Source: Clostridiales bacterium (GTDB lineage Bacteria > Bacillota > Clostridia > Oscillospirales > Oscillospiraceae). Taken from it: a stretch of DNA of 62,732 nt. Each line of letters opens with the position of its first letter. The stretch's first letter is position 1. Shown here in pieces: positions 1 to 62,732 of the stretch. The notes under the pieces were generated by a model, which was given only the letters and a program-made list of their open reading frames with translations, did not search any database and had not been told where the DNA came from. The position numbers and the translations under genes are program-made. Location: contig JALFVN010000050.1 in the NCBI GenBank assembly GCA_022787565.1, forward strand, positions 1-62,732. Direction: 5' to 3'.

Positions 1-140
1 GTTTTGAGCGAGGATTTTTTCGTTCAGGTAAAATGAAAAATTGCGGGAATACTTGTGTGTATTTCCGCAATTTTTCATGAAGCATGGGCGGAAAAGGCCC
101 GCTCAAAACCTGCCGCCTCCCTATCTTGCATGCCCTTTCG
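1..140. repeat. Partial copy of a dispersed hairpin repeat (family R5)
   Basis: The first ~140 bases hold a hairpin (33-78) followed by GCCTCCCTATCTTGCATGCC at about 114-133. The same 20-base block occurs on the other strand near 29700-29725, next to a related GAAATAC/GTATTTC hairpin. The first ten bases, GTTTTGAGCG, also recur inverted at 100-109. I infer a mobile or amplified palindromic repeat lying just past the 3' end of the chromate-transporter operon. Its left boundary may lie outside the window. Confidence 0.5.
33..78. terminator. Long hairpin, probable bidirectional terminator
   Basis: A 20-bp stem (arms 33-52 and 59-78, one G-U pair) with a 6-base loop and A/T runs at both feet. 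It lies 83 bases past the stop codon of the minus-strand chromate-transporter operon, so it could end that transcript. It is also the core of a dispersed repeat. Confidence 0.5.
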
Positions 141-161
141 CCGGAGAGCTTTTCAGTTGAT

Positions 162-740
162 TCAGAACGCAAACAGCGCACCTATAGCGGCGGAGCCGAG
201 GATGAAAAAAACCGGGTGGAGCTTTTTCAGGGGCTTGACGTACCTGGTCAGCACGATCAGCACCGCAGCAAGAAGGATAGCCTTCCCATTAAAGATATCC
301 ATCAGCACCCCGGTCTGCTTGAACAGGTCAAAGTCAAACAGGGCGATCTTCACCACCAGCAGTCCGGCGGCGGCGATCAGGCCCACGGAGCAGGGGCGCA
401 GGCCGTAAAAGGCGGCGTCCACATACTTATTCTGCCGGAAGGCGGCCAGGACCCTGGCGATGATGAGGATGATGATAATGGACGGGGTGATCAGGCCCAA
501 TGTGGCGATCACAGCGCCGGGAATCCCGGCGGCGGTAAAGCCCACATAGGTGGCCATATTCACGCCGATGGGACCGGGGGTGGACTCGGACACGGCGATC
601 ATATCCGCAAGCTGGGCATGGCTGAACCAGCCGGTGGTATCGGACATGCTGTACAGGAAGGGCAGGGTGGCCATTCCTCCGCCTACGGCGAAGAGGCCGG
701 TTTTGAAAAACTCCCAGAACAGCCGGAGATAGAGCATCAT
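162..740 (-). CDS. Chromate transporter family protein (half-size ChrA), second subunit
   Basis: 192-residue integral membrane protein of the CHR family, short (single-domain) form. Visible family features are the N-terminal FFKTGLFAVGGGMATLPFL segment and the SESTPGPIGVNMATYVGF motif, followed by hydrophobic helices. Short CHR proteins normally occur as adjacent pairs that act as a heterodimer, and the partner is directly upstream. The ATG at 740 overlaps the upstream stop in an ATGA, so I prefer it to the longer frame that begins inside the neighbour. The family is known for proton-coupled chromate/sulfate export, but the true anion here is unknown. It is the last gene of the murA operon. 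Confidence 0.85.
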   Translation of the reverse strand: MMLYLRLFWEFFKTGLFAVGGGMATLPFLYSMSDTTGWFSHAQLADMIAVSESTPGPIGVNMATYVGFTAAGIPGAVIATLGLITPSIIIILIIARVLAAFRQNKYVDAAFYGLRPCSVGLIAAAGLLVVKIALFDFDLFKQTGVLMDIFNGKAILLAAVLIVLTRYVKPLKKLHPVFFILGSAAIGALFAF

Positions 741-1276
741 TTCCCGCGTACCCCCAGTCTGGTGAGCAGGATGCCCGCGGCGGCGCAGACGATCACATAA
801 TACACCGGGGAGATATCCAGAAAGATGGACAGCACGAACACCCCGAGGCACAGAACCAGCGCCCCCTTATCGGGCACCGCGCTTTTCCACAGCTTTACCA
901 CCGCGTTGAAGATCAGCACACAGACGCAGACCCGGATGCCGGCAAAAGCACTTTTCACTGCCGGAATGTCCGCAAAATTGGTGAGGATCCCGGCGATGAC
1001 GCAGATGATCACCAGGGAGGGAAAAACCACGCCCAGGGTGGCCACGATTCCGCCCAGGGTCCCGGCGGTCTTCTGTCCGATAAAAGTGGCGGTGTTCACG
1101 GCGATGATGCCGGGGGTACACTGGCCCACGGCATAGTAGTCCATCAGCTCCTCGCTGCTGGCCCAGCCGTGCCTGTCCACGATCTCCCGCTCCAAAATAG
1201 GGATCATGGCGTAGCCCCCGCCGAAGGTCATCACGCCCACCCTGGCAAAGGCGGTAAAGAGCTGGAGAAGCTTCAT
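737..1276 (-). CDS. Chromate transporter family protein (half-size ChrA), first subunit
   Basis: 179-residue membrane protein, first of the CHR pair. It shows FTAFARVGVMTFGGGYAMI near the N terminus and VGQCTPGIIAVNTATFIG, the CHR repeat that matches SESTPGPIGVNMATYVGF of its partner. Four or more hydrophobic helices follow. The start ATG overlaps the phosphoglucomutase stop (ATGA) and its own stop overlaps the next start in the same way, so translation is probably coupled. Likely an anion exporter with the downstream gene. Its place at the end of a cell-wall and rRNA-modification operon is unusual; substrate not inferable. Confidence 0.85.
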   Translation of the reverse strand: MKLLQLFTAFARVGVMTFGGGYAMIPILEREIVDRHGWASSEELMDYYAVGQCTPGIIAVNTATFIGQKTAGTLGGIVATLGVVFPSLVIICVIAGILTNFADIPAVKSAFAGIRVCVCVLIFNAVVKLWKSAVPDKGALVLCLGVFVLSIFLDISPVYYVIVCAAAGILLTRLGVRGK

Positions 1277-3000
1277 TTCCCCAGGGCCTCAGCGTACTGG
1301 ATATATTTGGCGATCCGCTCCTCGCAGTCCGCATTGCTGCTGCCCCGGATCAGGAGATAGACCTTGATCTTGGGCTCGGTGCCGGAGGGCCGGATGATGA
1401 AGCTGCTGCCGTCGGCCAGCTCGAAATAGAGCACGTTGGAGCCGGCAAAGGGAGTCTTGTCCACCTTGCCCAGACCCGCCACGAAGATGCTGCCGTCCTG
1501 GTAGTCCCGCAGGCGGATGACCTCCTCCCCGGCGATTTCCGTGGGAGGATTTTCCCGCAGAGAGCTCATCAGGGCCTTCATCTTCTGCAGGCCGTCCAGA
1601 CCGGGCATGACCAGGTTCAGGGTCTTTTCCTTGTACCAGCCATACTTCTCGTACAGAGCGTTCAGGGCGTCCAACAGGGTCATGCCCTTCTGATAATAGT
1701 GGGCCGCCATTTCCGCCACCATCATGGAGGCGGTGACCGCGTCCTTGTCGCGGACATAGTCGCCCATCATGTAGCCGTAGCTCTCCTCAAAGGCGAAGAT
1801 GTATTTATAGCTGCCGGCGGCCTCCCAGGAGGCAACGCGCTCGGCCATGAACTTGAAGCCGGTGAAGGTGTCCTCAAAGTGGACGCCGTTTTTCTCCGCC
1901 ACCACTCTAGCCATGCCGGTGGAGACGATGCTGGACAGAGCGCCGGCGTTTTCAGGCAGGGTGCCGGTGGCCTTTTTGGCGCTGATCACATAGTCCAGCA
2001 GCAGAACGCCCATCTGGTTGCCGCTGATGGTGACATACTCGTCCCCGGAGCGGACCATGGTGCCGATGCGGTCGGAGTCCGGGTCGGTGCCGATGATGAG
2101 GTCGCTGCCCACCTTGCGGGCCAGGTCAATGGCCAGATAAAAGCCTTCGGGATTTTCCGGGTTGGGGCTTTCCACCGTGGGGAAGCTGCCGTCGATGACC
2201 ATCTGCTCTTCCACGGGGTACAGGTGCTTGATGCCCAGGCGCTTCAGGGCTTCGGGCACCAGCTTGTAGCCGCAGCCGTGGAAGGGCGTATAGACGATCC
2301 TGAACTCGTCCGCCACGGCGGCAACGGCCTCTCTATCGATGGCCTGGGAGAGCACCTGCTCCAGGAATGCCTCGTCGGTCTCCGCACCCAGGATCTCGAT
2401 CTGTCCGGCCTTGACGGCCTCGTCAAAATCGCAGGTCTTAAAGCCGGTGAAGATGTCGATGGCCTCCATCTGCTTTGCGATGGCCTCCGCCTTCTGGGGA
2501 GGCAGCTGGGCGCCGTCAGACCAGTAGACCTTGTAACCGTTATACTCCTTGGGGTTGTGGCTGGCGGTGATGTTCAGACCGGCGGCCGTGCCGTAGTGCA
2601 GCACGGCAAAACTCAGCTCAGGGGTGGGGCGCAGATCCTCGAAAATGCGGACGTGGATGCCGTTTGCAGCCATGACGCAGGCGGCCTCACGGGCAAACTC
2701 GCTGCCGTGGAGACGGCAGTCTCTGGCGATGGCGATGCCCTTTTCCATAGCCTCCTGGCCCTCGGCCACGATCACGTTGGCAAAGGCCTGTGTGGCGTGG
2801 CGGATGACGTGAATGTTCATGTGGTGCAGACCCAGCTTCATGGTGCCGCGCAGACCCGCGGTGCCGAACTCCAGGGGGGCAAAAAAGCGGCTCTCGATCT
2901 CCTTCTCATCGCCGGAGATGGCGTCCAGCTCCTTCCACTCCTCCTCGCTGAGGGCGGGGCTGTCCAGCCAGCGCTGGTACTCTTCTTTATAATTCCTCAT
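1273..3000 (-). CDS. pgcA: Phosphoglucomutase / phosphomannomutase (alpha-phosphohexomutase)
   Basis: 575-residue alpha-D-phosphohexomutase that interconverts hexose 1- and 6-phosphates, supplying glucose-1-phosphate for nucleotide sugars and wall or capsule polymers. The catalytic phosphoserine loop is visible as ITASHNPKEYNGYKVYW, the metal loop as GTDPDSDRIG, the sugar-binding loop as FAFEESYGYM, and the phosphate-binding loop near the C terminus as IRPSGTEPKIKVY. Length is normal for the Firmicutes form. It overlaps the upstream gene by 14 bases and the downstream chromate-transporter gene by 4. The symbol is by family; phosphomannomutase activity cannot be excluded. Confidence 0.9.
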   Translation of the reverse strand: MRNYKEEYQRWLDSPALSEEEWKELDAISGDEKEIESRFFAPLEFGTAGLRGTMKLGLHHMNIHVIRHATQAFANVIVAEGQEAMEKGIAIARDCRLHGSEFAREAACVMAANGIHVRIFEDLRPTPELSFAVLHYGTAAGLNITASHNPKEYNGYKVYWSDGAQLPPQKAEAIAKQMEAIDIFTGFKTCDFDEAVKAGQIEILGAETDEAFLEQVLSQAIDREAVAAVADEFRIVYTPFHGCGYKLVPEALKRLGIKHLYPVEEQMVIDGSFPTVESPNPENPEGFYLAIDLARKVGSDLIIGTDPDSDRIGTMVRSGDEYVTISGNQMGVLLLDYVISAKKATGTLPENAGALSSIVSTGMARVVAEKNGVHFEDTFTGFKFMAERVASWEAAGSYKYIFAFEESYGYMMGDYVRDKDAVTASMMVAEMAAHYYQKGMTLLDALNALYEKYGWYKEKTLNLVMPGLDGLQKMKALMSSLRENPPTEIAGEEVIRLRDYQDGSIFVAGLGKVDKTPFAGSNVLYFELADGSSFIIRPSGTEPKIKVYLLIRGSSNADCEERIAKYIQYAEALGK

Positions 3001-3325
3001 GGTTCATTTCTCCTTCACATAGTTCTTTCGCGTCGTTATATAAGCTCTTGGGCACAAGGATATCCACACCCTGGCCGCTGATCCCCAGGATCAGCTTGCC
3101 GAAGCTGCCGTCGCCGGGATAGCGGCGCAGGCAGGGGATGCCGTATGCCTCAAGCATGTTCACCAGAAGCTCGTCGCTGAGATCGATATTTTTGCGGGTG
3201 CAGAGGAAGACCGGTTCCTCAGGCTGGCCGGAAGGATCCCTGGGCCAGCGCTGGGACAGGTCGCCCAGACTGCCGCGCCCCCACTCAGGGGCTGTTTCCT
3301 TTTCCATTGGGCTGTCTCCGTTCAT
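2987..3325 (-). CDS. DUF2007-like small protein
   Basis: 112-residue soluble protein. Residues ~38-105 resemble the DUF2007 fold: NIDLSDELLVNMLEAYGIP, then GKLILGISGQGVDILVP and YNDAKELCE. DUF2007 proteins are small and of unknown, possibly signalling, role. The first ~35 residues are Pro- and charge-rich and may be a linker. An internal ATG at residue 7 is an alternative start; I kept the first because it overlaps the rlmH stop as ATGA. The function is not known, and its tight packing in the murA operon suggests co-expression only. Confidence 0.6.
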   Translation of the reverse strand: MNGDSPMEKETAPEWGRGSLGDLSQRWPRDPSGQPEEPVFLCTRKNIDLSDELLVNMLEAYGIPCLRRYPGDGSFGKLILGISGQGVDILVPKSLYNDAKELCEGEMNHEEL

Positions 3326-3804
3326 TTATGGTATTTGGAACCTTCGTTGATCTTGAATCCCCGGTAGATCTGTTCGGCCAGCATCACTCTGGCCAGATGG
3401 TGGGGAAAGGTCATTTCCGACATGCTCAGCCGCAGATCCGCCATGGCTTTTACCTCCGGCGCAAGACCGAAGGAGCCGCCGATAATAAAGCAGAGCCTGG
3501 GTTTTCCTGAGTTCTCCCGCTGCGCCAGAAGCTTTGCCAGCTCCGGGCTGGACATCTGCCGTCCCTCTACACAGAGGGCCACGATAAAGGCCCCGGAGGG
3601 GATGGCTTTTCTGATCCCGGCAGCCTCTTTTTCCAGTGCGGCCGTGATCTCTTTTGGGGAAGGACTGTCCGGCAGCTTTTCTTCCGCAAGCTCCGTCAGT
3701 TCAAAGCGGCAGTATGCCCCCAGCCGTTTGCTGTATTCGGAAAAGGCGTCGATATAAAACCTCTCCCGCATTTTTCCCACACAGATCAGTCTGACGTTGA
3801 GCAC
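3322..3804 (-). CDS. rlmH: 23S rRNA (pseudouridine1915-N3)-methyltransferase RlmH
   Basis: 160-residue SPOUT-class methyltransferase that uses SAM to methylate pseudouridine 1915 in helix 69 of 23S rRNA. The SAM-binding knot is visible as CFIIGGSFGLAPEV, and the highly conserved C terminus as MTFPHHLARVMLAEQIYRGF. Family length is about 155-160. I chose the GTG at 3804 because the GGGGAGG ribosome site is 7 bases upstream of it and only 1 base from the ATG at 3810; the ATG would add two residues. The gene overlaps walJ upstream and the DUF2007-like gene downstream. Confidence 0.93.
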   Translation of the reverse strand: MLNVRLICVGKMRERFYIDAFSEYSKRLGAYCRFELTELAEEKLPDSPSPKEITAALEKEAAGIRKAIPSGAFIVALCVEGRQMSSPELAKLLAQRENSGKPRLCFIIGGSFGLAPEVKAMADLRLSMSEMTFPHHLARVMLAEQIYRGFKINEGSKYHK

Positions 3805-4577
3805 GCCCATTCCTCCCCTACCTCAAGGCTGAGACAGCCGAATACCGGTGCGCAGTAAAGCTCCACAGGCAGGCCCGCCGTGCTTTCCCGGGCGGCAGAA
3901 AGGGCCAGGGCCGGGGTATTGTTCTCCCGGCTCAGGTGGCCGAGGATGATCCGCCTTGTGCCGCCAAGAGCCAGCTTTCGGGAAAGCTCCGCGCAGCAGG
4001 CGTTGGACAGGTGTCCCCTGTCGGACAGGATGCGCCGCTTGAGATAGATGGGATACGGCCCGTAGCGGAGCATTTCCTCGTCGTGGTTGGATTCGATCAA
4101 CACGGTATCCGCGCCGGAGAGAGCGGAGAAAACCTCCTCCGTCACATGGCCCATGTCGGTAGCCAGGGCAAAAATCCCTTCTCCCTCCACCCGGTAGCCC
4201 ACACTCTCGTCGGTATCGTGGGGAGTGTGAAAGGCGGTGACGGTGAGCGCGCCGATGGCAAAGGCCTCGTTCACCGGGATCACATGCAGGAGCCCTTCCG
4301 CCTCCGGCAGACAGCCCCGCAGCCGGTTTGCCACCGTGCGGGGGGCATAAATGGGCGGAGAGCAATGTTTAATCAGCATTTTCAGGCCGGAAATATGATC
4401 GGAGTGCTCATGGGTAATGAGCACTCCGCCGATTTCACGCATTGAAAGATCTGACCGCGCAAGGGACTGTTGGATCCTGCGCATGGAAATTCCGGCGTCG
4501 ATCAATATATGGGTGCCGCTGCCGGACAGCAGCAGACAGTTTCCGCTGGAACCGCTGGCAAAAACAGAGAGCTTCAT
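3786..4577 (-). CDS. walJ: MBL-fold metallohydrolase, YycJ/WalJ family
   Basis: 263-residue cytoplasmic metallo-beta-lactamase-fold hydrolase. It has FASGSSGNCLLL near the N terminus, the metal ligand motif THEHSDHISG, and later metal ligands at ATDMGHVTEE, ESNHDEEML and RGHLSN. This pattern fits the YycJ/WalJ subfamily, linked in Bacillus to cell-wall and chromosome biology as a 5' exonuclease-like protein. The ATG at 4577 forms TGATG with the murA stop, so I prefer it to the TTG three bases upstream. Being coupled to murA suggests a link to envelope growth. The exact substrate is an inference from family only. Confidence 0.85.
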   Translation of the reverse strand: MKLSVFASGSSGNCLLLSGSGTHILIDAGISMRRIQQSLARSDLSMREIGGVLITHEHSDHISGLKMLIKHCSPPIYAPRTVANRLRGCLPEAEGLLHVIPVNEAFAIGALTVTAFHTPHDTDESVGYRVEGEGIFALATDMGHVTEEVFSALSGADTVLIESNHDEEMLRYGPYPIYLKRRILSDRGHLSNACCAELSRKLALGGTRRIILGHLSRENNTPALALSAARESTAGLPVELYCAPVFGCLSLEVGEEWACSTSD

Positions 4578-5884
4578 CAACTGATGCAGACGATCTTTTC
4601 CGCGGCGCTGTCATCATCGTCGGGGAAGTCCACGGCTTCAATGTCGGCTCCCAGAGCCCGGAGCTTGCCCACGAAGTTTTCATAGCCCCGCTCGATAAAG
4701 TGGATATCCTCCACCACAGTGGTGCCGGAGGCGCAAAGCCCGGCAATGACCATGGCCGCGCCGGCCCGCAGATCGCAGGCCTGGACCACCGCGCCGCTGA
4801 GCTTGGCGCTGCCCTCAACCACAGCCACACGGCCGTCTACAGTGATCTCCGCGCCCATTTTGCGCAGCTCGTTGACATATTTGAAGCGGTTGTCGTAGAT
4901 TCCCTCCGTGATGACCGAGGTACCTCTGGCAAGACACAGCAGCATGCCCATCTGGGGCTGCATATCCGTGGGGAAGCCGGGATAAGGCAGGGTTTTGACG
5001 TTTGCCCGGCGCAGGGTGCTCGCGCCCTTGACCAGAACGGAGTCCTCATATTCCTGAACAATGGTGCCGGTCTCCCGCAGCTTTGCGCTGATGCACTCCA
5101 GATGCTTGGGGATCACATTTTTCACCAGCACCTCTCCGCCGGTGGCGGCGGCAGCTACCATGTAGGTACCGGCCTCGATCTGGTCGGGGATAATGGTATA
5201 GGAGCCGCCGTGGAGACTGTCCACGCCATTGACCTTGACGGTGTCGGTGCCGGCTCCGCGGATGTCCGCGCCCATGGAGTTGAGGAAGTTTGCCAGGTCC
5301 ACGATGTGGGGCTCCCGGGCGGCGTTTTCAATGATGGTACGGCCCTGGGCCAGAGTGGCCGCAAGGATGATGTTCATGGTTGCGCCCACGGACACCTTGT
5401 CCAGGTAGATCCGTGCGCCGCGGAGCCGGCCGTCTCTGGCGTCGGCGTAGACAAAGCCGTTTTTCACATCTACGTCCGCGCCAAGGGCGGTCATGCCCTT
5501 GATGTGCTGCTCTATGGGCCGCACGCCGAAGTTGCAGCCGCCGGGCATGGTGGTCTTGGCACAGCCGAAGCGGCCAAGCATTGCGCCGATGAGATAATAG
5601 GAAGCCCTGATCTTACGGGTCAGGTCAAAGGGCACGTCCTGATAATGTACGTCCGTACAGTCGATCTCGATGGTGGATCTATTGATAAAGCTGACCTTTG
5701 CGCCCATATGGGTCAGAATGGTCAGAAGCATGTCGGTGTCGCTGATCTGCGGGATGTTTTCAATGCGGCAGACGCCGTTGACCATAAGTGCTGCGGGGAT
5801 GATGGCCACGGCCGCGTTTTTCGCGCCGCTGATCTCCACCTCGCCGTGGAGCATTGCGCCGCCTTTGATCACGTATTTTTCCAA
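4577..5884 (-). CDS. murA: UDP-N-acetylglucosamine 1-carboxyvinyltransferase
   Basis: 435-residue MurA, the first committed enzyme of peptidoglycan synthesis, transferring enolpyruvate from PEP to UDP-GlcNAc. The sequence begins EKYVIKGGAMLHGEVEISGA, the usual MurA opening with a KNAAVA loop, and carries the catalytic Cys in PGGCNFGVRPIEQHI. I chose the TTG at 5884 because GGAAGG lies 8 bases upstream and the protein then starts at the normal family position; the open frame runs a further 200 bases upstream without homology. A TTG start may limit translation. It heads a seven-gene minus-strand operon with short gaps or overlaps. Confidence 0.93.
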   Translation of the reverse strand: MEKYVIKGGAMLHGEVEISGAKNAAVAIIPAALMVNGVCRIENIPQISDTDMLLTILTHMGAKVSFINRSTIEIDCTDVHYQDVPFDLTRKIRASYYLIGAMLGRFGCAKTTMPGGCNFGVRPIEQHIKGMTALGADVDVKNGFVYADARDGRLRGARIYLDKVSVGATMNIILAATLAQGRTIIENAAREPHIVDLANFLNSMGADIRGAGTDTVKVNGVDSLHGGSYTIIPDQIEAGTYMVAAAATGGEVLVKNVIPKHLECISAKLRETGTIVQEYEDSVLVKGASTLRRANVKTLPYPGFPTDMQPQMGMLLCLARGTSVITEGIYDNRFKYVNELRKMGAEITVDGRVAVVEGSAKLSGAVVQACDLRAGAAMVIAGLCASGTTVVEDIHFIERGYENFVGKLRALGADIEAVDFPDDDDSAAEKIVCIS

Positions 5885-5937
5885 GTTTTGCACCTTCCAA
5901 CAATGGTCGGCAGTCTGCCCTGCCGCCCTGATTTGTA

Positions 5938-5966
5938 ATTTTATCATACCCTGCCCGAAAAGGCAA
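5938..5966 (-). promoter_or_regulatory. Probable sigma-A promoter of the murA operon
   Basis: On the minus strand TTGCCT (5966-5961) and TAAAAT (5943-5938) are separated by 17 bases, about 50-60 bases upstream of the murA start. Both boxes are close to consensus and the region is AT-rich. Confidence 0.6.
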
Positions 5967-5995
5967 GCATTTATCCCTTGCCCCCTGCGGGGGGA

Positions 5996-6106
5996 AGTAA
6001 TAGTGAAGAGTGAAGAGTGAAGAAGTAAGGTGGCCGCAAAGCGGCCGGATTTAAATCTGTCGCCAAAGGCGACACCACACTTATTCACTATTCACTATTA
6101 CTTCTT
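5996..6106. repeat. Dispersed palindromic repeat with GTGAAGAGTGAAGA blocks (family R4)
   Basis: GAAGTAATAGTGAA on the left is mirrored by TTCACTATTACTTC on the right, around two small GC hairpins (GGCCGCAAAGCGGCC and GTCGCCAAAGGCGAC). Related blocks with GTGAAGAGTGAAGA occur near 28340-28408 and 41885-41958. It lies between the murA promoter and the NUDIX gene and is non-coding. Confidence 0.65.
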
Positions 6107-6123
6107 ACTTCCCCTTGCGGGTC

Positions 6124-6669
6124 TTACTTCTTCCGCTCTGCCAGATACTTCTCCGCCTTCAGCACGGCAACGATGGTCTTGCCGTCGTCAATTTCGCCGT
6201 CCATGACCATCCGGGAAAGCTCCTGCAGGGGGATCTTCTCCACGTTCAGAAATTCGTCCTGATCCGGGTGGCAGTCCCCCGGGTGCAGGCCCAGGGCCAG
6301 ATAGATGTGCAGCACCTCGGTGGAAAAGCCGGGAGAGGTGCAGCAGCGGCCCAGATACACAAGCTGGTCCGCCGCAAAGCCCGTCTCCTCGGACAACTCG
6401 CGCACGGCGGCCTCTTTGGGGTCCTCGCCGTATTCCAGCTTGCCTGCGGGAGCCTCCAGCATCATCCGGCCAAAGGGGTAGCGGAACTGGCGCACCATGG
6501 TGCAGTTCCCCTCCTCATCCACTGGCAGGATAGTGACGCCGCCCGGGTGCTCCACCACCTCCCGCTTTACCACCTTCCCGGTGTGAAGCGCCGCGTCGTC
6601 CAGACGGACACGGACAATGATCCCTTTATATTTTTCAACGCTGCCTACCGGCCGCTCGATATAGTCCAT
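6124..6669 (-). CDS. NUDIX hydrolase, ADP-ribose pyrophosphatase-like
   Basis: 181-residue NUDIX hydrolase. The Nudix box is complete: GKLEYGEDPKEAAVRELSEE followed by TG, matching GX5EX7REUXEEXGU. The upstream APAGKLE context and overall length fit the ADP-ribose pyrophosphatase (NudF) group, which cleaves ADP-ribose to AMP and ribose-5-phosphate. I place the start at the ATG at 6669, 9 bases after AAGGAG; a TTG 21 bases upstream would sit on the ribosome site itself. The gene appears to stand alone, ending next to the R4 repeat. Exact substrate is inferred from family. Confidence 0.88.
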   Translation of the reverse strand: MDYIERPVGSVEKYKGIIVRVRLDDAALHTGKVVKREVVEHPGGVTILPVDEEGNCTMVRQFRYPFGRMMLEAPAGKLEYGEDPKEAAVRELSEETGFAADQLVYLGRCCTSPGFSTEVLHIYLALGLHPGDCHPDQDEFLNVEKIPLQELSRMVMDGEIDDGKTIVAVLKAEKYLAERKK

Positions 6670-6854
6670 GGGAATCCACTCCTTTGGCAAGCTGTTTAGA
6701 AATAATCAACTTGATTTACATAATAACCACAAGAAGTATAACACAGCCCGAATGAGATTTCCATATTTTTTATGTAGAAATCTTAAGGATTTTTTTGTAG
6801 AATTTGAATATCAGGGAACTAATTAGACTATTTTCAGGAACAAGAGGTAACAAA

Positions 6855-7094
6855 ATGGATACATATGCAATTTCGGAAGATGCAGTCGCTCTGCTGCTGC
6901 CGGACAAGGTGACGCCGGACGTGGGCAGGACGGTGCGGGCGCTGCTGCGCATGGCGGGCTTTGCGCCCTGGGAGCGTATGGAGGCGGAGCTTTTCACTCT
7001 GGGAGACGCCTCCCTGCTGCTGGCCAGGCCCGCCCCGCCCCGGACAAAGCGGCTTTCCGGTCCCGGACCAAGGCTTCGCGGGAAGATTTCATAA
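6855..7094 (+). CDS. Uncharacterised small protein upstream of smpB
   Basis: 79-residue soluble protein starting MDTYAISEDAVALLLPDKV, with a ribosome site AGAGG five or six bases before the ATG at 6855. The C-terminal tail is Pro/Arg-rich. I do not recognise the family. The pattern of a short acidic alpha/beta domain is compatible with a small regulatory or adaptor protein, but this is only a guess. An upstream in-frame ATG at 6804 lacks a good ribosome site. It is followed 66 bases later by smpB on the same strand, so the two may share a transcript. Confidence 0.6.
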   Translation: MDTYAISEDAVALLLPDKVTPDVGRTVRALLRMAGFAPWERMEAELFTLGDASLLLARPAPPRTKRLSGPGPRLRGKIS

Positions 7095-7160
7095 AAATTT
7101 CTTTTATTTTCTCTCATAGTGTGGTACAATGTCTCACACCACGGAAAAGGAAGTGAGCAG

Positions 7161-7634
7161 ATGTCGGCAAAGCAGAAGGGCGTGAAGGAGATCACCGCGA
7201 ACCGCAAGGCCTTCCACGAATACTTTGTGCTGGAGCGCTTCGAGGCCGGCATTGAGCTTGCCGGGACGGAGGTCAAATCCATCCGGGGCGGCAACGTGAA
7301 TTTAAAGGACGCGTTCTGCACCATCAAAAACGGCGAGCTTTTTATCCGGGGTATGCACGTCAGTCCCTATGAGCATGGCAACATCTTTAACAAGGATCCG
7401 GTCAGGCCCCGGCGTCTGCTGATGCACAAGCGGGAGATTTTAAAGCTCAACGCCCGCGTCATGCAGGATGGCGTGGCCCTCATCCCCCTGTCCCTGTACT
7501 TCAAGGACAGCCGGGTGAAGGTGGAGCTGGGCCTGTGCAAGGGCAAAAAGCTCCACGACAAACGGGACAGCGAGGCTGACCGCCAGTCCAAGCGGGACAT
7601 AGACAGAATGATGAAGGAGAGAAATTACCAATGA
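7161..7634 (+). CDS. smpB: SsrA-binding protein SmpB
   Basis: 157-residue SmpB, the partner of tmRNA in rescue of stalled ribosomes. It shows [20 protein letters not shown], then [19 protein letters not shown] and the [13 protein letters not shown] region, and it ends in a basic tail that folds as a helix in the ribosome. The ATG at 7161 follows GGAAGTGAGCAG with a good ribosome site; the open frame starts 14 codons earlier without one. The cyclophilin gene begins 4 bases before the smpB stop, and ssrA itself is 780 bases downstream, so both components of trans-translation are linked. Confidence 0.97.
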
Positions 7635-8149
7635 GCAATCCTATCGTTACCATTGAAATGGAAAACGGCGACGTCATCAAGGCGGAGCTGTACCCCGAAG
7701 TGGCCCCCAACACCGTCAACAACTTTATCTCCCTGATCAATAAGGGCTTTTACGACGGCGTGATCTTCCACCGGGTCATCCCCGGCTTCATGATCCAGGG
7801 CGGGGACCCCCAGGGCACCGGCATCGGAGGCCCCGGCTACTGCATCAGAGGCGAGTTCACCTCCAACCGCTTCCTCAACGAGCTGAAGCACACCAGAGGC
7901 GTACTGTCCATGGCCCGCACCATGGATCCCAATTCCGCCGGAAGCCAGTTTTTCATCATGCATGAGGACGCCCCCCATCTGGACGGCGAATACGCCGCCT
8001 TCGGCAAGGTCATCGAGGGCATGGAGGCCGTAGACCGCATCGCCTCCACCCGCACCAACTACAACGACAAGCCCCGCATCAACCAGACCATGAAGAAGGT
8101 CACTGTGGAGACCTTCGGCGTGGACTATCCCGAACCGGTGAAGCGCTGA
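7631..8149 (+). CDS. Peptidyl-prolyl cis-trans isomerase, cyclophilin type
   Basis: 172-residue cytoplasmic cyclophilin, which catalyses cis-trans isomerisation of X-Pro peptide bonds. Signature stretches are [36 protein letters not shown] and the acidic [12 protein letters not shown] end. No signal peptide is present. The ATG overlaps the smpB stop (ATGA), so it is translationally coupled to it. The family length is 150-190. A hairpin at 8180-8206 may end the transcript before ssrA. Confidence 0.93.
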
Positions 8150-8177
8150 GGCTAAAAACATTTTAATTATGTAAACC

Positions 8178-8207
8178 TATTGGGAGCGGTTTATTTCCGC
8201 CGCTCCC
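8178..8207 (+). terminator. Possible terminator after the cyclophilin gene
   Basis: GGGAGCGG and CCGCTCCC form an 8-bp GC stem around TTTATTT. It sits ~30 bases after the stop. There is no strong U-run, so termination may be weak or factor-dependent. Confidence 0.4.
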
Positions 8208-8360
8208 CCCACTCCTGAATAGTGCTTTTTTGTACGACAACTGAGTCGCAGGGAAGCACGAGGGGGCAAGGCCCGCCTCACGATACAATCAGCACCGGCA
8301 TATTTTTATGCCGAGCGGAGCGAGATTTTTTGTGCCTTTCAGGGACAAAAAATGCGGTGC

Positions 8361-8410
8361 CGTATAACATATAAAAATGAAAAGGTCTTTTCGTTTTTAT
8401 ATGTTATACG
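8361..8410. promoter_or_regulatory. 23-bp inverted repeat touching the 5' end of ssrA
   Basis: Arms 8361-8383 and 8388-8410 pair over 23 bases (one G-U) with a GGTC loop. The last base of the right arm is the first base of the mature tmRNA. It is very AT-rich. It might be part of the ssrA promoter, a precursor hairpin near the RNase P cut, or a terminator of an upstream transcript; the sequence alone does not decide. Confidence 0.5.
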
Positions 8411-8757
8411 GGGATGCACTGGTTTCGACGGGGGTGTGGAGGCAGGAATAGCGGGCGGATGCGCCTACCATCCTTAAAATGGGCACTTTATAAATTAAAG
8501 AACAACGACAATACTGTTCTTCTCGCTGCTTAATCAGTGAGCGTCTCGCCCGGGAGGACCACGGCCCGGGACGGGGCGTCGATCAGTGGTGAACATGCGT
8601 GCGCTAAGCTTTGCGCGCACCATGCATAATGAAGCTACCAAGTCCCCGAGCATGACGGCTTGCGCCGGGATGAGGGAATGTAAATAACCGTCTGCGCCCG
8701 GAGAAGTTCCTGTCAAAGCGCTTTCGGACGGGGGTTCGATTCCCCCCATCTCCACCA
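8410..8757 (+). ncRNA. ssrA: tmRNA (transfer-messenger RNA)
   Basis: 348-nt tmRNA. The 5' end GGGGATGCACTGGTTTCGAC is the standard tmRNA opening, and GGTTCGATTCCCCCCATC followed by TCCACCA is the tRNA-like 3' end with encoded CCA. The acceptor arms 8410-8416 and 8747-8753 pair over 7 bases. The tag frame ends at the stop 8531-8533 and encodes a degradation tag whose last ten residues are NNDNTVLLAA (8501-8530), ending in the proteolysis signal LAA-like Leu-Ala-Ala. The resume codon lies just upstream and was not fixed. Pseudoknot-forming GC blocks follow. A strong terminator comes directly after the CCA. Confidence 0.97.
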
Positions 8758-8758
8758 G

Positions 8759-8786
8759 AAAAAAGCACCCGTGAGGGTGCTTTTTT
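8759..8786 (+). terminator. Intrinsic terminator of ssrA
   Basis: AAAAAAGCACCC, loop GTGA and GGGTGCTTTTTT form a 12-bp stem with a U-run one base past the tmRNA CCA. A near-identical copy lies at 9502-9529 and a related one at 42059-42086. Confidence 0.9.
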
Positions 8787-8965
8787 CAACGAAATCCGTC
8801 CTCACGGACGGATTAAATCCCACCTCAGTGGGATGAAATCACTTCGTGATGAAATCCGACTGCGTCGGGAGATAGGGACGGATTTAATTTCATCTGCAAA
8901 GCAGATTTCATCTGAGCATCGCTCGGATTTCATCGCGCTTGCGCGATTTCATTGAAAATCATTGA
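8787..8965. repeat. Array of short hairpins separated by ATTTCAT spacers (family R3), copy 1
   Basis: About nine small perfect palindromes, each different (for example CCGTCCTCACGGACGG, CACTTCGTG, CTGCAAAGCAG, GAGCATCGCTC, CGCGCTTGCGCG), are joined by the same short spacer GAAATC/GATTTCAT. The spacing is constant while stems vary, as in a set of compensating hairpins. Nothing codes here. Similar arrays are at 9530-9692 and 41962-42055. Confidence 0.8.
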
Positions 8966-9013
8966 AATCTGTGATATAATGTATAAAGTGAGGTATGAGC
9001 GGAGAATTATGTC

Positions 9014-9439
9014 GTGAACTTTACAGACATTAACGTAGAGGCACAAGCAAAAGTCCTTGAACTGCTAAATGAGCATATCGCTACAAGTGTCGATATTATC
9101 AAGGCAGATCATATTTTATTGCCGATGCTAATAATATTTGATTCAAGGCAGTTATTCAGCTTGCAACCCAAAAATGATGAAACAGATGTTGATAAAGCAT
9201 ATGCATTTGTTGTTGATAAGCTAAAAAAGGAATCTTTCTCCTATGCGTTGTTTTCTTACAGTACTCAAATAGAACTTGAAAACAGTAAAATTTCTAATGC
9301 AATAAAGACGTATATATTTACAGCACAAGGAATCGAAGTTTCTTTTTATACTCCATATTCCTTAAAAGGACTCCTAAGGAAATCCATTAATGTCGAAAAA
9401 ACGATCTTCGGGGGAATAAAAGAACATGTATTTGATTGA
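9014..9439 (+). CDS. AT-rich orphan protein between two hairpin arrays
   Basis: 141-residue protein from a GTG start; I do not recognise it. It begins NFTDINVEAQAKVLELLNE and has no signal peptide or long hydrophobic helix. Alternating short strands (LPMLIIFDSR, SYALFSYST, TYIFTAQGIEVSFYTPYS) suggest an alpha/beta fold. The ribosome site is weak (GCGGAGAATTATGTC). Base composition is clearly more AT-rich than the GC-rich neighbours, and the gene is enclosed by two copies of a terminator plus hairpin array, so it was probably acquired. The function is unknown; a small cargo gene of a mobile element is one possibility. Confidence 0.7.
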   Translation: MNFTDINVEAQAKVLELLNEHIATSVDIIKADHILLPMLIIFDSRQLFSLQPKNDETDVDKAYAFVVDKLKKESFSYALFSYSTQIELENSKISNAIKTYIFTAQGIEVSFYTPYSLKGLLRKSINVEKTIFGGIKEHVFD

Positions 9440-9501
9440 ATTTACACTATTTTTAAGCTTTCTTACCCATATTTACGCTACTTTTGGTCAGTCTTTCGCA
9501 G

Positions 9502-9529
9502 AAAAAGGCACCCGTGAGGGTGCTTTTTT
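9502..9529 (+). terminator. Second copy of the ssrA-type terminator
   Basis: AAAAAGGCACCC, GTGA, GGGTGCTTTTTT: same stem and loop as the ssrA terminator at 8759-8786, followed by the same CAACGAAATCCGTCC. It lies 60 bases after the orphan gene and would end its transcript. Confidence 0.8.
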
Positions 9530-9692
9530 CAACGAAATCCGTCCTTCGGGCGGAATAAATCCATCTTCGACGGATGAAATCACTCCGTGATGAAGTCCGC
9601 CTTACGGCGGGAGATAAGGACGGATTTCATTTCATCCACAAAGTGGATTTCATCGGCGTCAGCCGATTTCATCCTTGCGCAGCAAGGATTTC
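9530..9692. repeat. Hairpin array (family R3), copy 2
   Basis: Another run of short palindromes (CGTCCTTCGGGCGG, CACTCCGTG, CCGCCTTACGGCGG, GGCGTCAGCC, CCTTGCGCAGCAAGG) joined by GATTTCATC/GATGAAATC. The first 35 or so bases, including the terminator, are almost the same as copy 1; later stems differ in sequence but not in pairing. It overlaps the upstream part of an open frame whose real start is at 9739. Confidence 0.8.
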
Positions 9693-9738
9693 ATTTGTCC
9701 AAAAACCGCCGTACGTCAAATCACCGGAGAGCGATAAA

Positions 9739-10290
9739 ATGACAGAACAAGTGGAGATCATCCGTTCCAAAAGAAAAACCGTGACCATTCAGATCAAAAG
9801 CGACGGGCGCGTGGTCGTCCGGGCGCCTGTGCGCATGCCCGGGGCGGCCATCCGGCAGCTGCTGGAAGAAAAATCGGCCTGGATCGAAAAGCATCTGGCC
9901 CAGATCCGCCGGCAGAATGAAAGCGCGGAGCCGGCCTTCTCCCCGGAGCAGCTCCGGCAGCTGGCCGAGGCGGCACGGCAGGATCTCCCCCGCCGCGCAG
10001 CCCGCTTTGCCCCGCTGGTGGGCGTGTCCTGCGGGCGCATCACCATCCGGGCCCAGAAGAGCCGCTGGGGCTCCTGCTCCACCAGGGGCAACCTGAATTT
10101 CAACTGCCTGCTGATGCTCTGCCCCGAAGAGGTGCGGGACTATGTTGTGGTCCATGAGCTTTGCCACCGGAAGGAAATGAACCACTCCCGGCGCTTCTGG
10201 CTGGAGCTTGCCCGGGTGCTGCCCGAATACGAACAGCAGCGCAAATGGCTGAAAGCCAACGGAAGCCGCCTCATCCGCCGCTTGCCCTGA
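9739..10290 (+). CDS. YgjP/SprT-like M48-type metallopeptidase
   Basis: 183-residue protein of the YgjP-like metallopeptidase family (DUF45). The zinc site is HELCHRKEMNHSRRFW, i.e. HEXXH with a downstream His. The RITIRAQKSRWGSCSTRGNL block upstream is also diagnostic. The N terminus EQVEIIRSKRKTVTIQIKSD is a short beta-rich domain. The ATG at 9739 follows GGAGAGCGATAAA; upstream sequence in the same frame is hairpin-array DNA. The substrate is unknown; family members are thought to be cytosolic proteases. It stands alone on the plus strand. Confidence 0.88.
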   Translation: MTEQVEIIRSKRKTVTIQIKSDGRVVVRAPVRMPGAAIRQLLEEKSAWIEKHLAQIRRQNESAEPAFSPEQLRQLAEAARQDLPRRAARFAPLVGVSCGRITIRAQKSRWGSCSTRGNLNFNCLLMLCPEEVRDYVVVHELCHRKEMNHSRRFWLELARVLPEYEQQRKWLKANGSRLIRRLP

Positions 10291-10357
10291 ACCCGCAGCT
10301 TAGCGGGCCGTCGTGAAACAGGCCCGGAAACGGCTTTGCGGTAAGGTGAGCAAAGCA

Positions 10358-10432
10358 CAGCGACGAAGAATCCCGTGAATAGAACAACCTGCGTAACCAT
10401 ACGGGATCCTTCGCTGCGCTCAGGATGACAGC
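10358..10432. repeat. R1 dispersed repeat, truncated copy
   Basis: Contains GCGACGAAGAATCCCGTG and ACGGGATCCTTCGCTGCG with CTCAGGATGACAG at the end. The left GTCATTCTGAGGAGC end is missing. Five more copies occur in this window. Confidence 0.75.
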
Positions 10433-10519
10433 TTATTTTTGGTGCAGCCGTATGTTCGACGCGGGCGGGAGCGACGGAAAACATGCCTCTCCCCTGTTCA
10501 TTCCACAATAATTACATCA

Positions 10520-10549
10520 AAAGCACCTGCCGCAATGGGCAGGTGCTTT
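10520..10549. terminator. Terminator between convergent genes
   Basis: AAAGCACCTGCC and GGCAGGTGCTTT pair over 12 bases with loop GCAATG. It can act for the metallopeptidase on the plus strand or the XRE regulator on the minus strand. Confidence 0.7.
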
Positions 10550-10621
10550 CGGTTTTGGTCCGGACTAAAGGCCTTGACTTCTGTTTTCAATGCTTTTCAC
10601 GCTGCCGGGGCCGCCGGGGCC

Positions 10622-11107
10622 TCAAGTGCCCCACAGGCTCCTTACTCCCCGGAACAGACGGCCAAGCATCTCCGCGGCGGTTTTGCCGGCGGTGCCGGCT
10701 ACCTGCGGCTGATAGCGGATGCTGCCCACGTCGGGCCGCAGCACGTCCAAAACCAGCATCAGGATATTCAGGCTGACCAGCACCAGGAAAATAATCTGCC
10801 ATTTGCTCTTGCTCCGCCGCTCATAGTGCAGATCCCTTTCCAGATGCCGGGTATATTTGCAGTCGGCCTCCATATGGACCGGCTGCTTTTCCCTGTCGAT
10901 CTCCAGCACCTCGTCCACCGAGCCGCCCAGCGCATAGATGATCTGGCACAGGCTCAGAAAGCCCGGATTCTTGGTCACTCCGTTGAAAAACCGCTTCACC
11001 GAGGTCAGCGGCACCCCGCTGTCCTTGGAGATCTGGGCAAGGCTCTTCCCCCGCTCATCCTTCAGGGTGCGCACTCTCTCCCATATCAGCTCCGAATCTT
11101 CAATCAT
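10622..11107 (-). CDS. XRE-family regulator with a C-terminal membrane segment
   Basis: 161-residue protein. Residues ~8-65 are a helix-turn-helix of the XRE/Cro type (RVRTLKDERGKSLAQISKDS, then GVPLTSVKRFFNG). Residues ~103-120 are hydrophobic (WQIIFLVLVSLNILMLVLDV), predicting one membrane helix, so the DNA-binding domain would be held at the inner membrane face. The C-terminal ~40 residues would be extracytoplasmic. The start follows a GGAGGAAGAGGAC ribosome site. It has no operon partner. It may sense envelope or external signals (inference). The combination is reported in uncharacterised Firmicutes regulators. Confidence 0.75.
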   Translation of the reverse strand: MIEDSELIWERVRTLKDERGKSLAQISKDSGVPLTSVKRFFNGVTKNPGFLSLCQIIYALGGSVDEVLEIDREKQPVHMEADCKYTRHLERDLHYERRSKSKWQIIFLVLVSLNILMLVLDVLRPDVGSIRYQPQVAGTAGKTAAEMLGRLFRGVRSLWGT

Positions 11108-11500
11108 TGTCCTCTTCCTCCTTCAATTCTTTCAACCAAATCCGGCCTGAAGCCGACCAAATACAAACAAAAAGTGGCCCCTTTGCAGTAAAAAGCGGCC
11201 TGTTGACGGTCTGTGCATGTCCGTAGTATGTTTTTGTCGAAAGGAGGGATGCCCGTGGGAAATGCTGCCGATCAGCTGCCGTGACCCGCCAGTTCCCGCT
11301 CTGCCGGGAGACCGTACCGGTGGGCCGCCATAACCCCTGAGACAGCCGAACGCGCAAAAAAAGAAGTATTGTGACTCATCCCGGGGATAAAAAAGTTTTG
11401 TTTTACTTGACTTGTTCGTTATAACATGATAAAATATCTTTGTAAGAGATTTCTGATAGTTTTTTATCCCTTTCGGATATTTATTCAGGAGGAAGACATA
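11108..11500. other. Intergenic region with two promoter-like stretches
   Basis: No convincing longer gene. Near 11192 TTGACG is followed by TATGTT at 18 bases, then a strong AAAGGAGGG ribosome site near 11240 that would start only a 9-11 codon frame ending at the stop near 11281. From 11407 there is a good promoter for the small gene at 11501. The purpose of the first unit is unknown. Confidence 0.4.
11407..11435 (+). promoter_or_regulatory. Sigma-A promoter of the 34-residue gene
   Basis: TTGACT (11407-11412) and TAAAAT (11430-11435) are 17 bases apart, in an AT-rich stretch, 66 bases upstream of a start codon with an AGGAGG ribosome site. Confidence 0.75.
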
Positions 11501-11605
11501 GTGAATACGGATAATGATATGGAAAACCTGCGAAAAATGGCGCGGGAACTGCTCTCCGCCCTGACGGAGGAAGAGATCAAAGAGCTTTTTCCCTCTCTGA
11601 ATTAA
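11501..11605 (+). CDS. 34-residue small protein
   Basis: GTG start 8 bases after AGGAGG, preceded by a near-consensus promoter and followed at once by a strong terminator, so it is a complete single-gene unit. The product begins MNTDNDMENLRKMARELLSA and ends EELFPSLN-like (EIKELFPSLN). It is acidic and amphipathic, predicted as one or two helices, with no membrane segment. I do not recognise it. The order promoter, ribosome site, frame and terminator supports a real gene despite its size. It lies next to a phage-type regulator region and could be an anti-repressor or adaptor peptide (speculation). Confidence 0.6.
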   Translation: MNTDNDMENLRKMARELLSALTEEEIKELFPSLN

Positions 11606-11612
11606 TACCCAA

Positions 11613-11639
11613 AAAAACCCCGCTCCGGCGGGGTTTTTC
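11613..11639. terminator. Terminator shared by the small gene and the XRE repressor
   Basis: CCCCGC, loop TCCG, GCGGGG with A-run before and T-run after. It works in both directions: after the 34-residue gene (+) and directly after the stop of the XRE gene (-). Confidence 0.85.
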
Positions 11640-11640
11640 T

Positions 11641-11967
11641 TTATTTTTCCCGAAGCTTTTCCGTGGCTTTGGCAATAAAATCAAGGAGCTGGTCCCGGTC
11701 CATTTCCCCGATCAGCGCCTCCGCCCGGCTTATCAGGTCGCCATTCTCTTCCACGGTCCGGCGCCTGGCCTCCGTACTGCCCATCAGATAATCGGCGCTG
11801 ACACCGAAATAGGCGGCAATCTGCTCAATGCTTTTTGCTCTGGGCGTGGCGCCCTTTTTCCAGTTGGTCACGGAGGCAGAGGGAATACCCAGCTCCTTTG
11901 CCACACCGTTGGGCGTTTTTTTCTTCTCTTTGCAAAGACTTGCATAGCGTGCAAAAAAATTGGCCAT
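11641..11967 (-). CDS. XRE-family transcriptional repressor (phage cI-like)
   Basis: 108-residue soluble DNA-binding protein. The N-terminal helix-turn-helix is clear: ARYASLCKEKKKTPNGVAKE, then LGIPSASVTNWKKGATPRAKS and IEQIAAYFGVSADYLMG, the usual XRE pattern. A short helical C-terminal region (residues ~75-108) is probably for dimerisation. It is divergent from a second XRE gene with three matching operator palindromes between them, one over its own probable promoter. I infer an autoregulated repressor of the plus-strand genes that follow. It lacks a LexA-type peptidase domain, so release would need another signal. Confidence 0.88.
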   Translation of the reverse strand: MANFFARYASLCKEKKKTPNGVAKELGIPSASVTNWKKGATPRAKSIEQIAAYFGVSADYLMGSTEARRRTVEENGDLISRAEALIGEMDRDQLLDFIAKATEKLREK

Positions 11968-12025
11968 TTGATTTTCGCTCCATCATTTTTTACAAAAACA
12001 AGCGCAGAAGCTTGTGCAGCTCTCC

Positions 12026-12049
12026 AAAATCTCATTTATATGAGATTTT
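12026..12049. promoter_or_regulatory. Operator site 1
   Basis: AAAATCTCAT, spacer TTAT, ATGAGATTTT: perfect 10-base arms. The core TCTCA-N6-TGAGA matches sites 2 and 3. It overlaps a TATAAA-like -10 for the minus-strand XRE gene, fitting autorepression. Confidence 0.75.
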
Positions 12050-12053
12050 TGTC

Positions 12054-12082
12054 TTGATTATCTCATTTTATTGAGATATAAT
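12054..12082 (+). promoter_or_regulatory. Promoter with operator site 2 filling its spacer
   Basis: TTGATT (12054-12059) and a perfect TATAAT (12077-12082) are 17 bases apart. Operator 2 (TCTCATTTTATTGAGA, 12061-12076) lies wholly between the boxes, so a bound repressor would block RNA polymerase. It drives the plus-strand XRE operon, ~145 bases downstream. Confidence 0.82.
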
Positions 12083-12189
12083 ATGCTCACAGCAGGGGCC
12101 GGGGCAAAGGTTTCCGCCGGGAAACGGACGGAAACGCGGTAATTCACTGCCGTTATTTTACACCGCGCCCAAGGGCTTGTCAACGAAAA

Positions 12190-12205
12190 ACTCATAAAAG
12201 TGAGA
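12190..12205. promoter_or_regulatory. Operator site 3
   Basis: ACTCATAAAAGTGAGA, core CTCA-N7-TGAG with the same half-sites as sites 1 and 2. It sits just before the ribosome site of the plus-strand XRE gene and could act as a roadblock or a second repressor site. Confidence 0.6.
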
Positions 12206-12224
12206 TTTCAAAGGAGGAAGATCT

Positions 12225-12413
12225 ATGTCGTTAAAGGATCTGCGGCACAGAGCCGGATTGACCCAGATCGAGCTGGGGAAAAAGCTGAATGTGAGCCATG
12301 CCGCTGTGAGCAACTGGGAACGGGGCGTCAACCGGCCTCTGCGGAAATACCGCCGGCTTCTGGCCCTTGCGCTGGAAGTATGCGAAGAGGAGCTGAGGGA
12401 GGTGCTGGAATGA
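12225..12413 (+). CDS. Small XRE/Cro-like regulator
   Basis: 62-residue protein that is almost only a helix-turn-helix: SLKDLRHRAGLTQIELGKKL, then NVSHAAVSNWERGVNRPLRK. Size and divergent placement opposite the larger XRE repressor recall Cro in phage switches (inference). The ATG at 12225 is 8 bases after AAGGAGG. Its stop overlaps the next start (ATGA). It probably binds the same TCTCA-N6-TGAGA sites or a subset. Confidence 0.85.
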   Translation: MSLKDLRHRAGLTQIELGKKLNVSHAAVSNWERGVNRPLRKYRRLLALALEVCEEELREVLE

Positions 12414-12640
12414 TCCCTGAGCATCCCGATATCCGCGCCGCATTGCGCAGTGGCTATCCTCTTCATGCCAGGTATTCTCTCTGTCCCCGCTGCGGCTACG
12501 ACATCGGTCAACGGAGCTTTTTGGTGGAAGGCGAATACATCTGCTGTCCCTGCTTCACTGAATGGGTGACAGACTATCTGAACACCAATCCGGAGGAGCT
12601 GGCCGAGGCCCTGCTGGTCCCTGTGCGCTATGAGGGCTGA
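12410..12640 (+). CDS. Small Cys-rich (zinc-ribbon-like) protein
   Basis: 76-residue protein starting MIPEHPDIRAALRSGYPLHA. It has CPRCG at residue ~25 and CCPC at ~45, two Cys pairs in the pattern of a zinc ribbon (YSLCPRCGYDIGQRSF, EYICCPCF). Its ATG overlaps the stop of the XRE gene, so it is coupled. The open frame extends upstream to 12200 but without a ribosome site of its own. Such small Cys-rich proteins are common in phage and mobile-element early operons. No function can be given. Confidence 0.75.
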   Translation: MIPEHPDIRAALRSGYPLHARYSLCPRCGYDIGQRSFLVEGEYICCPCFTEWVTDYLNTNPEELAEALLVPVRYEG

Positions 12641-12652
12641 AAGGAGGACAAT

Positions 12653-12821
12653 ATGCTGACCTTGGAGGATTGGGAACGGCAGGCCAACGCCTCTCCGGAA
12701 AAGGGACGGGGTGGACTTTTCCCGCTGCCACGCAATCTTCTCTTCCGCGCGGAGCATCGCGGAGAAAATGAAGCTGGTCAAGGCCTCCGGAAACCGCATT
12801 ATGCAGCGGGTCAGAGGCTGA
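12653..12821 (+). pseudogene. Small phage-type gene with an apparent frameshift
   Basis: A very strong ribosome site (AAAGGAGG, 5-6 bases) precedes the ATG at 12653. The first ~19 codons (LTLEDWERQANASPEKGR) read well. After GGGACGGGGTGG, frame 1 becomes Pro/Arg-rich and ends at 12862, while the +1-shifted frame reads VDFSRCHAIFSSARSIAEKM and continues to a stop at 12819-12821 with normal codon use. I infer a one-base shift in the G-rich run, through mutation, sequencing error or, less likely, recoding. The intact product would be ~55 residues; function unknown. Confidence 0.5.
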
Positions 12822-12871
12822 ATTCTGAATGTCCCTGCCGGGGCGATCAACCGGAGGTGTAAAGAGACAAA

Positions 12872-13225
12872 ATGAAACGGATCGATTTGACAGGCAGACA
12901 ATTTGACAGTCTGACAGTCCTTGCGCTCAGCGACAGGCAGGACAGCGCCGGGGCAAGGATGTGGAAATGCGCCTGCCGCTGCGGAGCCATCACCTATGCC
13001 AGCAGCAACAAGCTGCTCAGCGGCAAGAAAAAATCCTGCGGCTGCATGCAGCGCCAGCCCCGGCGAAGCCCGCCGAAAACCGACTGTGTGTGTTTTTGCG
13101 GGGACAACCCCGACGGCTGCGCCGGCCTGATTGAAATGCTCTGCGTCACCCGGGGCCGCTGCAAATTTTATAAAAGCAAATTTGACACAAAGAGTCAGAA
13201 CTCTGCGCCCAAGGGCGCAAAATAA
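12872..13225 (+). CDS. Phage-associated zinc-finger-type protein
   Basis: 117-residue basic protein. The N-terminal pattern KRIDLTGRQFDSLTVL, then MWKCACRCGAITYASSNKLL and SGKKKSCGC is a common module of phage and mobile-element proteins, sometimes joined to AP2 or HNH domains. Four or more Cys probably bind zinc. The C-terminal half has further Cys pairs (CVCFCGDNPDGCAG) and a basic end. It closes the small plus-strand operon that begins with the Cro-like gene. It probably binds nucleic acid; its role is unknown. Confidence 0.7.
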   Translation: MKRIDLTGRQFDSLTVLALSDRQDSAGARMWKCACRCGAITYASSNKLLSGKKKSCGCMQRQPRRSPPKTDCVCFCGDNPDGCAGLIEMLCVTRGRCKFYKSKFDTKSQNSAPKGAK

Positions 13226-13293
13226 GGAAAATCCACGTCCGCGGAAACAAAAGAAATATTGCAAATACCGGGCAGCGTCGCAGACATGCGGCC

Positions 13294-13344
13294 GGGCAAA
13301 AGCCCCCTGATGCGGTTTTTTCCCGTATCAGGGGGCTTTTGCCC
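13294..13344. terminator. Bidirectional terminator
   Basis: 22-bp stem (13294-13315 with 13323-13344, one mismatch or wobble) around TTTTTTC. It separates the plus-strand phage-type operon from the minus-strand asnA gene and suits both. Confidence 0.85.
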
Positions 13345-13392
13345 GATAAAGCTTTCGTTTATTCTTTCGCTGTCTGCTTGAACGGGTATATT

Positions 13393-14406
13393 TTACAGTA
13401 AAACCACGCCCGCCTGTTCGCAACGCTTTACCGTGTCCTCGTCCCAGATGGAGGCCTGCACCTCGCCGATGTGGGCCTTGCCCAAAAGCAGCATGGAGAG
13501 CCTTGACTGGCCGATGCCGCCGCCGATGGTCAAAGGCAGCTCGCCGTTTAAGAGCATCTTGTGGTAGGGCAGTTCCCTCCTGTCGTCGCAGCCGGAGAGG
13601 CGGAGCTGCTTGTCCAGAGACGCAGGATCAACCCTTATGCCCATGGAGGACACCTCGAAGGCACAGCCCAGAAGCTCATCCCAGAACATGATGTCGCCGT
13701 TTAAGTCCCAATCGTCATAGTCCGGTGCGCGGCCGTCGTGAGGCTTGCCGGAGCGCAGCGCGCCGCCGATGCCGATAATAAAGGCGGTCTTATGCTCTTT
13801 CAGATATGCGTTCTCCCGCTGTTTCGGCGTCAGCTCCGGGTACATGTCCTCCAACTGCTGGGCCGTGACGAAGGAGACCCGGCGGTTCAGCTTTCCGAGA
13901 CACTGGAGCTGGGGGTAAATGGCCTGCATGGTGTCCTGGGTGTCGCAGATGGCGGTCACAATGTCCATAACCGTCAGCTTCAAATAATCCAGCTTCCGGT
14001 CTTCCGGCAGGATGACCTTTTCCCAGTCCCACTGGTCCACATACACCGAATGGAGATTGTCCAGCTCGTCCTCGTCCCGGCGGATGGCGTTCATGTCGGT
14101 ATAAAGGCCCTTTCCCGGGAAAAAGCCGTAGCGCTTCAGGGCAAGGCGCTTCCACTTGGCCAGAGACTGCACCACCTGGGCCTTGTGATCAGAGCGGAGA
14201 ATGTCAAAGGACACCGGCCGCTCATAGCCGTTCAGGTTGTCGTTCAGGCCGGAGTTTTCGTCCACAAACAGCGGCGCGGACACCCGGTACAGATTCAGCA
14301 GGGCGCCCAGCCTGTCCTCAAACAGACGCTTTAACAGGCTGATGGCTTTCTGCGTATCGTAGATGGAGAGAAGGCTTTTATAGCCCTCGGGAATGAATGT
14401 TTTCAT
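13393..14406 (-). CDS. asnA: Aspartate-ammonia ligase
   Basis: 337-residue AsnA, which makes asparagine from aspartate, ammonia and ATP. It resembles the core of class II aminoacyl-tRNA synthetases. Family-specific stretches are NLYRVSAPLFVDENSGLNDN, VYVDQWDWEKVI, GGALRSGKPHDGRAPDYDDW and the C-terminal GGGIGQSRLSMLLLGKAHIG. Length matches the family (~330). It starts 5 bases after the stop of the DUF4364 gene, so the two are one transcript. No T-box or attenuator was seen upstream of the pair. Confidence 0.95.
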   Translation of the reverse strand: MKTFIPEGYKSLLSIYDTQKAISLLKRLFEDRLGALLNLYRVSAPLFVDENSGLNDNLNGYERPVSFDILRSDHKAQVVQSLAKWKRLALKRYGFFPGKGLYTDMNAIRRDEDELDNLHSVYVDQWDWEKVILPEDRKLDYLKLTVMDIVTAICDTQDTMQAIYPQLQCLGKLNRRVSFVTAQQLEDMYPELTPKQRENAYLKEHKTAFIIGIGGALRSGKPHDGRAPDYDDWDLNGDIMFWDELLGCAFEVSSMGIRVDPASLDKQLRLSGCDDRRELPYHKMLLNGELPLTIGGGIGQSRLSMLLLGKAHIGEVQASIWDEDTVKRCEQAGVVLL

Positions 14407-14411
14407 ACGAA

Positions 14412-14942
14412 TTACTTCCTTTTTCTGTCCTCACTGAGAAGATCGGCGATTTTCTGGTAATATCCCTCCGCATCCCGGCGGAAGTTCTTTTCAATCAGCT
14501 TTGCCTGCTCCTCCCCGGCGCAGAGAAAGCGGAGATGGATGATCTCTCCCTTTCCGTCGGACATAGCCAGCGTCACCATGCAGCCGCCCTCCTCAACGTC
14601 GTGTCTGGCGGTGATCATGGCGGCCCGGCGCATCCGCTCTTCCACAGGGGCAATCAGCTTCAGGGCCTTGGAGCGGACGGAGTAGGGCAGGCTGCTCTCC
14701 ACCGCGTCGGCGTTGCGGGCGCCCTTTTCCGTGATGGAATAGCCCTCCTCATGCTCCTCGATATGGCCGGTCTCCACCAGCTCGCTGAGGCAGTCGGAAT
14801 AGTCGAAATAGCCGATCCCGCCGTCGCACTGGCATAACTCCCCCAGCGTCTCCGGGTCCACCACACCGGGCAGACGGCGGAGAATGAAGAGGATGAGTAT
14901 CTTGATGTCCAGCTTCTCATGGATAAAACCGAATCGCTCCAT
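14412..14942 (-). CDS. DUF4364 family protein
   Basis: 176-residue soluble protein matching the DUF4364 pattern common in Clostridia: FIHEKLDIKILILFILRRLP, then YFDYSDCLSELVETGHIEEH and YSITEKGARNADAVESSLPY. The first ~85 residues look like a winged helix and the rest an alpha/beta domain. It may be a small transcriptional regulator, though no target is known. It is co-transcribed with asnA; family members occur in other contexts too, so this gives only a weak hint. Confidence 0.85.
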   Translation of the reverse strand: MERFGFIHEKLDIKILILFILRRLPGVVDPETLGELCQCDGGIGYFDYSDCLSELVETGHIEEHEEGYSITEKGARNADAVESSLPYSVRSKALKLIAPVEERMRRAAMITARHDVEEGGCMVTLAMSDGKGEIIHLRFLCAGEEQAKLIEKNFRRDAEGYYQKIADLLSEDRKRK

Positions 14943-15088
14943 ATTTCCCTCCTGGCAAATGAAAAATGCTTAATAAGAATATTATACTTCACCGGGGCGA
15001 TTTTTCAAGCACAAATTCACACACATCCCCTTTCTCCGCATAGACTGTACTGAAGTTTGCTTCAATCCATTCAACAGGAGGTAGTACT

Positions 15089-15883
15089 ATGGCCGACAGA
15101 GTTGTGCCCGGTCCGGTTGAAAGCTCGGCAAGCATCCGCGAAGCCGTGTGCATCAGTACAAGGAAGATATTCGACAGCTGCAGAGACAAGGACTGCGTTG
15201 ATGATCTGCGGGTCTACCCCACCTGCACCTCCCAGTCCTACATAGAGAACGCCCTCAGCATCCGCCCCAGAGACGCGGAGCTGCTGTATGTGGACGTGAA
15301 CGTGTCCCCCATTTCCTTCAACCGGGGCTGCTACACCGTGGACTGCACCTATTTCTACCGTCTCACCGGCGAGACCTTCCCCGGCTGCAAGACCGTCACA
15401 GGCCTTGCCATTTTTGACAAACGGGTAATGCTCTTCGGCAGCGTGGGCAATGTGAAATCCTTCTCCTCCGAGAGCTGCAAGCCCATCACCGATGTTGACG
15501 ATCTGCCCACCGCTGTGGTCAATTCCGTGGATCCTATCGCCCTGCGCATGAAGATCGCCGACGCAGACTGCTCCTGCGGCGGCGACGCCGAGCAGCGCAG
15601 CATCCCCGCCTCTATCATGGCGGCCTTTTCCGAGGCGCTGGTGCTCACCGATACGCCCCGCCGCTGGTACGCCACTTTGGGGCAGTTCAGTATCATCCGT
15701 CTGGAGCGGGACACCCAGCTGCTTATCCCCGCCTATGACTACTGCCTGCCCGAGAAGGAGTGCCCGGGCAGCACCGCGGAGGATGATCCTTGCGCCCTCT
15801 TCAGCCGCATCCGCTTCCCGGTGGAGGAGTTCTTCCCGCCAGATAATGCCGACCAGTGCGAGGATTTCCACTGCGGAAAATAG
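15089..15883 (+). CDS. Conserved clostridial Cys-rich protein of unknown function
   Basis: 264-residue protein with a strong CAGGAGG ribosome site. It has many Cys residues, including the block TRKIFDSCRDKDCVDDLRVY near residue 25, TCTSQ, RGCYTVDCTYFY, GCKTV and the C-terminal CLPEKECPG and CEDFHCGK. No signal peptide or membrane helix. I recall this CRDKDC-type family as conserved in Clostridia without a known role. The high Cys content and cytoplasmic look recall spore-coat or exosporium proteins, which form disulfide networks, but that is speculation. It stands alone, facing away from DUF4364. Confidence 0.75.
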   Translation: MADRVVPGPVESSASIREAVCISTRKIFDSCRDKDCVDDLRVYPTCTSQSYIENALSIRPRDAELLYVDVNVSPISFNRGCYTVDCTYFYRLTGETFPGCKTVTGLAIFDKRVMLFGSVGNVKSFSSESCKPITDVDDLPTAVVNSVDPIALRMKIADADCSCGGDAEQRSIPASIMAAFSEALVLTDTPRRWYATLGQFSIIRLERDTQLLIPAYDYCLPEKECPGSTAEDDPCALFSRIRFPVEEFFPPDNADQCEDFHCGK

Positions 15884-15940
15884 TAAAGACAGGGGTGGTT
15901 CATCCATCCCTGTTTCATTCGTAAGCGTTTTCCAAGCACA

Positions 15941-16034
15941 GCTGTCATCCTGAGGAGCGAAACGACGAAGGATCCCGTCGACAGAAGCACGCACTTCTGT
16001 TTATGGGATCCTTCGCTGCGCTCAGGATGACAGC
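15941..16034. repeat. R1 dispersed repeat, full copy
   Basis: GCTGTCATCCTGAGGAGCG at the left is mirrored by CGCTCAGGATGACAGC at the right, with an inner GGATCCCGTC/ATGGGATCC pair. About 94 bases between the Cys-rich gene and the acyltransferase gene (convergent). Confidence 0.85.
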
Positions 16035-16077
16035 GGGGTTTTAGGTGCAGCATTGAGGGCCGCCCGATTTCCCCGGC

Positions 16078-16737
16078 TTACCTCTTTGAGACAATATTGT
16101 CCTTATCCTTATAAATGCTGTTTGCCGGGATGACGCCCCGGACGCAGGATGTGGGGTAGATGTTGGAATCCCGCCCGATCACAGTGCCGGGGTTCAGAAC
16201 GCTGTTGCAGCCCACCTCAACCCGGTCGCCCAGCATGGCGCCCACTTTTTTACGTCCGGTCTCGATGGGATTTCCCGGCTCCTTGATGACCACAAGGGTC
16301 TTGTCGCTCTTCACGTTGCTGGTGATGGAGCCCGCGCCCATGTGGGCCTTGTAGCCCAGCACGGAGTCACCCACATAGTTATAATGAGGCACCTGGACGT
16401 TATCGAACAGCACCACGTTTTTCAGCTCCGTAGAGTTGCCCACCACGGCGTTTTTGCCCACGATGGCGCTGCCCCGGATAAAGGCGCACTGGCGCACCTC
16501 CGCGCCGTGGTCAATGATGCAGGGGGAGCCGATGTAGGCAGAGGCAAACACCTTGGCGTCTTTCGCGATCCAGACGCCCTCTTCCGGGTGGTCAAACTCC
16601 TCGGGGCTCAGGGTCTCGCCCAGCTGGAGGATAAATTCCTTGATGCCGTCCAGTACCTCCCAGGGGTAGGTCTTGCCCGCAAAAAGAGGGGCGGCAATGG
16701 TCTTTTCCAGGTCAAAAAGTTCTTTGATTTCTGTCAT
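16078..16737 (-). CDS. GlmU-like left-handed beta-helix acyltransferase
   Basis: 219-residue protein made mainly of hexapeptide repeats (left-handed beta helix): WIAKDAKVFASAYIG, AFIRGSAIVGKNAVVGN, KAHMGAGSITSNVKSDKTLV, RVEVGCNSVLNPGTVIGRDS. The pattern HYNYVGDSVLG is typical of GlmU acetyltransferase domains, but no pyrophosphorylase domain is present. It lies 1 base downstream of glmM on the same strand, so a role in the N-acetylation step toward UDP-GlcNAc is likely (inference). An alternative is N-acetylation of another sugar nucleotide. Confidence 0.8.
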   Translation of the reverse strand: MTEIKELFDLEKTIAAPLFAGKTYPWEVLDGIKEFILQLGETLSPEEFDHPEEGVWIAKDAKVFASAYIGSPCIIDHGAEVRQCAFIRGSAIVGKNAVVGNSTELKNVVLFDNVQVPHYNYVGDSVLGYKAHMGAGSITSNVKSDKTLVVIKEPGNPIETGRKKVGAMLGDRVEVGCNSVLNPGTVIGRDSNIYPTSCVRGVIPANSIYKDKDNIVSKR

Positions 16738-16738
16738 T

Positions 16739-18088
16739 TTACTTCACCTTAATAAGCTTTCCCGCCTTGCGCATGGCGTCGATAATAAAGTCCACCTTTT
16801 CCTCGCAGCGTTCGTGGCTGGTGGCCTCCACCATCACACGGAGCAGCGGCTCCGTGCCGCTCTTGCGCAGAACCACGCGCCCGTCGGCGCCAAGCTCAGC
16901 CTCCGCCTGCTTCACGGCGGCCTTGACCTCTTCGCAGTTCAGGGTCTCGTCCTTGTCGGTGACTACCACGTTTTTCAGCACCTGGGGGTACATGGTCATG
17001 CCGGAAGCCAGAACGGAAAGGGGCTGCTTGGTCTCGGTGATGGCCTCCATGACCTTGATGGCGGTCAGTATGCCGTCGCCGGTGTTGGCCAGGCGGCCGA
17101 AAATGATGTGGCCGGACTGCTCGCCGCCGATGAGATGGCCGTTCTGACGCATGTTCTCCGCCACATACTTGTCGCCCACGGCGGTCTTTTCATAGCCGAT
17201 GCCAAGCTCGTCCAAAGCCTTGTAAAGACCCATGTTGGACATGATGGTGGTGACTACCTTGGAGTTGCCGAAGGTGCCTTTCTCCTGCATATATTTGGCG
17301 CAGACATAGAGAATATGGTCGCCGTTTACCACGTTGCCCTTTTCGTCCACGGCAAGGCAGCGGTCCGCGTCGCCGTCGAAGGCAAAGCCCACATCCAGCT
17401 GATTGTCCAGCACGAACTTCTGCAGCTGCCCGATATGGGTGGAGCCGCAGTCCACGTTGATGTTCAGGCCGTCGGGCCGGTTGCTGATCACATAGGTGTC
17501 GGCGCCCAGGGCGTCAAACACGCTTTTTGCCATCATCCAGGTGCTGCCGTTGGCGCAGTCCAGACCGATGCGCTTGCCCTTGTAGGAGCGGGTAGCCAGG
17601 GAGATCAGGTAGCCGATGTAGCGGTTGCGTCCGGCGGAATAGTCCACGGTGCAGCCGATGGCGTCGCGCTTGGCATAGGGCAGCTCCTCGTTGCTGTCGA
17701 TATAAGCCTCAATGCCGTCCAGGACGCTCTCTTCCATCTTCTCTCCGTCGCCGTTCAAGAGCTTGATGCCGTTGTCGTAATAGGGGTTGTGGCTGGCGGA
17801 GATCATAATGCCGCAGTCAAAATCGTCTGCCCGGGCCACAAAGGACACGCTGGGGGTAGAGGTGACATGGAGCAGATAGGCATCCGCCCCGGAGGCGGTA
17901 AGGCCGGCGCAGAGGGCCGACTCAAACATGTAGCTGGAGCGGCGGGTATCCTTGCCGATGACCACCTTGGCCTTATGCTCTTTGCCGTAGTACCAGCCCA
18001 GATAGCGGCCGATCCTGAAGGCATGTTCCACAGTGAGGTCGATATTGGCTTCTCCGCGGAAGCCGTCAGTTCCGAAATATTTTCCCAT
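16739..18088 (-). CDS. glmM: Phosphoglucosamine mutase
   Basis: 449-residue GlmM, converting glucosamine-6-phosphate to glucosamine-1-phosphate for UDP-GlcNAc. Visible are the KYFGTDGFRGEAN start, the catalytic serine loop MISASHNPYYDNGIKLLNGD, the metal loop FAFDGDADRCL, the sugar loop IGGEQSGHIIF and the C-terminal RKSGTEPLLRVMVE. I chose the ATG at 18088, 7 bases after AGGAGG; six upstream codons lack such a site. The GlmU-like gene follows at 1 base and the NagB-like gene precedes it by 24, forming an amino-sugar operon. Confidence 0.95.
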   Translation of the reverse strand: MGKYFGTDGFRGEANIDLTVEHAFRIGRYLGWYYGKEHKAKVVIGKDTRRSSYMFESALCAGLTASGADAYLLHVTSTPSVSFVARADDFDCGIMISASHNPYYDNGIKLLNGDGEKMEESVLDGIEAYIDSNEELPYAKRDAIGCTVDYSAGRNRYIGYLISLATRSYKGKRIGLDCANGSTWMMAKSVFDALGADTYVISNRPDGLNINVDCGSTHIGQLQKFVLDNQLDVGFAFDGDADRCLAVDEKGNVVNGDHILYVCAKYMQEKGTFGNSKVVTTIMSNMGLYKALDELGIGYEKTAVGDKYVAENMRQNGHLIGGEQSGHIIFGRLANTGDGILTAIKVMEAITETKQPLSVLASGMTMYPQVLKNVVVTDKDETLNCEEVKAAVKQAEAELGADGRVVLRKSGTEPLLRVMVEATSHERCEEKVDFIIDAMRKAGKLIKVK

Positions 18089-18112
18089 TGTTTTTCCTCC
18101 TGACAAAGTTGT

Positions 18113-18796
18113 TCAGAGTTTCTTTGCCGATGCACCGTCCAGATAGACGGTCACATTCAGCGGTATTTGTAAAAACGCTGCGGGGACAAAGCTGTCGTTC
18201 CTGCCGTAGAGCATGTTGAACACAGCGTCTGCCCGGCTCTCCCCGGAGGATATTAACAGAATATCCCGCGCGGAAACAAGCGTTTTTATTCCCATCGTAA
18301 GTCCGAATTCCGGCACCTTTTCCTCGCCGCCGTAAAGAGGGGCAAGCTCCCGTCTGCTGCTGTCGGAGAGCTTCTGGCGGTGGCTAAGGCTATCAAAGGG
18401 CGTGGCAGGCTCATTGAAGCCGATCCTTGCATTCAGGCCGATATCCAGCAGCGCAAGGTCGATGCCTCCCTTTTCCACGATCATTTTATCATAAATTTCA
18501 AGGTTTTTCTCCGAGAGAAAAAAGCAGTTCTCCCTCTCTGCGTCCACACGGCTGAAAAAGCAGTCAGTCAGTCTGCTCTTTACACAGGGTTCTTCTCCGC
18601 AAAACTCCGTTACCGCAAAGAATTTTGTCCGGGCAAAGCTCAGTTCCCCGGCCTGCTGCATTTTGGCAAGCCTTTCAAGCAGCCGAATACCGTCCTCCCC
18701 GGCGGAGAGAGCCAGAACAGCCCCAGGCTTTTCTTCAAGCAGCGCTTTTACCTGCGCCGCAGCTTTGTCCAGCAGTTCCTGAAAATCGGCAATCAC
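18113..18796 (-). CDS. NagB-like sugar-phosphate isomerase homologue with altered catalytic residues
   Basis: 227-residue protein of the glucosamine-6-phosphate deaminase / 6-phosphogluconolactonase fold. The region DIGLNARIGFNEPATPFDSL aligns with the NagB motif GxGxDGHIAFNEP, but the catalytic Asp and His (DGH) are replaced by Asn and Arg (N-A-R). The other catalytic Asp, in the NagB MDEY motif, seems to be Thr (AVTEF). So it may not act as a deaminase. It leads the glmM operon, suggesting a sugar-phosphate sensor or a new activity (inference). GTG start with a poor ribosome site. Confidence 0.75.
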   Translation of the reverse strand: MIADFQELLDKAAAQVKALLEEKPGAVLALSAGEDGIRLLERLAKMQQAGELSFARTKFFAVTEFCGEEPCVKSRLTDCFFSRVDAERENCFFLSEKNLEIYDKMIVEKGGIDLALLDIGLNARIGFNEPATPFDSLSHRQKLSDSSRRELAPLYGGEEKVPEFGLTMGIKTLVSARDILLISSGESRADAVFNMLYGRNDSFVPAAFLQIPLNVTVYLDGASAKKL

Positions 18797-18867
18797 GGTT
18801 TTTATAGTATCGCCCCCCTTTTAATAATCCCGCTGAAATACGGGAATGCTATAGACGAGGTGTTGTC

Positions 18868-19548
18868 ATGGCCATCGTTTTTATTCGAACACTGATCATC
18901 TATTTCGCCCTGGTGCTGATCATGCGCCTTCTGGGCAAGCGGCAGCTGGGAGAAATGGAGCTTTCCGAATTTGTTGTGGCGGCGCTGATCGCCGACCTGG
19001 CCTCCCATCCGCTGCAGGACATCGGCATCCCGATGATCAACGGCCTTGTGCCCATCATCACCCTGTTTTGCTGTGAGGTACTGATCTCGGGTCTGGCCAT
19101 GAAAAATATCCGTCTGCGGGCCCTGCTTTTCGGCAAGCCCAGTATGCTTGTGGAAAAAGGGAAGATCAAGCAGCGGGAGATGAAAAAAAACCGCTTCACC
19201 ACCGATGAGCTGATGGAGGAGCTGCGAAACCAGGGCTGCCTGGATATCAGCGCCGTGGAATACGCCGTTCTGGAGACCGACGGGCGGCTGAGTGTGATCC
19301 TCTACCCGGCGGAAAGGCCGGTGACGCCGTCCCAGCTGAAGATCGAAGCGGAGGACAAGGGCTACCCGGTAGTAGTGATCAGCGACGGTCATGTGATCGA
19401 GTCCAATCTCCGTCTTGTGGGCCGGGATCTAAACTGGCTGAAAAAGCGCCTTGCCGCCCTGGGCGTCAAAAGCACGGAAGCTGTTTTTCTCATGACCGTA
19501 AATGCCGCAGGGCAGGTCTATTTCGCCCCAAAGGAGACGGAACAATGA
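18868..19548 (+). CDS. DUF421 membrane protein (YetF/YrbG family)
   Basis: 226-residue protein with three N-terminal membrane helices and a cytoplasmic C-terminal domain. The DUF421 hallmark is MRLLGKRQLGEMELSEFVVA, followed by helices and KPSMLVEKGKIKQREMKKNR. The C-terminal part (residues ~95-226) has the YetF-type beta-sheet fold. Family members occur in spore formers and are linked in part to spore or envelope functions; exact activity unknown. Its stop overlaps the start of the DUF4363 gene by 4 bases, a pairing I recognise as common. Confidence 0.9.
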   Translation: MAIVFIRTLIIYFALVLIMRLLGKRQLGEMELSEFVVAALIADLASHPLQDIGIPMINGLVPIITLFCCEVLISGLAMKNIRLRALLFGKPSMLVEKGKIKQREMKKNRFTTDELMEELRNQGCLDISAVEYAVLETDGRLSVILYPAERPVTPSQLKIEAEDKGYPVVVISDGHVIESNLRLVGRDLNWLKKRLAALGVKSTEAVFLMTVNAAGQVYFAPKETEQ

Positions 19549-19925
19549 AAAAAGAGATTTTTGCCCTTTCCCTTCTGGCGCTGCTTTTCGCCGCTTCCCT
19601 TTTCAACATCCGGTACTTTGACCGGCTGTGCCTGGACATTGCCGCAGAGGTCAGGGCCTCCTCAGAGGCGCTGCAAACGGAGGGAAGAGCAGCCGCGCAG
19701 GAGCATCTGGATCAAGCTTTGCATATCTGGCTTGAGGCCGAAAACTACACCCACATTTTCATCCGCCACCCGGAGATCGACTCCACAGCCGACGCCTTTT
19801 ATGAGCTGGGCCAGGAGCTGGGAAGCTCAGACGGCGAAAGCTGCCGCGCCGCATTTGATAAACTGCTCTATCACCTGGAAAGCATACGAACGATGGAGCA
19901 TCTGCGGTTTGGCAGCATTATGTAG
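19545..19925 (+). CDS. DUF4363 family protein
   Basis: 126-residue protein with one N-terminal hydrophobic helix (EIFALSLLALLFAASLFN), likely a membrane anchor or signal, and a helical outer domain. DUF4363 genes regularly follow DUF421 genes, as here with an ATGA overlap. The Trp-Glu-rich block LHIWLEAENYTHIFIRHPEI and the YELGQELGS region are typical. Function unknown; probably acts together with the DUF421 protein at the membrane. It ends two bases from the convergent nrdR stop. Confidence 0.85.
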   Translation: MKKEIFALSLLALLFAASLFNIRYFDRLCLDIAAEVRASSEALQTEGRAAAQEHLDQALHIWLEAENYTHIFIRHPEIDSTADAFYELGQELGSSDGESCRAAFDKLLYHLESIRTMEHLRFGSIM

Positions 19926-19926
19926 T

Positions 19927-20382
19927 TTATTTATCGCTGAGAAGCTTGGCCAGCTCCTCCATAAAGGTGTTGATGTCCTTAAAGCTGCGGTATACGGAGG
20001 CAAAACGCACATAGGCCACCTCGTCCACATCCTTCAGGCGGCTCATGACCATCTCGCCGATGATTACCGTGCTGATTTCCCGTTCAAGACCGCTCTGCAG
20101 ATCCTGCTCGATCCCGTCGGCGATCTGCTCAAGCTGGTTCAGGCTAACCGGGCGTTTTTCACAGGCACGCACCATGCCGTTGATCAGCTTCACTTTATCA
20201 AAAGACTGACGGCTGCCGTCCCGTTTGATGACCACCAGCGGCATACGCTCCACGATCTCATAGGTGGTAAAACGGCGCTGGCAGTCCAGACACTCCCGGC
20301 GGCGGCGAATGGTGGTGCCTTCCTCAGCCGGTCTTGAATCAATCACTTTACTCTCTGAATATCCGCAAAAAGGGCATTTCAT
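19927..20382 (-). CDS. nrdR: Transcriptional repressor NrdR
   Basis: 151-residue NrdR, a zinc-ribbon plus ATP-cone protein that represses ribonucleotide reductase genes when dATP is high. The zinc ribbon is [20 protein letters not shown] with [12 protein letters not shown], and the ATP-cone begins [20 protein letters not shown]. Length is standard. No NrdR boxes or nrd genes were noticed in the window, so its targets are elsewhere. It stands alone, with a terminator-type hairpin at 20496-20532 upstream that belongs to the next minus gene. Confidence 0.97.
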
Positions 20383-20495
20383 CTCTCTATCTCTCCCGTT
20401 GAATAATCGTTGATTTTTCCCCGAGGTTCAGTATAACACAGCGCTTTCCCAAATGCTACAAGAAATTATGTAAATCAGAAAAAAATTCGCCGTGA

Positions 20496-20532
20496 AAAAC
20501 AGCCATGATATTGGTGCAATCATGGCTGTTTT
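20496..20532. terminator. Terminator between the M42 peptidase and nrdR
   Basis: AAAACAGCCATGAT and ATCATGGCTGTTTT pair over 14 bases around ATTGGTGCA. It lies ten bases past the peptidase stop on the minus strand. Confidence 0.8.
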
Positions 20533-20541
20533 GTGATTATG

Positions 20542-21579
20542 TCAACTAAAGAGATAGCCTTTCAGCAGCTTCAGGGTGTTGAATACGCCGTCTATGTGGC
20601 TGCGCTCATAGCCGTGGCTGGCGTAGACCCCGGCGCCGATCAGGCCGTGGCGGATATCGCTGCCCGCGCTGAGGGTGGCCTCCACGTCGGAGCCGTAATG
20701 GGGATATACATCCACGGCGTAGTCCGCGTTCTCCCGCTTTGCCGCCTGGATCAGCTTTCCCACCACCTGGTAGCTGTAGGGCCCGCCGGAATCCTTGGCG
20801 CAGATGGAGACCTGCCTCTCCGTGCAGCGCAGGCCCTCGCCCACGCAGCCCATGTCCACGCTGATGGCCTCGGTCACGCCTGCCGGCACGGAGCCTGCGC
20901 CGCCGTGGCCCACCTCTTCATATACGGTGATGTGGACATAGACCTTCCGTTTGGGGCTTATGCCGCTGTCGCGCATATATTTTGCCAGGCCCAGCAAAAT
21001 GCCAACAGAGAGCTTGTCGTCCAGAAAGCGGCTCTTGATATAGCCGCTGGCAGTGATCCGGGTGCGCGGCTCAAAGCAGACCAGATCGCCCACTTCGATC
21101 CCCAGCGCCCTGGTATCCTCTTCGGACTTCACATCCTCGTCCAGCACCACCTCTGTGCTGTCAAAGCTGCGCTTGGTTTCGCCGTAGCTGCCGTTGACAT
21201 GGACGGAGGCGTTGCAGAGCTGCAAGGTGCCCTCACAAACCCGGCCGTCTCTGGTATATACCCGGACGTTTTCCGCCTCGCCGTTTTCCGCCCGCATACC
21301 GCCCAGATTTGTCACCCGCAGACACCCGTTGGCCTTGATCTCAGCCACCATGGCACCCAGGGTATCCGTATGGGCCTCCAGCAGCAGGGCGTCGTTTTCG
21401 TCCTCCCCGCCAAGCTCGGCCAGCACGCCGCCCTTGTTGGTGAGGCGGGCCCTGTAGCCCAGCGCCTCAAATTCCGCTTTCACCCAAGCGGCAGCTTTTT
21501 CCGTAAAGCCGGTGGGGCTGTCGATTGCCAGCAGTTCAACGGCTTTATCCGCCGCAAATTTCGCGTATTCTCTGTCCAT
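20542..21579 (-). CDS. M42 family metallopeptidase (aminopeptidase)
   Basis: 345-residue di-metal aminopeptidase of family M42 (FrvX/glutamyl aminopeptidase-like). Metal and catalytic motifs are LLEAHTDTLGAMV, SRFLDDKLSVGILLG, HITVYEEVGHGGAG and SVDMGCVGEG. The typical insertion domain lies between the first two. Family members form dodecameric tetrahedral shells and trim peptides in the cytoplasm; some are annotated as endoglucanases without strong support. It precedes nothing on its strand except the terminator, and follows the hydroxyacid dehydrogenase by 55 bases. Confidence 0.9.
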   Translation of the reverse strand: MDREYAKFAADKAVELLAIDSPTGFTEKAAAWVKAEFEALGYRARLTNKGGVLAELGGEDENDALLLEAHTDTLGAMVAEIKANGCLRVTNLGGMRAENGEAENVRVYTRDGRVCEGTLQLCNASVHVNGSYGETKRSFDSTEVVLDEDVKSEEDTRALGIEVGDLVCFEPRTRITASGYIKSRFLDDKLSVGILLGLAKYMRDSGISPKRKVYVHITVYEEVGHGGAGSVPAGVTEAISVDMGCVGEGLRCTERQVSICAKDSGGPYSYQVVGKLIQAAKRENADYAVDVYPHYGSDVEATLSAGSDIRHGLIGAGVYASHGYERSHIDGVFNTLKLLKGYLFS

Positions 21580-21633
21580 CTTTTCTCCTTATGTGTTATG
21601 TCAACCTATGTACCGCCTTGACGGCGAAATGTT

Positions 21634-22596
21634 TTATTTGTTTACCACATTCCGGGGATTTCCCGCAAGCCAGGCCCGGATGTTTCCCGCGGTGCTCTCG
21701 ATGATGCGGTAGCGGCTTTCGATGGAGGCCCAGCTGATATGGGGTGTGATAATGCAGTTTTTTGCGTGGAGCAAGGGGTTATCCTCCCTGATGGGCTCTG
21801 CGGACACCACGTCCAGCCCCGCTGCGCAGACCTTGCCGCTGTTCAGCGCGTCGGCCAGATCCTGCTCCGCCACCAGCGCCCCCCGGCTGTTATTGAGGAT
21901 GATCACACCATCCTTCATTTTGGAAATGGTGTTTTTGTTGATGATCTCCCTCGTCTCGGGAAACAGGGGGCAGTGCAGGGAGATCACATCGCTGCGCCGC
22001 AGAAGCTCATCCAGTTCCACATAGTCCGCAATCAGCGCCCCCTCCGGTTTGCGGCTGCGGTTGAAGGTGATAACATCCATGCCCAGTGCCCGGGCCATTT
22101 TGCCCACATGCTGTCCGATACGTCCAAAGCCGATGATGCCCATGGTCTTGCCCGCAAGCTCGATCATGGGGTAGTCCCAGAAGCACCACTCCCCGCTCTC
22201 GGCCCAGCGGCCCTGCCGGACGGCTTCAGCATGGTGGCCCACGCGGCCGCAGATCTCCAGCAGCAGGGCGATGGCATACTGGGCCACCGCCGCGCTGCCG
22301 TAGTCCGGCACGTTGGAAAGGGGAATGCCCTTTTCCCTGGCGTATTCATAGTCGATCACATCGTAACCGGCGGCCTGGATGGTGATGAATTTCAGGTTGG
22401 GACAGGCGTCGATGACCCGGCGGCTGACCTTTGCCTTATTGGCCACCAAAATGTCCGCGTCACCAATGCGGCGGATCATCTCCTCCTCATCCCTGGGACT
22501 GCGGTCAAAAACCACCAGCTCCCCGAATTCCTTCAGCGGATCCCAGCTCAGATCGCCGGGATTGATGGTATAGCCGTCGGATACAACAAGCTTCAT
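21634..22596 (-). CDS. D-isomer 2-hydroxyacid dehydrogenase (paralogue 1)
   Basis: 320-residue NAD-dependent dehydrogenase. The dinucleotide loop is TMGIIGFGRIGQHVGKMARA; the catalytic Arg, Glu and His lie in NNSRGALV, LDVVSAEP and TPHISWAS. The overall pattern is near glycerate dehydrogenase/hydroxypyruvate reductase. A close paralogue is at 49267-50238, with shared blocks such as YPLIELAGKTMGIIGFGRIG-like segments and NSGK-AAGLDVVS. It is 51 bases downstream of a hexokinase gene, so it may share its transcript. Substrate cannot be read from sequence; glycerate, hydroxypyruvate or 2-oxoacids are options. Confidence 0.9.
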   Translation of the reverse strand: MKLVVSDGYTINPGDLSWDPLKEFGELVVFDRSPRDEEEMIRRIGDADILVANKAKVSRRVIDACPNLKFITIQAAGYDVIDYEYAREKGIPLSNVPDYGSAAVAQYAIALLLEICGRVGHHAEAVRQGRWAESGEWCFWDYPMIELAGKTMGIIGFGRIGQHVGKMARALGMDVITFNRSRKPEGALIADYVELDELLRRSDVISLHCPLFPETREIINKNTISKMKDGVIILNNSRGALVAEQDLADALNSGKVCAAGLDVVSAEPIREDNPLLHAKNCIITPHISWASIESRYRIIESTAGNIRAWLAGNPRNVVNK

Positions 22597-22647
22597 GTCT
22601 CCTGCCTCCTGCGATTTTTCTGTTAGTATTTCGTAGAATCGGCGTAC

Positions 22648-23934
22648 TTATTCACAGCAGTTGAGCAGCGCGGCGGCGGCGGAGCCGGGCAAAGTGGTCT
22701 CCTGGCCTACCTTCAGCACGGCATATTTTCCAAGCTTCTCTCCCGCCTGCTCCTTCAGCAGCGCTTCCAGCACAGGCCGGTAATGGCGGCCCTTTTGCAC
22801 AAGGGAACCCTCTGCACAGACGCAGACCGGCTTTTCCGGGTTGCTGCCCTCGCCGGTCAGCAGCATAATGGCCGCCAGATTGGTGCACATGCAGCGAGCG
22901 GAGCGCTCGAACACCGCAAGGCAGAGGGTCTTGACAAATTCTCTGTCTTCAACACTTCCGCAGAAGTCCTCCAACTGCTCGCCGCTGGCCCAGGCGTCGA
23001 TCACTGCCGAGTCGATCCGGCCCAGATTTCTGGCGTTTTCCGCCGTTTTGGGGTCAAGCAGTCCCTCATCGGCGGCGGCGCGGAGCATCAGGCGGCAAAG
23101 CTCGCCCAGATAGACCCCCGCGGTCATTTTTTCAAACAGCTTCAGGCCGGGGTTATTGCTGTTCTGGTCCAAAATCAAGTCAAAATCGCCTCTGGGCAGC
23201 TCGTCATAGAGGCCGGACTCCAGATTGACGATCATTTTCGTTTCGTCGGTCAGCCCCAGCTTGGTGATGCGGGAGGCGGGCAGCAGGCAGCAGGTATTGG
23301 TTCCGGTGCCGCTGACCTGGCCGATAAAGCCGCTGTAGGCGGACAGATCCAGGGTTGCCGAACCACCCAGAAGGACGGCGGCAGTATCGTTGAGGATAAC
23401 GATCTTTTTTTTTCCCGCGCCCCGGCGCTCCAGCTCCTCCAGTAATGACGCGCCCACAAGCTTACCGGCAGAGCCCTCGATCACCACTTCCTTGTCGATA
23501 CGAATGACCCGGCCGTCGATCTCCGGGGTGATATCCGCCGAGTAGGAAAAGCAGAAGCCGATACACTCAGCCCTGTCGGTCAGGGGCATGATCCGGTCTG
23601 CTACAAAAGCGATGAATTCCTCCCAGGTGGCGGGCTTTGCGATGCCGGGCATGGAGCATTTGGACAGCTCCTCCGCCTGAAAGCCCTGCTGAGTAAAGCT
23701 CCCCAGGGCGCTGCGGAAGTTGGTGCCTCCGGCGTCGATCACAATGGCTCCGGTCCCCTTGGGGACGGCGCCGTCCATTTTCAGATATGTAGGGATCATG
23801 GGCAGGGCCCTTTTGTCCCCCGCAAGCCCTCTCTCCATGTTGTCGCGCATTGTTCCCGCACAGAGGCTCGGCTCGATGCGCTCCGGGGACATGCCGTGTC
23901 TCTCCAGAAATTCCAGTGCCGCTTTGCTGCTCAT
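22648..23934 (-). CDS. Eukaryote-type hexokinase
   Basis: 428-residue sugar kinase of the hexokinase (not ROK) family. The phosphate-1 loop is IVIDAGGTNFRSALGSF, then IGFCFSYSADITPEIDG, the ILNDTAAVLLGGSA segment with the catalytic Asp, and GTGTNTCCL. These match eukaryotic hexokinase motifs LDLGGTNFR, FSFP and NDTVGT. Such bacterial homologues are known from anaerobic Clostridia. It would phosphorylate glucose or another hexose with ATP to the 6-phosphate. The strong start is the ATG at 23934 with AGGAGAG upstream. The preferred sugar is unknown. Confidence 0.85.
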   Translation of the reverse strand: MSSKAALEFLERHGMSPERIEPSLCAGTMRDNMERGLAGDKRALPMIPTYLKMDGAVPKGTGAIVIDAGGTNFRSALGSFTQQGFQAEELSKCSMPGIAKPATWEEFIAFVADRIMPLTDRAECIGFCFSYSADITPEIDGRVIRIDKEVVIEGSAGKLVGASLLEELERRGAGKKKIVILNDTAAVLLGGSATLDLSAYSGFIGQVSGTGTNTCCLLPASRITKLGLTDETKMIVNLESGLYDELPRGDFDLILDQNSNNPGLKLFEKMTAGVYLGELCRLMLRAAADEGLLDPKTAENARNLGRIDSAVIDAWASGEQLEDFCGSVEDREFVKTLCLAVFERSARCMCTNLAAIMLLTGEGSNPEKPVCVCAEGSLVQKGRHYRPVLEALLKEQAGEKLGKYAVLKVGQETTLPGSAAAALLNCCE

Positions 23935-23991
23935 TTTTTCTCTCCTGTTCTTATTTTATCCGTATGTTGTGTGCTGACCTCCCGCCGCTCC

Positions 23992-24083
23992 TGTCATTCT
24001 GAGGAGCCTATGCGACGAAGAATCCCGTAAACAGAACAACCTGCGTCAGCTTACGGGATCCATCGCTTACGCTCAGGATGACA
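23992..24083. repeat. R1 dispersed repeat, full copy
   Basis: TGTCATTCTGAGGAGC and GCTCAGGATGACA ends with inner AATCCCGTAA / TTACGGGAT. It occupies most of the ~260-base gap upstream of the hexokinase gene. Confidence 0.85.
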
Positions 24084-24150
24084 CTGATTTTTGAAGGGTT
24101 CCTTCATGCACACCTTTCTACAATTGCCGGTAGTGATCCGCTTTATACAG

Positions 24151-24187
24151 CGAAAAAAGGGCTGCCGAAACGGCAGCCCTTTTTGCG
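24151..24187. terminator. Terminator of the SPFH/NfeD operon
   Basis: AAAAAGGGCTGCCG, loop AAA, CGGCAGCCCTTTTT. It lies 12 bases past the stop of the minus-strand SPFH gene. Confidence 0.9.
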
Positions 24188-24198
24188 TCCGATAAAAA

Positions 24199-25107
24199 TT
24201 ACTCTGCCTCTTTTGTCACGTCGTTTTTGACTGTGCTGAGAACGCCCTCCGCCAGACCGGCAAGGCCCTGGATCTCACTGGGAATAATGATCTTGGTGGC
24301 GCGGCCGTTGGCGGCAGCGGCAAAGGCCTCCAGCGCCTTGATCTTGATGACAGCCTCGGTGGGGCAGGACTCGTTGATGCGGCGGATACCTTCTGCGGTA
24401 GCGGTCTGCACCTTCAGGATAGCCTCGGCTTCACCTTCGGCCTCCAGGATCTGCTGCTGCTTCTTTGCGTCGGCGCGGAGAATGGCGGATTCTTTCTCAC
24501 CCTCGGCCTCCAGAATGGCGGCCCGCTTCTCGCCCTCGGCGCGCAGGATGGCTTCGCGGCGTTCACGCTCTGCCTTCATCTGCTTCTCCATGGCGTTCTG
24601 GATCTCCTTGGGCGGCAGGATATTCTTCAGCTCCACGCGGTTGACCTTGATGCCCCAGGGGTCGGTGGCCTCGTCCAGAATGGCGCGCATTTTGGTGTTG
24701 ATGATGTCGCGGCTGGTCAGGCACTGGTCCAGCTCCAGATCGCCGATGATATTACGCAGGGTGGTAGCTGCCAGATTCTCGATGGCGACCATAGGATGCT
24801 CGATGCCGTAGGTGTACATCTTGGGGTCGGTGATCTGGAAATAGACCACCGTATCGATCTGCATGGTGACGTTATCCTTGGTGATCACGGGCTGGGGCGG
24901 GAAGTCCGCCACCTGCTCCTTCAGGGAGACGATCTTGGCCACTTTCTCGATAAAAGGCATCTTGATGTGGAAGCCCACATTCCAGGTTTCCTTATATGCG
25001 CCCAGGCGCTCGATAACATAGGCTTTTGCCTGCTGCACGATTCGGATGCTTCTGATGAGGATGATGACGACCAGAAGGATCAGCGCGATAATAACATAGG
25101 GACCCAT
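24199..25107 (-). CDS. SPFH/band-7 protein (stomatin/QmcA-like)
   Basis: 302-residue membrane-anchored SPFH protein. One N-terminal helix (YVIIALILLVVIILIRSI) precedes the band-7 domain (QQAKAYVIERLGAYKETW, then YFQITDPKMYTYGIEHP). Residues ~185-240 form a long charged coiled coil of repeated AEGEK blocks, typical of stomatin-like oligomers. Such proteins scaffold membrane microdomains and regulate membrane proteases. The NfeD-family gene is directly upstream (33 bases), the standard pairing. Termination is by the hairpin at 24151-24187. Confidence 0.92.
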   Translation of the reverse strand: MGPYVIIALILLVVIILIRSIRIVQQAKAYVIERLGAYKETWNVGFHIKMPFIEKVAKIVSLKEQVADFPPQPVITKDNVTMQIDTVVYFQITDPKMYTYGIEHPMVAIENLAATTLRNIIGDLELDQCLTSRDIINTKMRAILDEATDPWGIKVNRVELKNILPPKEIQNAMEKQMKAERERREAILRAEGEKRAAILEAEGEKESAILRADAKKQQQILEAEGEAEAILKVQTATAEGIRRINESCPTEAVIKIKALEAFAAAANGRATKIIIPSEIQGLAGLAEGVLSTVKNDVTKEAE

Positions 25108-25140
25108 AAATTCTTTCCTCCTAAATTGTATTCAAATAAT

Positions 25141-25575
25141 TTAACCGATGGGTTTTACAATAAGCTTAACGCCTTCAATACGGACGACCACAGCCCGGGC
25201 GCCCTCCTGGGCCTTTGTCTCGTCGCTTTCGGTGCGGGCAGTCCACACCTTGCCGTCCACGGAAACAGCACCGGTGCCCAGGACATTGTCAATGCTCTCC
25301 CGGACCACACATTCCTTGCCGATCATCATGTCGGCATTGGTGGGCTGTGTTCTTGCGTTGATATATTTTTTTGCCAGGGGCCGCGTAAGGGCCAGGGCGG
25401 CAATAGAGACCGCAAGAAACCACACGATCTGGAGCCAGAGCGGGGCGTGCAGCAGCGCGGAGACAAGCGCCGCCAGTGCGCCAAGGGCAAACCAGATGGA
25501 AATCAGCCCCGGGACCAGTCCCTCTACCACCAGAAGAACGATCATGGCGATAAGCCATACAACAGTCATATCCAT
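25141..25575 (-). CDS. NfeD-family membrane protein
   Basis: 144-residue protein with hydrophobic N-terminal helices (VVWLIAMIVLLVVEGLVPGL, IWFALGALAALVSALL, IVWFLAVSIAALAL) and a C-terminal OB-fold (residues ~80-144) with GKECVVRESIDNVLGTGAVS and KVWTARTE. This is the short NfeD form lacking the protease domain. NfeD proteins act with SPFH proteins encoded next to them, as here. The likely role is organisation of membrane domains. A CDS on the opposite strand in the same region is a shadow. Confidence 0.9.
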   Translation of the reverse strand: MDMTVVWLIAMIVLLVVEGLVPGLISIWFALGALAALVSALLHAPLWLQIVWFLAVSIAALALTRPLAKKYINARTQPTNADMMIGKECVVRESIDNVLGTGAVSVDGKVWTARTESDETKAQEGARAVVVRIEGVKLIVKPIG

Positions 25576-25755
25576 ATTCCAATATCTCCTTTCCGCCGCC
25601 GGACTGTACGGCTCTTCCTTGCTGATTCTATTATATCCTGTCCCTCTGTTTTCCGCAAGAGAAGATTGCGGAGCAATTATTAAATTTTGCGTAAACTTCG
25701 CATTTCCCCCTTTACTTTTTTAATTTAATGGGTTAACATAGGGGCAATTCAAAGC

Positions 25756-25768
25756 GTACAAATTGTAC
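25756..25768. promoter_or_regulatory. Perfect palindrome before the YerC-family gene
   Basis: GTACAA, A, TTGTAC: 6-base perfect arms, 20 bases before the start codon of a TrpR-like DNA-binding protein. It may be an autoregulatory operator (inference). Confidence 0.45.
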
Positions 25769-25787
25769 ATTTCAATTGGAGGAAAAA

Positions 25788-26084
25788 ATGAATAAACTGC
25801 CGAAAAAGCCCCGCAACGAAAAGATGTACCAGGCGATTCTCTCCCTGCAGAATGTGGATGAGTGTATGCGTTTTTTTGACGATCTTTGCACCGTTACGGA
25901 GCTTATGGCCATGGAGCAGCGCTTTCAGGTGGCCATGTGCCTGAACCAGGGCATGATCTATAACGACATTCTTGCAGAGACCGGCGCATCAAGCGCCACC
26001 ATCAGCCGTGTCAACCGCTCTCTCCAGTATGGAAGCGACGGCTATGCCATTGTATTCGACCGGATGAAGGAGCAGGAGCAATGA
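25788..26084 (+). CDS. TrpR-like YerC/YecD family regulator
   Basis: 98-residue DNA-binding protein of the TrpR/YerC family. It shows MYQAILSLQNVDECMRFFDD, LCTVTELMAMEQRFQVAMCL and a helix-turn-helix NDILAETGASSATISRVNRS. No Trp-binding role is established for YerC. The ATG at 25788 follows TTGGAGG with 5 bases; a TTG four codons earlier is less likely. Its stop overlaps the methyltransferase start (ATGA). The 13-base palindrome upstream may be its own operator. Targets are unknown. Confidence 0.9.
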   Translation: MNKLPKKPRNEKMYQAILSLQNVDECMRFFDDLCTVTELMAMEQRFQVAMCLNQGMIYNDILAETGASSATISRVNRSLQYGSDGYAIVFDRMKEQEQ

Positions 26085-26806
26085 GCTGTTACGGCCCCCT
26101 GGCTTCCTGGTACGATCAGCTCACGGGGGATGTGCCCTACGAACAGTTTGCCAACTTTTATGAGGCGGAGTTTGCCCGCGCAGGCGGGGAATTCCGCCTT
26201 CTCCTTGACCTGTGCTGCGGCACCGGCACCCTGACCTGGCTCATGGCCGGGCGGGGTTATGAGCTGATCGGGGCGGACGCCTCCGTGGACATGCTGATGC
26301 AGGCCCGGGAAAAGGATCTGGCGGTAAAAACCCCTCCCCTGTTTCTTCTTCAGGACGCGGCGGAGCTGGATCTTTTCGGTACGGTGGATGCGGCCTATTG
26401 TTCCCTTGACGGCATGAACTATATTCCGCCGCAGGACCTGCCGGAGGTATTTCACCGGCTTCATCTTTTTGTCCGGCCCGGCGGTCTGCTGATTTTCGAT
26501 ATCCGCACGCCGGAGTGGCTGCACGCGCTGGATGGAGAGGTCTTCGTGGACGAAAGCGAGGACATGCTCTGCCTTTGGCGGGCAGATTTTGACGGGGATC
26601 TGAACGCCGTGATCTACGGCATGGATATTTTCTCCCGTGTCGGTGAGCTTTGGGACCGGAGCGGCGAGGAACATATTGAGTATGCCCATTCGCCTGAGAC
26701 AATATCGAAGCTGCTTTCAGACAGCGGCTTTGTCAACATACGGCTTCGCCGCGACGGCCCTCAGGGCGGCAGCGGCAGGCTGTTTATCTGCGCTGAGCGC
26801 AAGTAA
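26081..26806 (+). CDS. Class I SAM-dependent methyltransferase
   Basis: 241-residue methyltransferase. Motif I is LLLDLCCGTGTLTWLMAGRG, followed by ELIGADASVDML (motif II-like) and DAAYCSLDGMNYI. It begins SCYGPLASWYDQLTGDVPYE, a pattern common in small-molecule methyltransferases of Firmicutes. No target-specific motif was recognised. It overlaps yerC by 4 bases and is followed 12 bases later by hslO, so all three form one operon. Confidence 0.85.
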   Translation: MSCYGPLASWYDQLTGDVPYEQFANFYEAEFARAGGEFRLLLDLCCGTGTLTWLMAGRGYELIGADASVDMLMQAREKDLAVKTPPLFLLQDAAELDLFGTVDAAYCSLDGMNYIPPQDLPEVFHRLHLFVRPGGLLIFDIRTPEWLHALDGEVFVDESEDMLCLWRADFDGDLNAVIYGMDIFSRVGELWDRSGEEHIEYAHSPETISKLLSDSGFVNIRLRRDGPQGGSGRLFICAERK

Positions 26807-26818
26807 GGAAGGACAACA

Positions 26819-27700
26819 ATGGATAGAATTATCAGAGCCACAGCCGGAGACGGCTTTATCAAAATGGCCGCAATAGACGCCAGGAACACCGTTCAGCGGG
26901 CAAGGGACATCCACAACTGCACCCCCACTGCTTCGGCAGCCCTGGGCCGTACTCTTTGCGCCGCTTCCCTCATGGGCGACATGATGAAAGAGGAAAACGC
27001 CTCGCTGACCATCCGCGTAAGCGGCGGCGGCCCCATCGGCAGCGTTATTGCCGTGTCGGATTCGGGCGGCAATGTCCGCGGCTGCGTGGGTGACCCCTCC
27101 GTTGATCTGCCCCTCAGGTCCGACGGAAAGCTGGACGTGGGCGGCGCTGTGGGCCGGGACGGCATGTTCACCGTCAGCCGGGACATCGGCCTGAAAGAGC
27201 CCTATATAGGCTCCACAGAGCTTGTCAGCGGCGAGATCGCCGAAGACCTGACCGCCTATCTGTTGGAGAGCGAGCAGGTGCCCTCCGCCTGCGCCCTGGG
27301 CGTTCTGGTGGATACCGACCGCTCCATCAAAGCCGCCGGCGGCTTCATCGTCCAGCTTATGCCCGGCGCCCCCGAGGATATGATCGCAAAGCTGGAGGAC
27401 AACATTTTTATGATGGATCAGCTCACCACCGTCTTGAGCGAGGACGGCGTAGAGGCCCTCTTTGACCAGGTATTAAAGGGCTTTGAGCATCATCTTGTGG
27501 GTGAGAAGGAAATCGAATACCGCTGCTACTGCGATGAAGGCCGGGTGCGGGAGGCTATTTCCTGCATTGATCCCGCTGAGCTTCGGGAAATGATCGCCGA
27601 GGGGCAGGATATCCGGGTACACTGCCAGTTCTGTGACAAGGTCTATACCTTTACACCGCAGGATCTGAAGGGCGTCCTGGCGGCCCGTGAAGAAAAATAA
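26819..27700 (+). CDS. hslO: 33 kDa redox-regulated chaperone Hsp33
   Basis: 293-residue Hsp33, a holdase activated by oxidation. It has the N-terminal RIIRATAGDGFIKMAAIDAR, the GPIGSVIAVSDSGGNVRG loop, and the C-terminal redox zinc centre with CYC and CQFC (CYCDEGRV ... CQFCDKVYTF), i.e. CXC and CXXC four-Cys pattern. Length is standard. Last gene of the yerC operon; the tRNA cluster follows about 70 bases later with its own promoter. In an anaerobe it would protect against oxygen stress. Confidence 0.95.
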   Translation: MDRIIRATAGDGFIKMAAIDARNTVQRARDIHNCTPTASAALGRTLCAASLMGDMMKEENASLTIRVSGGGPIGSVIAVSDSGGNVRGCVGDPSVDLPLRSDGKLDVGGAVGRDGMFTVSRDIGLKEPYIGSTELVSGEIAEDLTAYLLESEQVPSACALGVLVDTDRSIKAAGGFIVQLMPGAPEDMIAKLEDNIFMMDQLTTVLSEDGVEALFDQVLKGFEHHLVGEKEIEYRCYCDEGRVREAISCIDPAELREMIAEGQDIRVHCQFCDKVYTFTPQDLKGVLAAREEK

Positions 27701-27722
27701 TCGGAAAATTTGAAATAAGATA

Positions 27723-27751
27723 TTGACAAATCCGCATTCTTTTGGTATATT
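27723..27751 (+). promoter_or_regulatory. Promoter of the tRNA cluster
   Basis: TTGACA (27723-27728) and TATATT (27746-27751) are exactly 17 bases apart, 18 bases before tRNA-Val. Very near consensus, as expected of a strong stable-RNA promoter. Confidence 0.85.
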
Positions 27752-27768
27752 AACGGAGCTGTCGAGTC

Positions 27769-27845
27769 GGGAGCATAGCTCAGCTGGTTAGAGCACCTGC
27801 CTTACAAGCAGGGGGTCACTGGTTCGAGTCCAGTTGTTCCCACCA
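27769..27845 (+). tRNA. tRNA-Val (anticodon TAC)
   Basis: 77 nt with encoded CCA. Acceptor GGGAGCA pairs with TGTTCCC, D-arm AGCTCAGCTGGTTAGAGC, anticodon stem CCTGC / GCAGG with loop CTTACAA (anticodon TAC at 27803-27805), and TTCGAGTC T-arm. First of four tandem tRNAs. Confidence 0.95.
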
Positions 27846-27861
27846 CTTCTTATTTCAATAT

Positions 27862-27937
<76 letters not shown>

Positions 27938-27964
27938 CCCCACCGCTTTTGCGGTGGGGCCTAT

Positions 27965-28040
27965 GCGGGCATAGCTCATCCGGTAGAGCGCCACCTTGCC
28001 AAGGTGGAGGTAGCGAGTTCGAGCCTCGTTGCCCGCTCCA
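27965..28040 (+). tRNA. tRNA-Gly (anticodon GCC)
   Basis: 76 nt with encoded CCA. Acceptor GCGGGCA pairs with TGCCCGC, anticodon stem CCACC / GGTGG with loop TTGCCAA (GCC), T-loop GTTCGAGCC. Discriminator base is T. Confidence 0.95.
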
Positions 28041-28096
28041 TCAAAAAATTCAGTCGCGGGTGTTTTGATTTGCGCCCGCAACTGTTTTATATGCCC

Positions 28097-28171
28097 GGCG
28101 CCATAGCCAAGTGGTAAGGCAGCGGACTGCAAATCCGCGACTCCCCGGTTCAAGTCCGGGTGGCGCCTCCA
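28097..28171 (+). tRNA. tRNA-Cys (anticodon GCA)
   Basis: 75 nt with encoded CCA. Acceptor GGCGCCA pairs with TGGCGCC, anticodon stem GCGGA / TCCGC with loop CTGCAAA (GCA), T-arm CCCGGTTCAAGTCCGGG. The last 23 bases recur exactly at 28279-28301, suggesting past integration of a mobile element at this tRNA. Confidence 0.95.
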
Positions 28172-28206
28172 GCAAAAAAACCAGCCCGTAGGGCTGGTTT
28201 TTTGCT
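28171..28206 (+). terminator. Terminator of the tRNA cluster
   Basis: AGCAAAAAAACCAGCCC, loop GTA, GGGCTGGTTTTTTGCT: long stem with U-run starting at the CCA of tRNA-Cys. Confidence 0.9.
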
Positions 28207-28278
28207 GGAGATGATACTCCCAACCGTGAACCGGCCCCGGCGACGGACGCGCTCTGCGCGTCCTAGTGCCCGAAGGGC

Positions 28279-28301
28279 TTCAAGTCCGGGTGGCGCCTCC
28301 A
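28279..28301 (+). repeat. Duplicate of the tRNA-Cys 3' end (candidate attR)
   Basis: TTCAAGTCCGGGTGGCGCCT plus CCA: 23 bases identical to 28149-28171, the T-arm and acceptor 3' half of tRNA-Cys. This is the usual scar of site-specific integration at a tRNA. Only ~110 bases lie between the copies, so the element itself is gone or reduced. Confidence 0.75.
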
Positions 28302-28338
28302 AAAATCGGCAATCTTCGACAGAAGATTGCCGATTTTT
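28301..28338. terminator. Perfect 17-bp stem, likely terminator
   Basis: AAAAATCGGCAATCTTC, loop GACA, GAAGATTGCCGATTTTT. Works in both directions. It begins at the last base of the duplicated tRNA end, so it may come from the lost element. Confidence 0.7.
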
Positions 28339-28339
28339 A

Positions 28340-28408
28340 CTTTTTACTTCTTCACTATTCACTTTTCACTAAATTCAAGGGCCGATTTTGGGGAAGTAAG
28401 AAGTAATA
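28340..28408. repeat. R4-type repeat, degenerate copy
   Basis: ACTTCTTCACTATTCACTTT and GGGGAAGTAAGAAGTAAT flank a short spacer, related to the repeats at 5996-6106 and 41885-41958. Confidence 0.5.
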
Positions 28409-28655
28409 TACAAGGCGTCGACAAAGTTCGACGCCTTGAAAACTTACGGGAAATGGCGGATGACTATATCCATCAGACCCTGAAAATATGCCGGGAAGAG
28501 CTGGCCGCACTGCAAAAGGGCGGCGGGTACATGGACGAGCTTGGCTTTGCCTGGAAACGATAAGGTAAAATTGATGCAAAGCTTTTTCCCCTGTCTTTCC
28601 ATTCCGCCTGATTTGTGCTATAATCTCTTCAACTACTTCAGAGGAGAAAACAGAG

Positions 28656-29669
28656 ATGAAAAAAGCATTAAGAGTGATCGCTTTGGTGCTGGCCGGCCTT
28701 TTCATGGTCTATGCCATTCTGGTCACACAACCCAGAAAGAGCAATTATTCCCTGGATAATCCCATGCGCAAGCAGGGGGAGCTTCCCCTGCTCATCGCCC
28801 ACGGCGGCGGCAACGGGGAGTTTCCGGACAACACCCTGGAGGCCTTTTACAATGCCTACAGCGTGGATGAAAACGTGATGATGGAGACGGATGTGAGCAT
28901 TACCCGCGACGGCGTGCTCATTCTCTCCCATGACACCACGCTGGACCGCAAGACCAACGTGACCGGCGAGATTGCCGACTGGGATTACAGCGAGCTGATT
29001 GCCCAAAAGGTGGACTTCGGCTATACCAACCCCACCGAGGACGGCGTTCTCAGCGGGGAACGGAAGCATTTCACCGATGAAAACGGCGTGGAGAAGTACC
29101 CCACCGACGTGGACTACCCTGAGGGTGTGGAGCCGCGGGATCCGGAGGTCTTTTTAGCCACCACCCTGGAGGATCTGCTGGTGGCCTTCCCCAACAACCG
29201 CATCAACGTGGAGATCAAGCAGTCCGGCGAGCTGGGTTTCCGGGCTCTGGCGGAGGCGGTAAGGCTTGTGGAGCAGTACGACGCCTTTGACCGGGTGGTG
29301 TTTGCCAGCTTCCATGAGGAGATCTATGACGAGTATCAGCGTCTGCAGGCTGCGGGAGAAGTGCCGGAAGAGTTCATGTACTCCCCCGCCTATGACGCCG
29401 CCACTGAATTCTTTGTGCTGCAGCTGCTGAAGCTGGATGTGTTTTTCGGCGACGAGCTGTGCGTTTTCCAGTTTCCCATGGAGGAGAAGGGCTTTAACCT
29501 GGCCACGGAGAGCTTCACCAGCGCCGCCCATAAGCACAATCTGGCCGTCCACTACTGGACCATCAACGACCCGGAAGAGATGAAGCTGCTCATCGAGATC
29601 GGCGCCGACGGCATCATGACCGACTACCCCCACCGGCTAAAAGAGGTGTACAACAGCTTCGGAGGTTGA
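28656..29669 (+). CDS. Glycerophosphodiester phosphodiesterase, membrane-anchored
   Basis: 337-residue GDPD-family hydrolase that releases glycerol-3-phosphate from glycerophosphodiesters. Residues ~5-25 are a hydrophobic signal/anchor (VIALVLAGLFMVYAILV) with no lipobox. The catalytic part shows LLIAHGGGNGEFPDNTLEAF, METDVSITRDGVLILSHD and NVEIKQSG, with GADGIMTDYPHRL at the end. The typical first His and Glu-Asp metal ligands are present. The ribosome site is AGAGGAG. It probably acts outside the membrane on lipid or teichoic-acid-type breakdown products (inference). It stands alone and is followed by repeats. Confidence 0.92.
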   Translation: MKKALRVIALVLAGLFMVYAILVTQPRKSNYSLDNPMRKQGELPLLIAHGGGNGEFPDNTLEAFYNAYSVDENVMMETDVSITRDGVLILSHDTTLDRKTNVTGEIADWDYSELIAQKVDFGYTNPTEDGVLSGERKHFTDENGVEKYPTDVDYPEGVEPRDPEVFLATTLEDLLVAFPNNRINVEIKQSGELGFRALAEAVRLVEQYDAFDRVVFASFHEEIYDEYQRLQAAGEVPEEFMYSPAYDAATEFFVLQLLKLDVFFGDELCVFQFPMEEKGFNLATESFTSAAHKHNLAVHYWTINDPEEMKLLIEIGADGIMTDYPHRLKEVYNSFGG

Positions 29670-29681
29670 AACTACATAATA

Positions 29682-29876
29682 AGGACAGACTCATGGAGAA
29701 AGGGCATGCAAGATAGGGAGGCCACCCGAAAAAGAGAGATCTTTCTGTCAGGCGAGGCGAAAAGCGCAGAAATACCGGAGTTGTATTTCGAGCATTTTCA
29801 ACGAAGCTTGACGGGAAAATATCCTTTTTCAGGCTGACGGATCCCTACCTTGCATGCCCTGCATGGGTCTGTCTTT
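29682..29876. repeat. Long imperfect inverted repeat (family R5)
   Basis: GACAGACTCATGGAGAAAGG and CATGCAAGATAGGGAG at the left are mirrored by CTACCTTGCATGCCCTGCAT and GGGTCTGTC at the right. In the centre CGAAAAGCGCAGAAATAC pairs imperfectly with GTATTTCGAGCATTTTC. The full ~195 bases could form one long hairpin. The left part recurs inverted at 1-140. Confidence 0.75.
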
Positions 29877-29887
29877 TTCAAGCCTTC

Positions 29888-29978
29888 TGTCATTCTGAGG
29901 AGCGTATGCGGCGAAGAATCCCGTGAACAGAACAACCAGTGTAACCATACGGGATCCTTCGCTGACGCTCAGGATAAC
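29888..29978. repeat. R1 dispersed repeat
   Basis: TGTCATTCTGAGGAGCG start, CCCGTGAACAGAACAACC centre, GCTCAGGATAAC end (one base different from the usual GATGAC). Directly follows the R5 element. Confidence 0.85.
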
Positions 29979-30122
29979 GACGGCGATCTTTCCGCTCAGT
30001 GGGACTTGCCCGATTCCGTTCCTTCTGAACTGGTCGGAAAAGTTGCTATGGAAATCATTCTCCGTATGTTCAAGATTATCGACGACGCATATCCTGAGGT
30101 CATGAAAGCGGTCTGGGCATAA
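29979..30122 (+). pseudogene. Possible 3' remnant of a gene
   Basis: A frame with normal codon use (WDLPDSVPSELVGKVAMEII, then LRMFKIIDDAYPEVMKAVWA) ends at 30122, but its upstream part is R1 repeat DNA with no start site. I infer that repeat insertion cut a gene. Family not recognised. Confidence 0.3.
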
Positions 30123-30256
30123 TACACTGCTGTGTATTGCGTCAGGTGTGTTCGCTGCGCTTTTTTCCACATTGAGCATACAAACTTAACCGATTGCGAT
30201 CCGCGGCTGTATAAGGAAGAATCCTTGTGCAGCCGCGGATTTTTTTCGGACAATTC

Positions 30257-31108
30257 CTACCGGCTGATGGTATAGCCCTTCCCGCCCACATAGCGGGTGC
30301 TGTTGAGCAGCAGGAAGGCGGTGGGGTCTATGGCGTACACGGCCTTTTTCACGTTTTCGATCTTGCTGTGGGGCATGACGGTGACGATCACCTTGATGGG
30401 GCGGCGCAGATAGCCGGTCTCCCCATTCAGAAAGGTCAATCCCACATCCTGATCCTCTAAAAGGATGCCCCGGATCTCCTCAAACTTCTGGGAGAAGATC
30501 AGCATCTGGCCCTCCTCTTTGCCATTTGTCAGCACCCGGTTGAGGGTAAAGCTGGAAACCAGAATCACAAGCACACCGTATACCGCCTTCAGCACACCGC
30601 CGGACAGGGCCTGCGCCAAAATCACCGTGCTGTCGCAAAGGAACATCACCACGGAAACGGGTACACCCAGCTTTTTGTTCAGCACCACGCCCAGAATGTC
30701 AAAGCCGCCGCAGGAGCCGTTGCCCAGCAGCACAAGACCCGTGCCGAAGCCCAGCATTCCCCCGGCCAGAAGACTGCTGAGAAGCGGGTCTGTACCGAGC
30801 TCGGCCAACAGCGCCATGCGCTGAAACAGCTCAAGCAGCATGGGAAAAAGCAAGCTCACCAGCAGGGTCTTAAAGGCAAAGTCCCGGCCCACACAGGCCC
30901 AGCCCAAAAGGAAAAGCCCGGCGTTGATCACAAAAACAAGAACCGGCACCGGCAGGGGCAGTACCCGGCTGATCAGGACGGACAGGCCGGTGATCCCTCC
31001 CGCAGCAAAGTTCTGGGGCAAAACGATCAGCCCAAAAGCCGCTGCTGTCAGGGCTGTTCCCAGAGAAATAATCAGATAAGAACGGAGTTTTTCCATCAGC
31101 TTTTTCAT
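30257..31108 (-). CDS. YitT family membrane protein (DUF2179)
   Basis: 283-residue protein with five or six membrane helices (SLGTALTAAAFGLIVLPQNF, GGITGLSVLISRVLPLPVPV, INAGLFLLGWACVG, GGMLGFGTGLVLLGNGSCGG) and a C-terminal DUF2179 domain (LEDQDVGLTFLNGETGYLRR, then IKVIVTVMPHSKIENVKKAV). This is the YitT/YpjC type common in Firmicutes; transport function is suspected but unproven. It is divergent from the Crp/Fnr gene with a ~85-base shared control region, so that regulator may control it (inference). Confidence 0.92.
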   Translation of the reverse strand: MKKLMEKLRSYLIISLGTALTAAAFGLIVLPQNFAAGGITGLSVLISRVLPLPVPVLVFVINAGLFLLGWACVGRDFAFKTLLVSLLFPMLLELFQRMALLAELGTDPLLSSLLAGGMLGFGTGLVLLGNGSCGGFDILGVVLNKKLGVPVSVVMFLCDSTVILAQALSGGVLKAVYGVLVILVSSFTLNRVLTNGKEEGQMLIFSQKFEEIRGILLEDQDVGLTFLNGETGYLRRPIKVIVTVMPHSKIENVKKAVYAIDPTAFLLLNSTRYVGGKGYTISR

Positions 31109-31144
31109 TCTTCCATCACCGTCTACTGATGGTAGCAGTTTTAC

Positions 31145-31173
31145 TTGCCAAAAACAGTAGTGTATGCTACAAT
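31145..31173 (+). promoter_or_regulatory. Promoter of the Crp/Fnr gene
   Basis: TTGCCA (31145-31150) and TACAAT (31168-31173) are 17 bases apart, 20 bases before the start codon. TACTGATGGTAGCAGTTTT and AACAGTAGTGTATGCTAC around it contain inverted GTAGCA/TGCTAC elements that could be an operator. Confidence 0.65.
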
Positions 31174-31193
31174 TTCACCAGGGAGATGATGAA

Positions 31194-31820
31194 ATGGCAA
31201 TTCAAATTCCGGAAAAATATTTCTCTGTTTTCCTGTCGGCGGGCCGGGCGGAGGAGCTGCACGCCGGGACAAACATCTTCATGCAGGGTGACGCAGCGTC
31301 TGACCTGTACCTGATTACCAGGGGTCGGGTCCGGGCCTTTACCCTCTCTCCCGCGGGAAAGGAAACTACCCTTGAGGTGATGGAGGCCGGGCGCATCTTC
31401 GGGGAACTTGCTCTGTTAAGCGGAAGTTACCGTAGTGTCTCCATCCAGACTGTGACCGACTGTCAGATTGTCACCGCTTCCACAGAAAAGCTGCTGCCCC
31501 TGTGCCTGGATTCCGAGGAGCTGACCATGCTCATTTTTCGACACATGGCGGACACCTGCAACTATCTGACCCACCAGATCGGCCGGCTCGTTCAGTATGA
31601 CAGCGTGCAGAAGGTGGCGGATTTTCTGCTGTGTGAGGCGGAAAGCCGGGGCTGTACGAAGCTGCCCTATACCCACCAGGAAATTGCCGATTCCGTCTCC
31701 TTAAACCGGGTCACGGTCAGCAGGATCTTATCCGATTTCAAGGAAAAGGGCTGGATCGACAGCCATTACGGCAGCATCTTCATTCTCTCTCCCGGCGATT
31801 TGCGCGGCCTTCTCCCGTGA
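31194..31820 (+). CDS. Crp/Fnr family transcriptional regulator
   Basis: 208-residue regulator: cyclic-nucleotide-binding-type beta barrel (residues ~10-120, TNIFMQGDAASDLYLITRGR, GRIFGELALLSG) and a C-terminal winged helix (YTHQEIADSVSLNRVTVSRI). The barrel lacks an Fnr-type Cys cluster, so the signal is probably a small molecule rather than an Fe-S centre. I placed the start at the ATG at 31194 behind GGGAGATGATGA; ten more codons upstream have no better site. It faces the YitT gene. The ligand is unknown. Confidence 0.88.
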   Translation: MAIQIPEKYFSVFLSAGRAEELHAGTNIFMQGDAASDLYLITRGRVRAFTLSPAGKETTLEVMEAGRIFGELALLSGSYRSVSIQTVTDCQIVTASTEKLLPLCLDSEELTMLIFRHMADTCNYLTHQIGRLVQYDSVQKVADFLLCEAESRGCTKLPYTHQEIADSVSLNRVTVSRILSDFKEKGWIDSHYGSIFILSPGDLRGLLP

Positions 31821-31931
31821 TTTCTTTCCCACAGTACTGTTTTAAATTGCCGCAAACTGTCCATAAATTTCTCCCTCCGCCCTGTATAATTCTTCTGATT
31901 TTACAAAAATACTGAAATCTCCAAAATATTG

Positions 31932-31960
31932 TTGACAAGCCGGGGACTCGATGGTAATAT
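31932..31960 (+). promoter_or_regulatory. Promoter of the lysine-riboswitch operon
   Basis: TTGACA (31932-31937) and TAATAT (31955-31960) are 17 bases apart; transcription would start ~31967, a few bases before the aptamer. Confidence 0.85.
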
Positions 31961-31975
31961 GCAGTCAAAATTGAA

Positions 31976-32145
31976 TCGCTTAGATAGAGGCGCGGTGTTC
32001 AAGAGTAGCTTCCGGCAAGGCCAGGCAGCCGCCGGGAAGGAAAGGGACCACCGCCGAAGGATGGAAAAATTGCCTGATTTCTCCATGCTGGGTCGGCAGA
32101 GAATATCTGCCGGACTGTCACATGTTTTTGTGAAGCGCTATCGAT
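31976..32145 (+). promoter_or_regulatory. Lysine riboswitch (L box)
   Basis: Conserved aptamer blocks appear in order: TAGATAGAGGCGCGG (31981 on), AAGAGTAGC, GGAAAGGGACC, CCGCCGAAGG, CTGGGTCGGCAG, GCCGGACTGTCAC and AAGCGCTATCGATG (to 32145). P1 is closed by GATAG and CTATC. It lies between a strong promoter and a terminator, ahead of an amino-acid ABC importer. In this class, bound lysine favours the terminator and turns the operon off, so the importer probably carries lysine. Confidence 0.9.
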
Positions 32146-32192
32146 GACTATCCGGAACCCGGCTTGACCGAAGCCTTTCCCCGATTTTCCAT

Positions 32193-32222
32193 GGACCGCT
32201 TGACAAAGCGGTTCATTTTTTA
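32193..32222 (+). terminator. Riboswitch expression-platform terminator
   Basis: GACCGCTT and AAGCGGTT pair around GACA and are followed by CATTTTTTAT. It is ~50 bases after the aptamer and ~70 before the first gene, as in transcription-attenuating lysine riboswitches. Confidence 0.85.
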
Positions 32223-32290
32223 TCAACATCCCGTCCGGCAGGGAGACGAAAGCCGGAAAGGCCCGAAAAAGGGCCGGAAAGAGGTACAAA

Positions 32291-33181
32291 ATGAAGAAGT
32301 TCCTGTCCATCCTGATGCTGCTTGCCATGATCTTCGCGCTGGCCGCCTGCGGCGAGACCGCAGCCCCTGCCCAGTCCGCGGCACCTGCCGAAGCCGCTGT
32401 TCCCAGCGGCGTGGAAGACGGCGTTCTCACCATCGCCATGGAGTGTGCCTACGCTCCCTACAACTGGACCCAGAGCGATGATTCCAACGGCGCAGTCCCC
32501 ATTGCCAACGTCCCCGGTTCCTACGCCAACGGCTATGACGTGATGATCGCCAAGAAGATCTGCGAGGCCAACGGCTGGGAGCTGGAAGTCATCCAGTCCG
32601 ACTGGGACTCCCTGGTCCCCGGTGTTCAGACCGGCACCTTTGACGCAGTCATCGCCGGCCAGTCCATGACCGCCGAGCGCGCCGAGCAGGTGGACTTCGC
32701 AGGCCCCTACTTCTACGCCACCATCGTCTGCGTCACCAAGGCTGACAGCCTCTATGCCGGCGCTACTTCCATCGCTGACCTGGCCGGCGGCTCCTGCACC
32801 GCACAGCTGGCCACCATCTGGTACGACCAGTGCCTGCCCCAGATCGAGGGCGCCAATATCCAGAGCGCTGCCGAGACCGCTCCCGCCATGCTGATGGCCC
32901 TTGAGACCGACACTGTTGACTTCATCTGCACCGATATGCCCACCGCCCAGGGCGCTGTGGCAGCTTACCCCGATATGGTCATCCTTGACTTCTCCGGCAC
33001 CGACGGCGACTTCCAGTTCTCCGAGGAAGTCCGGGCAGAGAACGTGAACATCGGCGTTTCCATGATGAAGGGCAACACCGTTTTGAAGGAGGCCATCGAC
33101 AGCTTCCTGTCCACCATGACTGTGGACGACTTCAACGCACTGATGGAGGAAGCCATCTCCATTCAGCCGCTCAGCGAGTAA
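32291..33181 (+). CDS. Amino-acid ABC transporter substrate-binding lipoprotein (probably lysine)
   Basis: 296-residue periplasmic-type binding protein. The signal peptide ends in a lipobox, FALAACGE, so the protein is lipid-anchored outside the membrane. The mature part has the family-3 solute-binding pattern: GVLTIAMECAYAPYNWTQ, GYDVMIAKKICEANGWELEV, DAVIAGQSMTAERAEQVDF and GPYFYATIVCVTK. A riboswitch for lysine upstream points to lysine as substrate (inference). Permease and ATPase genes follow on the same strand. An Ala/Pro-rich linker follows the lipobox. Confidence 0.93.
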   Translation: MKKFLSILMLLAMIFALAACGETAAPAQSAAPAEAAVPSGVEDGVLTIAMECAYAPYNWTQSDDSNGAVPIANVPGSYANGYDVMIAKKICEANGWELEVIQSDWDSLVPGVQTGTFDAVIAGQSMTAERAEQVDFAGPYFYATIVCVTKADSLYAGATSIADLAGGSCTAQLATIWYDQCLPQIEGANIQSAAETAPAMLMALETDTVDFICTDMPTAQGAVAAYPDMVILDFSGTDGDFQFSEEVRAENVNIGVSMMKGNTVLKEAIDSFLSTMTVDDFNALMEEAISIQPLSE

Positions 33182-33264
33182 TCCATAACCCGGCATAAAT
33201 ACAGCGGGGCGGGAGAAAGGTGCTTTCTCTCGTCCCGTATCCAAGTCTGAAGGGAGTTCCCTCT

Positions 33265-34146
33265 ATGAACAAGTTTGCCCAGCTCGGCTCCGATATTGTC
33301 AAGCTGCTGTCCAAATACGGCGGTTCCTACATCAGCGGCATTGAAAACACCCTTATTCTGGCCCTGGCGGGAACCGTTATCGGCTGTCTGATCGGCTTTA
33401 TCTGCGGTATGCTGAACACCATCCCCTGCGCCAGGACCGATCACCCCGTAAAGAGATTTTTCATCGGTCTGATCCGGGCCATTGTCCGCATCTATGTGGA
33501 AGTATTCCGCGGCACGCCCATGGTGCTGCAGGCGGTATTCCTGTATTACGGTCTGCCCTACTTCACCAACAACGCGGTGAAATTCTCCGGCTACTGGATC
33601 CCCGCGCTGGTGGTGGTCTCCATCAACACCGGCGCCTATATGGCAGAGTCCGTCCGCGGCGGCATCATCTCCATCGATCCGGGCCAGACCGAGGGGGCAA
33701 AGGCCATCGGCATGACCCATGTGCAGACCATGACCAGCGTGATTCTCCCTCAGGCGTTCCGGAACATCATGCCCCAGATCGGCAATAACTTTATTATTAA
33801 TGTAAAAGATACCTCCGTCATGTTCATCATCGGCTTTCCCGACTTTTTTGCCGCCCACAGAGCGGCGGTGGGCGCAAGCTACCTGTACTTCCCCTCCGCC
33901 ACGGTGGAGATGGCCGGCTACCTGACCATGACCCTGATTGCCTCCTTCCTGCTGCGCTGGATCGAGAAGAAGCTGGACGGGAACAGCAGCTATGAGCTTG
34001 TGATGGACGACCAGCTGACCATGACCGCCGGAACCTACAATCACCCGGACAGAGGCACACCCTTTGACGAGCGGAGCAAGGAATACCGGGACAACCTGAC
34101 CCAGTCCATGAAAAACCGCAACTTTACCGCGAGAGGAGAGCGCTGA
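33265..34146 (+). CDS. Amino-acid ABC transporter permease
   Basis: 293-residue His/Glu/Gln/Arg/opine-type permease. Helices begin [20 protein letters not shown]; the EAA loop with its Gly is visible as [20 protein letters not shown], and [18 protein letters not shown] is the typical HisM-type segment. C-terminal ~40 residues are hydrophilic. I chose the ATG at 33265 behind AGGGAG; upstream codons to 33220 have no site. It is 83 bases downstream of the binding-protein gene and 1 base before the ATPase gene. Confidence 0.93.
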
Positions 34147-34147
34147 G

Positions 34148-34888
34148 ATGGGGGAACTGATTTTACAGATAAACCACCTGTCCAAGGCCTTTGGCAGCAA
34201 CCAGGTTTTAAGAGATATCGACTTTACCGTGGAAAAGGGCGATGTGATCAGCATCATCGGCGCCTCCGGCTCCGGCAAGTCCACCCTTCTGCGCTGCATC
34301 AACCTGCTGGAAACGCCCACCTCCGGTGAAATTCTTTATCACGGCAGCAACGTGATCGGCCGGGGCGTGAACCCCACGGAATACCGCTCCCATGTGGGCA
34401 TGGTGTTCCAGTCCTTCAATTTGTTCAACAACATGACCGTGCTGGAAAACTGCATGGTGGGCCAGACCAAGGTGCTGAAAAGGAACAAGGATGAGGCACG
34501 GCGGCACGCCATGAAGTATCTGGAGGAGGTGGGCATGGCCCCCTACATCAACGCCAAGCCCCGGCAGATCTCCGGCGGACAGAAGCAGCGCGTGGCCATT
34601 GCCAGAGCCATGGCCATGGACCCGGAGGTTTTGCTCTTTGACGAGCCTACCTCCGCCCTGGACCCGGAGATGGTGGGCGAGGTACTGAGCGTTATGCAGC
34701 GGCTGGCCGAGGAGGGCATGACCATGCTGGTGGTGACCCACGAGATGGCCTTTGCCCGTGATGTCAGCTCCCGCGTGGTATACATGAACCAGGGCGTCAT
34801 CTGCGAGGACGGCAGTCCCGAGGAGCTTTTCGGCAATCCCCAGAAGCAGGAGACCCGGGACTTCCTCTCCCGCTTCCGCAAGGGCTGA
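34148..34888 (+). CDS. Amino-acid ABC transporter ATP-binding protein
   Basis: 246-residue ATPase. Walker [22 protein letters not shown]-loop [11 protein letters not shown], signature [20 protein letters not shown], Walker [14 protein letters not shown], and the switch His in [12 protein letters not shown]. Standard GlnQ/HisP-type length. It is the last gene of the lysine-riboswitch operon, ended by the hairpin at 34903-34940. Confidence 0.95.
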
Positions 34889-34902
34889 ACAAAAAAATCA
34901 AG

Positions 34903-34940
34903 ATGACCAACGCGCCGGCAAGGTGCGTTGGTCATTTTTA
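34903..34940 (+). terminator. Terminator of the lysine transporter operon
   Basis: ATGACCAACGC and GCGTTGGTCAT pair over 11 bases and are followed by TTTTTAT. Confidence 0.85.
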
Positions 34941-35239
34941 TCAACTGTCATTCTGAGAATTTCGGGATGCTTGCAGGGGCGACCCTTGCGGCCGCCCGCT
35001 ATTTCCGGCTTCCTCCCTCGTCCAACACGGGCCGTCGAGGACGCCGGCCCCTACACAGAAGAGCGCAGCGGAAGCCAGGAAAAAGGCTCCCCTGTGTAAG
35101 GGGAGCTGTCAGCCGCAGGCTGACTGAAGGGTTGCCGCCGCACCAATGGTTTTCACCATTGTCCAATCAACGCTTCCGGCGTCTGGAATACGGCTCCGTT
35201 CTTCTGTTTCACACCGGCGCACCCCAAACCCCATCCGTA

Positions 35240-35265
35240 GGGGCGATTCACGAATCACCCGTCAG
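35240..35265. repeat. R2 dispersed repeat (short palindrome copy)
   Basis: GTAGGGGCGATTCACGAATC followed by ACCC: inner inverted GATTC/GAATC. Other copies or relatives are at ~51820-51842, 54605-54620, 57013-57036 and 58700-58722. Confidence 0.7.
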
Positions 35266-35333
35266 GCGCACCATAACATGCTTTCATCGTTCACCGCTGA
35301 CGTTTCCCTTAACTGTGCTTTCCATAAAAACGG

Positions 35334-35366
35334 AATGTCCCCCCGGCATTTCGCCGGGAGGACATT
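35334..35366. terminator. Terminator of the lipoprotein gene
   Basis: AATGTCCCCCCGGC and GCCGGGAGGACATT pair with one mismatch around ATTTC, 12 bases past the stop on the minus strand. Confidence 0.8.
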
Positions 35367-35377
35367 TTATTATTACT

Positions 35378-36835
35378 CTATCCAAGGATCATATTGCTGT
35401 TTGCCGGGGCGATCATGCTGCCGTTGGACGCGTCCAGGACAGCAAAGAGAGCTTCTCGTCCATAAATCTTCCGGTAATCGAAGGCGTTTTCCTCCGGTGT
35501 GTTCAGGTATGTCTGATAATTGCCGTATACGGTCACGGCGGGGATCAGCACAAAATCGCTGTTGTTGACCACCAGCGTGTCGCCGTTGACGCCGGGGAGC
35601 TGGATGTGCTCATTATCTCCGGAATTTACCGGCACCATAGCATAGCCGAGCTGAATATCACTGACCACGGCATCGGCATACCGGTTCCCGTCCGGAAGAT
35701 CTGTGGCAGAGGTCTGAGAAAAACGGGTCTTTATACTGCCCATCAGTTCGGCAAAGCTCATGGTCTTCCCCTCTTCTCCGATGGCAGTGACCTCCACGGG
35801 CGTAACCATTTCGAAGCCGTAAAGCGTACCATCCGGGGAAAAGGTGATACACAGTTCAGGGTAATAGCAGTTTTGTATTCCCTCCTCCGTGCCTCTGAGG
35901 TAAGACAGCTGCCCCTGGCGAAGCATAGGGATCCCGTTATACACGGGCACGGCTTTGACCTCAATGGCATAGGAGTCCCTGCGTTTGGTCACTTCACAGC
36001 TGTCGATCTGCCACTGACCCATATCCAGCTCCCCCATCATATCCTCCGCTTTTTCCCTGATAGCGTTGATTTGCTCCTGATGTGGCTCCTCCTTACCCAG
36101 GATCTGATCGCATAACATGATCTCATCCACGCCGAGAGGCCAAATGATCACGTTGGCTACAAACACATTGATGCGGTATATCCTGACCCCATTGTTGGTA
36201 TTGTTTACCGCGTTGAAATAGTAGGGTATTCCCTCCACTTCGGTATGTGCATTGATTTCCAGATACCCCTGAGCATCATTCCATGGCTTATATTGAAAGT
36301 CACAGACTGTTTTCTCTATGCTCTCCGGTGCGTCCTCCACCTTATGCTTATCCAGATAGTTTCGTATGAGTTCCGCGCTTTCATCGGCCGAATCCGCGTA
36401 CATTTCCTTCAGGGCGTCGCCCTCCAGGAGCGTCTCCAGTATTTCCCGCTGCTCCTGAAGCTCCGCCTTTGTGGCTTCCCGTCCGATGCTGCATTCATAT
36501 AACACCGCGTCGCCGAAGAGCACCTGGGCAATATGGCGCACTTCCTCCTCGGTAAAGGGGCGGGGCGTGATCTGAAGGGTTCGGAAGCTGCCCTCATAAA
36601 GCGAAGTGTCCTCCAGATTGATCTCAATATCCACCGTGCCGTCGGCGCTCTTAAAGCTGTCGGTATAGGCCACGGCGGAGGCTGCCAGCTTATTGGTATC
36701 CTCGCCGGTATCGCCCCGGCTGATCTCCACGATGGTATTCTCCGTTTCTGCCGGCGCTTCCGGCTCCTTTGCCGCGCAGGAACAGAGCGTTAATGGCAGT
36801 AATATGCATAGCAGCATGGCAATCTTTCGTTTCAT
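35378..36835 (-). CDS. Lipoprotein of unknown function (DUF6034-like)
   Basis: 485-residue exported lipoprotein. The signal peptide ends with a lipobox LTLCSCAAK. The mature part has mixed alpha/beta content with repeats of VEIN/QITP-type strands and a long helical region (EVRHIAQVLFGDAVLYECSI). I recall similar clostridial lipoproteins as DUF6034, without a known role; this assignment is weak. It is on the same strand as the ECF sigma/anti-sigma pair upstream but 230 bases apart, with two R1 repeats between, so co-regulation by that sigma factor is only a possibility. Confidence 0.75.
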   Translation of the reverse strand: MKRKIAMLLCILLPLTLCSCAAKEPEAPAETENTIVEISRGDTGEDTNKLAASAVAYTDSFKSADGTVDIEINLEDTSLYEGSFRTLQITPRPFTEEEVRHIAQVLFGDAVLYECSIGREATKAELQEQREILETLLEGDALKEMYADSADESAELIRNYLDKHKVEDAPESIEKTVCDFQYKPWNDAQGYLEINAHTEVEGIPYYFNAVNNTNNGVRIYRINVFVANVIIWPLGVDEIMLCDQILGKEEPHQEQINAIREKAEDMMGELDMGQWQIDSCEVTKRRDSYAIEVKAVPVYNGIPMLRQGQLSYLRGTEEGIQNCYYPELCITFSPDGTLYGFEMVTPVEVTAIGEEGKTMSFAELMGSIKTRFSQTSATDLPDGNRYADAVVSDIQLGYAMVPVNSGDNEHIQLPGVNGDTLVVNNSDFVLIPAVTVYGNYQTYLNTPEENAFDYRKIYGREALFAVLDASNGSMIAPANSNMILG

Positions 36836-36859
36836 CGGTTTTCTCCTTTCTTATTCCTT

Positions 36860-36951
36860 TGTCTTCCTGAAACGCAAGGCGGTAAAGGATCCCGTGAACA
36901 GAACATCCTGCGCCGCCTTTCGGGATCCTTCGCTTGCGCTCAGGATGACAG
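36860..36951. repeat. R1 dispersed repeat, tandem copy 1
   Basis: TGTCTTCCTGAAACGCAAGG start (diverged), GGATCCCGTGAACAGAACAT centre, CTTGCGCTCAGGATGACAG end. Followed 18 bases later by another copy in the same orientation. Confidence 0.8.
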
Positions 36952-36968
36952 GGGGGGCTTTCCCACTC

Positions 36969-37061
36969 CTGTCATTCTGAGGCGCGAAGCGACGAAGAAT
37001 CCCGTGAACAGAACATTCTGCGCTGCCTTTCGGGATCCTTCGCTTGCGCTCAGGATGACAG
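36969..37061. repeat. R1 dispersed repeat, tandem copy 2
   Basis: TGTCATTCTGAGGCGCGAAG start, AATCCCGTGAACAGAACATT centre, CTTGCGCTCAGGATGACAG end. The right half is nearly identical to tandem copy 1, suggesting local duplication. Confidence 0.85.
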
Positions 37062-37068
37062 CGTTTTT

Positions 37069-38052
37069 TCAGTCTCCGCAGAGGACGAAAAAGTCAAAGC
37101 AGTCCGCTAAAAGCTCCGCCCGGGCATAGGCTTCTTCCGCCGTGCCTCCGCTCCAGCGCAGGGACAGCGTCACATACATCTCCTCAGAATTGCAGAAGAT
37201 CATCAGCTCGTTTATCCCCTCGTTTTCAAACAGGGCCATATCCAGCGTGATCCCCTCAGGGCTCACATGCTCCCACTCCCGGCACTGGGTGCCGGCGGGG
37301 ATATCCAGGGAGAAGGGATACAGCACCCCGGTGTGGATGCAGGTGAGCGTATAGGCGTACTGCTCTCCGTCTACGGTAAGCGTGCTCTCATCCTTGAAGG
37401 AGCCATCCTCAAACAGGAAGGAGCCCAGATCGTAGTCATAGCGCTCCACGCCCCGGATATAGGGGGAAAGGCCGGTTGTTTCAAAGAGATAGCTCTGGCT
37501 GGGGGCATAGGTGATATCGGTGAGCAGCCGAAGGTCATAGCGGCGGCTGATCTCCACAAGGCGCTTGAACATGGTCTCGTCCCAGGCACCGTAAATGCGG
37601 CAGATATCCTTTTCCGCCTGATTTCCGGCAAAGGAATGGAATCTGTCCTTCCAGGCCTCCGCCTCTTTTCCGTCGGCAAGGCAGTCTCCGGCCATCTGCT
37701 CCTCATAGTAGTCGCAGAAGCTCAGCCACTCGCTGCAGGCCAGATATTCACGGGAGCCGGCAAGGCCGTTCAAGGAGATATGATCCCGGCGCACAGGCAA
37801 ACGGGGATCCGCGCTCTCCACTCCGGTTTCTGAGGACACCAGGCGGCTTTTCAGCCCCAATATTTCCGAGGCCATTGCCGTCACGGCCAGCAGGGCCGCG
37901 ATCACCGCCGCGATCAGCGCCACCCGTATCGCCTTGCGGGTCACACGAAGCCGGGGTCTCTCCCCCTCTCCTTCCATCCGCTCCAGAACGGGCAGCACAA
38001 GCTCGTCGTCGATCTCACCTATGGCCGCAAAAAGTTCTTCACGGTTCAGCAT
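37069..38052 (-). CDS. Membrane-bound anti-sigma-like protein
   Basis: 327-residue protein starting MLNREELFAAIGEIDDELVL, with one membrane helix at residues ~43-65 (AIRVALIAAVIAALLAVTAM). The ~40 cytoplasmic residues before it would bind a sigma factor and the ~260 after it form an outside domain. The start ATG at 38052 lies behind AAGGAGG and overlaps the ECF sigma stop by 7 bases, the usual sigma/anti-sigma coupling. No zinc-binding anti-sigma motif was seen. The long open frame that extends further upstream covers the sigma gene and is not real. The signal sensed is unknown. Confidence 0.75.
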   Translation of the reverse strand: MLNREELFAAIGEIDDELVLPVLERMEGEGERPRLRVTRKAIRVALIAAVIAALLAVTAMASEILGLKSRLVSSETGVESADPRLPVRRDHISLNGLAGSREYLACSEWLSFCDYYEEQMAGDCLADGKEAEAWKDRFHSFAGNQAEKDICRIYGAWDETMFKRLVEISRRYDLRLLTDITYAPSQSYLFETTGLSPYIRGVERYDYDLGSFLFEDGSFKDESTLTVDGEQYAYTLTCIHTGVLYPFSLDIPAGTQCREWEHVSPEGITLDMALFENEGINELMIFCNSEEMYVTLSLRWSGGTAEEAYARAELLADCFDFFVLCGD

Positions 38053-38603
38053 AATTCCTCCTTGCGTAAATAATCCTGAAGTTTCTTCCGGGTGCGGCTG
38101 AGGGCAGACCGGGCCGTACCGGGCCTTACACCCAGCCGCGCGGCAAGCTCGTTTACCGGTAAAACGAGCCAGTACCGCCCGACGAAAAGCACTCTTTCCG
38201 TCTCTGGGAGACTTCGCACAAAGCGGTTTACGGCAGCTTCCAGCTCCTTTGTTTCCAGCTCCCGCTCCACGCCGCCCGGCGCGCTTACGCACTCGGCCAG
38301 CTCGTCCAGCGCCAGCTCCGCCTCTCCCCCGCCCCGCTTGGCGGCGGTGTTTCTTCTCAGTCGGCTGACAGAGATACGCCTTGTCAGCTTGCCCAGAAAC
38401 ATTTTCAGGCTGGATGGCCTGTGGGGCGGCATGGCGTTCCAGGCGGCCAGCCAGGTGTCGTTCACACTCTCCTCCGAATCCTGGGGATCGAAAAGAATAT
38501 TGTGGGCAATGCGGTAGCAAAAGCGGCCGTACACCGCATCGGTCTCGGCAATGGCCCGTTCCGCCCGCTGCCAGTATAATTCGATTATCGATGCATCATC
38601 CAT
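38046..38603 (-). CDS. ECF-type RNA polymerase sigma factor
   Basis: 185-residue sigma-70 family protein. Region 2 is visible as YGRFCYRIAHNILFDPQDSE followed by ESVNDTWLAAWN; region 4 as RSLPETERVLFVGRYWLVLP with NELAARLGVRPGTARSALSR. I used the ATG at 38603 behind GGAGG; the frame extends 17 codons upstream. It is coupled to a putative anti-sigma gene by overlap. Targets could include its own operon and the lipoprotein downstream, but no promoter motif was tested. Confidence 0.9.
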   Translation of the reverse strand: MDDASIIELYWQRAERAIAETDAVYGRFCYRIAHNILFDPQDSEESVNDTWLAAWNAMPPHRPSSLKMFLGKLTRRISVSRLRRNTAAKRGGGEAELALDELAECVSAPGGVERELETKELEAAVNRFVRSLPETERVLFVGRYWLVLPVNELAARLGVRPGTARSALSRTRKKLQDYLRKEELC

Positions 38604-38746
38604 GGGATTCCCTCCCTTGACAATCAAGTCGCAGAACATTTGGATTTGCTGCAATCTTTTTTCAACATAATACTATTTTCCAGTAAAAAGCAGCAAAAAA
38701 ATTGAAAGCTGTTCGGTATCTTTTTTCCTCTCACAAAAATTGTACC

Positions 38747-38798
38747 AAAAAAGAAGAACGCAGCCAAGTTCTTTCGCTTGGTTGCGCCCTTCTTTTTT
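38747..38798. terminator. Terminator of the 5'-nucleotidase gene
   Basis: AAAAGAAGAACGCAGCCAAG and CTTGGTTGCGCCCTTCTTTT pair with a few mismatches around TTCTTTCG. Confidence 0.8.
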
Positions 38799-38846
38799 CA
38801 TGGGACTATTTCACAGCCCCTTTTTTGTGATTTGCTTTGTTTAGCC

Positions 38847-40508
38847 TCAGTTTGCCTCAATAATGGTGATGCGTCCCTGACCGTAGGGATCGGCGTACTC
38901 CTCACCCACGGTGCCGCCAAGCACGTTGACAATGTAGTTGATGAGCACCTGGTTATCGATCATCACGCTGTCCTGCAGGAACACGTTGTCGGCAAACATG
39001 GTGTAGCCGTCGCCGCAGTTCTTCAGCTTGTAGTTATGGCTGGCCAGGGTATAGGTCTTCTCCGGATCCAGAGGCTCGCCGCCAACGGTCACGTCCTTGA
39101 CCCGGCGCTCGCCGGTGACTTCCACAAACATGCCGTTCTCGTCAAGCTTCACGCTGGACTCCACATTCATGTCGATGGTATAGGCCATGCCGGAGACCTG
39201 GAGGAAGCCGCCGCTCTCGGCAGGCAGCTTGGAGCAGCCCAGCTCCAGAGCATCCAGGATCTCCTGTCCGGTGCATTCCACAACGCACATTTCGTTGCCG
39301 AAGGGATGGACGGCAATGATCTGGCCGTAGGTGATGTCCCCCGCGGGGATGTCTGCGCGGACGCCGCCGCCGTTGACGATGGCCACATCAGCGCCGGACA
39401 TGGCCCGGTAAGCGTCGGCGCACAGGTCACCCAGGTTGGTCTCGGTCACGCGGACGATACGCTCGCCGCTGGCGGGATCCTTGATGATCAGGTCAACGTC
39501 GGTGCTGGCCACTACGGTGTTCACCAGCTCCTCAAATTCCTCCTGGATGCCGCCCACAAATTCCTTCATGCCGTTGTCGCTGATGAGGGTGCTGGTCATG
39601 CTGCCGTCGTCCCTGATGGTCAGGCAGCCGATATAGGCAAGCTTGGTCTCGGTGGAGCTGAGGATGACTTCCTTGCCCTCCTTATTTTTGACCTTCTCAC
39701 ATTCGATCAGGGAGTGGGAATGGCCGTCCAGCACGGCGTCGATGCCGCTGGTGTTCACAATGACCTCGGAGGAAGTCCAGGGGGAGCAGTCCTCCTCGAT
39801 GCCCAGGTGGGCCATGGCGATGACGATCTGCGCTCCCTCAGCCCGGGCGGCGTCCACCGCAGACTGCACGGCGGTGTAGAGCTTCTCGCCGGTCTCATCC
39901 TGCATAAAGCCGTAGATGTAGTTTCCGTTGTCATCCTGGAAGTACTTGGGGGTGGAGGTGGTGATGGTCTTGGGCGTGGAGATGCCCACGAAGGCGATCT
40001 TTACGCCGGCCACGTCCTTGATCACATAGGGATCCAGAACGGTATTCCCGTCAGCGTCCACGAAGTTTGCGGACACATAGGGGAAGCTGGCCTTTTCAGT
40101 CAGCGCAAAGAACTGTTCCATGCCGTAGTCGAACTCATGGTTGCCGGGGGTGGCCACGTCGTAGCCTGCTTCGTTCATGATGTCGATGATGTACTCGCCG
40201 TTGGAAAGGGTGCCGATGGTGTCGCCCTGGACAGCGTCGCCGTTATCCACCAGGACAACGTGCTTACCCTGTGCCTGCAGCGCGTTTTTCACCGCAGCCA
40301 GTCCGGTATAGCCCAGGTTGTCGTCCACACCGCAGTGGACGTCGTTGGTGTAGAGGATAACGATGTCGTTATCCAGGCCCAGATAGGCGCTGTCTTCCGC
40401 CGGAGCGGCAGATTCTGCGGGGACGGGGGTCTCTGAGGGAGCTGCGGAGCCGCAACCGGCCAGCAGCAGCACAAGCACAAGTGCGAGTGCAAGGATTTTT
40501 CGCTTCAT
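38847..40508 (-). CDS. 5'-nucleotidase / 2',3'-cyclic phosphodiesterase lipoprotein (UshA-like)
   Basis: 553-residue exported lipoprotein with lipobox LLLAGCGS. The N-terminal metallophosphatase domain has IVILYTNDVHCGVDD, VDNGDAVQGD, TPGNHEFDYGMEQF and LDGHSHSLIE; the C-terminal 5'-nucleotidase domain starts ~residue 370 (NLGDLCADAYRAMSGADVAI). It probably hydrolyses extracellular nucleotides to nucleosides for salvage. The ATG at 40508 follows AGGAGG; an upstream in-frame start lacks a signal peptide context. The next gene, a divergent MFS carrier, may import the product (inference). Confidence 0.93.
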   Translation of the reverse strand: MKRKILALALVLVLLLAGCGSAAPSETPVPAESAAPAEDSAYLGLDNDIVILYTNDVHCGVDDNLGYTGLAAVKNALQAQGKHVVLVDNGDAVQGDTIGTLSNGEYIIDIMNEAGYDVATPGNHEFDYGMEQFFALTEKASFPYVSANFVDADGNTVLDPYVIKDVAGVKIAFVGISTPKTITTSTPKYFQDDNGNYIYGFMQDETGEKLYTAVQSAVDAARAEGAQIVIAMAHLGIEEDCSPWTSSEVIVNTSGIDAVLDGHSHSLIECEKVKNKEGKEVILSSTETKLAYIGCLTIRDDGSMTSTLISDNGMKEFVGGIQEEFEELVNTVVASTDVDLIIKDPASGERIVRVTETNLGDLCADAYRAMSGADVAIVNGGGVRADIPAGDITYGQIIAVHPFGNEMCVVECTGQEILDALELGCSKLPAESGGFLQVSGMAYTIDMNVESSVKLDENGMFVEVTGERRVKDVTVGGEPLDPEKTYTLASHNYKLKNCGDGYTMFADNVFLQDSVMIDNQVLINYIVNVLGGTVGEEYADPYGQGRITIIEAN

Positions 40509-40696
40509 TCTTCGTCCTCCTGAACAGTTTTTTTCCTTAAGGATTAAGGATAGCATCAGTATATCAGCCCTACGCGCATTTTTCAACCGGTACAGCGTTT
40601 TTTCCGGAAAGGGAAGCCAGGAGACCGCGCCTGCCCTTGTAATTGCCCTCCGCCGGTGCTATAATCGGCTGGCAATTTATCTTGGGAGGCACGGCA

Positions 40697-41872
40697 ATGG
40701 ATAAAAAAAAGCTTACCGGCGCGGCATACGCGCTGCTTCAGGGCTTTTACTGGATGGGTCTGGGCACGGCGATAGGCTATTGCGCTGTCTATCTTCAGGG
40801 CCGGGGCTACAGCAATTTGCAGCTTGGTCTGGTAATGGCTCTGGGCTATATTCTCAGTTTGCTGCTCTCCCCGGCCCTGGCCTCCCTTGTGGACAGTGCA
40901 AAGCGCGTGGGCGTTTTTTCTGTAAGCTGGGCACTGCTTCTTGCCCAGGCCCTCGCTCTGCTGCTTCTGATCCTGCTGCCGGGGCAAAGCATCGCGGTGT
41001 CGGCGCTGTATATGCTGTATATCTGCGCCTGCATCTGCGGCAACCCCATGCTCACTCAGCTGAGTATTGAGCTGAGCCGCCGGGGAAGGCCGGTGAATTA
41101 CGCGGCAGCCCGGGGCTTCGGCTCGATTTTCTACGCGGTGGGTGTACTGCTGCTGGGCCTGCTGGCCAAGCGCGTGGGCTCCTTTGTGCTGCCCTATGCA
41201 GGACTGGCCGTTCTGCTGTTTCAGGCCGCCGCGCTGTCTGCTCTGCGTCTTTCCGGCGTCCGGTCCGCCCTGCCCGCTGCCGGGAGCGGAAAAGCCGCCG
41301 TCTCTCTGGGCCGCTTTATTCGGGAAAACCGCCGTTTCTGCCTGCTGCTGCTGGGCACAGCCCTGATCTATTTCACCCATAACCTGACCAACAACTTCCT
41401 GATCAACGTGGTGCGCCATGTAGGCGGTGATACGGGCAGTATGGGGGCCCTCAGCTGCTTTATGGCGGTGCTGGAATTCCCCGTAATGCTGCTCTATAAC
41501 CGGCTGACCCGCCGTTTCCTCTGCGGCTCTGTGCTTCGGCTGTCTATCGTGTTTTTCGCGCTGAAGGCGCTGGCCATCGCCCTGGCGGGCAGCATGACCG
41601 GGCTTTATGCCGCCCACCTGCTCCAGATCTTCTCCTTTGCCCTGTTCACTCCCACCATGGTGCGCTATGTGAACCTGCACATCTCCGGCGCCGACTCCGC
41701 CAAAGGCCAGTCTCTGGCCTACAGCATGTCCACGCTGGGCTCTGTTTTTGCCTCTTTTCTGGGCGGACTGCTGTTCGACAGCATCAACATCCCCGCCGTG
41801 CTGTTCATCGGTGCCGCCGTCTCTGTTCTGGGCGCTCTCCTCTGCCAGTTCTGCATTGAGAAAGACGCCTGA
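40697..41872 (+). CDS. MFS transporter
   Basis: 391-residue carrier with about 12 membrane helices. The start MDKKKLTGAAYALLQGFYWM and early GYILSLLLSPALASLVDSAK are typical of the nucleoside/sugar-proton symporter-like MFS group, and the second half has NRLTRRFLCGSVLRLSI. The ATG at 40697 follows GGGAGG. Substrate is not readable. Its divergent position from a 5'-nucleotidase suggests nucleoside or phosphate-ester product uptake, but drug or sugar efflux is also possible. Confidence 0.85.
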   Translation: MDKKKLTGAAYALLQGFYWMGLGTAIGYCAVYLQGRGYSNLQLGLVMALGYILSLLLSPALASLVDSAKRVGVFSVSWALLLAQALALLLLILLPGQSIAVSALYMLYICACICGNPMLTQLSIELSRRGRPVNYAAARGFGSIFYAVGVLLLGLLAKRVGSFVLPYAGLAVLLFQAAALSALRLSGVRSALPAAGSGKAAVSLGRFIRENRRFCLLLLGTALIYFTHNLTNNFLINVVRHVGGDTGSMGALSCFMAVLEFPVMLLYNRLTRRFLCGSVLRLSIVFFALKALAIALAGSMTGLYAAHLLQIFSFALFTPTMVRYVNLHISGADSAKGQSLAYSMSTLGSVFASFLGGLLFDSINIPAVLFIGAAVSVLGALLCQFCIEKDA

Positions 41873-41884
41873 TCGCCCGTTTAT

Positions 41885-41958
41885 CTTCTTCACACTTCAT
41901 TTTCATGGCTCCCCTGAAAGGGGAGCCATGAAAGTGAAGAGTGAAGAGTGAAGAGGTA
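41885..41958. repeat. R4 repeat with a GC palindrome
   Basis: TTCACACTTCATTTTCATGG CTCCCC and GGGGAGCCATGAAAGTGAAG arms around TGAAA, then two GAGTGAAGA repeats. Located just after the MFS gene; may also stop its transcript. Confidence 0.7.
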
Positions 41959-41961
41959 ATG

Positions 41962-42055
41962 TAATAAATCCACCACGCCCGCAGGCATTTCACTCGCCGC
42001 AGGCGTATTTCACGCGCGATGCGCATTTCACAAATCCCGCATGGGATTTATTTCG
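41962..42055. repeat. Hairpin array (family R3), copy 3
   Basis: Short palindromes CGCCCGCAGGCA, CGCCGCAGGCG, GCGCGATGCGC and CCCGCATGGG joined by ATTTCAC spacers, followed by TTTCGTTGAAAAAAGCACCC, the same junction to a GCACCC-type terminator as at ssrA, in reverse order. Confidence 0.75.
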
Positions 42056-42058
42056 TTG

Positions 42059-42086
42059 AAAAAAGCACCCAAAAGGGTGCTTTTTT
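42059..42086. terminator. Terminator of GCACCC type
   Basis: AAAAAAGCACCC, loop AAAA, GGGTGCTTTTTT. Lies between the MFS gene (+) and the GT2-GtrA gene (-), usable by both. Confidence 0.85.
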
Positions 42087-42102
42087 CCTTGGGTGCTTTT
42101 TC

Positions 42103-43191
42103 TTATTTTTCCTTCTGTGAAAAAACCCATTCCCGCTGGATATTGTAGCTGATAAAGAACAGGCAGGTGTCCACCACGAATTTGATGATGGTGGCGACAA
42201 TGGGTACGGTGTTGGCAAACAGGTGGTTGATCAGCGTCACCAGACCGGCAGAGACCAGCATCTGGGGGATGCACAGACAGTAATAGCGGAGCATGGCCCG
42301 CTTATAGCTGCCCTTGTTGCCGAAAACCACGGCGTTGTTGGCGTTAAAGTTGGCAAAAGAGGAACAGACCCTTGCCACCACCGTAGAGAGAAGCTCCGCG
42401 TATTTCCCGGCCCAGCCGCCGAAAAAGCGGAACACCAGGTAAAACACCAGCAGATCGACCAGGGTGGAGCCGAACGAGCTCAAAAGGAATTTGAACATCA
42501 CCTTGAAGATGCGCCAGGAATCCTTGACGGCGTTATAGTGGGAGCTGTAGTCCTCCTCGTCGTACACGGTCTCGATGGGCTGCTCCACAAAGCCGATGCC
42601 CATGCGCTTCATCTGCAAGAGCATGTTGGTCTCATACTCAAAGCGTTCTCCCTCGATGGCGCAGAAGCGCTCCAGGCAGGCGCGGGGAATGGCCCGCAGG
42701 CCGGTCTGGGTATCGGAGAGCTTGATGCCATAGCAGATGCGGAAAAGCCGGGAAGTGGTGCGGTTGCCCGCCACACTGCGGGGCGGCACGCCGGGCAGGG
42801 AGAAATCCCGGCAGCCCATGACCACCTTGTCCCTCTCGTTCAGCATCCTCTCGCCGCAGGCTATGATATCTTTCAGCAGGTGCTGGCCGTCCCCGTCGAT
42901 GGTGACCACGCCCTTTACCTCCGGCAGCTTTTCCAGCACGTAGGCAAAGGCGGTTTTCAGCGCGCGGCCCTTTCCCTTGTTCACCCCGTGGTGCAGCACG
43001 TGGCACTGGGGGTATTTCTCTGCTTCATCGAACCAGTGCATATGCTCGCTGTCGCTGCCGTCGTCCACGATCACGATATGTTCAAAGCCGTTCTCCGCAA
43101 GCCCGTCCACCACGCCTTTGAATTTGTGATCCGGGTTCAGGGAGGGGAGAACGATTGCAAGAGCCTCCTGACAGCTTTGTCCTTCTGTCAT
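42103..43191 (-). CDS. Family 2 glycosyltransferase fused to a GtrA-like membrane domain
   Basis: 362-residue protein. Residues ~10-235 are a GT2 domain like polyprenyl-phosphate mannosyl/glucosyltransferase, with HIVIVDDGSDSEH, the donor motif VVTIDGDGQHLL and GLRAIPRACLERF. Residues ~240-362 hold four helices of GtrA type (SSFGSTLVDLLVFYLVFRFF, SFANFNANNAVVFGNK, IIKFVVDTCLFFISYN). Such proteins make a lipid-phosphate sugar and help move it across the membrane. It ends the operon of glycosidase/anchored-protein modules, 14 bases after the last one. Confidence 0.92.
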   Translation of the reverse strand: MTEGQSCQEALAIVLPSLNPDHKFKGVVDGLAENGFEHIVIVDDGSDSEHMHWFDEAEKYPQCHVLHHGVNKGKGRALKTAFAYVLEKLPEVKGVVTIDGDGQHLLKDIIACGERMLNERDKVVMGCRDFSLPGVPPRSVAGNRTTSRLFRICYGIKLSDTQTGLRAIPRACLERFCAIEGERFEYETNMLLQMKRMGIGFVEQPIETVYDEEDYSSHYNAVKDSWRIFKVMFKFLLSSFGSTLVDLLVFYLVFRFFGGWAGKYAELLSTVVARVCSSFANFNANNAVVFGNKGSYKRAMLRYYCLCIPQMLVSAGLVTLINHLFANTVPIVATIIKFVVDTCLFFISYNIQREWVFSQKEK

Positions 43192-43205
43192 ATCTGTTTC
43201 CTCCC

Positions 43206-44315
43206 TTAATAGCTGGCGATGTCGGCAGCCTTCAGGCCGTCGTCCGTCCGGCTGATGATCAGCTTAAGATTGTTGGTTGTCTGTACAACGCCCTTCTGCC
43301 CGGTGGTATCCACCACGAAGGTCAGATCAGCAAAGTAGTTGCCGCCGCCCAGGTTCATGGCGCTGTTGAGGGTGATGGACAGAATGTCGTCGCCCTTGCT
43401 GTGGGCATAATACTGCCCGGCGATGGTCTGATACAGCCGGGAATCCAGCTCGCTTCCGGGCACGATGTATTGCATGGCCTCCGCATAGTTGCCGTAGGCG
43501 TCGTGGTTGGTGTTGGACATGAACCAGACATAGGCCCTGATGAAATTCTCCGAAAGGGACTGGACCTCCGCCTTTTCCTGCTCGGTGCAGTTGTCGGCAA
43601 AGAAGCTCTCCAGATCCTGCCCCTCAGGAATCTGGGCGGTCTGCCCGTCCTTGTCCTTCAGCTCGAACTTCAGCTCTCCCAGAAAATTTTCCACATGATA
43701 GGTCACCATATAGGGCAGGTCAAAGCCCTCGCCGTAAAACTCCTCCAGCCGGGCATAGGGGGTCTTTTCCCCGGAAATGTAGGACTTGTCCAGGGCGTTT
43801 CCGGCGCAGTACACGGTCCAGCTGTCCGGCACGGTGATCTCCGCCGCAGGGGACACAAGCCAGCTGAAATCCATCTCCTCCTCCGCCACACTCCAGGGGG
43901 AGAAGCCGAAAGCGGGATCTTCCTCCTTGGTCAGCGTCACGGTGCCCAGCTTTCTGCCGTCCAGGCTCAGCACATAGACGGCTCTGTTTTCACTGCTCTC
44001 GGCGCTCTTTTTGGCGTAGCTGAGCTTGCCTTCCATAGCCTTGAGGATACAAGCGTAGCTGTCCTCCTCGGTCTGCACCTTGTGATTCAGCGTGGCCACA
44101 AAGTCCGCGGCCAGGGCCCTGATGTGCCCGTCGTCCAGATTCTGAACATACTCGTCCATGGTCTTGTTGGGGCGGGACTGCTCGTATTCATCCATAAAGG
44201 TCCACAGCAGCCGCAGGCCCACCGCGCAGATCAGCACAAAGACCAGGGCATAGACCAGCATGCCCAGAGCGAAGTTGGCGCCGGAGCTTCTTTTTTTCCT
44301 TTTTCTCTCAGCCAT
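43206..44315 (-). CDS. Membrane-anchored partner protein, copy B
   Basis: 369-residue protein with a basic start (AERKRKKRSSG), one helix at residues ~14-36 and a large outside domain. It is a paralogue of the protein at 45441-46583: both share DEYEQSRPNKTMDEYVQNL-like and ...YEASRPTSTMNVYVQGL-like segments after the helix, WSVAEEEMDFSW/WIVYSEEFDFTG, a VTVPDSWTVY/VTVPNSYTV block and similar ends. I do not recognise the family. It overlaps the upstream glycosidase gene by 8 bases. The pairing repeated twice implies a functional complex with the glycosidase (inference). Confidence 0.8.
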   Translation of the reverse strand: MAERKRKKRSSGANFALGMLVYALVFVLICAVGLRLLWTFMDEYEQSRPNKTMDEYVQNLDDGHIRALAADFVATLNHKVQTEEDSYACILKAMEGKLSYAKKSAESSENRAVYVLSLDGRKLGTVTLTKEEDPAFGFSPWSVAEEEMDFSWLVSPAAEITVPDSWTVYCAGNALDKSYISGEKTPYARLEEFYGEGFDLPYMVTYHVENFLGELKFELKDKDGQTAQIPEGQDLESFFADNCTEQEKAEVQSLSENFIRAYVWFMSNTNHDAYGNYAEAMQYIVPGSELDSRLYQTIAGQYYAHSKGDDILSITLNSAMNLGGGNYFADLTFVVDTTGQKGVVQTTNNLKLIISRTDDGLKAADIASY

Positions 44316-45444
44316 TGGCGCTCGCCCCCTCTTTCAGAACCAGGAATGTGGTAGGCACCGGACGGATACCCACAACGGAGGCGCAGTTATTCACATAGCC
44401 GCCGTCAAACCACATCAGGGAGGAGGAGCCGCCGTCCAGATTGCAGGCGTTCACCGCGCCGTATTCCAGCATGATGTCCACCAGATCCTGATAGGTGGCG
44501 CCCATACTGATGACCTGCCGGCCGTCGATGACCAGCAGCAGCACCGCGCCGTCAGAGCGCTGGCCGATGGCCGTGCGGGGATTCAGGCCGCTGCCCAGAC
44601 TGTCCGGGTCGACGGGCTCGCCGTTGGACACAAGGACCGGGCCGAAGCAGACCCCGTAGCGGATGTCCTTTTCCTTGATCTCCGCCACGGTGGGCCGGCC
44701 CACATGCATGATGTAATTGCTGTCAAAGCCCACAAAGCCGCCGCCCTGGCCGTAGCCGGAGCCGGAGTAATACACCTGTCCGTCCACCACCACAAGGGAG
44801 TCGGGGATGCTGCCGTCGCCCATGCCGCCCTCGTCCTCAAAGCCGCCGGCGTTGATGCCCGCCACGGCGTCGAACTTTTTCACCATTTGCTCCACGGTGT
44901 AGGCTTCCCTGCCGTAGCTGGAGGGGACGCTGCCCATGATGACCCGGGAGGGGTCCAGAACCACCATCATAAAGCCGGAGAAGCCCTCGCCTTTTACCGG
45001 CTGGAGGATGATGCCGTCGCCGTCCTCGTCCACCAGGCCCCAGGCGTCGGCGCTGCTCTGGCCGCCGCTCTCCGGGGAGGTAGTTTCGGTGTTGATGTTG
45101 ATGAGGGAGGTGTCCGTCTCCACATAGTCCACATCTTTTTTGGACGACTCGATCTGGGCGATCTCCTCTTCGCTAAAGAAGAGGTTTGCCAGAAAGCCGA
45201 TGGCGCTGGTCTCCCGCACGGACATGACGAACAGATCCCGCGCCGTGGGCGAGGGGCCCTTGGCCACCACATACATCACCCCGTAGAGCAGCATGGCCAC
45301 CAGCAGCACGGTCTCCATCAGCACCAGCACTGTCCGGAAAAATATTGCAAAGATCCTTTTAATGGCAGAGGGCTTTTTCTCCCTGCCCCATTCAGGCCCA
45401 AGGTCTTCCGGCCTTGCGTCCCTTCTCCCCTCGCTTCTGCTCAC
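44308..45444 (-). CDS. Phosphodiester glycosidase (NAGPA/DUF2233-like), membrane-anchored, copy B
   Basis: 378-residue protein with one N-terminal helix (residues ~28-52, AIFFRTVLVLMETVLLVAML) and an outside phosphodiester glycosidase domain related to the human uncovering enzyme. Visible motifs are NAGGFEDEGGMGD, NPRTAIGQRSDGAVLLLVID and NACNLDGGSSSLMWFDGGYV, shared with copy A. The family removes sugar from phosphodiester-linked sugars and occurs in exopolysaccharide loci. It overlaps its neighbours by 4 and 8 bases, so the operon is translationally coupled. Confidence 0.88.
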   Translation of the reverse strand: MSRSEGRRDARPEDLGPEWGREKKPSAIKRIFAIFFRTVLVLMETVLLVAMLLYGVMYVVAKGPSPTARDLFVMSVRETSAIGFLANLFFSEEEIAQIESSKKDVDYVETDTSLININTETTSPESGGQSSADAWGLVDEDGDGIILQPVKGEGFSGFMMVVLDPSRVIMGSVPSSYGREAYTVEQMVKKFDAVAGINAGGFEDEGGMGDGSIPDSLVVVDGQVYYSGSGYGQGGGFVGFDSNYIMHVGRPTVAEIKEKDIRYGVCFGPVLVSNGEPVDPDSLGSGLNPRTAIGQRSDGAVLLLVIDGRQVISMGATYQDLVDIMLEYGAVNACNLDGGSSSLMWFDGGYVNNCASVVGIRPVPTTFLVLKEGASANG

Positions 45445-46583
45445 TGAGAATCCTCCGAATCATTCTTGTACTTGCTCAGTTCCGCCACCCGCAGGTCACT
45501 CATATCGCCCCGGACGTCCACCACGATCATGCGCATGTGGTTTTCCTGATCCTCTTCCCCGTTCCGGCCCCAGACGGTAAAGTCGGAGCTGAAATCACAG
45601 AGGTACACACCGCCGCCGAAGCTGACGGCGGTGTTGAGGATGGTCTGGTTCACCCGCATATTGTTGGAGTGGACATAGAACAGACCGTCCTGGGCCGCCT
45701 TCATGCGGAATTCCAGGTCGCTGCCCTTGAGAATATAACCGGACAGACGGTCGGCATACACGGTGGCCGGGTCGTCGCCCACGGCGGCCATGTAATATTG
45801 ATAGCGTTCGGCAAAGCGCTCTGTAAAGTCAGTGAGTCTTTCCAGCTCCTCGCCGCTACAATTGTTCAGAAACTGCTCCTCACCCCGGGTCTCATCCACC
45901 TGGAATTCGGCGCCGCTACTGTCGTAGACCACCGGCTCCATCTGTCCGAAAAGGTGGTCATAGCGGTAAGTCACCATAACGGGCAGCTGGTCGTAGGAGC
46001 CGTAGTAATCCTCCAGAAGGCTGAAATGGATGGGCTCACCCACGATATATTCCTCACCCAGCTCCACGCCGTTGAGGGTGACGGTATAGCTGTTGGGCAC
46101 CGTGACCTCCACAGTGGAGTAGAGCCCGGTGAAATCAAACTCTTCACTGTAAACGATCCAGGGCAGCATGCCGTGCTTGACCTGGCCGGCCTGGCTGCTG
46201 TCCTCCACCAGCGTGACCTTGCCGATGATCTTGTCGCCGCAGAGCAGGGAGTAATTGATCTGATCGGTGCTGCCGCCGCTGGCCGTGCGGGCATAGCTGA
46301 TGCCCTGATTCAGCATCTCCCTGACCACCTGGGCGCAGTCCTCGTCGGACTGGACCTCGTGGGGCATCTCGGTAATGGTTTGGGCGATCTGGTCGCTCCA
46401 GAGATTTTCGTTCAGCCCCTGCACATAGACGTTCATGGTGCTGGTGGGCCGGGAAGCCTCATACTCTTTGGCAAAGCCCCAGAGCCAGACCATCAGAAAA
46501 GCAATGGCGGCCAGCGCCACAAGGACGTAGATCAGCAGAGCCAGGAAATAACCCAGGCCGCTCTTTTTCTTCTTTTCCATCAT
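45441..46583 (-). CDS. Membrane-anchored partner protein, copy A
   Basis: 380-residue protein with a Lys-rich start (MEKKKKSG), one membrane helix (LGYFLALLIYVLVALAAIAF) and a ~340-residue outer part. Paralogous to 43206-44315 with the same order of blocks, and equally placed just after a glycosidase gene. The start ATG shares one base with the upstream stop (TGATG). A beta-rich central part (VTVPNSYTVTLNGVELGEEY) recalls a small carbohydrate- or protein-binding fold, though I cannot name it. Its function is unknown. Confidence 0.8.
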   Translation of the reverse strand: MMEKKKKSGLGYFLALLIYVLVALAAIAFLMVWLWGFAKEYEASRPTSTMNVYVQGLNENLWSDQIAQTITEMPHEVQSDEDCAQVVREMLNQGISYARTASGGSTDQINYSLLCGDKIIGKVTLVEDSSQAGQVKHGMLPWIVYSEEFDFTGLYSTVEVTVPNSYTVTLNGVELGEEYIVGEPIHFSLLEDYYGSYDQLPVMVTYRYDHLFGQMEPVVYDSSGAEFQVDETRGEEQFLNNCSGEELERLTDFTERFAERYQYYMAAVGDDPATVYADRLSGYILKGSDLEFRMKAAQDGLFYVHSNNMRVNQTILNTAVSFGGGVYLCDFSSDFTVWGRNGEEDQENHMRMIVVDVRGDMSDLRVAELSKYKNDSEDSQ

Positions 46584-47701
46584 CAGGCCCCCTCCTTTCT
46601 CACCAGGAAGCAGGTAGGCAGCGCCCGGGGCGTGGTGGCGGAGTTATTTACATATTCCCCGTCGAACCACATGGCCGTGGAAGAGCCGCCGTCCAGATTG
46701 CAGGCGTTCACCGCGCCGTAGTCCAGCATGATCTCGGTCAGATCCGCATATGTAGCCCCGGCGCTCTGGGCCTGCCGCCCGTCGATGACCAGCATCAGCA
46801 CCGCGCCGTCCGCCCGCTGGCCGATGGCTGTACGGGGATTCATGCCCGTAATGATGCCCGTGGCATCCACCGGCATCCCGTTGGCCACAAGGACGGGGCC
46901 GTAGGTAAAGGTGACGCCGTCCCGGATATTGCTGGCGTGGGCGTCCTCGGCGTTCATGTAGCCGATGTGGAGGATGCCTGCCTCGTCAAAGCCGATGAAG
47001 CAGTCCGTGCCGGAGTATTCGTTGTAATACACGCCCTCGGACACGGTAAGGCCGGTGGGGTCACCGCCCAGGCCGCCGCCGCCGTCGTCATAGAAGCCGC
47101 CGCCGTTGATGCCTCCGATGGCGTCGTATTTCAGGCACATGCCCTCCACGCTGAGTCCGGAGCCGCCGAAGTTGTTGGGCTTGCCCACAAAGACCCGGCT
47201 GGGATCCTGCACGATCATCATATAGCCGTTGCAGAGCTTTTTCACTACCTGGTCGATGATGATGCCGTCGCCGTCCTCGTCCACCAGACCGTAGTCCATA
47301 GCTGCGGGAGCGGAGCTATCCTGCCCTTCCGTGCCTGTCTGTCCCTGGCTGGGGATGTTGATGAGGGAGGTATCCATCTCCTCAGCCCGCTGGCTGGTGT
47401 TGCGGGTTTTGATCTCCGCCACTTCCTCGTCAGACAGGAAGATATTGGCCATAAAGCCGAAACGGCGGGTCTCCAGCATGGTCATCACAAAGGTGTCCCG
47501 CAGCGCGGGCGAGGGCCCCTTCACCAGCACATATTCCACGCCCAGGCCGGCAATGCCGATGAGAATGAACGTGGTCAGAACAAAGCCCAGAACCCTGTTG
47601 ATGATGCCGATGGCCTTTTCCTGCCGTGCCTCCTTGCCGGAGGCTGTCGCTTCCTCCATATTTTCCGAAGGAGCGGGGGTATACTTTTCTTTTACCTTCA
47701 C
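46583..47701 (-). CDS. Phosphodiester glycosidase (NAGPA/DUF2233-like), membrane-anchored, copy A
   Basis: 372-residue first gene of the coupled operon, GTG start with GAAGGTG upstream. A 33-residue cytoplasmic start is followed by one helix (VLGFVLTTFILIGIAGLGVE) and the glycosidase domain: GGINGGGFYDDGGGGLGGDP, NPRTAIGQRADGAVLMLVID and NACNLDGGSSTAMWFDGEYV. The two copies in this operon align along the whole length, so a two-gene block was probably duplicated. Likely acts on phosphodiester sugars in surface glycans (inference). Confidence 0.88.
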   Translation of the reverse strand: MKVKEKYTPAPSENMEEATASGKEARQEKAIGIINRVLGFVLTTFILIGIAGLGVEYVLVKGPSPALRDTFVMTMLETRRFGFMANIFLSDEEVAEIKTRNTSQRAEEMDTSLINIPSQGQTGTEGQDSSAPAAMDYGLVDEDGDGIIIDQVVKKLCNGYMMIVQDPSRVFVGKPNNFGGSGLSVEGMCLKYDAIGGINGGGFYDDGGGGLGGDPTGLTVSEGVYYNEYSGTDCFIGFDEAGILHIGYMNAEDAHASNIRDGVTFTYGPVLVANGMPVDATGIITGMNPRTAIGQRADGAVLMLVIDGRQAQSAGATYADLTEIMLDYGAVNACNLDGGSSTAMWFDGEYVNNSATTPRALPTCFLVRKEGA

Positions 47702-48038
47702 TTTAGCACCTTCACTTTGTTCGATCGTATTGATTCATCTGTCAGCCCTATTGCGCCCTGTGCGCAATAAGCGTTTATACATTTTAGCATATCAGGCCGT
47801 TCAGGACAAGGTTATTTTAGATTTATTAAGAAATTAGTCTTATTTTTCCATATTGTTTCCGTCTGGACCGGTGCAAAAAAGATGAACAAAGATGAAGTCA
47901 AGGCAAAGGCTCCCCTTACACAAGGGAGCCTTTCGCCTCCCAAAACTGCGGCAATGTTCCGGGCTGCAATCGCAGGGGTCGGCGTCCCCGACGGCCCGTG
48001 TTAAACACAGTCGGAACCAAAAAAAGCGAAGAGGGCTG
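47702..48038. other. Intergenic region upstream of the glycosidase operon
   Basis: No gene seen. Around 47780-47880 it is AT-rich and may hold the operon promoter, but no clear box pair stands out. GGCTCCCCTTACACAAGGGA with GCC at 47908-47932 is a palindrome, and GGTCGGCGTCCCCGACGGCC at ~47979 is an R2 relative. A hairpin overlapping the glycerate kinase stop (CGAAGAGGG / CCCTCTTCG) is its likely terminator. Confidence 0.5.
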
Positions 48039-49178
48039 TCACTCCCTCTTCGTCTGTCCCTGTTCCAATTCCTTTTCCAACGCCTGCAGGGCGGCCCTGC
48101 GCAGGTCCTCCCGGCAGGTCTTTTTAAGCTCTTCCATGCTCTTTGAGCCGTCTCCGGCGGCATAATAAGCGGTGACGCCCTGGCTCAGCACAGCCTCCGC
48201 GCCGGGGCCGATGCAGCCGCAGACGGCAACGCAGGGCACCCCGGCTCTTTTGGCCCGGCGGCCTACGCCTACCGGCACCTTTCCGGCGGCGCTCTGGCCG
48301 TCGATGCGGCCCTCGCCGGTGATCACCAGCTCAGCGTCTTTCAGCAGCCCGTCCATGTCCGCCGCGTCCAGCAGCAGCTCGATACCGGGCTTCAACTCCG
48401 CGCCGCAGAAGGCCAGCATCGCCGCGCCCAGGCCCCCCGCCGCCCCCGCGCCGGGTACCTCCAGCACATCAGGGCCAAGCTCCGTTCTGATCAGCCCCGC
48501 AAAGGCCCGGATGCTCTCGTCCAGAGGGCCGATCTGCTCCGGCTTCAGACCCTTCTGCGGTCCAAACACCGCGCTGGCTCCCCGCTCACCGCAGAGGGGG
48601 TTATCCACGTCGCAGGCCACTGTGATGGAAAGCTCCGGCAGCTTCTCCGGCGGGAGAATGTGCCGGATGCGGCCCATGTTGCAGGCGTAAGGCTCCACTT
48701 CAGCCCCATGGCCGTCGGTGAAGCGGTAGCCCAGCGCCGCCGCCATGCCCAGGCCGCAGTCGTTGGTGGCGCTGCCGCCGATGCCCATCAGCACCCGGCG
48801 GCAGCCGGAGGCGGCAAGGAGGGTCAGCAGCTCTCCCACGCCGCGGGTGGTGGCGTGCAGGGGATCGAGACAGCCCTCCATCAGCGGCAGTCCCGCGCAG
48901 CCGGCCATCTCCATGACGGCCGTGCCGTCGGGCAGAATACCGTAAGGGCAGCGGACAAGGCTGCCCCGGGGCCCGGTGACCTGAGCAAAGCGTTTCTCCC
49001 CGCCCAACAGCTTCAGGCAAGCCTCCACCATCCCCTCGCCTCCGTCGGACATGGGGATCTTCACCGTCTCCGCCTCTGGGACCAGGGCCTTGACCGCGTC
49101 CTCCAAGATATCGCAGATCTCCCGCGCCGTCATTGTCCCCTTGAACGAATCCGGCGCAAGAATAAATCGTCTCATCAT
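48039..49178 (-). CDS. Glycerate kinase (GckA/GarK family)
   Basis: 379-residue glycerate kinase of the GK type I fold. Typical stretches are RRFILAPDSFKGTMTAREIC, MSDGGEGMVEACLKLLGG, LMGIGGSATNDCGLGMAAAL and ELVITGEGRIDGQSAAGKVP. It phosphorylates D-glycerate to 2- or 3-phosphoglycerate. The gene lies 88 bases downstream of a hydroxyacid dehydrogenase, which would yield glycerate from hydroxypyruvate, so the pair makes a short pathway. Two adjacent ATGs occur; either could be used. Confidence 0.93.
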   Translation of the reverse strand: MMRRFILAPDSFKGTMTAREICDILEDAVKALVPEAETVKIPMSDGGEGMVEACLKLLGGEKRFAQVTGPRGSLVRCPYGILPDGTAVMEMAGCAGLPLMEGCLDPLHATTRGVGELLTLLAASGCRRVLMGIGGSATNDCGLGMAAALGYRFTDGHGAEVEPYACNMGRIRHILPPEKLPELSITVACDVDNPLCGERGASAVFGPQKGLKPEQIGPLDESIRAFAGLIRTELGPDVLEVPGAGAAGGLGAAMLAFCGAELKPGIELLLDAADMDGLLKDAELVITGEGRIDGQSAAGKVPVGVGRRAKRAGVPCVAVCGCIGPGAEAVLSQGVTAYYAAGDGSKSMEELKKTCREDLRRAALQALEKELEQGQTKRE

Positions 49179-49266
49179 ATTTCCTTCTTCCGATCAGAAC
49201 GGGTTGCGGCTTACGGCTACATCCCACACTGGCCGCCACGCAGGGCGGCCACTACAGTCAATTATT

Positions 49267-50238
49267 CTAAATTTTCTCCACGCCGTTGACCACGTTGACG
49301 GGCTTTCCGGCCAGGAAGGCCCGGAGATTTTCCACGCTGGCGTCCATGATCCGCTGGCGGCTCTCTTTGGGCGCCCAGCTGATGTGGGGTGTGATCAGGC
49401 AGTTTTTGGCCCCCAGCAGGGGGTTATCCGGCCGGATAGGCTCGGTGGAGACCACGTCCAATCCGGCGGCGTATATCTTGCCGGAATTCAGCGCGTCGGC
49501 CAGGTCCTGTTCCACCACCAGCTGGCCACGGCTGTTGTTGATGATGATGACGCCGTCCTTCATTTTGGCAATATTTTCCCGGTTGATGATGCCCTCGGTC
49601 TCGGGAAAGAGGGGACAGTGGAGCGCGATCACGTCAGACCGGGCCAGCAGGCTGTCCAGATCCACATACTCGGCAATTTCCTTTCCTTCCTCCCGGATAC
49701 TGCGGCTGTAGGCCAGAACCTCCATGCCCATGGCCCTGGCAATGCGCCCGGTGGCCTGGCCAATACGGCCAAAGCCGATAATGCCCATGGTCTTGCCCGC
49801 AAGCTCGATCAGAGGGTAGTCCCAGAAGCACCAGTCCGGGTTGGCAGCCCAGCGGCCCGCATGGACAGCCTCGCTGTGGTGGGCCACATGGTGGCAGACC
49901 TCCAGCAGCAGGGCCATAGCAAACTGGGCCACGGCGGCGGTGCCGTAGGAGGGCACGTTGCTGACGGGGATCCCCTTCTCCGCCGCGGCTTCCACGTCGA
50001 TCACGTTGTAGCCCGTGGCCAGGACGGAAATAAATTTGATATTGGGGCACGCGTCCAGCACCCGTCTGCTGATGGGCGCCTTGTTGACAAACACCACCTC
50101 CGCCTCGCCGATGCGCCGGATGACCTCCTCCTCGCTGCCGGTCCTGTCATAGACCGTAAGCTCGCCATACCGGGCCAGTCCGTCCCAGCTGAGATCGCCG
50201 GGGTTTTCGGTATATCCGTCCAGTACAACAATTTTCAT
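49267..50238 (-). CDS. D-isomer 2-hydroxyacid dehydrogenase (paralogue 2, likely hydroxypyruvate reductase)
   Basis: 323-residue NAD-dependent dehydrogenase. The dinucleotide loop is TMGIIGFGRIGQATGRIARA and the catalytic residues sit in NNSRGQLV, LDVVSTEP and TPHISWAP. It is very similar along its length to the protein at 21634-22596. Placement directly upstream of glycerate kinase supports glycerate or hydroxypyruvate as substrate. The start ATG at 50238 follows GAGGAGT. It lies 10 bases after the stop of the LCP gene. Confidence 0.9.
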   Translation of the reverse strand: MKIVVLDGYTENPGDLSWDGLARYGELTVYDRTGSEEEVIRRIGEAEVVFVNKAPISRRVLDACPNIKFISVLATGYNVIDVEAAAEKGIPVSNVPSYGTAAVAQFAMALLLEVCHHVAHHSEAVHAGRWAANPDWCFWDYPLIELAGKTMGIIGFGRIGQATGRIARAMGMEVLAYSRSIREEGKEIAEYVDLDSLLARSDVIALHCPLFPETEGIINRENIAKMKDGVIIINNSRGQLVVEQDLADALNSGKIYAAGLDVVSTEPIRPDNPLLGAKNCLITPHISWAPKESRQRIMDASVENLRAFLAGKPVNVVNGVEKI

Positions 50239-50248
50239 GATAAACTCC

Positions 50249-51703
50249 TCAATTCTCGTAATCTTCCGGCAACTGGATCACTTCGTCCCGGTGCATGGCC
50301 TTCAGCATTTCGATGCCGGCGGCCACATCCTCCTCGTCGGGCCACATGACATAAAGCCGCATGGGCTTGCCGTCCATCAGCATGGTGGTGAAGGGAACCC
50401 GGCTGTCGCCGGTACCGCTTACGCTGTAGCGCAGAATTTCCCACTGGGGGTTGGAGGCCAGCTGTTCCCTGACCAGTCCGGCTATCAGCTCATAGGGCAC
50501 GGTGGTCTGGAAGCTTCCCTCGGTGGCGTCCAGCAAATTGTCGAAGCCGACAAGAATGGACCGGGACAGCAGTTTGTTGATGGCCGCCTGGATGATGCGC
50601 ACCTGGTTTCTGCCCCGCCACTGGTCTCCGGCGCTCCGGTTCCGGGCGTGTTTCAGGGCCTCCTCGCCGTTGAGGTGCATGACGCCGGGATAGCCCTCCA
50701 GCTCTGCGTCGATACCGCCGATGGCGTCGATGATCTTCTCGAACCCGGTGAAATTCACCCGGAAATAGTAGTCGATCTGCGTGTCGTACAGCATCTCCAG
50801 CGCGCCCTTGCTCACGTCGATGCCATAGATCCCGGCGTGGGTCAGCTTATCCCGTTCCCCGTTGGAGATGGGCAGTGGCACATAGTAGTCCCGGGGGGTG
50901 GTGATCATCAAAATCTGATGGGTCAGGGTGTTCACACTGACGATGATGTTCACATCGCTGCGGCTTTTTACGGACACGTCGCCGAAGGTGTCAATGCCGC
51001 TGATGTACACGGAGAAACAGTGATCCTCCGTCTCCTCCCCGGTCTCCGGTCCGGGGAGATTCTGGGGCGCGGGCTCCGCCTGGATGCGAAGCTCCGTAAT
51101 GATCCGCACCCACTCGTCCAGATCTTCATAGGCGCCCAGTTCCCCCGCAATGGCCAGCAGCTCGGGGTTTACAATCATGCTTCGGATTTCTCCTGCCAGC
51201 AGGGCGTCCAGCAGTGCGCCAACGCCGTCATACTCCCGGGTCCGGACGGTCAGGCCCAGCCCTTCATTGATCTGGCTGAGGGCCTCCTCCGTATCGCTGA
51301 GGATCCCGGTGGGGAGAACGCCGAAAAGATCGCCGGACAGGTCCTGGATGCTCTGGGCATCATCCTCTGTCCGGACATAGACGCAGGCCCGGCTGAATTC
51401 CGGGGCGGTCCGGGTCATGCTTTGCAGTGTGTTCACGGTTCTGTTCAGCACGACCGTGCCGAAGCAAAGCCCCGGGATAAAAAACAGCGCCAGCACAAGG
51501 CCGGCGATCAGCCGCCCCTTTTTCTCCGGCCGGGCGCAGAGGAAGATCAGCAGCCCGTCCGCAAGGAAAAGCCCCGCAAAGAGCAGCGCTGTCCACAGTC
51601 CGGGCAGCAGTCCCGCCCGCAGCACCGCGGCGCAGAACAGCCCCGTCACCGTCAGAAGCAGGACGATAAAGACAGCAGGAATGAATTTTAGGATTTTTTT
51701 CAT
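50249..51703 (-). CDS. LytR-CpsA-Psr (LCP) family protein
   Basis: 484-residue membrane protein with three N-terminal helices (FIPAVFIVLLLTVTGLFCAA, LWTALLFAGLFLADGLLIFL, LIAGLVLALFFIPGLCFG), an ~100-residue domain and a C-terminal LCP domain (RSDVNIIVSVNTLTHQILMI, TTPRDYYVPLP, KLTHAGIYG, RNRSAGDQWRGRNQVRIIQA). LCP proteins attach teichoic acids, capsule or glycans to peptidoglycan. Its stop is ten bases before the dehydrogenase start. The ATG at 51703 lies behind GGAAAGGCG. Possibly part of the envelope-glycan set with the capsule genes at 57.9-62.6 kb. Confidence 0.9.
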   Translation of the reverse strand: MKKILKFIPAVFIVLLLTVTGLFCAAVLRAGLLPGLWTALLFAGLFLADGLLIFLCARPEKKGRLIAGLVLALFFIPGLCFGTVVLNRTVNTLQSMTRTAPEFSRACVYVRTEDDAQSIQDLSGDLFGVLPTGILSDTEEALSQINEGLGLTVRTREYDGVGALLDALLAGEIRSMIVNPELLAIAGELGAYEDLDEWVRIITELRIQAEPAPQNLPGPETGEETEDHCFSVYISGIDTFGDVSVKSRSDVNIIVSVNTLTHQILMITTPRDYYVPLPISNGERDKLTHAGIYGIDVSKGALEMLYDTQIDYYFRVNFTGFEKIIDAIGGIDAELEGYPGVMHLNGEEALKHARNRSAGDQWRGRNQVRIIQAAINKLLSRSILVGFDNLLDATEGSFQTTVPYELIAGLVREQLASNPQWEILRYSVSGTGDSRVPFTTMLMDGKPMRLYVMWPDEEDVAAGIEMLKAMHRDEVIQLPEDYEN

Positions 51704-51769
51704 GTTCACGCCTTTCCCGTACAAAAATATAAGTGCAGTAGGTTTTTCCGTCTTCCGACCAGGAGCCAC

Positions 51770-51845
51770 ATGGGTGACCGCAAGGGTCGCCCCTACAGGC
51801 AGGTTTCCGGCTTCATCCGCAGGGGCGATTCACGAATCGCCCGCT
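51770..51845. repeat. R2-type repeats
   Basis: GTGACCGCAAGGGTCGCCCC and GGGGCGATTCACGAATCGCC lie in the gap between the LCP and ABC transporter genes. Confidence 0.65.
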
Positions 51846-51853
51846 CTGTCCGC

Positions 51854-53641
51854 TCAGAAATCCATGGACATGCGGCTGGATTCCTCTTCGCTCAGCTCGG
51901 TCACCTTGGTGTCCACCACCCGGTACACCCGCTGGCACAGATTCAGCACGCTGGGGCGGTGGGTGGTGACGATACAGGTCTTGTTGGGCTTCTGGGTCAC
52001 GATATTCCGCAGCACCCGGCGCTCGGTGGTCACGTCCAGAGCGGAGGTGGCCTCATCCAGCAGCAGCACCGGCGCGTCCCGCAGAACGGCCCGGGCGATG
52101 GCGATGCGCTGTGCCTGCCCCTCGGACAATCCCCGGCCCCGCTCGCCCAGTCTGGCGTTGATGGTGTCGGGCATTTTTTCTACAAAATCCCAGGCGCAGG
52201 CGATCTTCAGGGCCTGAATGATCTCCTCGTCGGAGGCGTCCTCCTTCACCGTGCGCAGGTTTTCCGCGATGGTGCCGGAGAGGATGGTGTTTCCCTGGGG
52301 CACATAGGCGAAGAGATGCCTTGTCTCCGCGTTCATGGTCACTTCCCTGCCGTCGGAGCCGCGGATAAGAGCCCGGCCCTCCTGGGGGCAGACCAGACCC
52401 AGGATCAGGCGGATCATGGTGGTTTTTCCCTCGCCGGAGGGGCCGACAAGGGCCACGATCTCCCCGGGCTTTGCCGTAAAGGCGGAATCGGTAATGACCT
52501 GCTTTCCCTCCACATAGGCAAAGTCCACATCCTGCATCTGCACGGTGAAGCCGTCCTCCGCCAGCTTGTCCAGCTCGCTGCTCTCGGGGATATGTACCTC
52601 CCGGGGCAGCTCCACCAGCTCCCGGATACGGTGGGCGGAGACGGAGCTGTTGAGAAAGGCGGGGATAATGGAGATCAGGCTGCTGAAGGCCCCGGAGAGG
52701 TTGCTCCGCTGCTGCAGAAACAAGGTCATGGTGCCGTAGGTGATGGAGTGGGTCCACAGCCGGAACAGGCAGTAGCCAAAGGCGGCAAACTGCACGCCCA
52801 TGCCGATCACGGACATGAGGATATTGGATTTGATGGAAAACAGATTGTAATCCAGGCTCACGTCCTTGAATTTACTCTGCCACCAGCGGAGTTTTTTGCT
52901 GTAATAGGGCGCGATGCCGAAGGATTTGATGGTGTCGAAGTTATAGAAGGTCTCCACCTCGAAGCTCATGAGCTGGCTGCTCATTTCCTTCACCTTTTTG
53001 CTGTACTGCCGCTGTTTTTTGATAAGGAACTTGGAGATCAGCAGCATGAAGGGGGCGCTGCCCAGGGCGATCAGCGCCATGACCCAGTCGTAATGGAGGA
53101 TGACCAGGAAGGTGGCGGCGAAGCGGTAGACGGCGATAATGATGCTGGGCAGCCAGCTGATGGCGTTGCCGCTGACGGTAGAGATGTCGCTGTTGAAGCG
53201 GTTGAGCACGTCGCCGTTGCTGTATTGGGTCAGGGAGAGCCAGTCAGCGTCCACGATCTTGTCGAAAATGTCCGCCTGGATGTCGTTGTTGATAAAGATG
53301 CTCAGCCTTGTGGTGATCCGGCTGAGCACGCTGTCCAGCGCCAGACTGGCCACGGAGCTGCCCACCATGATAATGATGAGGATGGCCAGCTTGCTGGTCT
53401 GGTAGCCGGTGATGATATCGATCAGATATTTTCCGGCCACACTGCTCACCAGCCCCATGGTGGTGCTGAATATGCCCAGAAACACATAAAAAACGATGGC
53501 AAATTTATACCGGGCGCTGTAGGTGAAGATCCACTTCCAGTCGTCGATGATCTCTTGAAAGGTGCCGTCCTTCCAGCGGGCGATCAGCGTCTCCAGAGAG
53601 GCGAAGGTCGCCGTGTCCTGTTTGTTTTTGTTTTCGTCCAT
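51854..53641 (-). CDS. ABC transporter, fused membrane and ATPase domains
   Basis: 595-residue half-transporter: ~45 cytoplasmic residues, six helices to ~residue 330, then an ATPase domain. Walker A is VALVGPSGEGKTTMIRLILG, signature GRGLSEGQAQRIAIARAVLR, Walker B VLLLDEATSALD, and switch His in TCIVTTHRPSVLNL. There is no N-terminal C39 peptidase domain. It works as a homodimer, likely an exporter. It follows the HPrK-like gene by 69 bases on the same strand, so it is probably the exporter of the peptide-modification locus (inference); leader removal would need another protease. Confidence 0.9.
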   Translation of the reverse strand: MDENKNKQDTATFASLETLIARWKDGTFQEIIDDWKWIFTYSARYKFAIVFYVFLGIFSTTMGLVSSVAGKYLIDIITGYQTSKLAILIIIMVGSSVASLALDSVLSRITTRLSIFINNDIQADIFDKIVDADWLSLTQYSNGDVLNRFNSDISTVSGNAISWLPSIIIAVYRFAATFLVILHYDWVMALIALGSAPFMLLISKFLIKKQRQYSKKVKEMSSQLMSFEVETFYNFDTIKSFGIAPYYSKKLRWWQSKFKDVSLDYNLFSIKSNILMSVIGMGVQFAAFGYCLFRLWTHSITYGTMTLFLQQRSNLSGAFSSLISIIPAFLNSSVSAHRIRELVELPREVHIPESSELDKLAEDGFTVQMQDVDFAYVEGKQVITDSAFTAKPGEIVALVGPSGEGKTTMIRLILGLVCPQEGRALIRGSDGREVTMNAETRHLFAYVPQGNTILSGTIAENLRTVKEDASDEEIIQALKIACAWDFVEKMPDTINARLGERGRGLSEGQAQRIAIARAVLRDAPVLLLDEATSALDVTTERRVLRNIVTQKPNKTCIVTTHRPSVLNLCQRVYRVVDTKVTELSEEESSRMSMDF

Positions 53642-53710
53642 TGCGGCCCCTCCTTTTACCCTTGGATTATAACACCGGTTCAGGCTTTTGCATAGTGCTT
53701 CCGGCGGCGT

Positions 53711-54556
53711 TCAGCCGGGATAAAGCCCCTTTTCCAGACAGCGCACCGCGTTTTCCGAGATGGTGCAGCGCAGGTGGAACACGGGCACCCGGGCGACCAG
53801 GTTTTCAATCAGGGCCATGTTTTTTTCGGCAAAGTCCCGGTTCCATGTGTTCACGGTGATCTGGCTGTAGAGCTGGGTAAAGGCCTCTCGGGGGGAGAGC
53901 CGTCTCAGCTTGTCCTCCTGCCCCTGGCTCAGCATCACCACGGCCCGGATGGGGGTGGACAGGTTTTCGCAGATGGCCGAGCTGCCGCAGACCGGCCAGC
54001 CCCGGGCCGTCCAGCGGCCATTGACGCACTGGAGCAGGGCCTTGTCGCCGTTAATGCTCCGGCTGCCCCGGTATTTTTCCCAGAGAGTCGCCTGGGTGCT
54101 CTTGCCGGTCTCCGAGGGGGCGGAAAAGAGGATGGCCTCCCCCTGATGGCGGATGTAGGCGCAGTGGAGGATCAGCGCGTCCCTTCGCACCATCCTCCGC
54201 TCCAGGGCCAGCAGGGAGCTAAACATCACGTCAAAGCGCATGTTCTGTATTTCCCGGCGAAGCAGGACGGCCTCCGCGCTGCGCTCTGTGATCTCCCGAT
54301 AACAGGCGTAAAAGTCCCCGCCCTTCACGCCGATGACCCGGCTCTCCAAGCCATGGTTGGAAAACACCCGGATATCCGGCCTTTGGGCAATAAGCTCTCC
54401 CTCCGGCTCCGGCAGCCGGTCAGAAAGCAAAATGCGGTAGCTGTACTCCGGCTCACCCGCCGCAGTACGAAACAGCATGAAATTATCCGGCGGCGTCAGT
54501 TCCTCCGGCCAGCGCAGCCGGAAGCAGAAATCGCCGATCAGAAACAGTCCGTCCAT
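53711..54556 (-). CDS. HPr-kinase-like protein of the peptide-modification locus
   Basis: 281-residue soluble protein. A P-loop lies at residues ~150-160 (AILFSAPSETGKSTQATLWE) in the HPr serine kinase-type context, with the following SINGDKALLQCVNGRWTARG resembling the metal and substrate region of HPrK-related proteins. The N-terminal ~130 residues are an own domain without a named family. Such HPrK-like proteins occur in SynChlorMet-type cassettes and as tailoring kinases of some lasso peptides. I chose the ATG at 54556 behind AAAGGAC. It may phosphorylate the precursor or bind it (inference). Confidence 0.78.
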   Translation of the reverse strand: MDGLFLIGDFCFRLRWPEELTPPDNFMLFRTAAGEPEYSYRILLSDRLPEPEGELIAQRPDIRVFSNHGLESRVIGVKGGDFYACYREITERSAEAVLLRREIQNMRFDVMFSSLLALERRMVRRDALILHCAYIRHQGEAILFSAPSETGKSTQATLWEKYRGSRSINGDKALLQCVNGRWTARGWPVCGSSAICENLSTPIRAVVMLSQGQEDKLRRLSPREAFTQLYSQITVNTWNRDFAEKNMALIENLVARVPVFHLRCTISENAVRCLEKGLYPG

Positions 54557-54729
54557 TGCTTGTCCTTTCTGATTGTAAAAATATCCCCTGTGCCGGACAT
54601 GCGTCACACACGAATCGCCCGCTTCTTCCGGCTTCCGACCTCATCCCACATGGGCCGTCGGGGACGCCGGCCCCTACAAGGCGCGGTCCGAAACAGGTCC
54701 GTAGAGGCGGCCCCTACGGGCAATCTTCA

Positions 54730-55836
54730 TTATTCATCTTCTGTCTGCTCTTCCCGCAGCAGGCGGTACAGCTCCTCTGCGTTTCGGCAGAGGTATTCCG
54801 GCAGGCCATCATCTTCCCCGGTCTCCAGCCGGGCGGCGGCGGGGCAGACCTTGCACAACGGGCGCAGGCGGCAGAGGCCGCACTTTTCGTTCATCCGCAG
54901 GCCCTTCGCCTTTTCCCGGATCTCCTGCCAGGCCGCCTCAAAGCCCCGTTCAAACACCGGGGCCGAGGGTGCGGACAGGCTGACGCAGGGACGCAGTTCT
55001 CCCTGCCAGTTTACCGTAAAGGAGCAGTTTCCTGCAAGGCAAAAAATTCCAGTTCCCCGATTTTTTTCCGTATTATCCGTTTCCTGCAGCATCCGGGCGG
55101 CATATTCCCGCAGTCCCTCCGACCCGAGCTCTGCCCGCAGGGTCTCCAGCTCCGCCCGGGCCGCCTCCTCCGGGTCCAGGCGGGTCTGCCTGTCCAGCGG
55201 AAGTCCCCGTTCGCGGAGGCCGGGGAGCATGTAGCAGTCCGTATGGACCGGCGCGTCCAGTTCCCGGCCGATCCGGTAGATCTCCGCCAGCTCCTGCCGG
55301 TTGGGTTTTACAGCGCTGCTGTTGAGCTTTACGTCCACGCCCCGCGCCTTCAGCAGGCGCACGGCTTGCACGGTCTTTTCAAAGCCGCCCGGGCAGCGGC
55401 ACAGCCTTTCGTAGGTCTGCTCCGTGCTGCCGTACAGCGTGATGTTCACCCGCCGGGGCTTATGAGCGGCGAAAAAGTCTGCCCAGTCCCCGTCGATCAG
55501 GGTGCCGTTGGTGTTCACCGTCAGGACAAAGCCCATTTTTTTCAGGGCGGTATACAGCTGCCGGAAGCCGGGGAAAAGCAGCGGCTCCCCGCCGGTGAGC
55601 AGCAAAAACAGCACCCCCGCCCGGGACATCTCCTCTGCCAGAGCGATGTACTCCTCCGCCGTGTGCAGGCGGCCCTTCCGCTCCATCTCCTCCCTGCTCA
55701 GACGGACGTAGCACATGCCGCAATCCATGGTACACAGGGGTGTCAGCTCCAGGCTGCCGTTGATGGGCCGCCCCAGAGCCGCCGCCCGTACCATCATCTG
55801 TTTTTCCAGTGTTGTGGCGTCCCGCGTTCCATCCAC
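54730..55836 (-). CDS. Radical SAM/SPASM peptide-modifying enzyme
   Basis: 368-residue enzyme. The radical SAM cluster motif is CTMDCGMCY (CX3CX2C) at residues ~35-43, followed by LLLTGGEPLLFPGFRQLYTA and VLTVNTNGTLIDG. The C terminus has a SPASM-type Cys-rich region: CLAGNC near residue 270 and CGLCRLRPLCKVCPAAARLE. I chose a GTG at 55836 because GAGGAGG lies 6-7 bases upstream; the open frame continues upstream through the precursor gene. Its neighbours (PqqD-like protein, two leader-bearing proteins) strongly suggest it modifies them. The chemistry (crosslink, epimerisation, other) cannot be read. Confidence 0.9.
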   Translation of the reverse strand: MDGTRDATTLEKQMMVRAAALGRPINGSLELTPLCTMDCGMCYVRLSREEMERKGRLHTAEEYIALAEEMSRAGVLFLLLTGGEPLLFPGFRQLYTALKKMGFVLTVNTNGTLIDGDWADFFAAHKPRRVNITLYGSTEQTYERLCRCPGGFEKTVQAVRLLKARGVDVKLNSSAVKPNRQELAEIYRIGRELDAPVHTDCYMLPGLRERGLPLDRQTRLDPEEAARAELETLRAELGSEGLREYAARMLQETDNTEKNRGTGIFCLAGNCSFTVNWQGELRPCVSLSAPSAPVFERGFEAAWQEIREKAKGLRMNEKCGLCRLRPLCKVCPAAARLETGEDDGLPEYLCRNAEELYRLLREEQTEDE

Positions 55837-55857
55837 CGGCTTTTCCTCCTCTCTGAT

Positions 55858-55889
55858 AAAAAAGAACCGGATTGCTCCGGTTCTTTTTT
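55858..55889 (-). terminator. Terminator between precursor A and the radical SAM gene
   Basis: GAACCGG and CCGGTTC pair around a 6-base loop with A and T runs on either side. It is 20-50 bases past the precursor A stop and just before the radical SAM ribosome site, so most transcripts may stop after the precursor. Confidence 0.75.
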
Positions 55890-55909
55890 TGTTATCTGTT
55901 TTTTCTGCA

Positions 55910-56344
55910 TCAGGAGCGGTTGGGGTGGCCGGGGACCGTGTCAAATACCGTTCCCACATGGTGCCATGTTTTTTTATTCCAGCCATTTCCTGCGCTGGTT
56001 GTCCAATAAATCGTATCGCCCGCCTTGACAGAGCCGATGCTTTTCTGGGTAGTATAGCTGGCATCCGTGTATATTGTGCAGAACAGTGTGCCCAGACCGT
56101 CTGTGCCAACCTCAACCATTCTGTCGGCAACGCCGTCGTCATTATCGTCAAAGATGACCTGATTGCCGGACAGGCCGCAGTGATCTGCGCCATGATACAG
56201 GTTGTTAGGATCGTAATTCCCCATTGACTGCTCAATGCTGTTTGCGTCATTTACACTGCATCCCACGCCCCAGCAGGCAGCGATGTACTCGTTGGCTTCA
56301 AACTGCTGCACCATGATCGCAGGATGCTCCCATGTCTTTTTCAT
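55910..56344 (-). CDS. Leader-bearing precursor-like protein A
   Basis: 144-residue protein. The first 24 residues, MKKTWEHPAIMVQQFEANEY followed by IAAC, align without gaps with protein B (MKKAFTMPKIVVEQFVPNEY, then VSAC): 13 of 24 positions are identical, ending in Cys24. The remaining ~120 residues hold Cys29, Cys56 and Cys89 and are rich in Gly, Asp and Asn, including FDDNDDGVADRMVEVGTDG. It is separated by a terminator from the radical SAM gene and has its own promoter. I infer a ribosomally made peptide precursor with an unusually long core, or a modified secreted protein. Confidence 0.75.
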   Translation of the reverse strand: MKKTWEHPAIMVQQFEANEYIAACWGVGCSVNDANSIEQSMGNYDPNNLYHGADHCGLSGNQVIFDDNDDGVADRMVEVGTDGLGTLFCTIYTDASYTTQKSIGSVKAGDTIYWTTSAGNGWNKKTWHHVGTVFDTVPGHPNRS

Positions 56345-56421
56345 TTTTTAATCCACCCCTTTATCGAAAAACGAAATTCTTATTGTGAATGGGACTGGCC
56401 CATGTTTTTTATACAATATGT

Positions 56422-56460
56422 ATTATAAATCAAAAATCCACAATTTGTCAATCGGTTTCC
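56422..56460 (-). promoter_or_regulatory. Promoter of precursor A with a shared upstream element
   Basis: Minus strand: TTGACA (56451-56446), 18 bases, TATAAT (56427-56422). GGAAACC lies 2 bases upstream of the -35 box (56460-56454). The same element is present at the promoters of precursor B and of the PqqD gene. Confidence 0.75.
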
Positions 56461-56526
56461 ATGACGCATGATGTAAAAAAATAACATCTGACAGGCGGAG
56501 ATTATTTGGCGAAAAAGCGCATGAAA

Positions 56527-56838
56527 TCAGCTGTTTCCTTCTTCCAGAAGCAGCCGGTAGCGCAGACCGTCTCTGATAAAGCTCCGCACCGCCAGGGTCA
56601 GCTCCTCCTCCGTGGCATCAAACTCCGCAAGGCACAGGGTCACAACGTTTTCCAGGGTGTTAGGCTCGGCAAACGCTTTCCAGATAAAGGCTGCGGATTC
56701 ATTGGGCGTCATGACCGCGTTGGCGATCAGGCACTCCTCTCCCACCGGAATAATGGCATATTCGCCGCAGATCTCCCGCAGAACATAGTCGGGATTTATC
56801 CGGTACAGCGGGGCGGCAGCTTGTTTATTATCGTTCAT
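56527..56838 (-). CDS. PqqD-like peptide chaperone (RRE domain)
   Basis: 103-residue protein with the PqqD / RiPP-recognition-element fold: YRINPDYVLREICGEYAIIP, then ANAVMTPNESAAFIWKAFAE and TLENVVTLCLAEFDATEEEL. Such proteins bind the leader of a precursor peptide and bring it to the radical SAM enzyme. It lies between the two precursor-like genes, the best support for this locus making a modified peptide. The ATG at 56838 follows TTTGGAGG. It has its own promoter at 56889-56927. Confidence 0.87.
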   Translation of the reverse strand: MNDNKQAAAPLYRINPDYVLREICGEYAIIPVGEECLIANAVMTPNESAAFIWKAFAEPNTLENVVTLCLAEFDATEEELTLAVRSFIRDGLRYRLLLEEGNS

Positions 56839-56888
56839 TGGAGACCTCCAAATTACAGAAATTGGCTTGCGTTATATACTCAGCGTAT

Positions 56889-56927
56889 AGTATATATCAA
56901 CTGCCTGTTTTTTGTCAAATGTTTTCC
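56889..56927 (-). promoter_or_regulatory. Promoter of the PqqD-like gene with the shared element
   Basis: Minus strand: TTGACA (56918-56913), 18 bases, TATACT (56894-56889), with GGAAAAC at 56927-56921, 2 bases upstream of the -35 box as at the two precursor promoters. Confidence 0.7.
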
Positions 56928-56937
56928 TCTCCCCTTC

Positions 56938-57050
56938 TTCCGGCTTCCGACCGCGTCCAACTCGGGCCGTCGGGGACGCCGGCCCCTACACGGCGCAGCC
57001 CGCAACCCATTCGTAGGGGCGATTCACCAATCGCCCCTTCGCGAAGCCTT
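56938..57050. repeat. R2 dispersed repeat, full copy
   Basis: CTTCCGGCTTCCGACC, then GGGCCGTCGGGGACGCCGGC with CCCTAC, followed by CGTAGGGGCGATTCACCAAT with CGCCCC. The same two-part order occurs near 34976-35265 and 54605-54720. Confidence 0.75.
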
Positions 57051-57062
57051 GCCGGAAGACAG

Positions 57063-57090
57063 AAAAACCCGGAGCCTATGGCTCCGGGTC
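57063..57090 (-). terminator. Terminator of precursor B
   Basis: ACCCGGAGCC, loop TAT, GGCTCCGGGT; on the minus strand the stem is followed by TTTTTCT. It is ~30 bases past the precursor B stop. Confidence 0.85.
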
Positions 57091-57118
57091 GATTGGTTGG
57101 CTTGTTTTTGCATTGATT

Positions 57119-57508
57119 TCAGGACTTGGCGGTTTCCCAGGTTTCCATGTTCAGCTGGGTGGTGCAGTGAACATTGTCTCCGTTGGGTCCTTTCCAGATG
57201 ATCACTTCCTGCACGGTGTCAGAACCGCCGAAAGGAACGACAACGTAACCACGAACGAAAGCATCCGTTGTTTTCGCCTCGTGAGTTTCCCCGCAGTAGT
57301 GGTAAGTAATAGCCAGCGGAGTATCCGGATTCACTGAACCCAGGCGCTGCAAACCCTCCCGGCCGTTGGTCTCCTGATACACACCGCTACCGCCGGCTGC
57401 ATCACATGTAAACTTATAAACCTTATTCTCATCGCCGCAGGCGGAAACATATTCGTTGGGTACGAACTGCTCAACGACGATTTTGGGCATAGTAAATGCC
57501 TTTTTCAT
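57119..57508 (-). CDS. Leader-bearing precursor-like protein B
   Basis: 129-residue protein that shares the 24-residue leader of protein A (MKKAFTMPKIVVEQFVPNEY, then VSAC). The core has Cys35, Cys72 and Cys115 and no resemblance to the core of A that I can see; it looks like a folded beta-rich domain (PLAITYHYCGETHEAKTTDA, VVVPFGGSDTVQEVIIWKG). The ATG at 57508 lies behind a GGGGGAAG ribosome site and has its own promoter with the shared GGAAACC element. A strong terminator follows. Probably the second substrate of the radical SAM enzyme. Confidence 0.75.
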   Translation of the reverse strand: MKKAFTMPKIVVEQFVPNEYVSACGDENKVYKFTCDAAGGSGVYQETNGREGLQRLGSVNPDTPLAITYHYCGETHEAKTTDAFVRGYVVVPFGGSDTVQEVIIWKGPNGDNVHCTTQLNMETWETAKS

Positions 57509-57654
57509 TCTGTTCTTCCCCCTTGAATGATTTGTTGATTTTATTGTTCCTAACCGGAAATCGGGCAAAGCCCGAGAACATGAAGCATAGAAACCATAAT
57601 AAACAATTATGTAAACCAACAGGGTGGTATAAACCACCATTAAGCTTGCTTTTG

Positions 57655-57691
57655 ATTATACCACAGAAAAAGCAATTGTCAATTGGTTTCC
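57655..57691 (-). promoter_or_regulatory. Promoter of precursor B with the shared element
   Basis: Minus strand: TTGACA (57682-57677), 16 bases, TATAAT (57660-57655), with GGAAACC at 57691-57685, 2 bases upstream of the -35 box. The stretch ATGGAAACCAATTGACAA is nearly the same at precursor A. Confidence 0.75.
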
Positions 57692-57863
57692 ATAAAACTT
57701 TGCAAGAAAAATTCACAAAGAATTCGCCGTAAGTTTTCTCTGTTTTTATATACTTTGTCAGAATTTCCCTTTTCTGACCTTTTATGCCGCAGTCCTGTGC
57801 TTACGCCCTGCCGCAGTCAGGGTCTCAGCCGCTGAAAGTTCCTTATTTTTCTAATTTCTTCCC

Positions 57864-57892
57864 TTGCAAAGCCTGTCTGTTTATGCTATTAT
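57864..57892 (+). promoter_or_regulatory. Promoter of the CpsB-like gene
   Basis: TTGCAA (57864-57869) and TATTAT (57887-57892) are 17 bases apart, 37 bases before the start codon. Confidence 0.65.
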
Positions 57893-57928
57893 TTCGGTGT
57901 TATGTAAATATAATTAGTAGGTGTTTCC

Positions 57929-58666
57929 ATGGTCGATATTCACTGCCACATACTGCCCGACTGCGACGACGGAGCGGATTCCATGGATACCGCGCTGCTC
58001 ATGGCCCGCATGGCGGCAGACAGCGGCGTGACCGCGATCATTGCCACGCCCCACAGCAACCTGCCCCGGGCAAAGGAAAAGAATTTCCGGGACGCGCCGC
58101 TGGCTCTGCGCTTTGTGGAGCTGATGCGGCAGGTCCGGGACGCGGGCATCCCCCTGGAGATTCAGCCCGGTGCGGAGGTCATGTGTATGCCGGACACTGT
58201 GGAGCTGCTGCGCAGGCGGCAGCTGGTGACTCTGGCCCGCTCCAACTATCTGCTGCTGGAATTTTTCTTTGACGAGCAGCCCGATTATATGGATGCCATG
58301 CTGGACGCCATTGCGGCGGAGGGGGTCCACCCTGTTGTGGCCCACCCCGAGCGCTATGAGGCGGTGCAGCAGGCCCCGGGGATCGTTGCCCGGTGGTTTG
58401 AAAAGGGCTATATCATCCAGTTGAACAAGGGCAGCATCCTGGGCCGTCTGGGCCGGGGCGCGGAGCGAACCGCCGGGCTGATCCTGTCCCGCGGTCTTGC
58501 CCATCTTGTGGCTACCGACGCCCACGACACCCTTGTGCGCACCCCCGGCGTCGGCTCTCTCCGGCAGCTGCTGGAGGAGCGCTTCGGCCCTGACTATACA
58601 CGGGTGCTGATGGAGCTGAATCCGGAGCGCATCTGCCGGAATCAGCCCGTCATCCGGGCCGACTGA
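57929..58666 (+). CDS. cpsB: CpsB/YwqE-type tyrosine phosphatase (PHP domain)
   Basis: 245-residue metal-dependent phosphotyrosine phosphatase of the PHP fold. Metal ligand motifs are VDIHCHILPDCDDGADS, IATPHSN, QPGAEVM, VAHPERY and VATDAHD. It reverses autophosphorylation of BY-kinases and so controls capsule/exopolysaccharide chain length; two such kinases follow on the same strand. Length is typical. It opens the capsule-control cluster, with its own promoter just upstream. Confidence 0.93.
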   Translation: MVDIHCHILPDCDDGADSMDTALLMARMAADSGVTAIIATPHSNLPRAKEKNFRDAPLALRFVELMRQVRDAGIPLEIQPGAEVMCMPDTVELLRRRQLVTLARSNYLLLEFFFDEQPDYMDAMLDAIAAEGVHPVVAHPERYEAVQQAPGIVARWFEKGYIIQLNKGSILGRLGRGAERTAGLILSRGLAHLVATDAHDTLVRTPGVGSLRQLLEERFGPDYTRVLMELNPERICRNQPVIRAD

Positions 58667-58679
58667 GGGGTACAAAGGC

Positions 58680-58775
58680 GCCCCCGTTCCGGCTTCCGGG
58701 CGGGCGATTCGTGAATCGCCCCTACGGCCGCACCCCAAAACATGCTTGTAGGGGCGCATCACGATGCGCCCGCAA
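58680..58775. repeat. R2 dispersed repeats
   Basis: GGGCGATTCGTGAATCGCCC and GTAGGGGCGCATCACGATGC with GCCC, both short palindromes, fill the gap between cpsB and the Ig-like gene. Confidence 0.75.
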
Positions 58776-58816
58776 AATGCCGCCCTGCCGATCAATTCAC
58801 ACAGAGAGGTTCTGTT

Positions 58817-59614
58817 ATGAAAAATCTTGAACGAGTAACCGTGATCGTTTTTGTTGCCGTGCTGGCAGTCTTTATCGGCGTAAAGGCCTACACCCGCATG
58901 GTGGTGGACACCACGCCGCCCCAGATTTCCTGCGACACGGACACCATTGACATCTCCGTTGCCGATCCGGAGAGCGTGCTGCTCCAGGGCGTCACCGCCA
59001 AAGACGACCGGGACGGCGATCTGACCGGCTCCATCATGGTCAAGGGCGTGACCAACCTGCTCAGCGGCAACACCGCCCGGGTGTCCTACATTGTGTTCGA
59101 CTCATCCAACAACATGGCCACTTGCCAGCGCACCATCCGCTACACGGACTATGAAAAGCCCCGCTTCGCTCTGAGTCAGCCTCTGATCTACCCCGAGGGC
59201 GGCCCGGTGATGGTGCTGGATAAGCTCAGCGCCGCGGACTCCGCCGGGGAGGACATCTCCGGCAACATCAGCATTGTGTCCCAGAATATCGACATCTATA
59301 CCGCCGGCCGGTACTTTCTCACCGCCCAGGTCTCCAACAGCCAGGGCGACATTGAGTCAGTGACCCTTCCGGTGATTATCAGCAGCGCCAAAAAGCAGCT
59401 GGTGGAACTGAAAGAGTATCTGGTCTATATCGATCAGGGAGCGGGCTTCAATTCCGGCAGCTATGTCTCCTCCGTGAAGGACAGCTCCGGCGCGGCCTAT
59501 GACACGTCCCACCTCAGCGTGGAGGGTCAGGTGGACACTTCCGTCCCGGGTACATACTATGTGTCCTACAGCTTTCAGACCTGCACGGTGATTCTCACCG
59601 TGGTAGTGCGGTGA
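58817..59614 (+). CDS. Exported protein with bacterial Ig-like (DUF5011) domains
   Basis: 265-residue protein with one N-terminal helix (VTVIVFVAVLAVFIGVKAYT) and an outside part of about three beta-sandwich repeats. The DUF5011 pattern is visible as DTTPPQISCDTDTIDISVAD, GVTAKDDRDGDLTGSIMVKG and VSYIVFDSSNNMATCQRT. The ATG at 58817 follows GAGAGGTTCTG. It sits between CpsB and the first BY-kinase, so it may help assembly or anchoring of the polysaccharide (inference). The kinase gene starts 10 bases after its stop. Confidence 0.85.
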   Translation: MKNLERVTVIVFVAVLAVFIGVKAYTRMVVDTTPPQISCDTDTIDISVADPESVLLQGVTAKDDRDGDLTGSIMVKGVTNLLSGNTARVSYIVFDSSNNMATCQRTIRYTDYEKPRFALSQPLIYPEGGPVMVLDKLSAADSAGEDISGNISIVSQNIDIYTAGRYFLTAQVSNSQGDIESVTLPVIISSAKKQLVELKEYLVYIDQGAGFNSGSYVSSVKDSSGAAYDTSHLSVEGQVDTSVPGTYYVSYSFQTCTVILTVVVR

Positions 59615-59624
59615 GGAGGGCGCC

Positions 59625-61055
59625 ATGAACGAACATTCTTCAAGCATCAAATGGGCCGAGATTGAGCCGCTGTGCGTCATCCGGATCGTTCTGCGCAAGC
59701 TCTGGCTGCCGGTGCTGGCTTTCCTCATCGGCTATATGTGCGTCTCCATCGTGCTGGGAAATCTGGTTTCCCGGTCCTACAGCTGCAGCGCCACCTTTTC
59801 CGTGGTCTCCAACTCCGGCAGCTATTACGGCGGCGGCAGCTCCACTGCCTCCGAGGTGGTCAATATCTATTCCCAGCTGCTTCAGGGCCGCTTTATGGAC
59901 GATCTGATCCTGGAGGATCTGGGCGGCAGCGTCAACGGCTCTCTCAGCGCAAAGCAGCTGGGCGACACCAACCTGATCAGCCTGACTGTCAGTTCCGATT
60001 CTCCCAGGGATGCCCTGCTGATCATGCAGTCCATCATGCGCAATTATCAGAATCTTTCGGACTATGTCTCCTCCTCCGTGGTGCTCAACCAGCTGAACAC
60101 CCCCAACGTTGCCATCACCGTCAACCGGGTGTACAATGTTCAGCATCTGGGGACAAAGGCCGGGCTGCTGCTGGCCGCCGCCATGATCTGTCTTATTGTC
60201 TGGCTGGATCTCTCCCGCGGCGCCGTACAGACCATGACAGGAGCAAAAAACCGGCTGGACGGAAAGATCATCGGCTCCATCCCCCACGAAAAGTCCGGGG
60301 GCCGCTTCTCCTTCCGGCGGAAAAAGCGCAGCGAGCTGCATATCTCCTCCGCCTCCGTCAGCTTCGCCTTTGCCGAGTCGGTTCACAGCATTGCCTCCCG
60401 GCTGGAGCATGAACAGAGCAAGGGGAAAAAGGTGTTCCTCTTCTCCAGCGTCACCGAGGGAGAGGGAAAATCCACCATAGCCGCCAACACCGCTCTGGCT
60501 CTGGCCGGAAACCGCAGCGCCGTGCTGTTTATCGATCTGGATCTGCGCCGTCCGGTGCAGGCCGGACTGCTTAACGCGAAAATTGGGAAAGGCCAGGCTT
60601 TCGGCGACCTGCTTCTCTCCGGCGCAAGCCCCCGGGAGATTCTGTCCTCCGCTATTGAAGATCCCGCCACGGGCATGGACATGCTGCTCAGCAGCCGCTC
60701 CTATACCGACACCATTGAGCTGCTCAGCTCTCCCCTGCTGGCCCAGGTCATTGCTCTGGCGCGGCAGCGCTATGATTTTGTCATTATCGACTCGCCCCCT
60801 CTGGGCTACTTTGCCGACAGTGAGGTGCTGGGCGACCTGTCCGACGCAACACTGCTGGTGATCCGCCAGAATATCGTCCCCGCGTCGGAAATCAACGACG
60901 CCATCGATTCCCTGCAGGCCTGCAAGGCCGTGTTTTTGGGCTGCATCCTCAACGACATGCAGCATCTCTCCCGCCATCTGCGCTACGGCTATAGCTACGG
61001 TTACGGCTATGGCTACGGCGGCAAGTACGGTTACGGACAGCGTTCCCGAAAATAG
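59625..61055 (+). CDS. Fused Wzz/BY-kinase 1 (polysaccharide biosynthesis tyrosine autokinase)
   Basis: 476-residue protein: Wzz-type chain-length domain with helices near residues 25-45 and 180-200 and a periplasmic-side domain between, then a cytoplasmic P-loop tyrosine kinase. Walker A is FSSVTEGEGKSTIAANTALA, A' LFIDLDLRRP and B FVIIDSPPLGYFADSE. The C-terminal end is a Tyr-Gly tail (YGYSYGYGYGYGGKYGYG), the autophosphorylation cluster. It controls capsule or exopolysaccharide length together with CpsB. The second kinase gene begins 19 bases downstream. Confidence 0.93.
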   Translation: MNEHSSSIKWAEIEPLCVIRIVLRKLWLPVLAFLIGYMCVSIVLGNLVSRSYSCSATFSVVSNSGSYYGGGSSTASEVVNIYSQLLQGRFMDDLILEDLGGSVNGSLSAKQLGDTNLISLTVSSDSPRDALLIMQSIMRNYQNLSDYVSSSVVLNQLNTPNVAITVNRVYNVQHLGTKAGLLLAAAMICLIVWLDLSRGAVQTMTGAKNRLDGKIIGSIPHEKSGGRFSFRRKKRSELHISSASVSFAFAESVHSIASRLEHEQSKGKKVFLFSSVTEGEGKSTIAANTALALAGNRSAVLFIDLDLRRPVQAGLLNAKIGKGQAFGDLLLSGASPREILSSAIEDPATGMDMLLSSRSYTDTIELLSSPLLAQVIALARQRYDFVIIDSPPLGYFADSEVLGDLSDATLLVIRQNIVPASEINDAIDSLQACKAVFLGCILNDMQHLSRHLRYGYSYGYGYGYGGKYGYGQRSRK

Positions 61056-61074
61056 TTCGGTTCTGAGGTCAATT

Positions 61075-62556
61075 ATGGAAGAAAAAGAAAAACAACAACA
61101 GGAAGAACAGAATTTAATCGACATTGGGGTGCTGTGGCACAATTTCCTGCCCATTCTGCGCCGCTTCTGGCTGCTGGTGCTGGTTTTCGCGCTGCTGTGC
61201 GGCGGGATGAAATATGTGCGTCTGCGGCGGAGCTTTACGCCTATGTACCGCACGGAGGCGATCTTTTCCGTCAGCGTGCCCACCTCGTCCAGGGTCGTCT
61301 CCGACCTGTATTCCAGCGGCTATTATTACGACAACGCCGCGGCAAAACAGGCCGTTGCCACCTTCCCCTATCTTCTCGGCTCTGATGTAATGCGGGACCT
61401 GCTGCTGCAGGAGCTGGGTACCTCCGGCATTAACGGCAGCATCAGCGCCTCCACCATCTCCGGCACCAACTTCATGGTCCTCACCGTCACCAGCGCCGAC
61501 CCCAATGATGCCTGCAGCATTGCCCAGGCCGTGATGGAGGTCTATCCCCAGATTGGCAAAAAGGTCATCGGAGATATTCAGCTTGTGGTGAGCCAGGAGC
61601 CTTCGGTTCCTGCCGCGCCCTACAACAGCTTTGTCTGGCACAGCAGCGTGATTAAAAGCGCCGCCATGGGGCTGGCCCTTGGTCTGGCCCTGCTGGTCCT
61701 GCTTGCTGCCATGCACCGCTCTGTGCTCAGCTCTGAGGATGTGAAGCGCCGGATTAATCTGCCCTGCCTTGCCCATATTCCCTCGGTCAGCGTCAAGGAG
61801 CGGAAAAAAAACAAATCCGCCGGTCTGCTGATCACCCGGCAGGACCCCTCCTCCGCCTTCTGCGAGTCCTTCCGCCTGCTGCGGCTGAAGCTGCTGCGCA
61901 ATCTGGATGAGGGAGACAAGGTCATCACCTTTACCAGCTCTGTCCCCTCCGAGGGCAAAAGCTCTCTTGCGGCCAACACTGCCCTGGCCCTGGCCAGAGA
62001 CGGCAAGCAGGTCCTGCTGATCGACGGAGACCTGCGCAGCCCCAGCATCAAGGGTCTGCTGGGTCTCAGTTCCCCCTCCGAGGGGCTGGGCGAATACCTG
62101 GCCGACCAGTCATCCAAGGAGGGCATCGACTGTCTTCGCTTCAAGGACACCAGCCTTGTGGTTCTGGCCGGAACCAAGGCCTATCCCAAGCCCGCCTCTC
62201 TGCTGCGCAGCAAGAAGCTGGCCTCCACCCTGGAGCGGGCCCGCGGGATCTTCGACTATATCATCATCGACACCCCGCCCTGCGTCATGGCTGACGCCTC
62301 TGTGTTCGCTGCCTTGTCCGATAAGGTGGTTTATGTGGTCCGCCGGGATTTTGCCCCCCGGTCCCAGGTGCTGGACAGCATCCGCGCTTTCAGCGACAGC
62401 GGTGCCAAGATTTGCGGCTTTGTGCTTAACTGCTCCAACCGCAGCGGCTCCGGCAAGGGCTACGGCTACGGTTACGGCTATGGTTACGGCTACGGCTACG
62501 GAAAGAAAACCGGTGCCTACGGCTACAGCAGCAAAAGCCGCTCAACTGAGGTGTGA
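61075..62556 (+). CDS. Fused Wzz/BY-kinase 2
   Basis: 493-residue paralogue of the previous protein. It has helices near residues 33-50 and ~195-215, Walker A FTSSVPSEGKSSLAANTALA, A' VLLIDGDLRSP and B IIIDTPPCVMADAS, and a C-terminal tail of GYGYGYGYGYGYGYG type plus more Tyr. The first ~20 residues are Glu/Gln-rich (EEKEKQQQEEQNL), unlike copy 1. I used the ATG at 61075; the longer frame overlaps the tail of kinase 1. Two intact kinases in a row may form hetero-oligomers or act on different polymers. Confidence 0.92.
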   Translation: MEEKEKQQQEEQNLIDIGVLWHNFLPILRRFWLLVLVFALLCGGMKYVRLRRSFTPMYRTEAIFSVSVPTSSRVVSDLYSSGYYYDNAAAKQAVATFPYLLGSDVMRDLLLQELGTSGINGSISASTISGTNFMVLTVTSADPNDACSIAQAVMEVYPQIGKKVIGDIQLVVSQEPSVPAAPYNSFVWHSSVIKSAAMGLALGLALLVLLAAMHRSVLSSEDVKRRINLPCLAHIPSVSVKERKKNKSAGLLITRQDPSSAFCESFRLLRLKLLRNLDEGDKVITFTSSVPSEGKSSLAANTALALARDGKQVLLIDGDLRSPSIKGLLGLSSPSEGLGEYLADQSSKEGIDCLRFKDTSLVVLAGTKAYPKPASLLRSKKLASTLERARGIFDYIIIDTPPCVMADASVFAALSDKVVYVVRRDFAPRSQVLDSIRAFSDSGAKICGFVLNCSNRSGSGKGYGYGYGYGYGYGYGKKTGAYGYSSKSRSTEV

Positions 62557-62579
62557 AAAAAGCCCCCTCACGGGTGTTT

Positions 62580-62642
62580 TTAAACTGCACCCCATTTGTT
62601 AGACAGTATGATATACTATCTAACAAATGGGGTGCAGTTTAA
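62580..62642. repeat. Inverted repeat with perfect 24-base arms (MITE-like or terminator)
   Basis: Arms 62580-62603 and 62619-62642 are perfect, and the spacer has further AGTAT/ATACT pairing, giving ~30 bp of stem. CTGCACCCCATTTGTTAGAC resembles ends of IS3-family elements, but no transposase is seen in the remaining 90 bases. It lies 24 bases after the kinase 2 stop and could also end that transcript. Confidence 0.55.
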
Positions 62643-62732
62643 TCGAACGCAGGAAAGGGACTTCAGCTTGTCAAAAAAGGCCTGATCGAACTTTTTTAAC
62701 CGCTTCAGCCGCCGAGCGTTTTGAGGAATTCA

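Follow-up and report, generated by a model that had tools for sequence, protein, structure and literature searches.

Which product is made by a locus where a radical SAM/SPASM enzyme and a PqqD-like protein are encoded together with two long proteins that resemble each other only at their N termini? The question is posed by six genes, all on the minus strand of the window (the whole stretch of 62,732 nucleotides that was analysed). They encode protein B (129 aa, 57119..57508), with leader residues 1-23, Cys24 and a core of residues 24-129; a PqqD-like, putatively leader-binding protein that is a predicted RRE (103 aa, 56527..56838; PF05402 at 42 bits, cut-off 23.4); protein A (144 aa, 55910..56344), with leader residues 1-23, Cys24 and a core of residues 24-144; a radical SAM/SPASM enzyme of A type with a GTG start and the motif CTMDCGMCY (368 aa, 54730..55836; PF04055 at 6.4e-24); an HPrK-like P-loop protein, putatively a kinase (281 aa, 53711..54556), for which the best model is ScmC at 1.3e-10, under its cut-off; and an ABC half-transporter (595 aa, 51854..53641; PF00664 and PF00005), with no C39 peptidase domain among its Pfam matches and with a counterpart of 71% identity in the G884 cassette. 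The last residue of both A and B is Ser. The open reading frames and domain matches thus confirm the preliminary description of this DNA, which had placed these genes together. A reasonably probable answer to the question, judged from sequence, is a RiPP-like maturation of proteins, often near exopolysaccharide loci, in which cores of unusual size would be acted on at both ends.

The cassette is flanked by genes for a LytR-CpsA-Psr protein (50249..51697, minus strand; PF03816 at 1.1e-22) and a CpsB/CapC polysaccharide phosphatase (57929..58666, plus strand; PF19567 at 1.1e-58). Beyond the latter, on the plus strand, two Wzz/Wze-type polysaccharide chain-length/tyrosine-kinase proteins are encoded at 59625..62556, the first matching eps_fam at 4.7e-28, under its cut-off, and the second assigned by similarity. 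The exopolysaccharide neighbours, the terminal Ser and, on other contigs, an S26-like peptidase and a PF14907-type nucleotidyltransferase are observations additional to the preliminary description.

The shared leader

When the leaders of A and B are aligned, no gap is needed and 13 of 26 residues are identical. Profiles of the two families (27 rows for A, 34 for B) align over residues 1-24 only, with an E value of 8e-16, and the alignment ends at Cys24, in agreement with the 24-residue common N terminus and the different cores noted before. The cores alone give no profile alignment (probability 0.2%, E 0.27), and descent of the A and B cores from one ancestor is accordingly unsupported.

With the radical SAM protein as query 110 relatives were found, of which the best 80, corresponding to 74 distinct loci, were retained, so that more loci exist than were studied. 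Leader-bearing open reading frames number 99, in 68 of 78 sources. This count leaves out three leader rows scoring below 10 (a PqqD gene and two frames that end in Ser) and includes L035_8277 (35 aa) and L058_9501 (86 aa), two fragments that are absent from the 97-row alignment A5. The leader frames lie mostly just upstream of the radical SAM gene, the usual order being PqqD, substrate, radical SAM. Among 31 loci whose flanks extend for 8 kb or more in either direction, which are not independent since several come from one genome, a substrate is found in 30, PqqD in 28, HPrK in 23, S26 in 21, the nucleotidyltransferase in 17 and, by a loose count, an ABC gene in 26; L022, L023 and L024, whose enzymes are distant, and L085, which shares a contig with L020, were left out of the counts.

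The marks of a RiPP system are found here: ribosomally made precursors whose leader is conserved and whose cores vary, a PqqD/RRE protein (PF05402 over cut-off) encoded with the precursor in 28 of the 31 well-flanked loci, and an aromatic-xxP sequence in the leader. The form [WYF]xxP occurs in 98 of the 99 leaders, the sole exception having a cut start, when the seed pattern required the Pro and left the aromatic residue free. It resembles the W/Y/LxxP-type sequences that PMC12710340 reports for PqqD-type recognition domains. Motif and gene order suggest a first step in which the PqqD-like protein would bind the leader at [WYF]xxP and deliver it to the enzyme. The leader-guided modification system proposed earlier is in this way supported by the number and spread of the leader frames, by the gene order and by the motif, and we regard modification guided by the leader and carried out by the radical SAM enzyme as very likely.

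Consider instead a leader that directs the secretion or sorting of surface proteins in exopolysaccharide producers, with PqqD, radical SAM enzyme and kinase clustered nearby and not acting on A or B. CpsB/Wze exopolysaccharide genes near 19 of the 31 well-flanked loci (none near the other 12) would fit such a signal, and so would part of the substrate-side regions, 20 of which were selected by eye among some 100 match rows in genomes chosen beforehand for carrying the enzyme. The expectation that homologues of the leader lie beside radical SAM genes held for seven of 13 new regions of this kind and failed for six, where the fetched stretch has no radical SAM gene; one of these six has PqqD and one is a 52-aa fragment. 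A sorting signal, however, accounts poorly for a leader sequence such as PqqD-type domains bind, for 66 tandem pairs of substrate and enzyme separated by a median of about 76 nt, and for enzyme groups that track core types (below), and we hold it to be very unlikely.

Enzymes and their cores

The radical SAM relatives retain CxxxCxxC in 67 of 67 and seven Cys of the SPASM region in 65-67 of 67. In a tree of 97 rows the core labels cluster, with 21 changes against a shuffled mean of 50.4 and none of 200 shuffles as low; the labels come from simple patterns, with at least one D-type-looking core (L029_4377) labelled A, two pairs of long branches join, and 37 of the 94 inner branches are weakly supported. 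Of the 25 A-labelled rows, 23 fall within one group of 26 rows that holds no B row, while the B-labelled enzymes do not form a single group (10 changes), four of them lying beside the A group. The enzyme of the window groups with the A-associated enzymes. A lone radical SAM gene on contig C6 of the same genome has B-associated enzymes as all of its 11 best matches, the best being 84% identical and from a sister locus. By these sequence relations the enzyme in the window probably serves A, and the orphan gene on C6 probably encodes the enzyme for B. The earlier claim that the locus modifies two substrates must then be divided: the leader-guided system is supported, and the enzyme encoded in the window probably acts on A only. 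This split between A and B provides a natural test of core specificity.

The matching of enzymes and cores on the tree is the basis for a second step, in which a radical SAM/SPASM enzyme dedicated to one core family would modify the core, with conserved Cys or aromatic residues as the likeliest sites. A Cys follows the leader immediately in 96 of the 99 frames, and in both A and B a second Cys comes soon after it. These cysteines would be expected if only the region next to the leader were modified, as in an ordinary short-core radical SAM peptide, the other 100 residues being a carrier that is cut off later. Residues are conserved far along the cores, however, namely C56, W114, W127 and G131 in A and C72, H76, W105 and H114 in B, and few positions are as well conserved as the last one. 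A modification confined to the leader-proximal Cys is on these grounds highly improbable. A loose W-H pattern toward the C terminus matches 87 of the 97 substrates; it was devised after the data had been viewed and is set aside as evidence.

Known families say little about the cores. Protein B has no Pfam or NCBIfam match, and the 97 substrates gave one Pfam and one NCBIfam match, both with E about 0.006 and taken as chance, so that the substrate genes are probably annotated as hypothetical. At E 1 no PDB relative was found for A, A3, A4 or the kinase, and one, at E 0.7, for B.

Each substrate gene has a promoter that matches the consensus in 12 of 12 positions by promoter scan, TTGACA-16-TATAAT for B (57655..57682, minus strand) and TTGACA-18-TATAAT for A (56422..56451, minus strand). 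A terminator-like hairpin was found by scan 3' of B (57066..57090, minus strand), and a terminator- or attenuator-like hairpin lies between A and the radical SAM gene (55858..55889), assigned to the minus strand, near-symmetric and given by the scan on the plus strand. Among the relatives, 49 of 57 gaps between substrate and enzyme gene contain a hairpin followed by a T-run, compared with 10 of 88 stretches within enzyme genes, a control of coding DNA unmatched in composition. Promoters and hairpins would fit production of substrate in excess over enzyme.

The terminal serine and the kinase-like protein

The last residue is Ser in 95 of the 99 leader frames, compared with 7.0% in a background of 963 frames, a mechanical set of uncurated genes. 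Of the four exceptions two are the fragments and two are full-length proteins (L062, L093). In a second set of substrates Ser is last in 14 of 15, the exception being an overlong frame in L140. When the cores are grouped by BLASTP at 1e-4, terminal Ser is found in 11 non-fragment groups, in nine of them wholly. It closes 34 of 34 aligned rows of the B family, and NRS closes 27 of 27 rows of the A family, where the NRS end was among the criteria by which rows were selected.

A precursor that ends in Ser is also what PadeK-type kinases have, and according to PMC9266682 lasso kinases phosphorylate the C-terminal Ser, to which PsmN adds a hexose. By analogy, the HPrK-like kinase would phosphorylate the terminal Ser in a third step, which we consider likely. 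The protein in the window has no Pfam match and reaches HprK_rel_A at 5e-5, under the cut-off. Each of its 57 relatives has His, Lys and Asp, and His, GK.T and N-G-D are retained in 56-57 of them. The described lasso kinases have a His-Lys-Asp-Asp motif, for which the passages of PMC9266682 give no spacing; here one Asp is present in 57 of 57 and the residue before it is Gly in 56 of 57, so that one Asp may be lacking. Of 14 genomes whose fetched locus had no kinase, 13 have a homologue elsewhere, two of the 13 matches (G920, G958) containing stop codons; the 14 genomes were chosen by eye from 20 of 73 loci without a kinase.

A kinase that acts on another target, such as PqqD, a sugar or the enzyme, would leave the leader-guided radical SAM step as it is and make the terminal Ser a signal for export or stability. 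The possibly missing Asp agrees with this, and the rule of the terminal Ser concerns the substrates only; moreover, BsfK, an HPrK-like lasso kinase, phosphorylates Ser3 and not the C terminus, as stated in PMC10368454. It is, on the other hand, hard to see how an export signal would fix the exact last residue in 95 of 99 cores that cannot be aligned with each other, and the co-occurrence of kinase and nucleotidyltransferase recalls a known pair for tailoring of C-terminal Ser. Another target for the kinase is therefore unlikely, and phosphorylation of the terminal Ser is preferred.

After the kinase, a PF14907 nucleotidyltransferase may add a sugar or a nucleotide, as suggested by PadeK/ThcoK/PsmK and PsmN; a candidate lies on contig C63 of this genome. 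Addition of a sugar, which rests on this analogy, is nearly as probable as its absence. In a fourth step the ABC exporter would carry the product out. An S26-like Ser-His peptidase, with a candidate on contig C35, would remove the leader by a cut that is plausibly placed on the N-terminal side of the near-invariant Cys. This is the weakest step of the scheme, and cleavage at the Cys by such a peptidase is tentative, somewhat less probable than the sugar: the stretch with the candidate has no Pfam match at 0.01, and the residue right before the Cys is Val in 16 of 99 leaders, which is poor for a signal-peptidase-like cut at this place.

Known systems and distribution

The tailoring of lasso peptides (paeninodin PadeK, ThcoK and SyanK; pseudomycoidin PsmK/PsmN) shares with the present system, as its sources describe it, a PqqD-like recognition protein, an ABC exporter, an aromatic-xxP leader, a kinase with a Ser-ending precursor and, in one lasso case, a nucleotidyltransferase partner. 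It differs in that a radical SAM enzyme here takes the place of the lasso protease and the cores have about 100-120 residues, and in the N-G-D that here stands against the His-Lys-Asp-Asp of the lasso kinases; PsmN and PadeK are likened by description. The lasso protease family PF13471 exceeded its cut-off in none of 22 genomes, which gave three weak partial matches, while it matched in 2 of 14 control genomes.

SynChlorMet (ScmC, ScmD, ScmE, ScmF) likewise combines HPrK-like, PqqD-like and radical SAM/SPASM proteins, and its models rank with the best matches, but the scores stay well short of the curated cut-offs, at 41/125, 19/100, 69/400 and 58/400 bits, respectively. PqqE, mycofactocin and sactipeptide-type maturases share a SPASM radical SAM enzyme and a recognition domain acting on a leader-bearing precursor, but here the cores are very large and diverse with a fixed terminal Ser. 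Scores against cut-offs are 52/381 bits for PqqE, 66/265 for the mycofactocin maturase and, for the sactipeptide/ranthipeptide models StsB, AlbA and PapB, 60/625, 45/850 and 43/340; among the 25 of 71 matches listed, none reaches a curated cut-off of these models. HprK-related kinase A (TIGR04352) has in common an HPrK-related protein, at 22.5 bits with a cut-off of 200. The HprK-related kinase A family is linked to exopolysaccharide loci. A search of open-licence PMC papers for this combination of genes returned only work on lasso peptides and on the precursor of an electron carrier, and prior publication is still possible. The electron-carrier paper reportedly concerned mycofactocin.

Protein A as a single query gave nothing convincing in 197 genomes of the order, 300 of the family and 391 of the class, and no convincing match came from phage, plasmid or viral-contig sequences either. 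Other genomes contributed seven matches (E 3.5e-4 to 0.0098), within frames of 292-2275 aa, which are taken as chance. The A and B profiles gave nothing in viral contigs, the B profile had no match in the 390 remaining genomes of the class, and plasmids gave no match to a B-type protein or to the radical SAM protein (limit 1e-40). These nearly empty searches mean that the cassette is sparse in the samples, with no sign of carriage by phage or plasmid. Among the matches listed, hosts beyond Clostridia are Erysipelotrichaceae/Thomasclavelia records and one labelled Bacteroidales. The matches also include isolates, such as Anaerostipes butyraticus, Merdimonas faecis and Sellimonas caecigallum.

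Gene sets of gut Clostridia and their relatives thus appear to modify tagged proteins of about 140 residues, with the terminal Ser probably a site for phosphate. If this is true, leader-guided radical SAM chemistry extends from short peptides to cores of more than 100 residues. It would be joined to a phosphorylation of C-terminal Ser that we found described, in PMC9266682, for lasso peptides only, and both chemistries would be placed near exopolysaccharide genes of gut bacteria. The exact position of the Ser makes the kinase step directly testable. One may further imagine that the matured proteins are carriers, where phosphate on the C-terminal Ser leads to a sugar and from there to exopolysaccharide, so that a protein modified by a radical SAM enzyme would start or anchor a glycan, with cores exchangeable by DNA inversion in some strains; such a role is a speculation that we think rather unlikely to be correct. 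At L020, inverted repeats of 148 nt cover the 5' region and leader of two substrate genes that face each other, beside a tyrosine recombinase.

The cassette, its leader and its neighbours

The six-gene cassette of the preliminary description is confirmed, with B (57508) at one end and the ABC exporter (51854) at the other, on the minus strand of a window that is one entire contig of a 2.6 Mb genome. The claimed enzyme identities are borne out by a profile search, in which PF04055, PF05402, PF00664 and PF00005 are all above cut-off in the cassette proteins. In the same search the SPASM domain is weakly matched in the radical SAM protein (E 0.016, below cut-off), while among 67 relatives of this protein CxxxCxxC is conserved in all and the seven SPASM-region cysteines in 65–67. 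The kinase-like protein has no Pfam match in this search, and its top models, ScmC and HprK_rel_A, are each below cut-off. Together, the comparisons that follow point to a real and recurring system that modifies large leader-bearing proteins at both ends; no description of it was found in the literature searched, which cannot establish that none is published.

The N terminus of 24 residues said to be shared by A and B holds, in that the A-family and B-family profiles align over residues 1–24 only (E 8e-16), ending at the Cys. With the window radical SAM protein as query, 61 genomes of the genus contain two paralogues in its own genome and one complete second cassette in another species, where the cores of the two substrates are very unlike and the leader is of the same kind. 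An alignment of three radical SAM enzymes was further searched against a collection of one genome per species (84,980 species), and the best 80 of 110 relatives, corresponding to 74 distinct loci, were used. By record title these loci are mainly from gut Lachnospiraceae and other Clostridia, and a smaller part from Erysipelotrichaceae/Thomasclavelia. The leader profile (score at least 10) identifies 99 ORFs across 68 of 78 sources, and W, Y or F stands three positions ahead of Pro in 98 of them. This aromatic-xxP is of the W/Y/LxxP recognition type, reported for PqqD-like domains from several classes (PMC12710340). There is good support for a RiPP-like working of the system.

In a common gene order, PqqD comes first, followed by substrate and radical SAM (in some loci again for a further substrate); behind these lie kinase, ABC exporter, S26-like peptidase, CpsB, an Ig-like surface protein and a pair of Wzz/Wze proteins. 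When the 31 loci flanked by 8 kb or more on either side of the enzyme are considered, followed in brackets by all 73 loci, many of them shortened, the substrate is present in 30 (64), PqqD in 28 (61), the kinase in 23 (53), the ABC protein, by a loose criterion, in 26 (42), the peptidase in 21 (34), the nucleotidyltransferase in 17 (29), and CpsB or Wze in 19 (32). Many cassettes are situated near exopolysaccharide genes. These loci were all found via the radical SAM enzyme. From the substrate side, 20 more regions were drawn from 43 cassette-bearing genomes: six are stretches already in the set, one is without a leader at threshold, and 13 are new. Within the fetched stretch, seven of the new regions carry a radical SAM gene and six carry none. 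Ser-ending leader proteins with no radical SAM gene within the fetched stretch occur in L139, L143, L144 and L149, where the enzyme may be located elsewhere.

The terminal serine and its candidate enzymes

The last residue is exactly Ser in 95 of the 99 leader proteins, compared with 7.0% in a background of 963 ORFs from these loci, each 150 aa or longer. The four exceptions are two fragments (35 and 86 aa), L062_4856 and L093_8647; of three weak-scoring rows left out of the 99, one is a PqqD gene and the remaining two have a terminal Ser. Grouping of the cores by BLASTP at 1e-4 gives 12 groups, one being a fragment and the two largest having 48 and 38 members, and in nine groups, with the 86-aa fragment left out, every member ends in Ser. 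Since core groups that share a leader may be distant kin, this count should be read as the maximum number of independent cases. In the 13 new regions, which are distinct stretches with sequences not necessarily non-redundant, 14 of 15 substrates end in Ser; an overlong ORF in L140 does not. Weak-scoring leader-like proteins in L027 (1000–1410) and L039 (14910–15299) end in GNWS and PTWS, at loci that also carry enzymes from a distant part of the radical SAM tree; the terminal Ser may thus extend past this clade.

In lasso-peptide pathways, the C-terminal Ser of the precursor is reported to receive phosphate from a kinase and, from the nucleotidyltransferase PsmN, a hexose (PMC9266682). The kinase here likely marks the terminal Ser. 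Against this reading counts BsfK, the reported target of which is Ser3 of its peptide (PMC10368454). His148, Lys169 and Asp188 (residue numbers follow the 298-aa open frame) are kept in 57/57 kinase relatives, and Gly187 just before Asp188 in 56/57, from which follows that one Asp of the His-Lys-Asp-Asp motif, described for lasso kinases (PMC9266682), may be missing. A whole-genome search of 14 genomes without the kinase at the fetched locus found a homologue (E ≤1e-8) in 13, two of these matches containing internal stop codons. The nucleotidyltransferase-like protein is PF14907, with two Asp conserved in 27/27 relatives, and is a possible counterpart of PsmN. Membership of these two proteins in a lasso pathway is unlikely, since no lasso protease is above cut-off among 22 genomes scanned.

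In the genome of the window, whole-genome searches find one S26-like peptidase relative on contig C35 (63% identity with the L026 peptidase) and one PF14907 relative on contig C63 (52%), which may complete the set from outside the window. Ser32 and His71 are kept in 35/35 members of the peptidase family; signal peptidases of the archaeal type have such a Ser-His pair. The L026 peptidase matches PF00717 above cut-off and archaeal signal peptidase I below it; the C35 stretch has no Pfam match at 0.01. In L020, PF14907 and S24/S26-like peptidase regions (the latter below cut-off) lie in a single ORF at 12468–13799. Contig C35 also has a second, distant cassette beside another Wze pair (L019, 7469–10817), with PqqD, an 87-aa Ser-ending leader protein, an HPrK-like protein and a radical SAM enzyme (37%).

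Pairing of enzymes with cores

In the preliminary description the locus modifies two substrates; its radical SAM enzyme probably does not serve both. In the sister locus L025, B and A each have a radical SAM gene of their own behind them; in the window, no such gene follows B. All 11 best matches of the window enzyme are A-associated, and all 11 of the lone enzyme on contig C6, which shares 84% identity with L025's B enzyme, are B-associated. In a radical SAM tree of 97 rows, 23 of 25 A-labelled enzymes fall into one group of 26 rows, none of them a B row (support 91). The C6 enzyme is joined with two B enzymes (support 100). The B enzymes split into several groups, four of them adjoining the A group. 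Core-type labels change 21 times on the tree, against a mean of 50.4 when shuffled; A, B and D labels alone change four times, the minimum possible being two. Enzyme and core type go together, which suggests that the core is what the enzyme acts on.

A dispersed repeat, TAGGGGCCGGCGTCCCCGACGGCC, has four window matches at ≤3 mismatches (35030, 47973, 54653 and 56965; none in shuffled sequence). Two copies are inside the cassette, one in the gap that lacks B's enzyme, the other in the interval from the A enzyme to the kinase. A weaker relative, at 77% over 57 nt, precedes the C6 enzyme by 50 nt. The repeat is a possible route by which B's enzyme could have moved.

Expression signals and candidate inversions

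Upstream of A, and likewise of B, there is a 12-of-12 consensus promoter, in a region with 11 promoter-like sites where 2.8 are expected. A hairpin followed by T occurs in 49/57 gaps between substrate and enzyme genes and in 10/88 enzyme-gene interiors, a control of unmatched composition. Such promoters and hairpins would put the substrate in excess over the enzyme.

L020 has two facing substrate genes with 148-nt inverted repeats (89%) at 7377–7524 and 8595–8742, which span their 5' regions and leader codons, and an adjoining tyrosine recombinase (8831–9769; PF00589, 4e-23); the arrangement is a candidate invertible core switch. In L076, four substrates in mixed orientation have 98% inverted repeats of 47–50 nt in their 5' regions, 2012–2058 pairing with 3127–3173 and 4517–4566 with 6629–6678.
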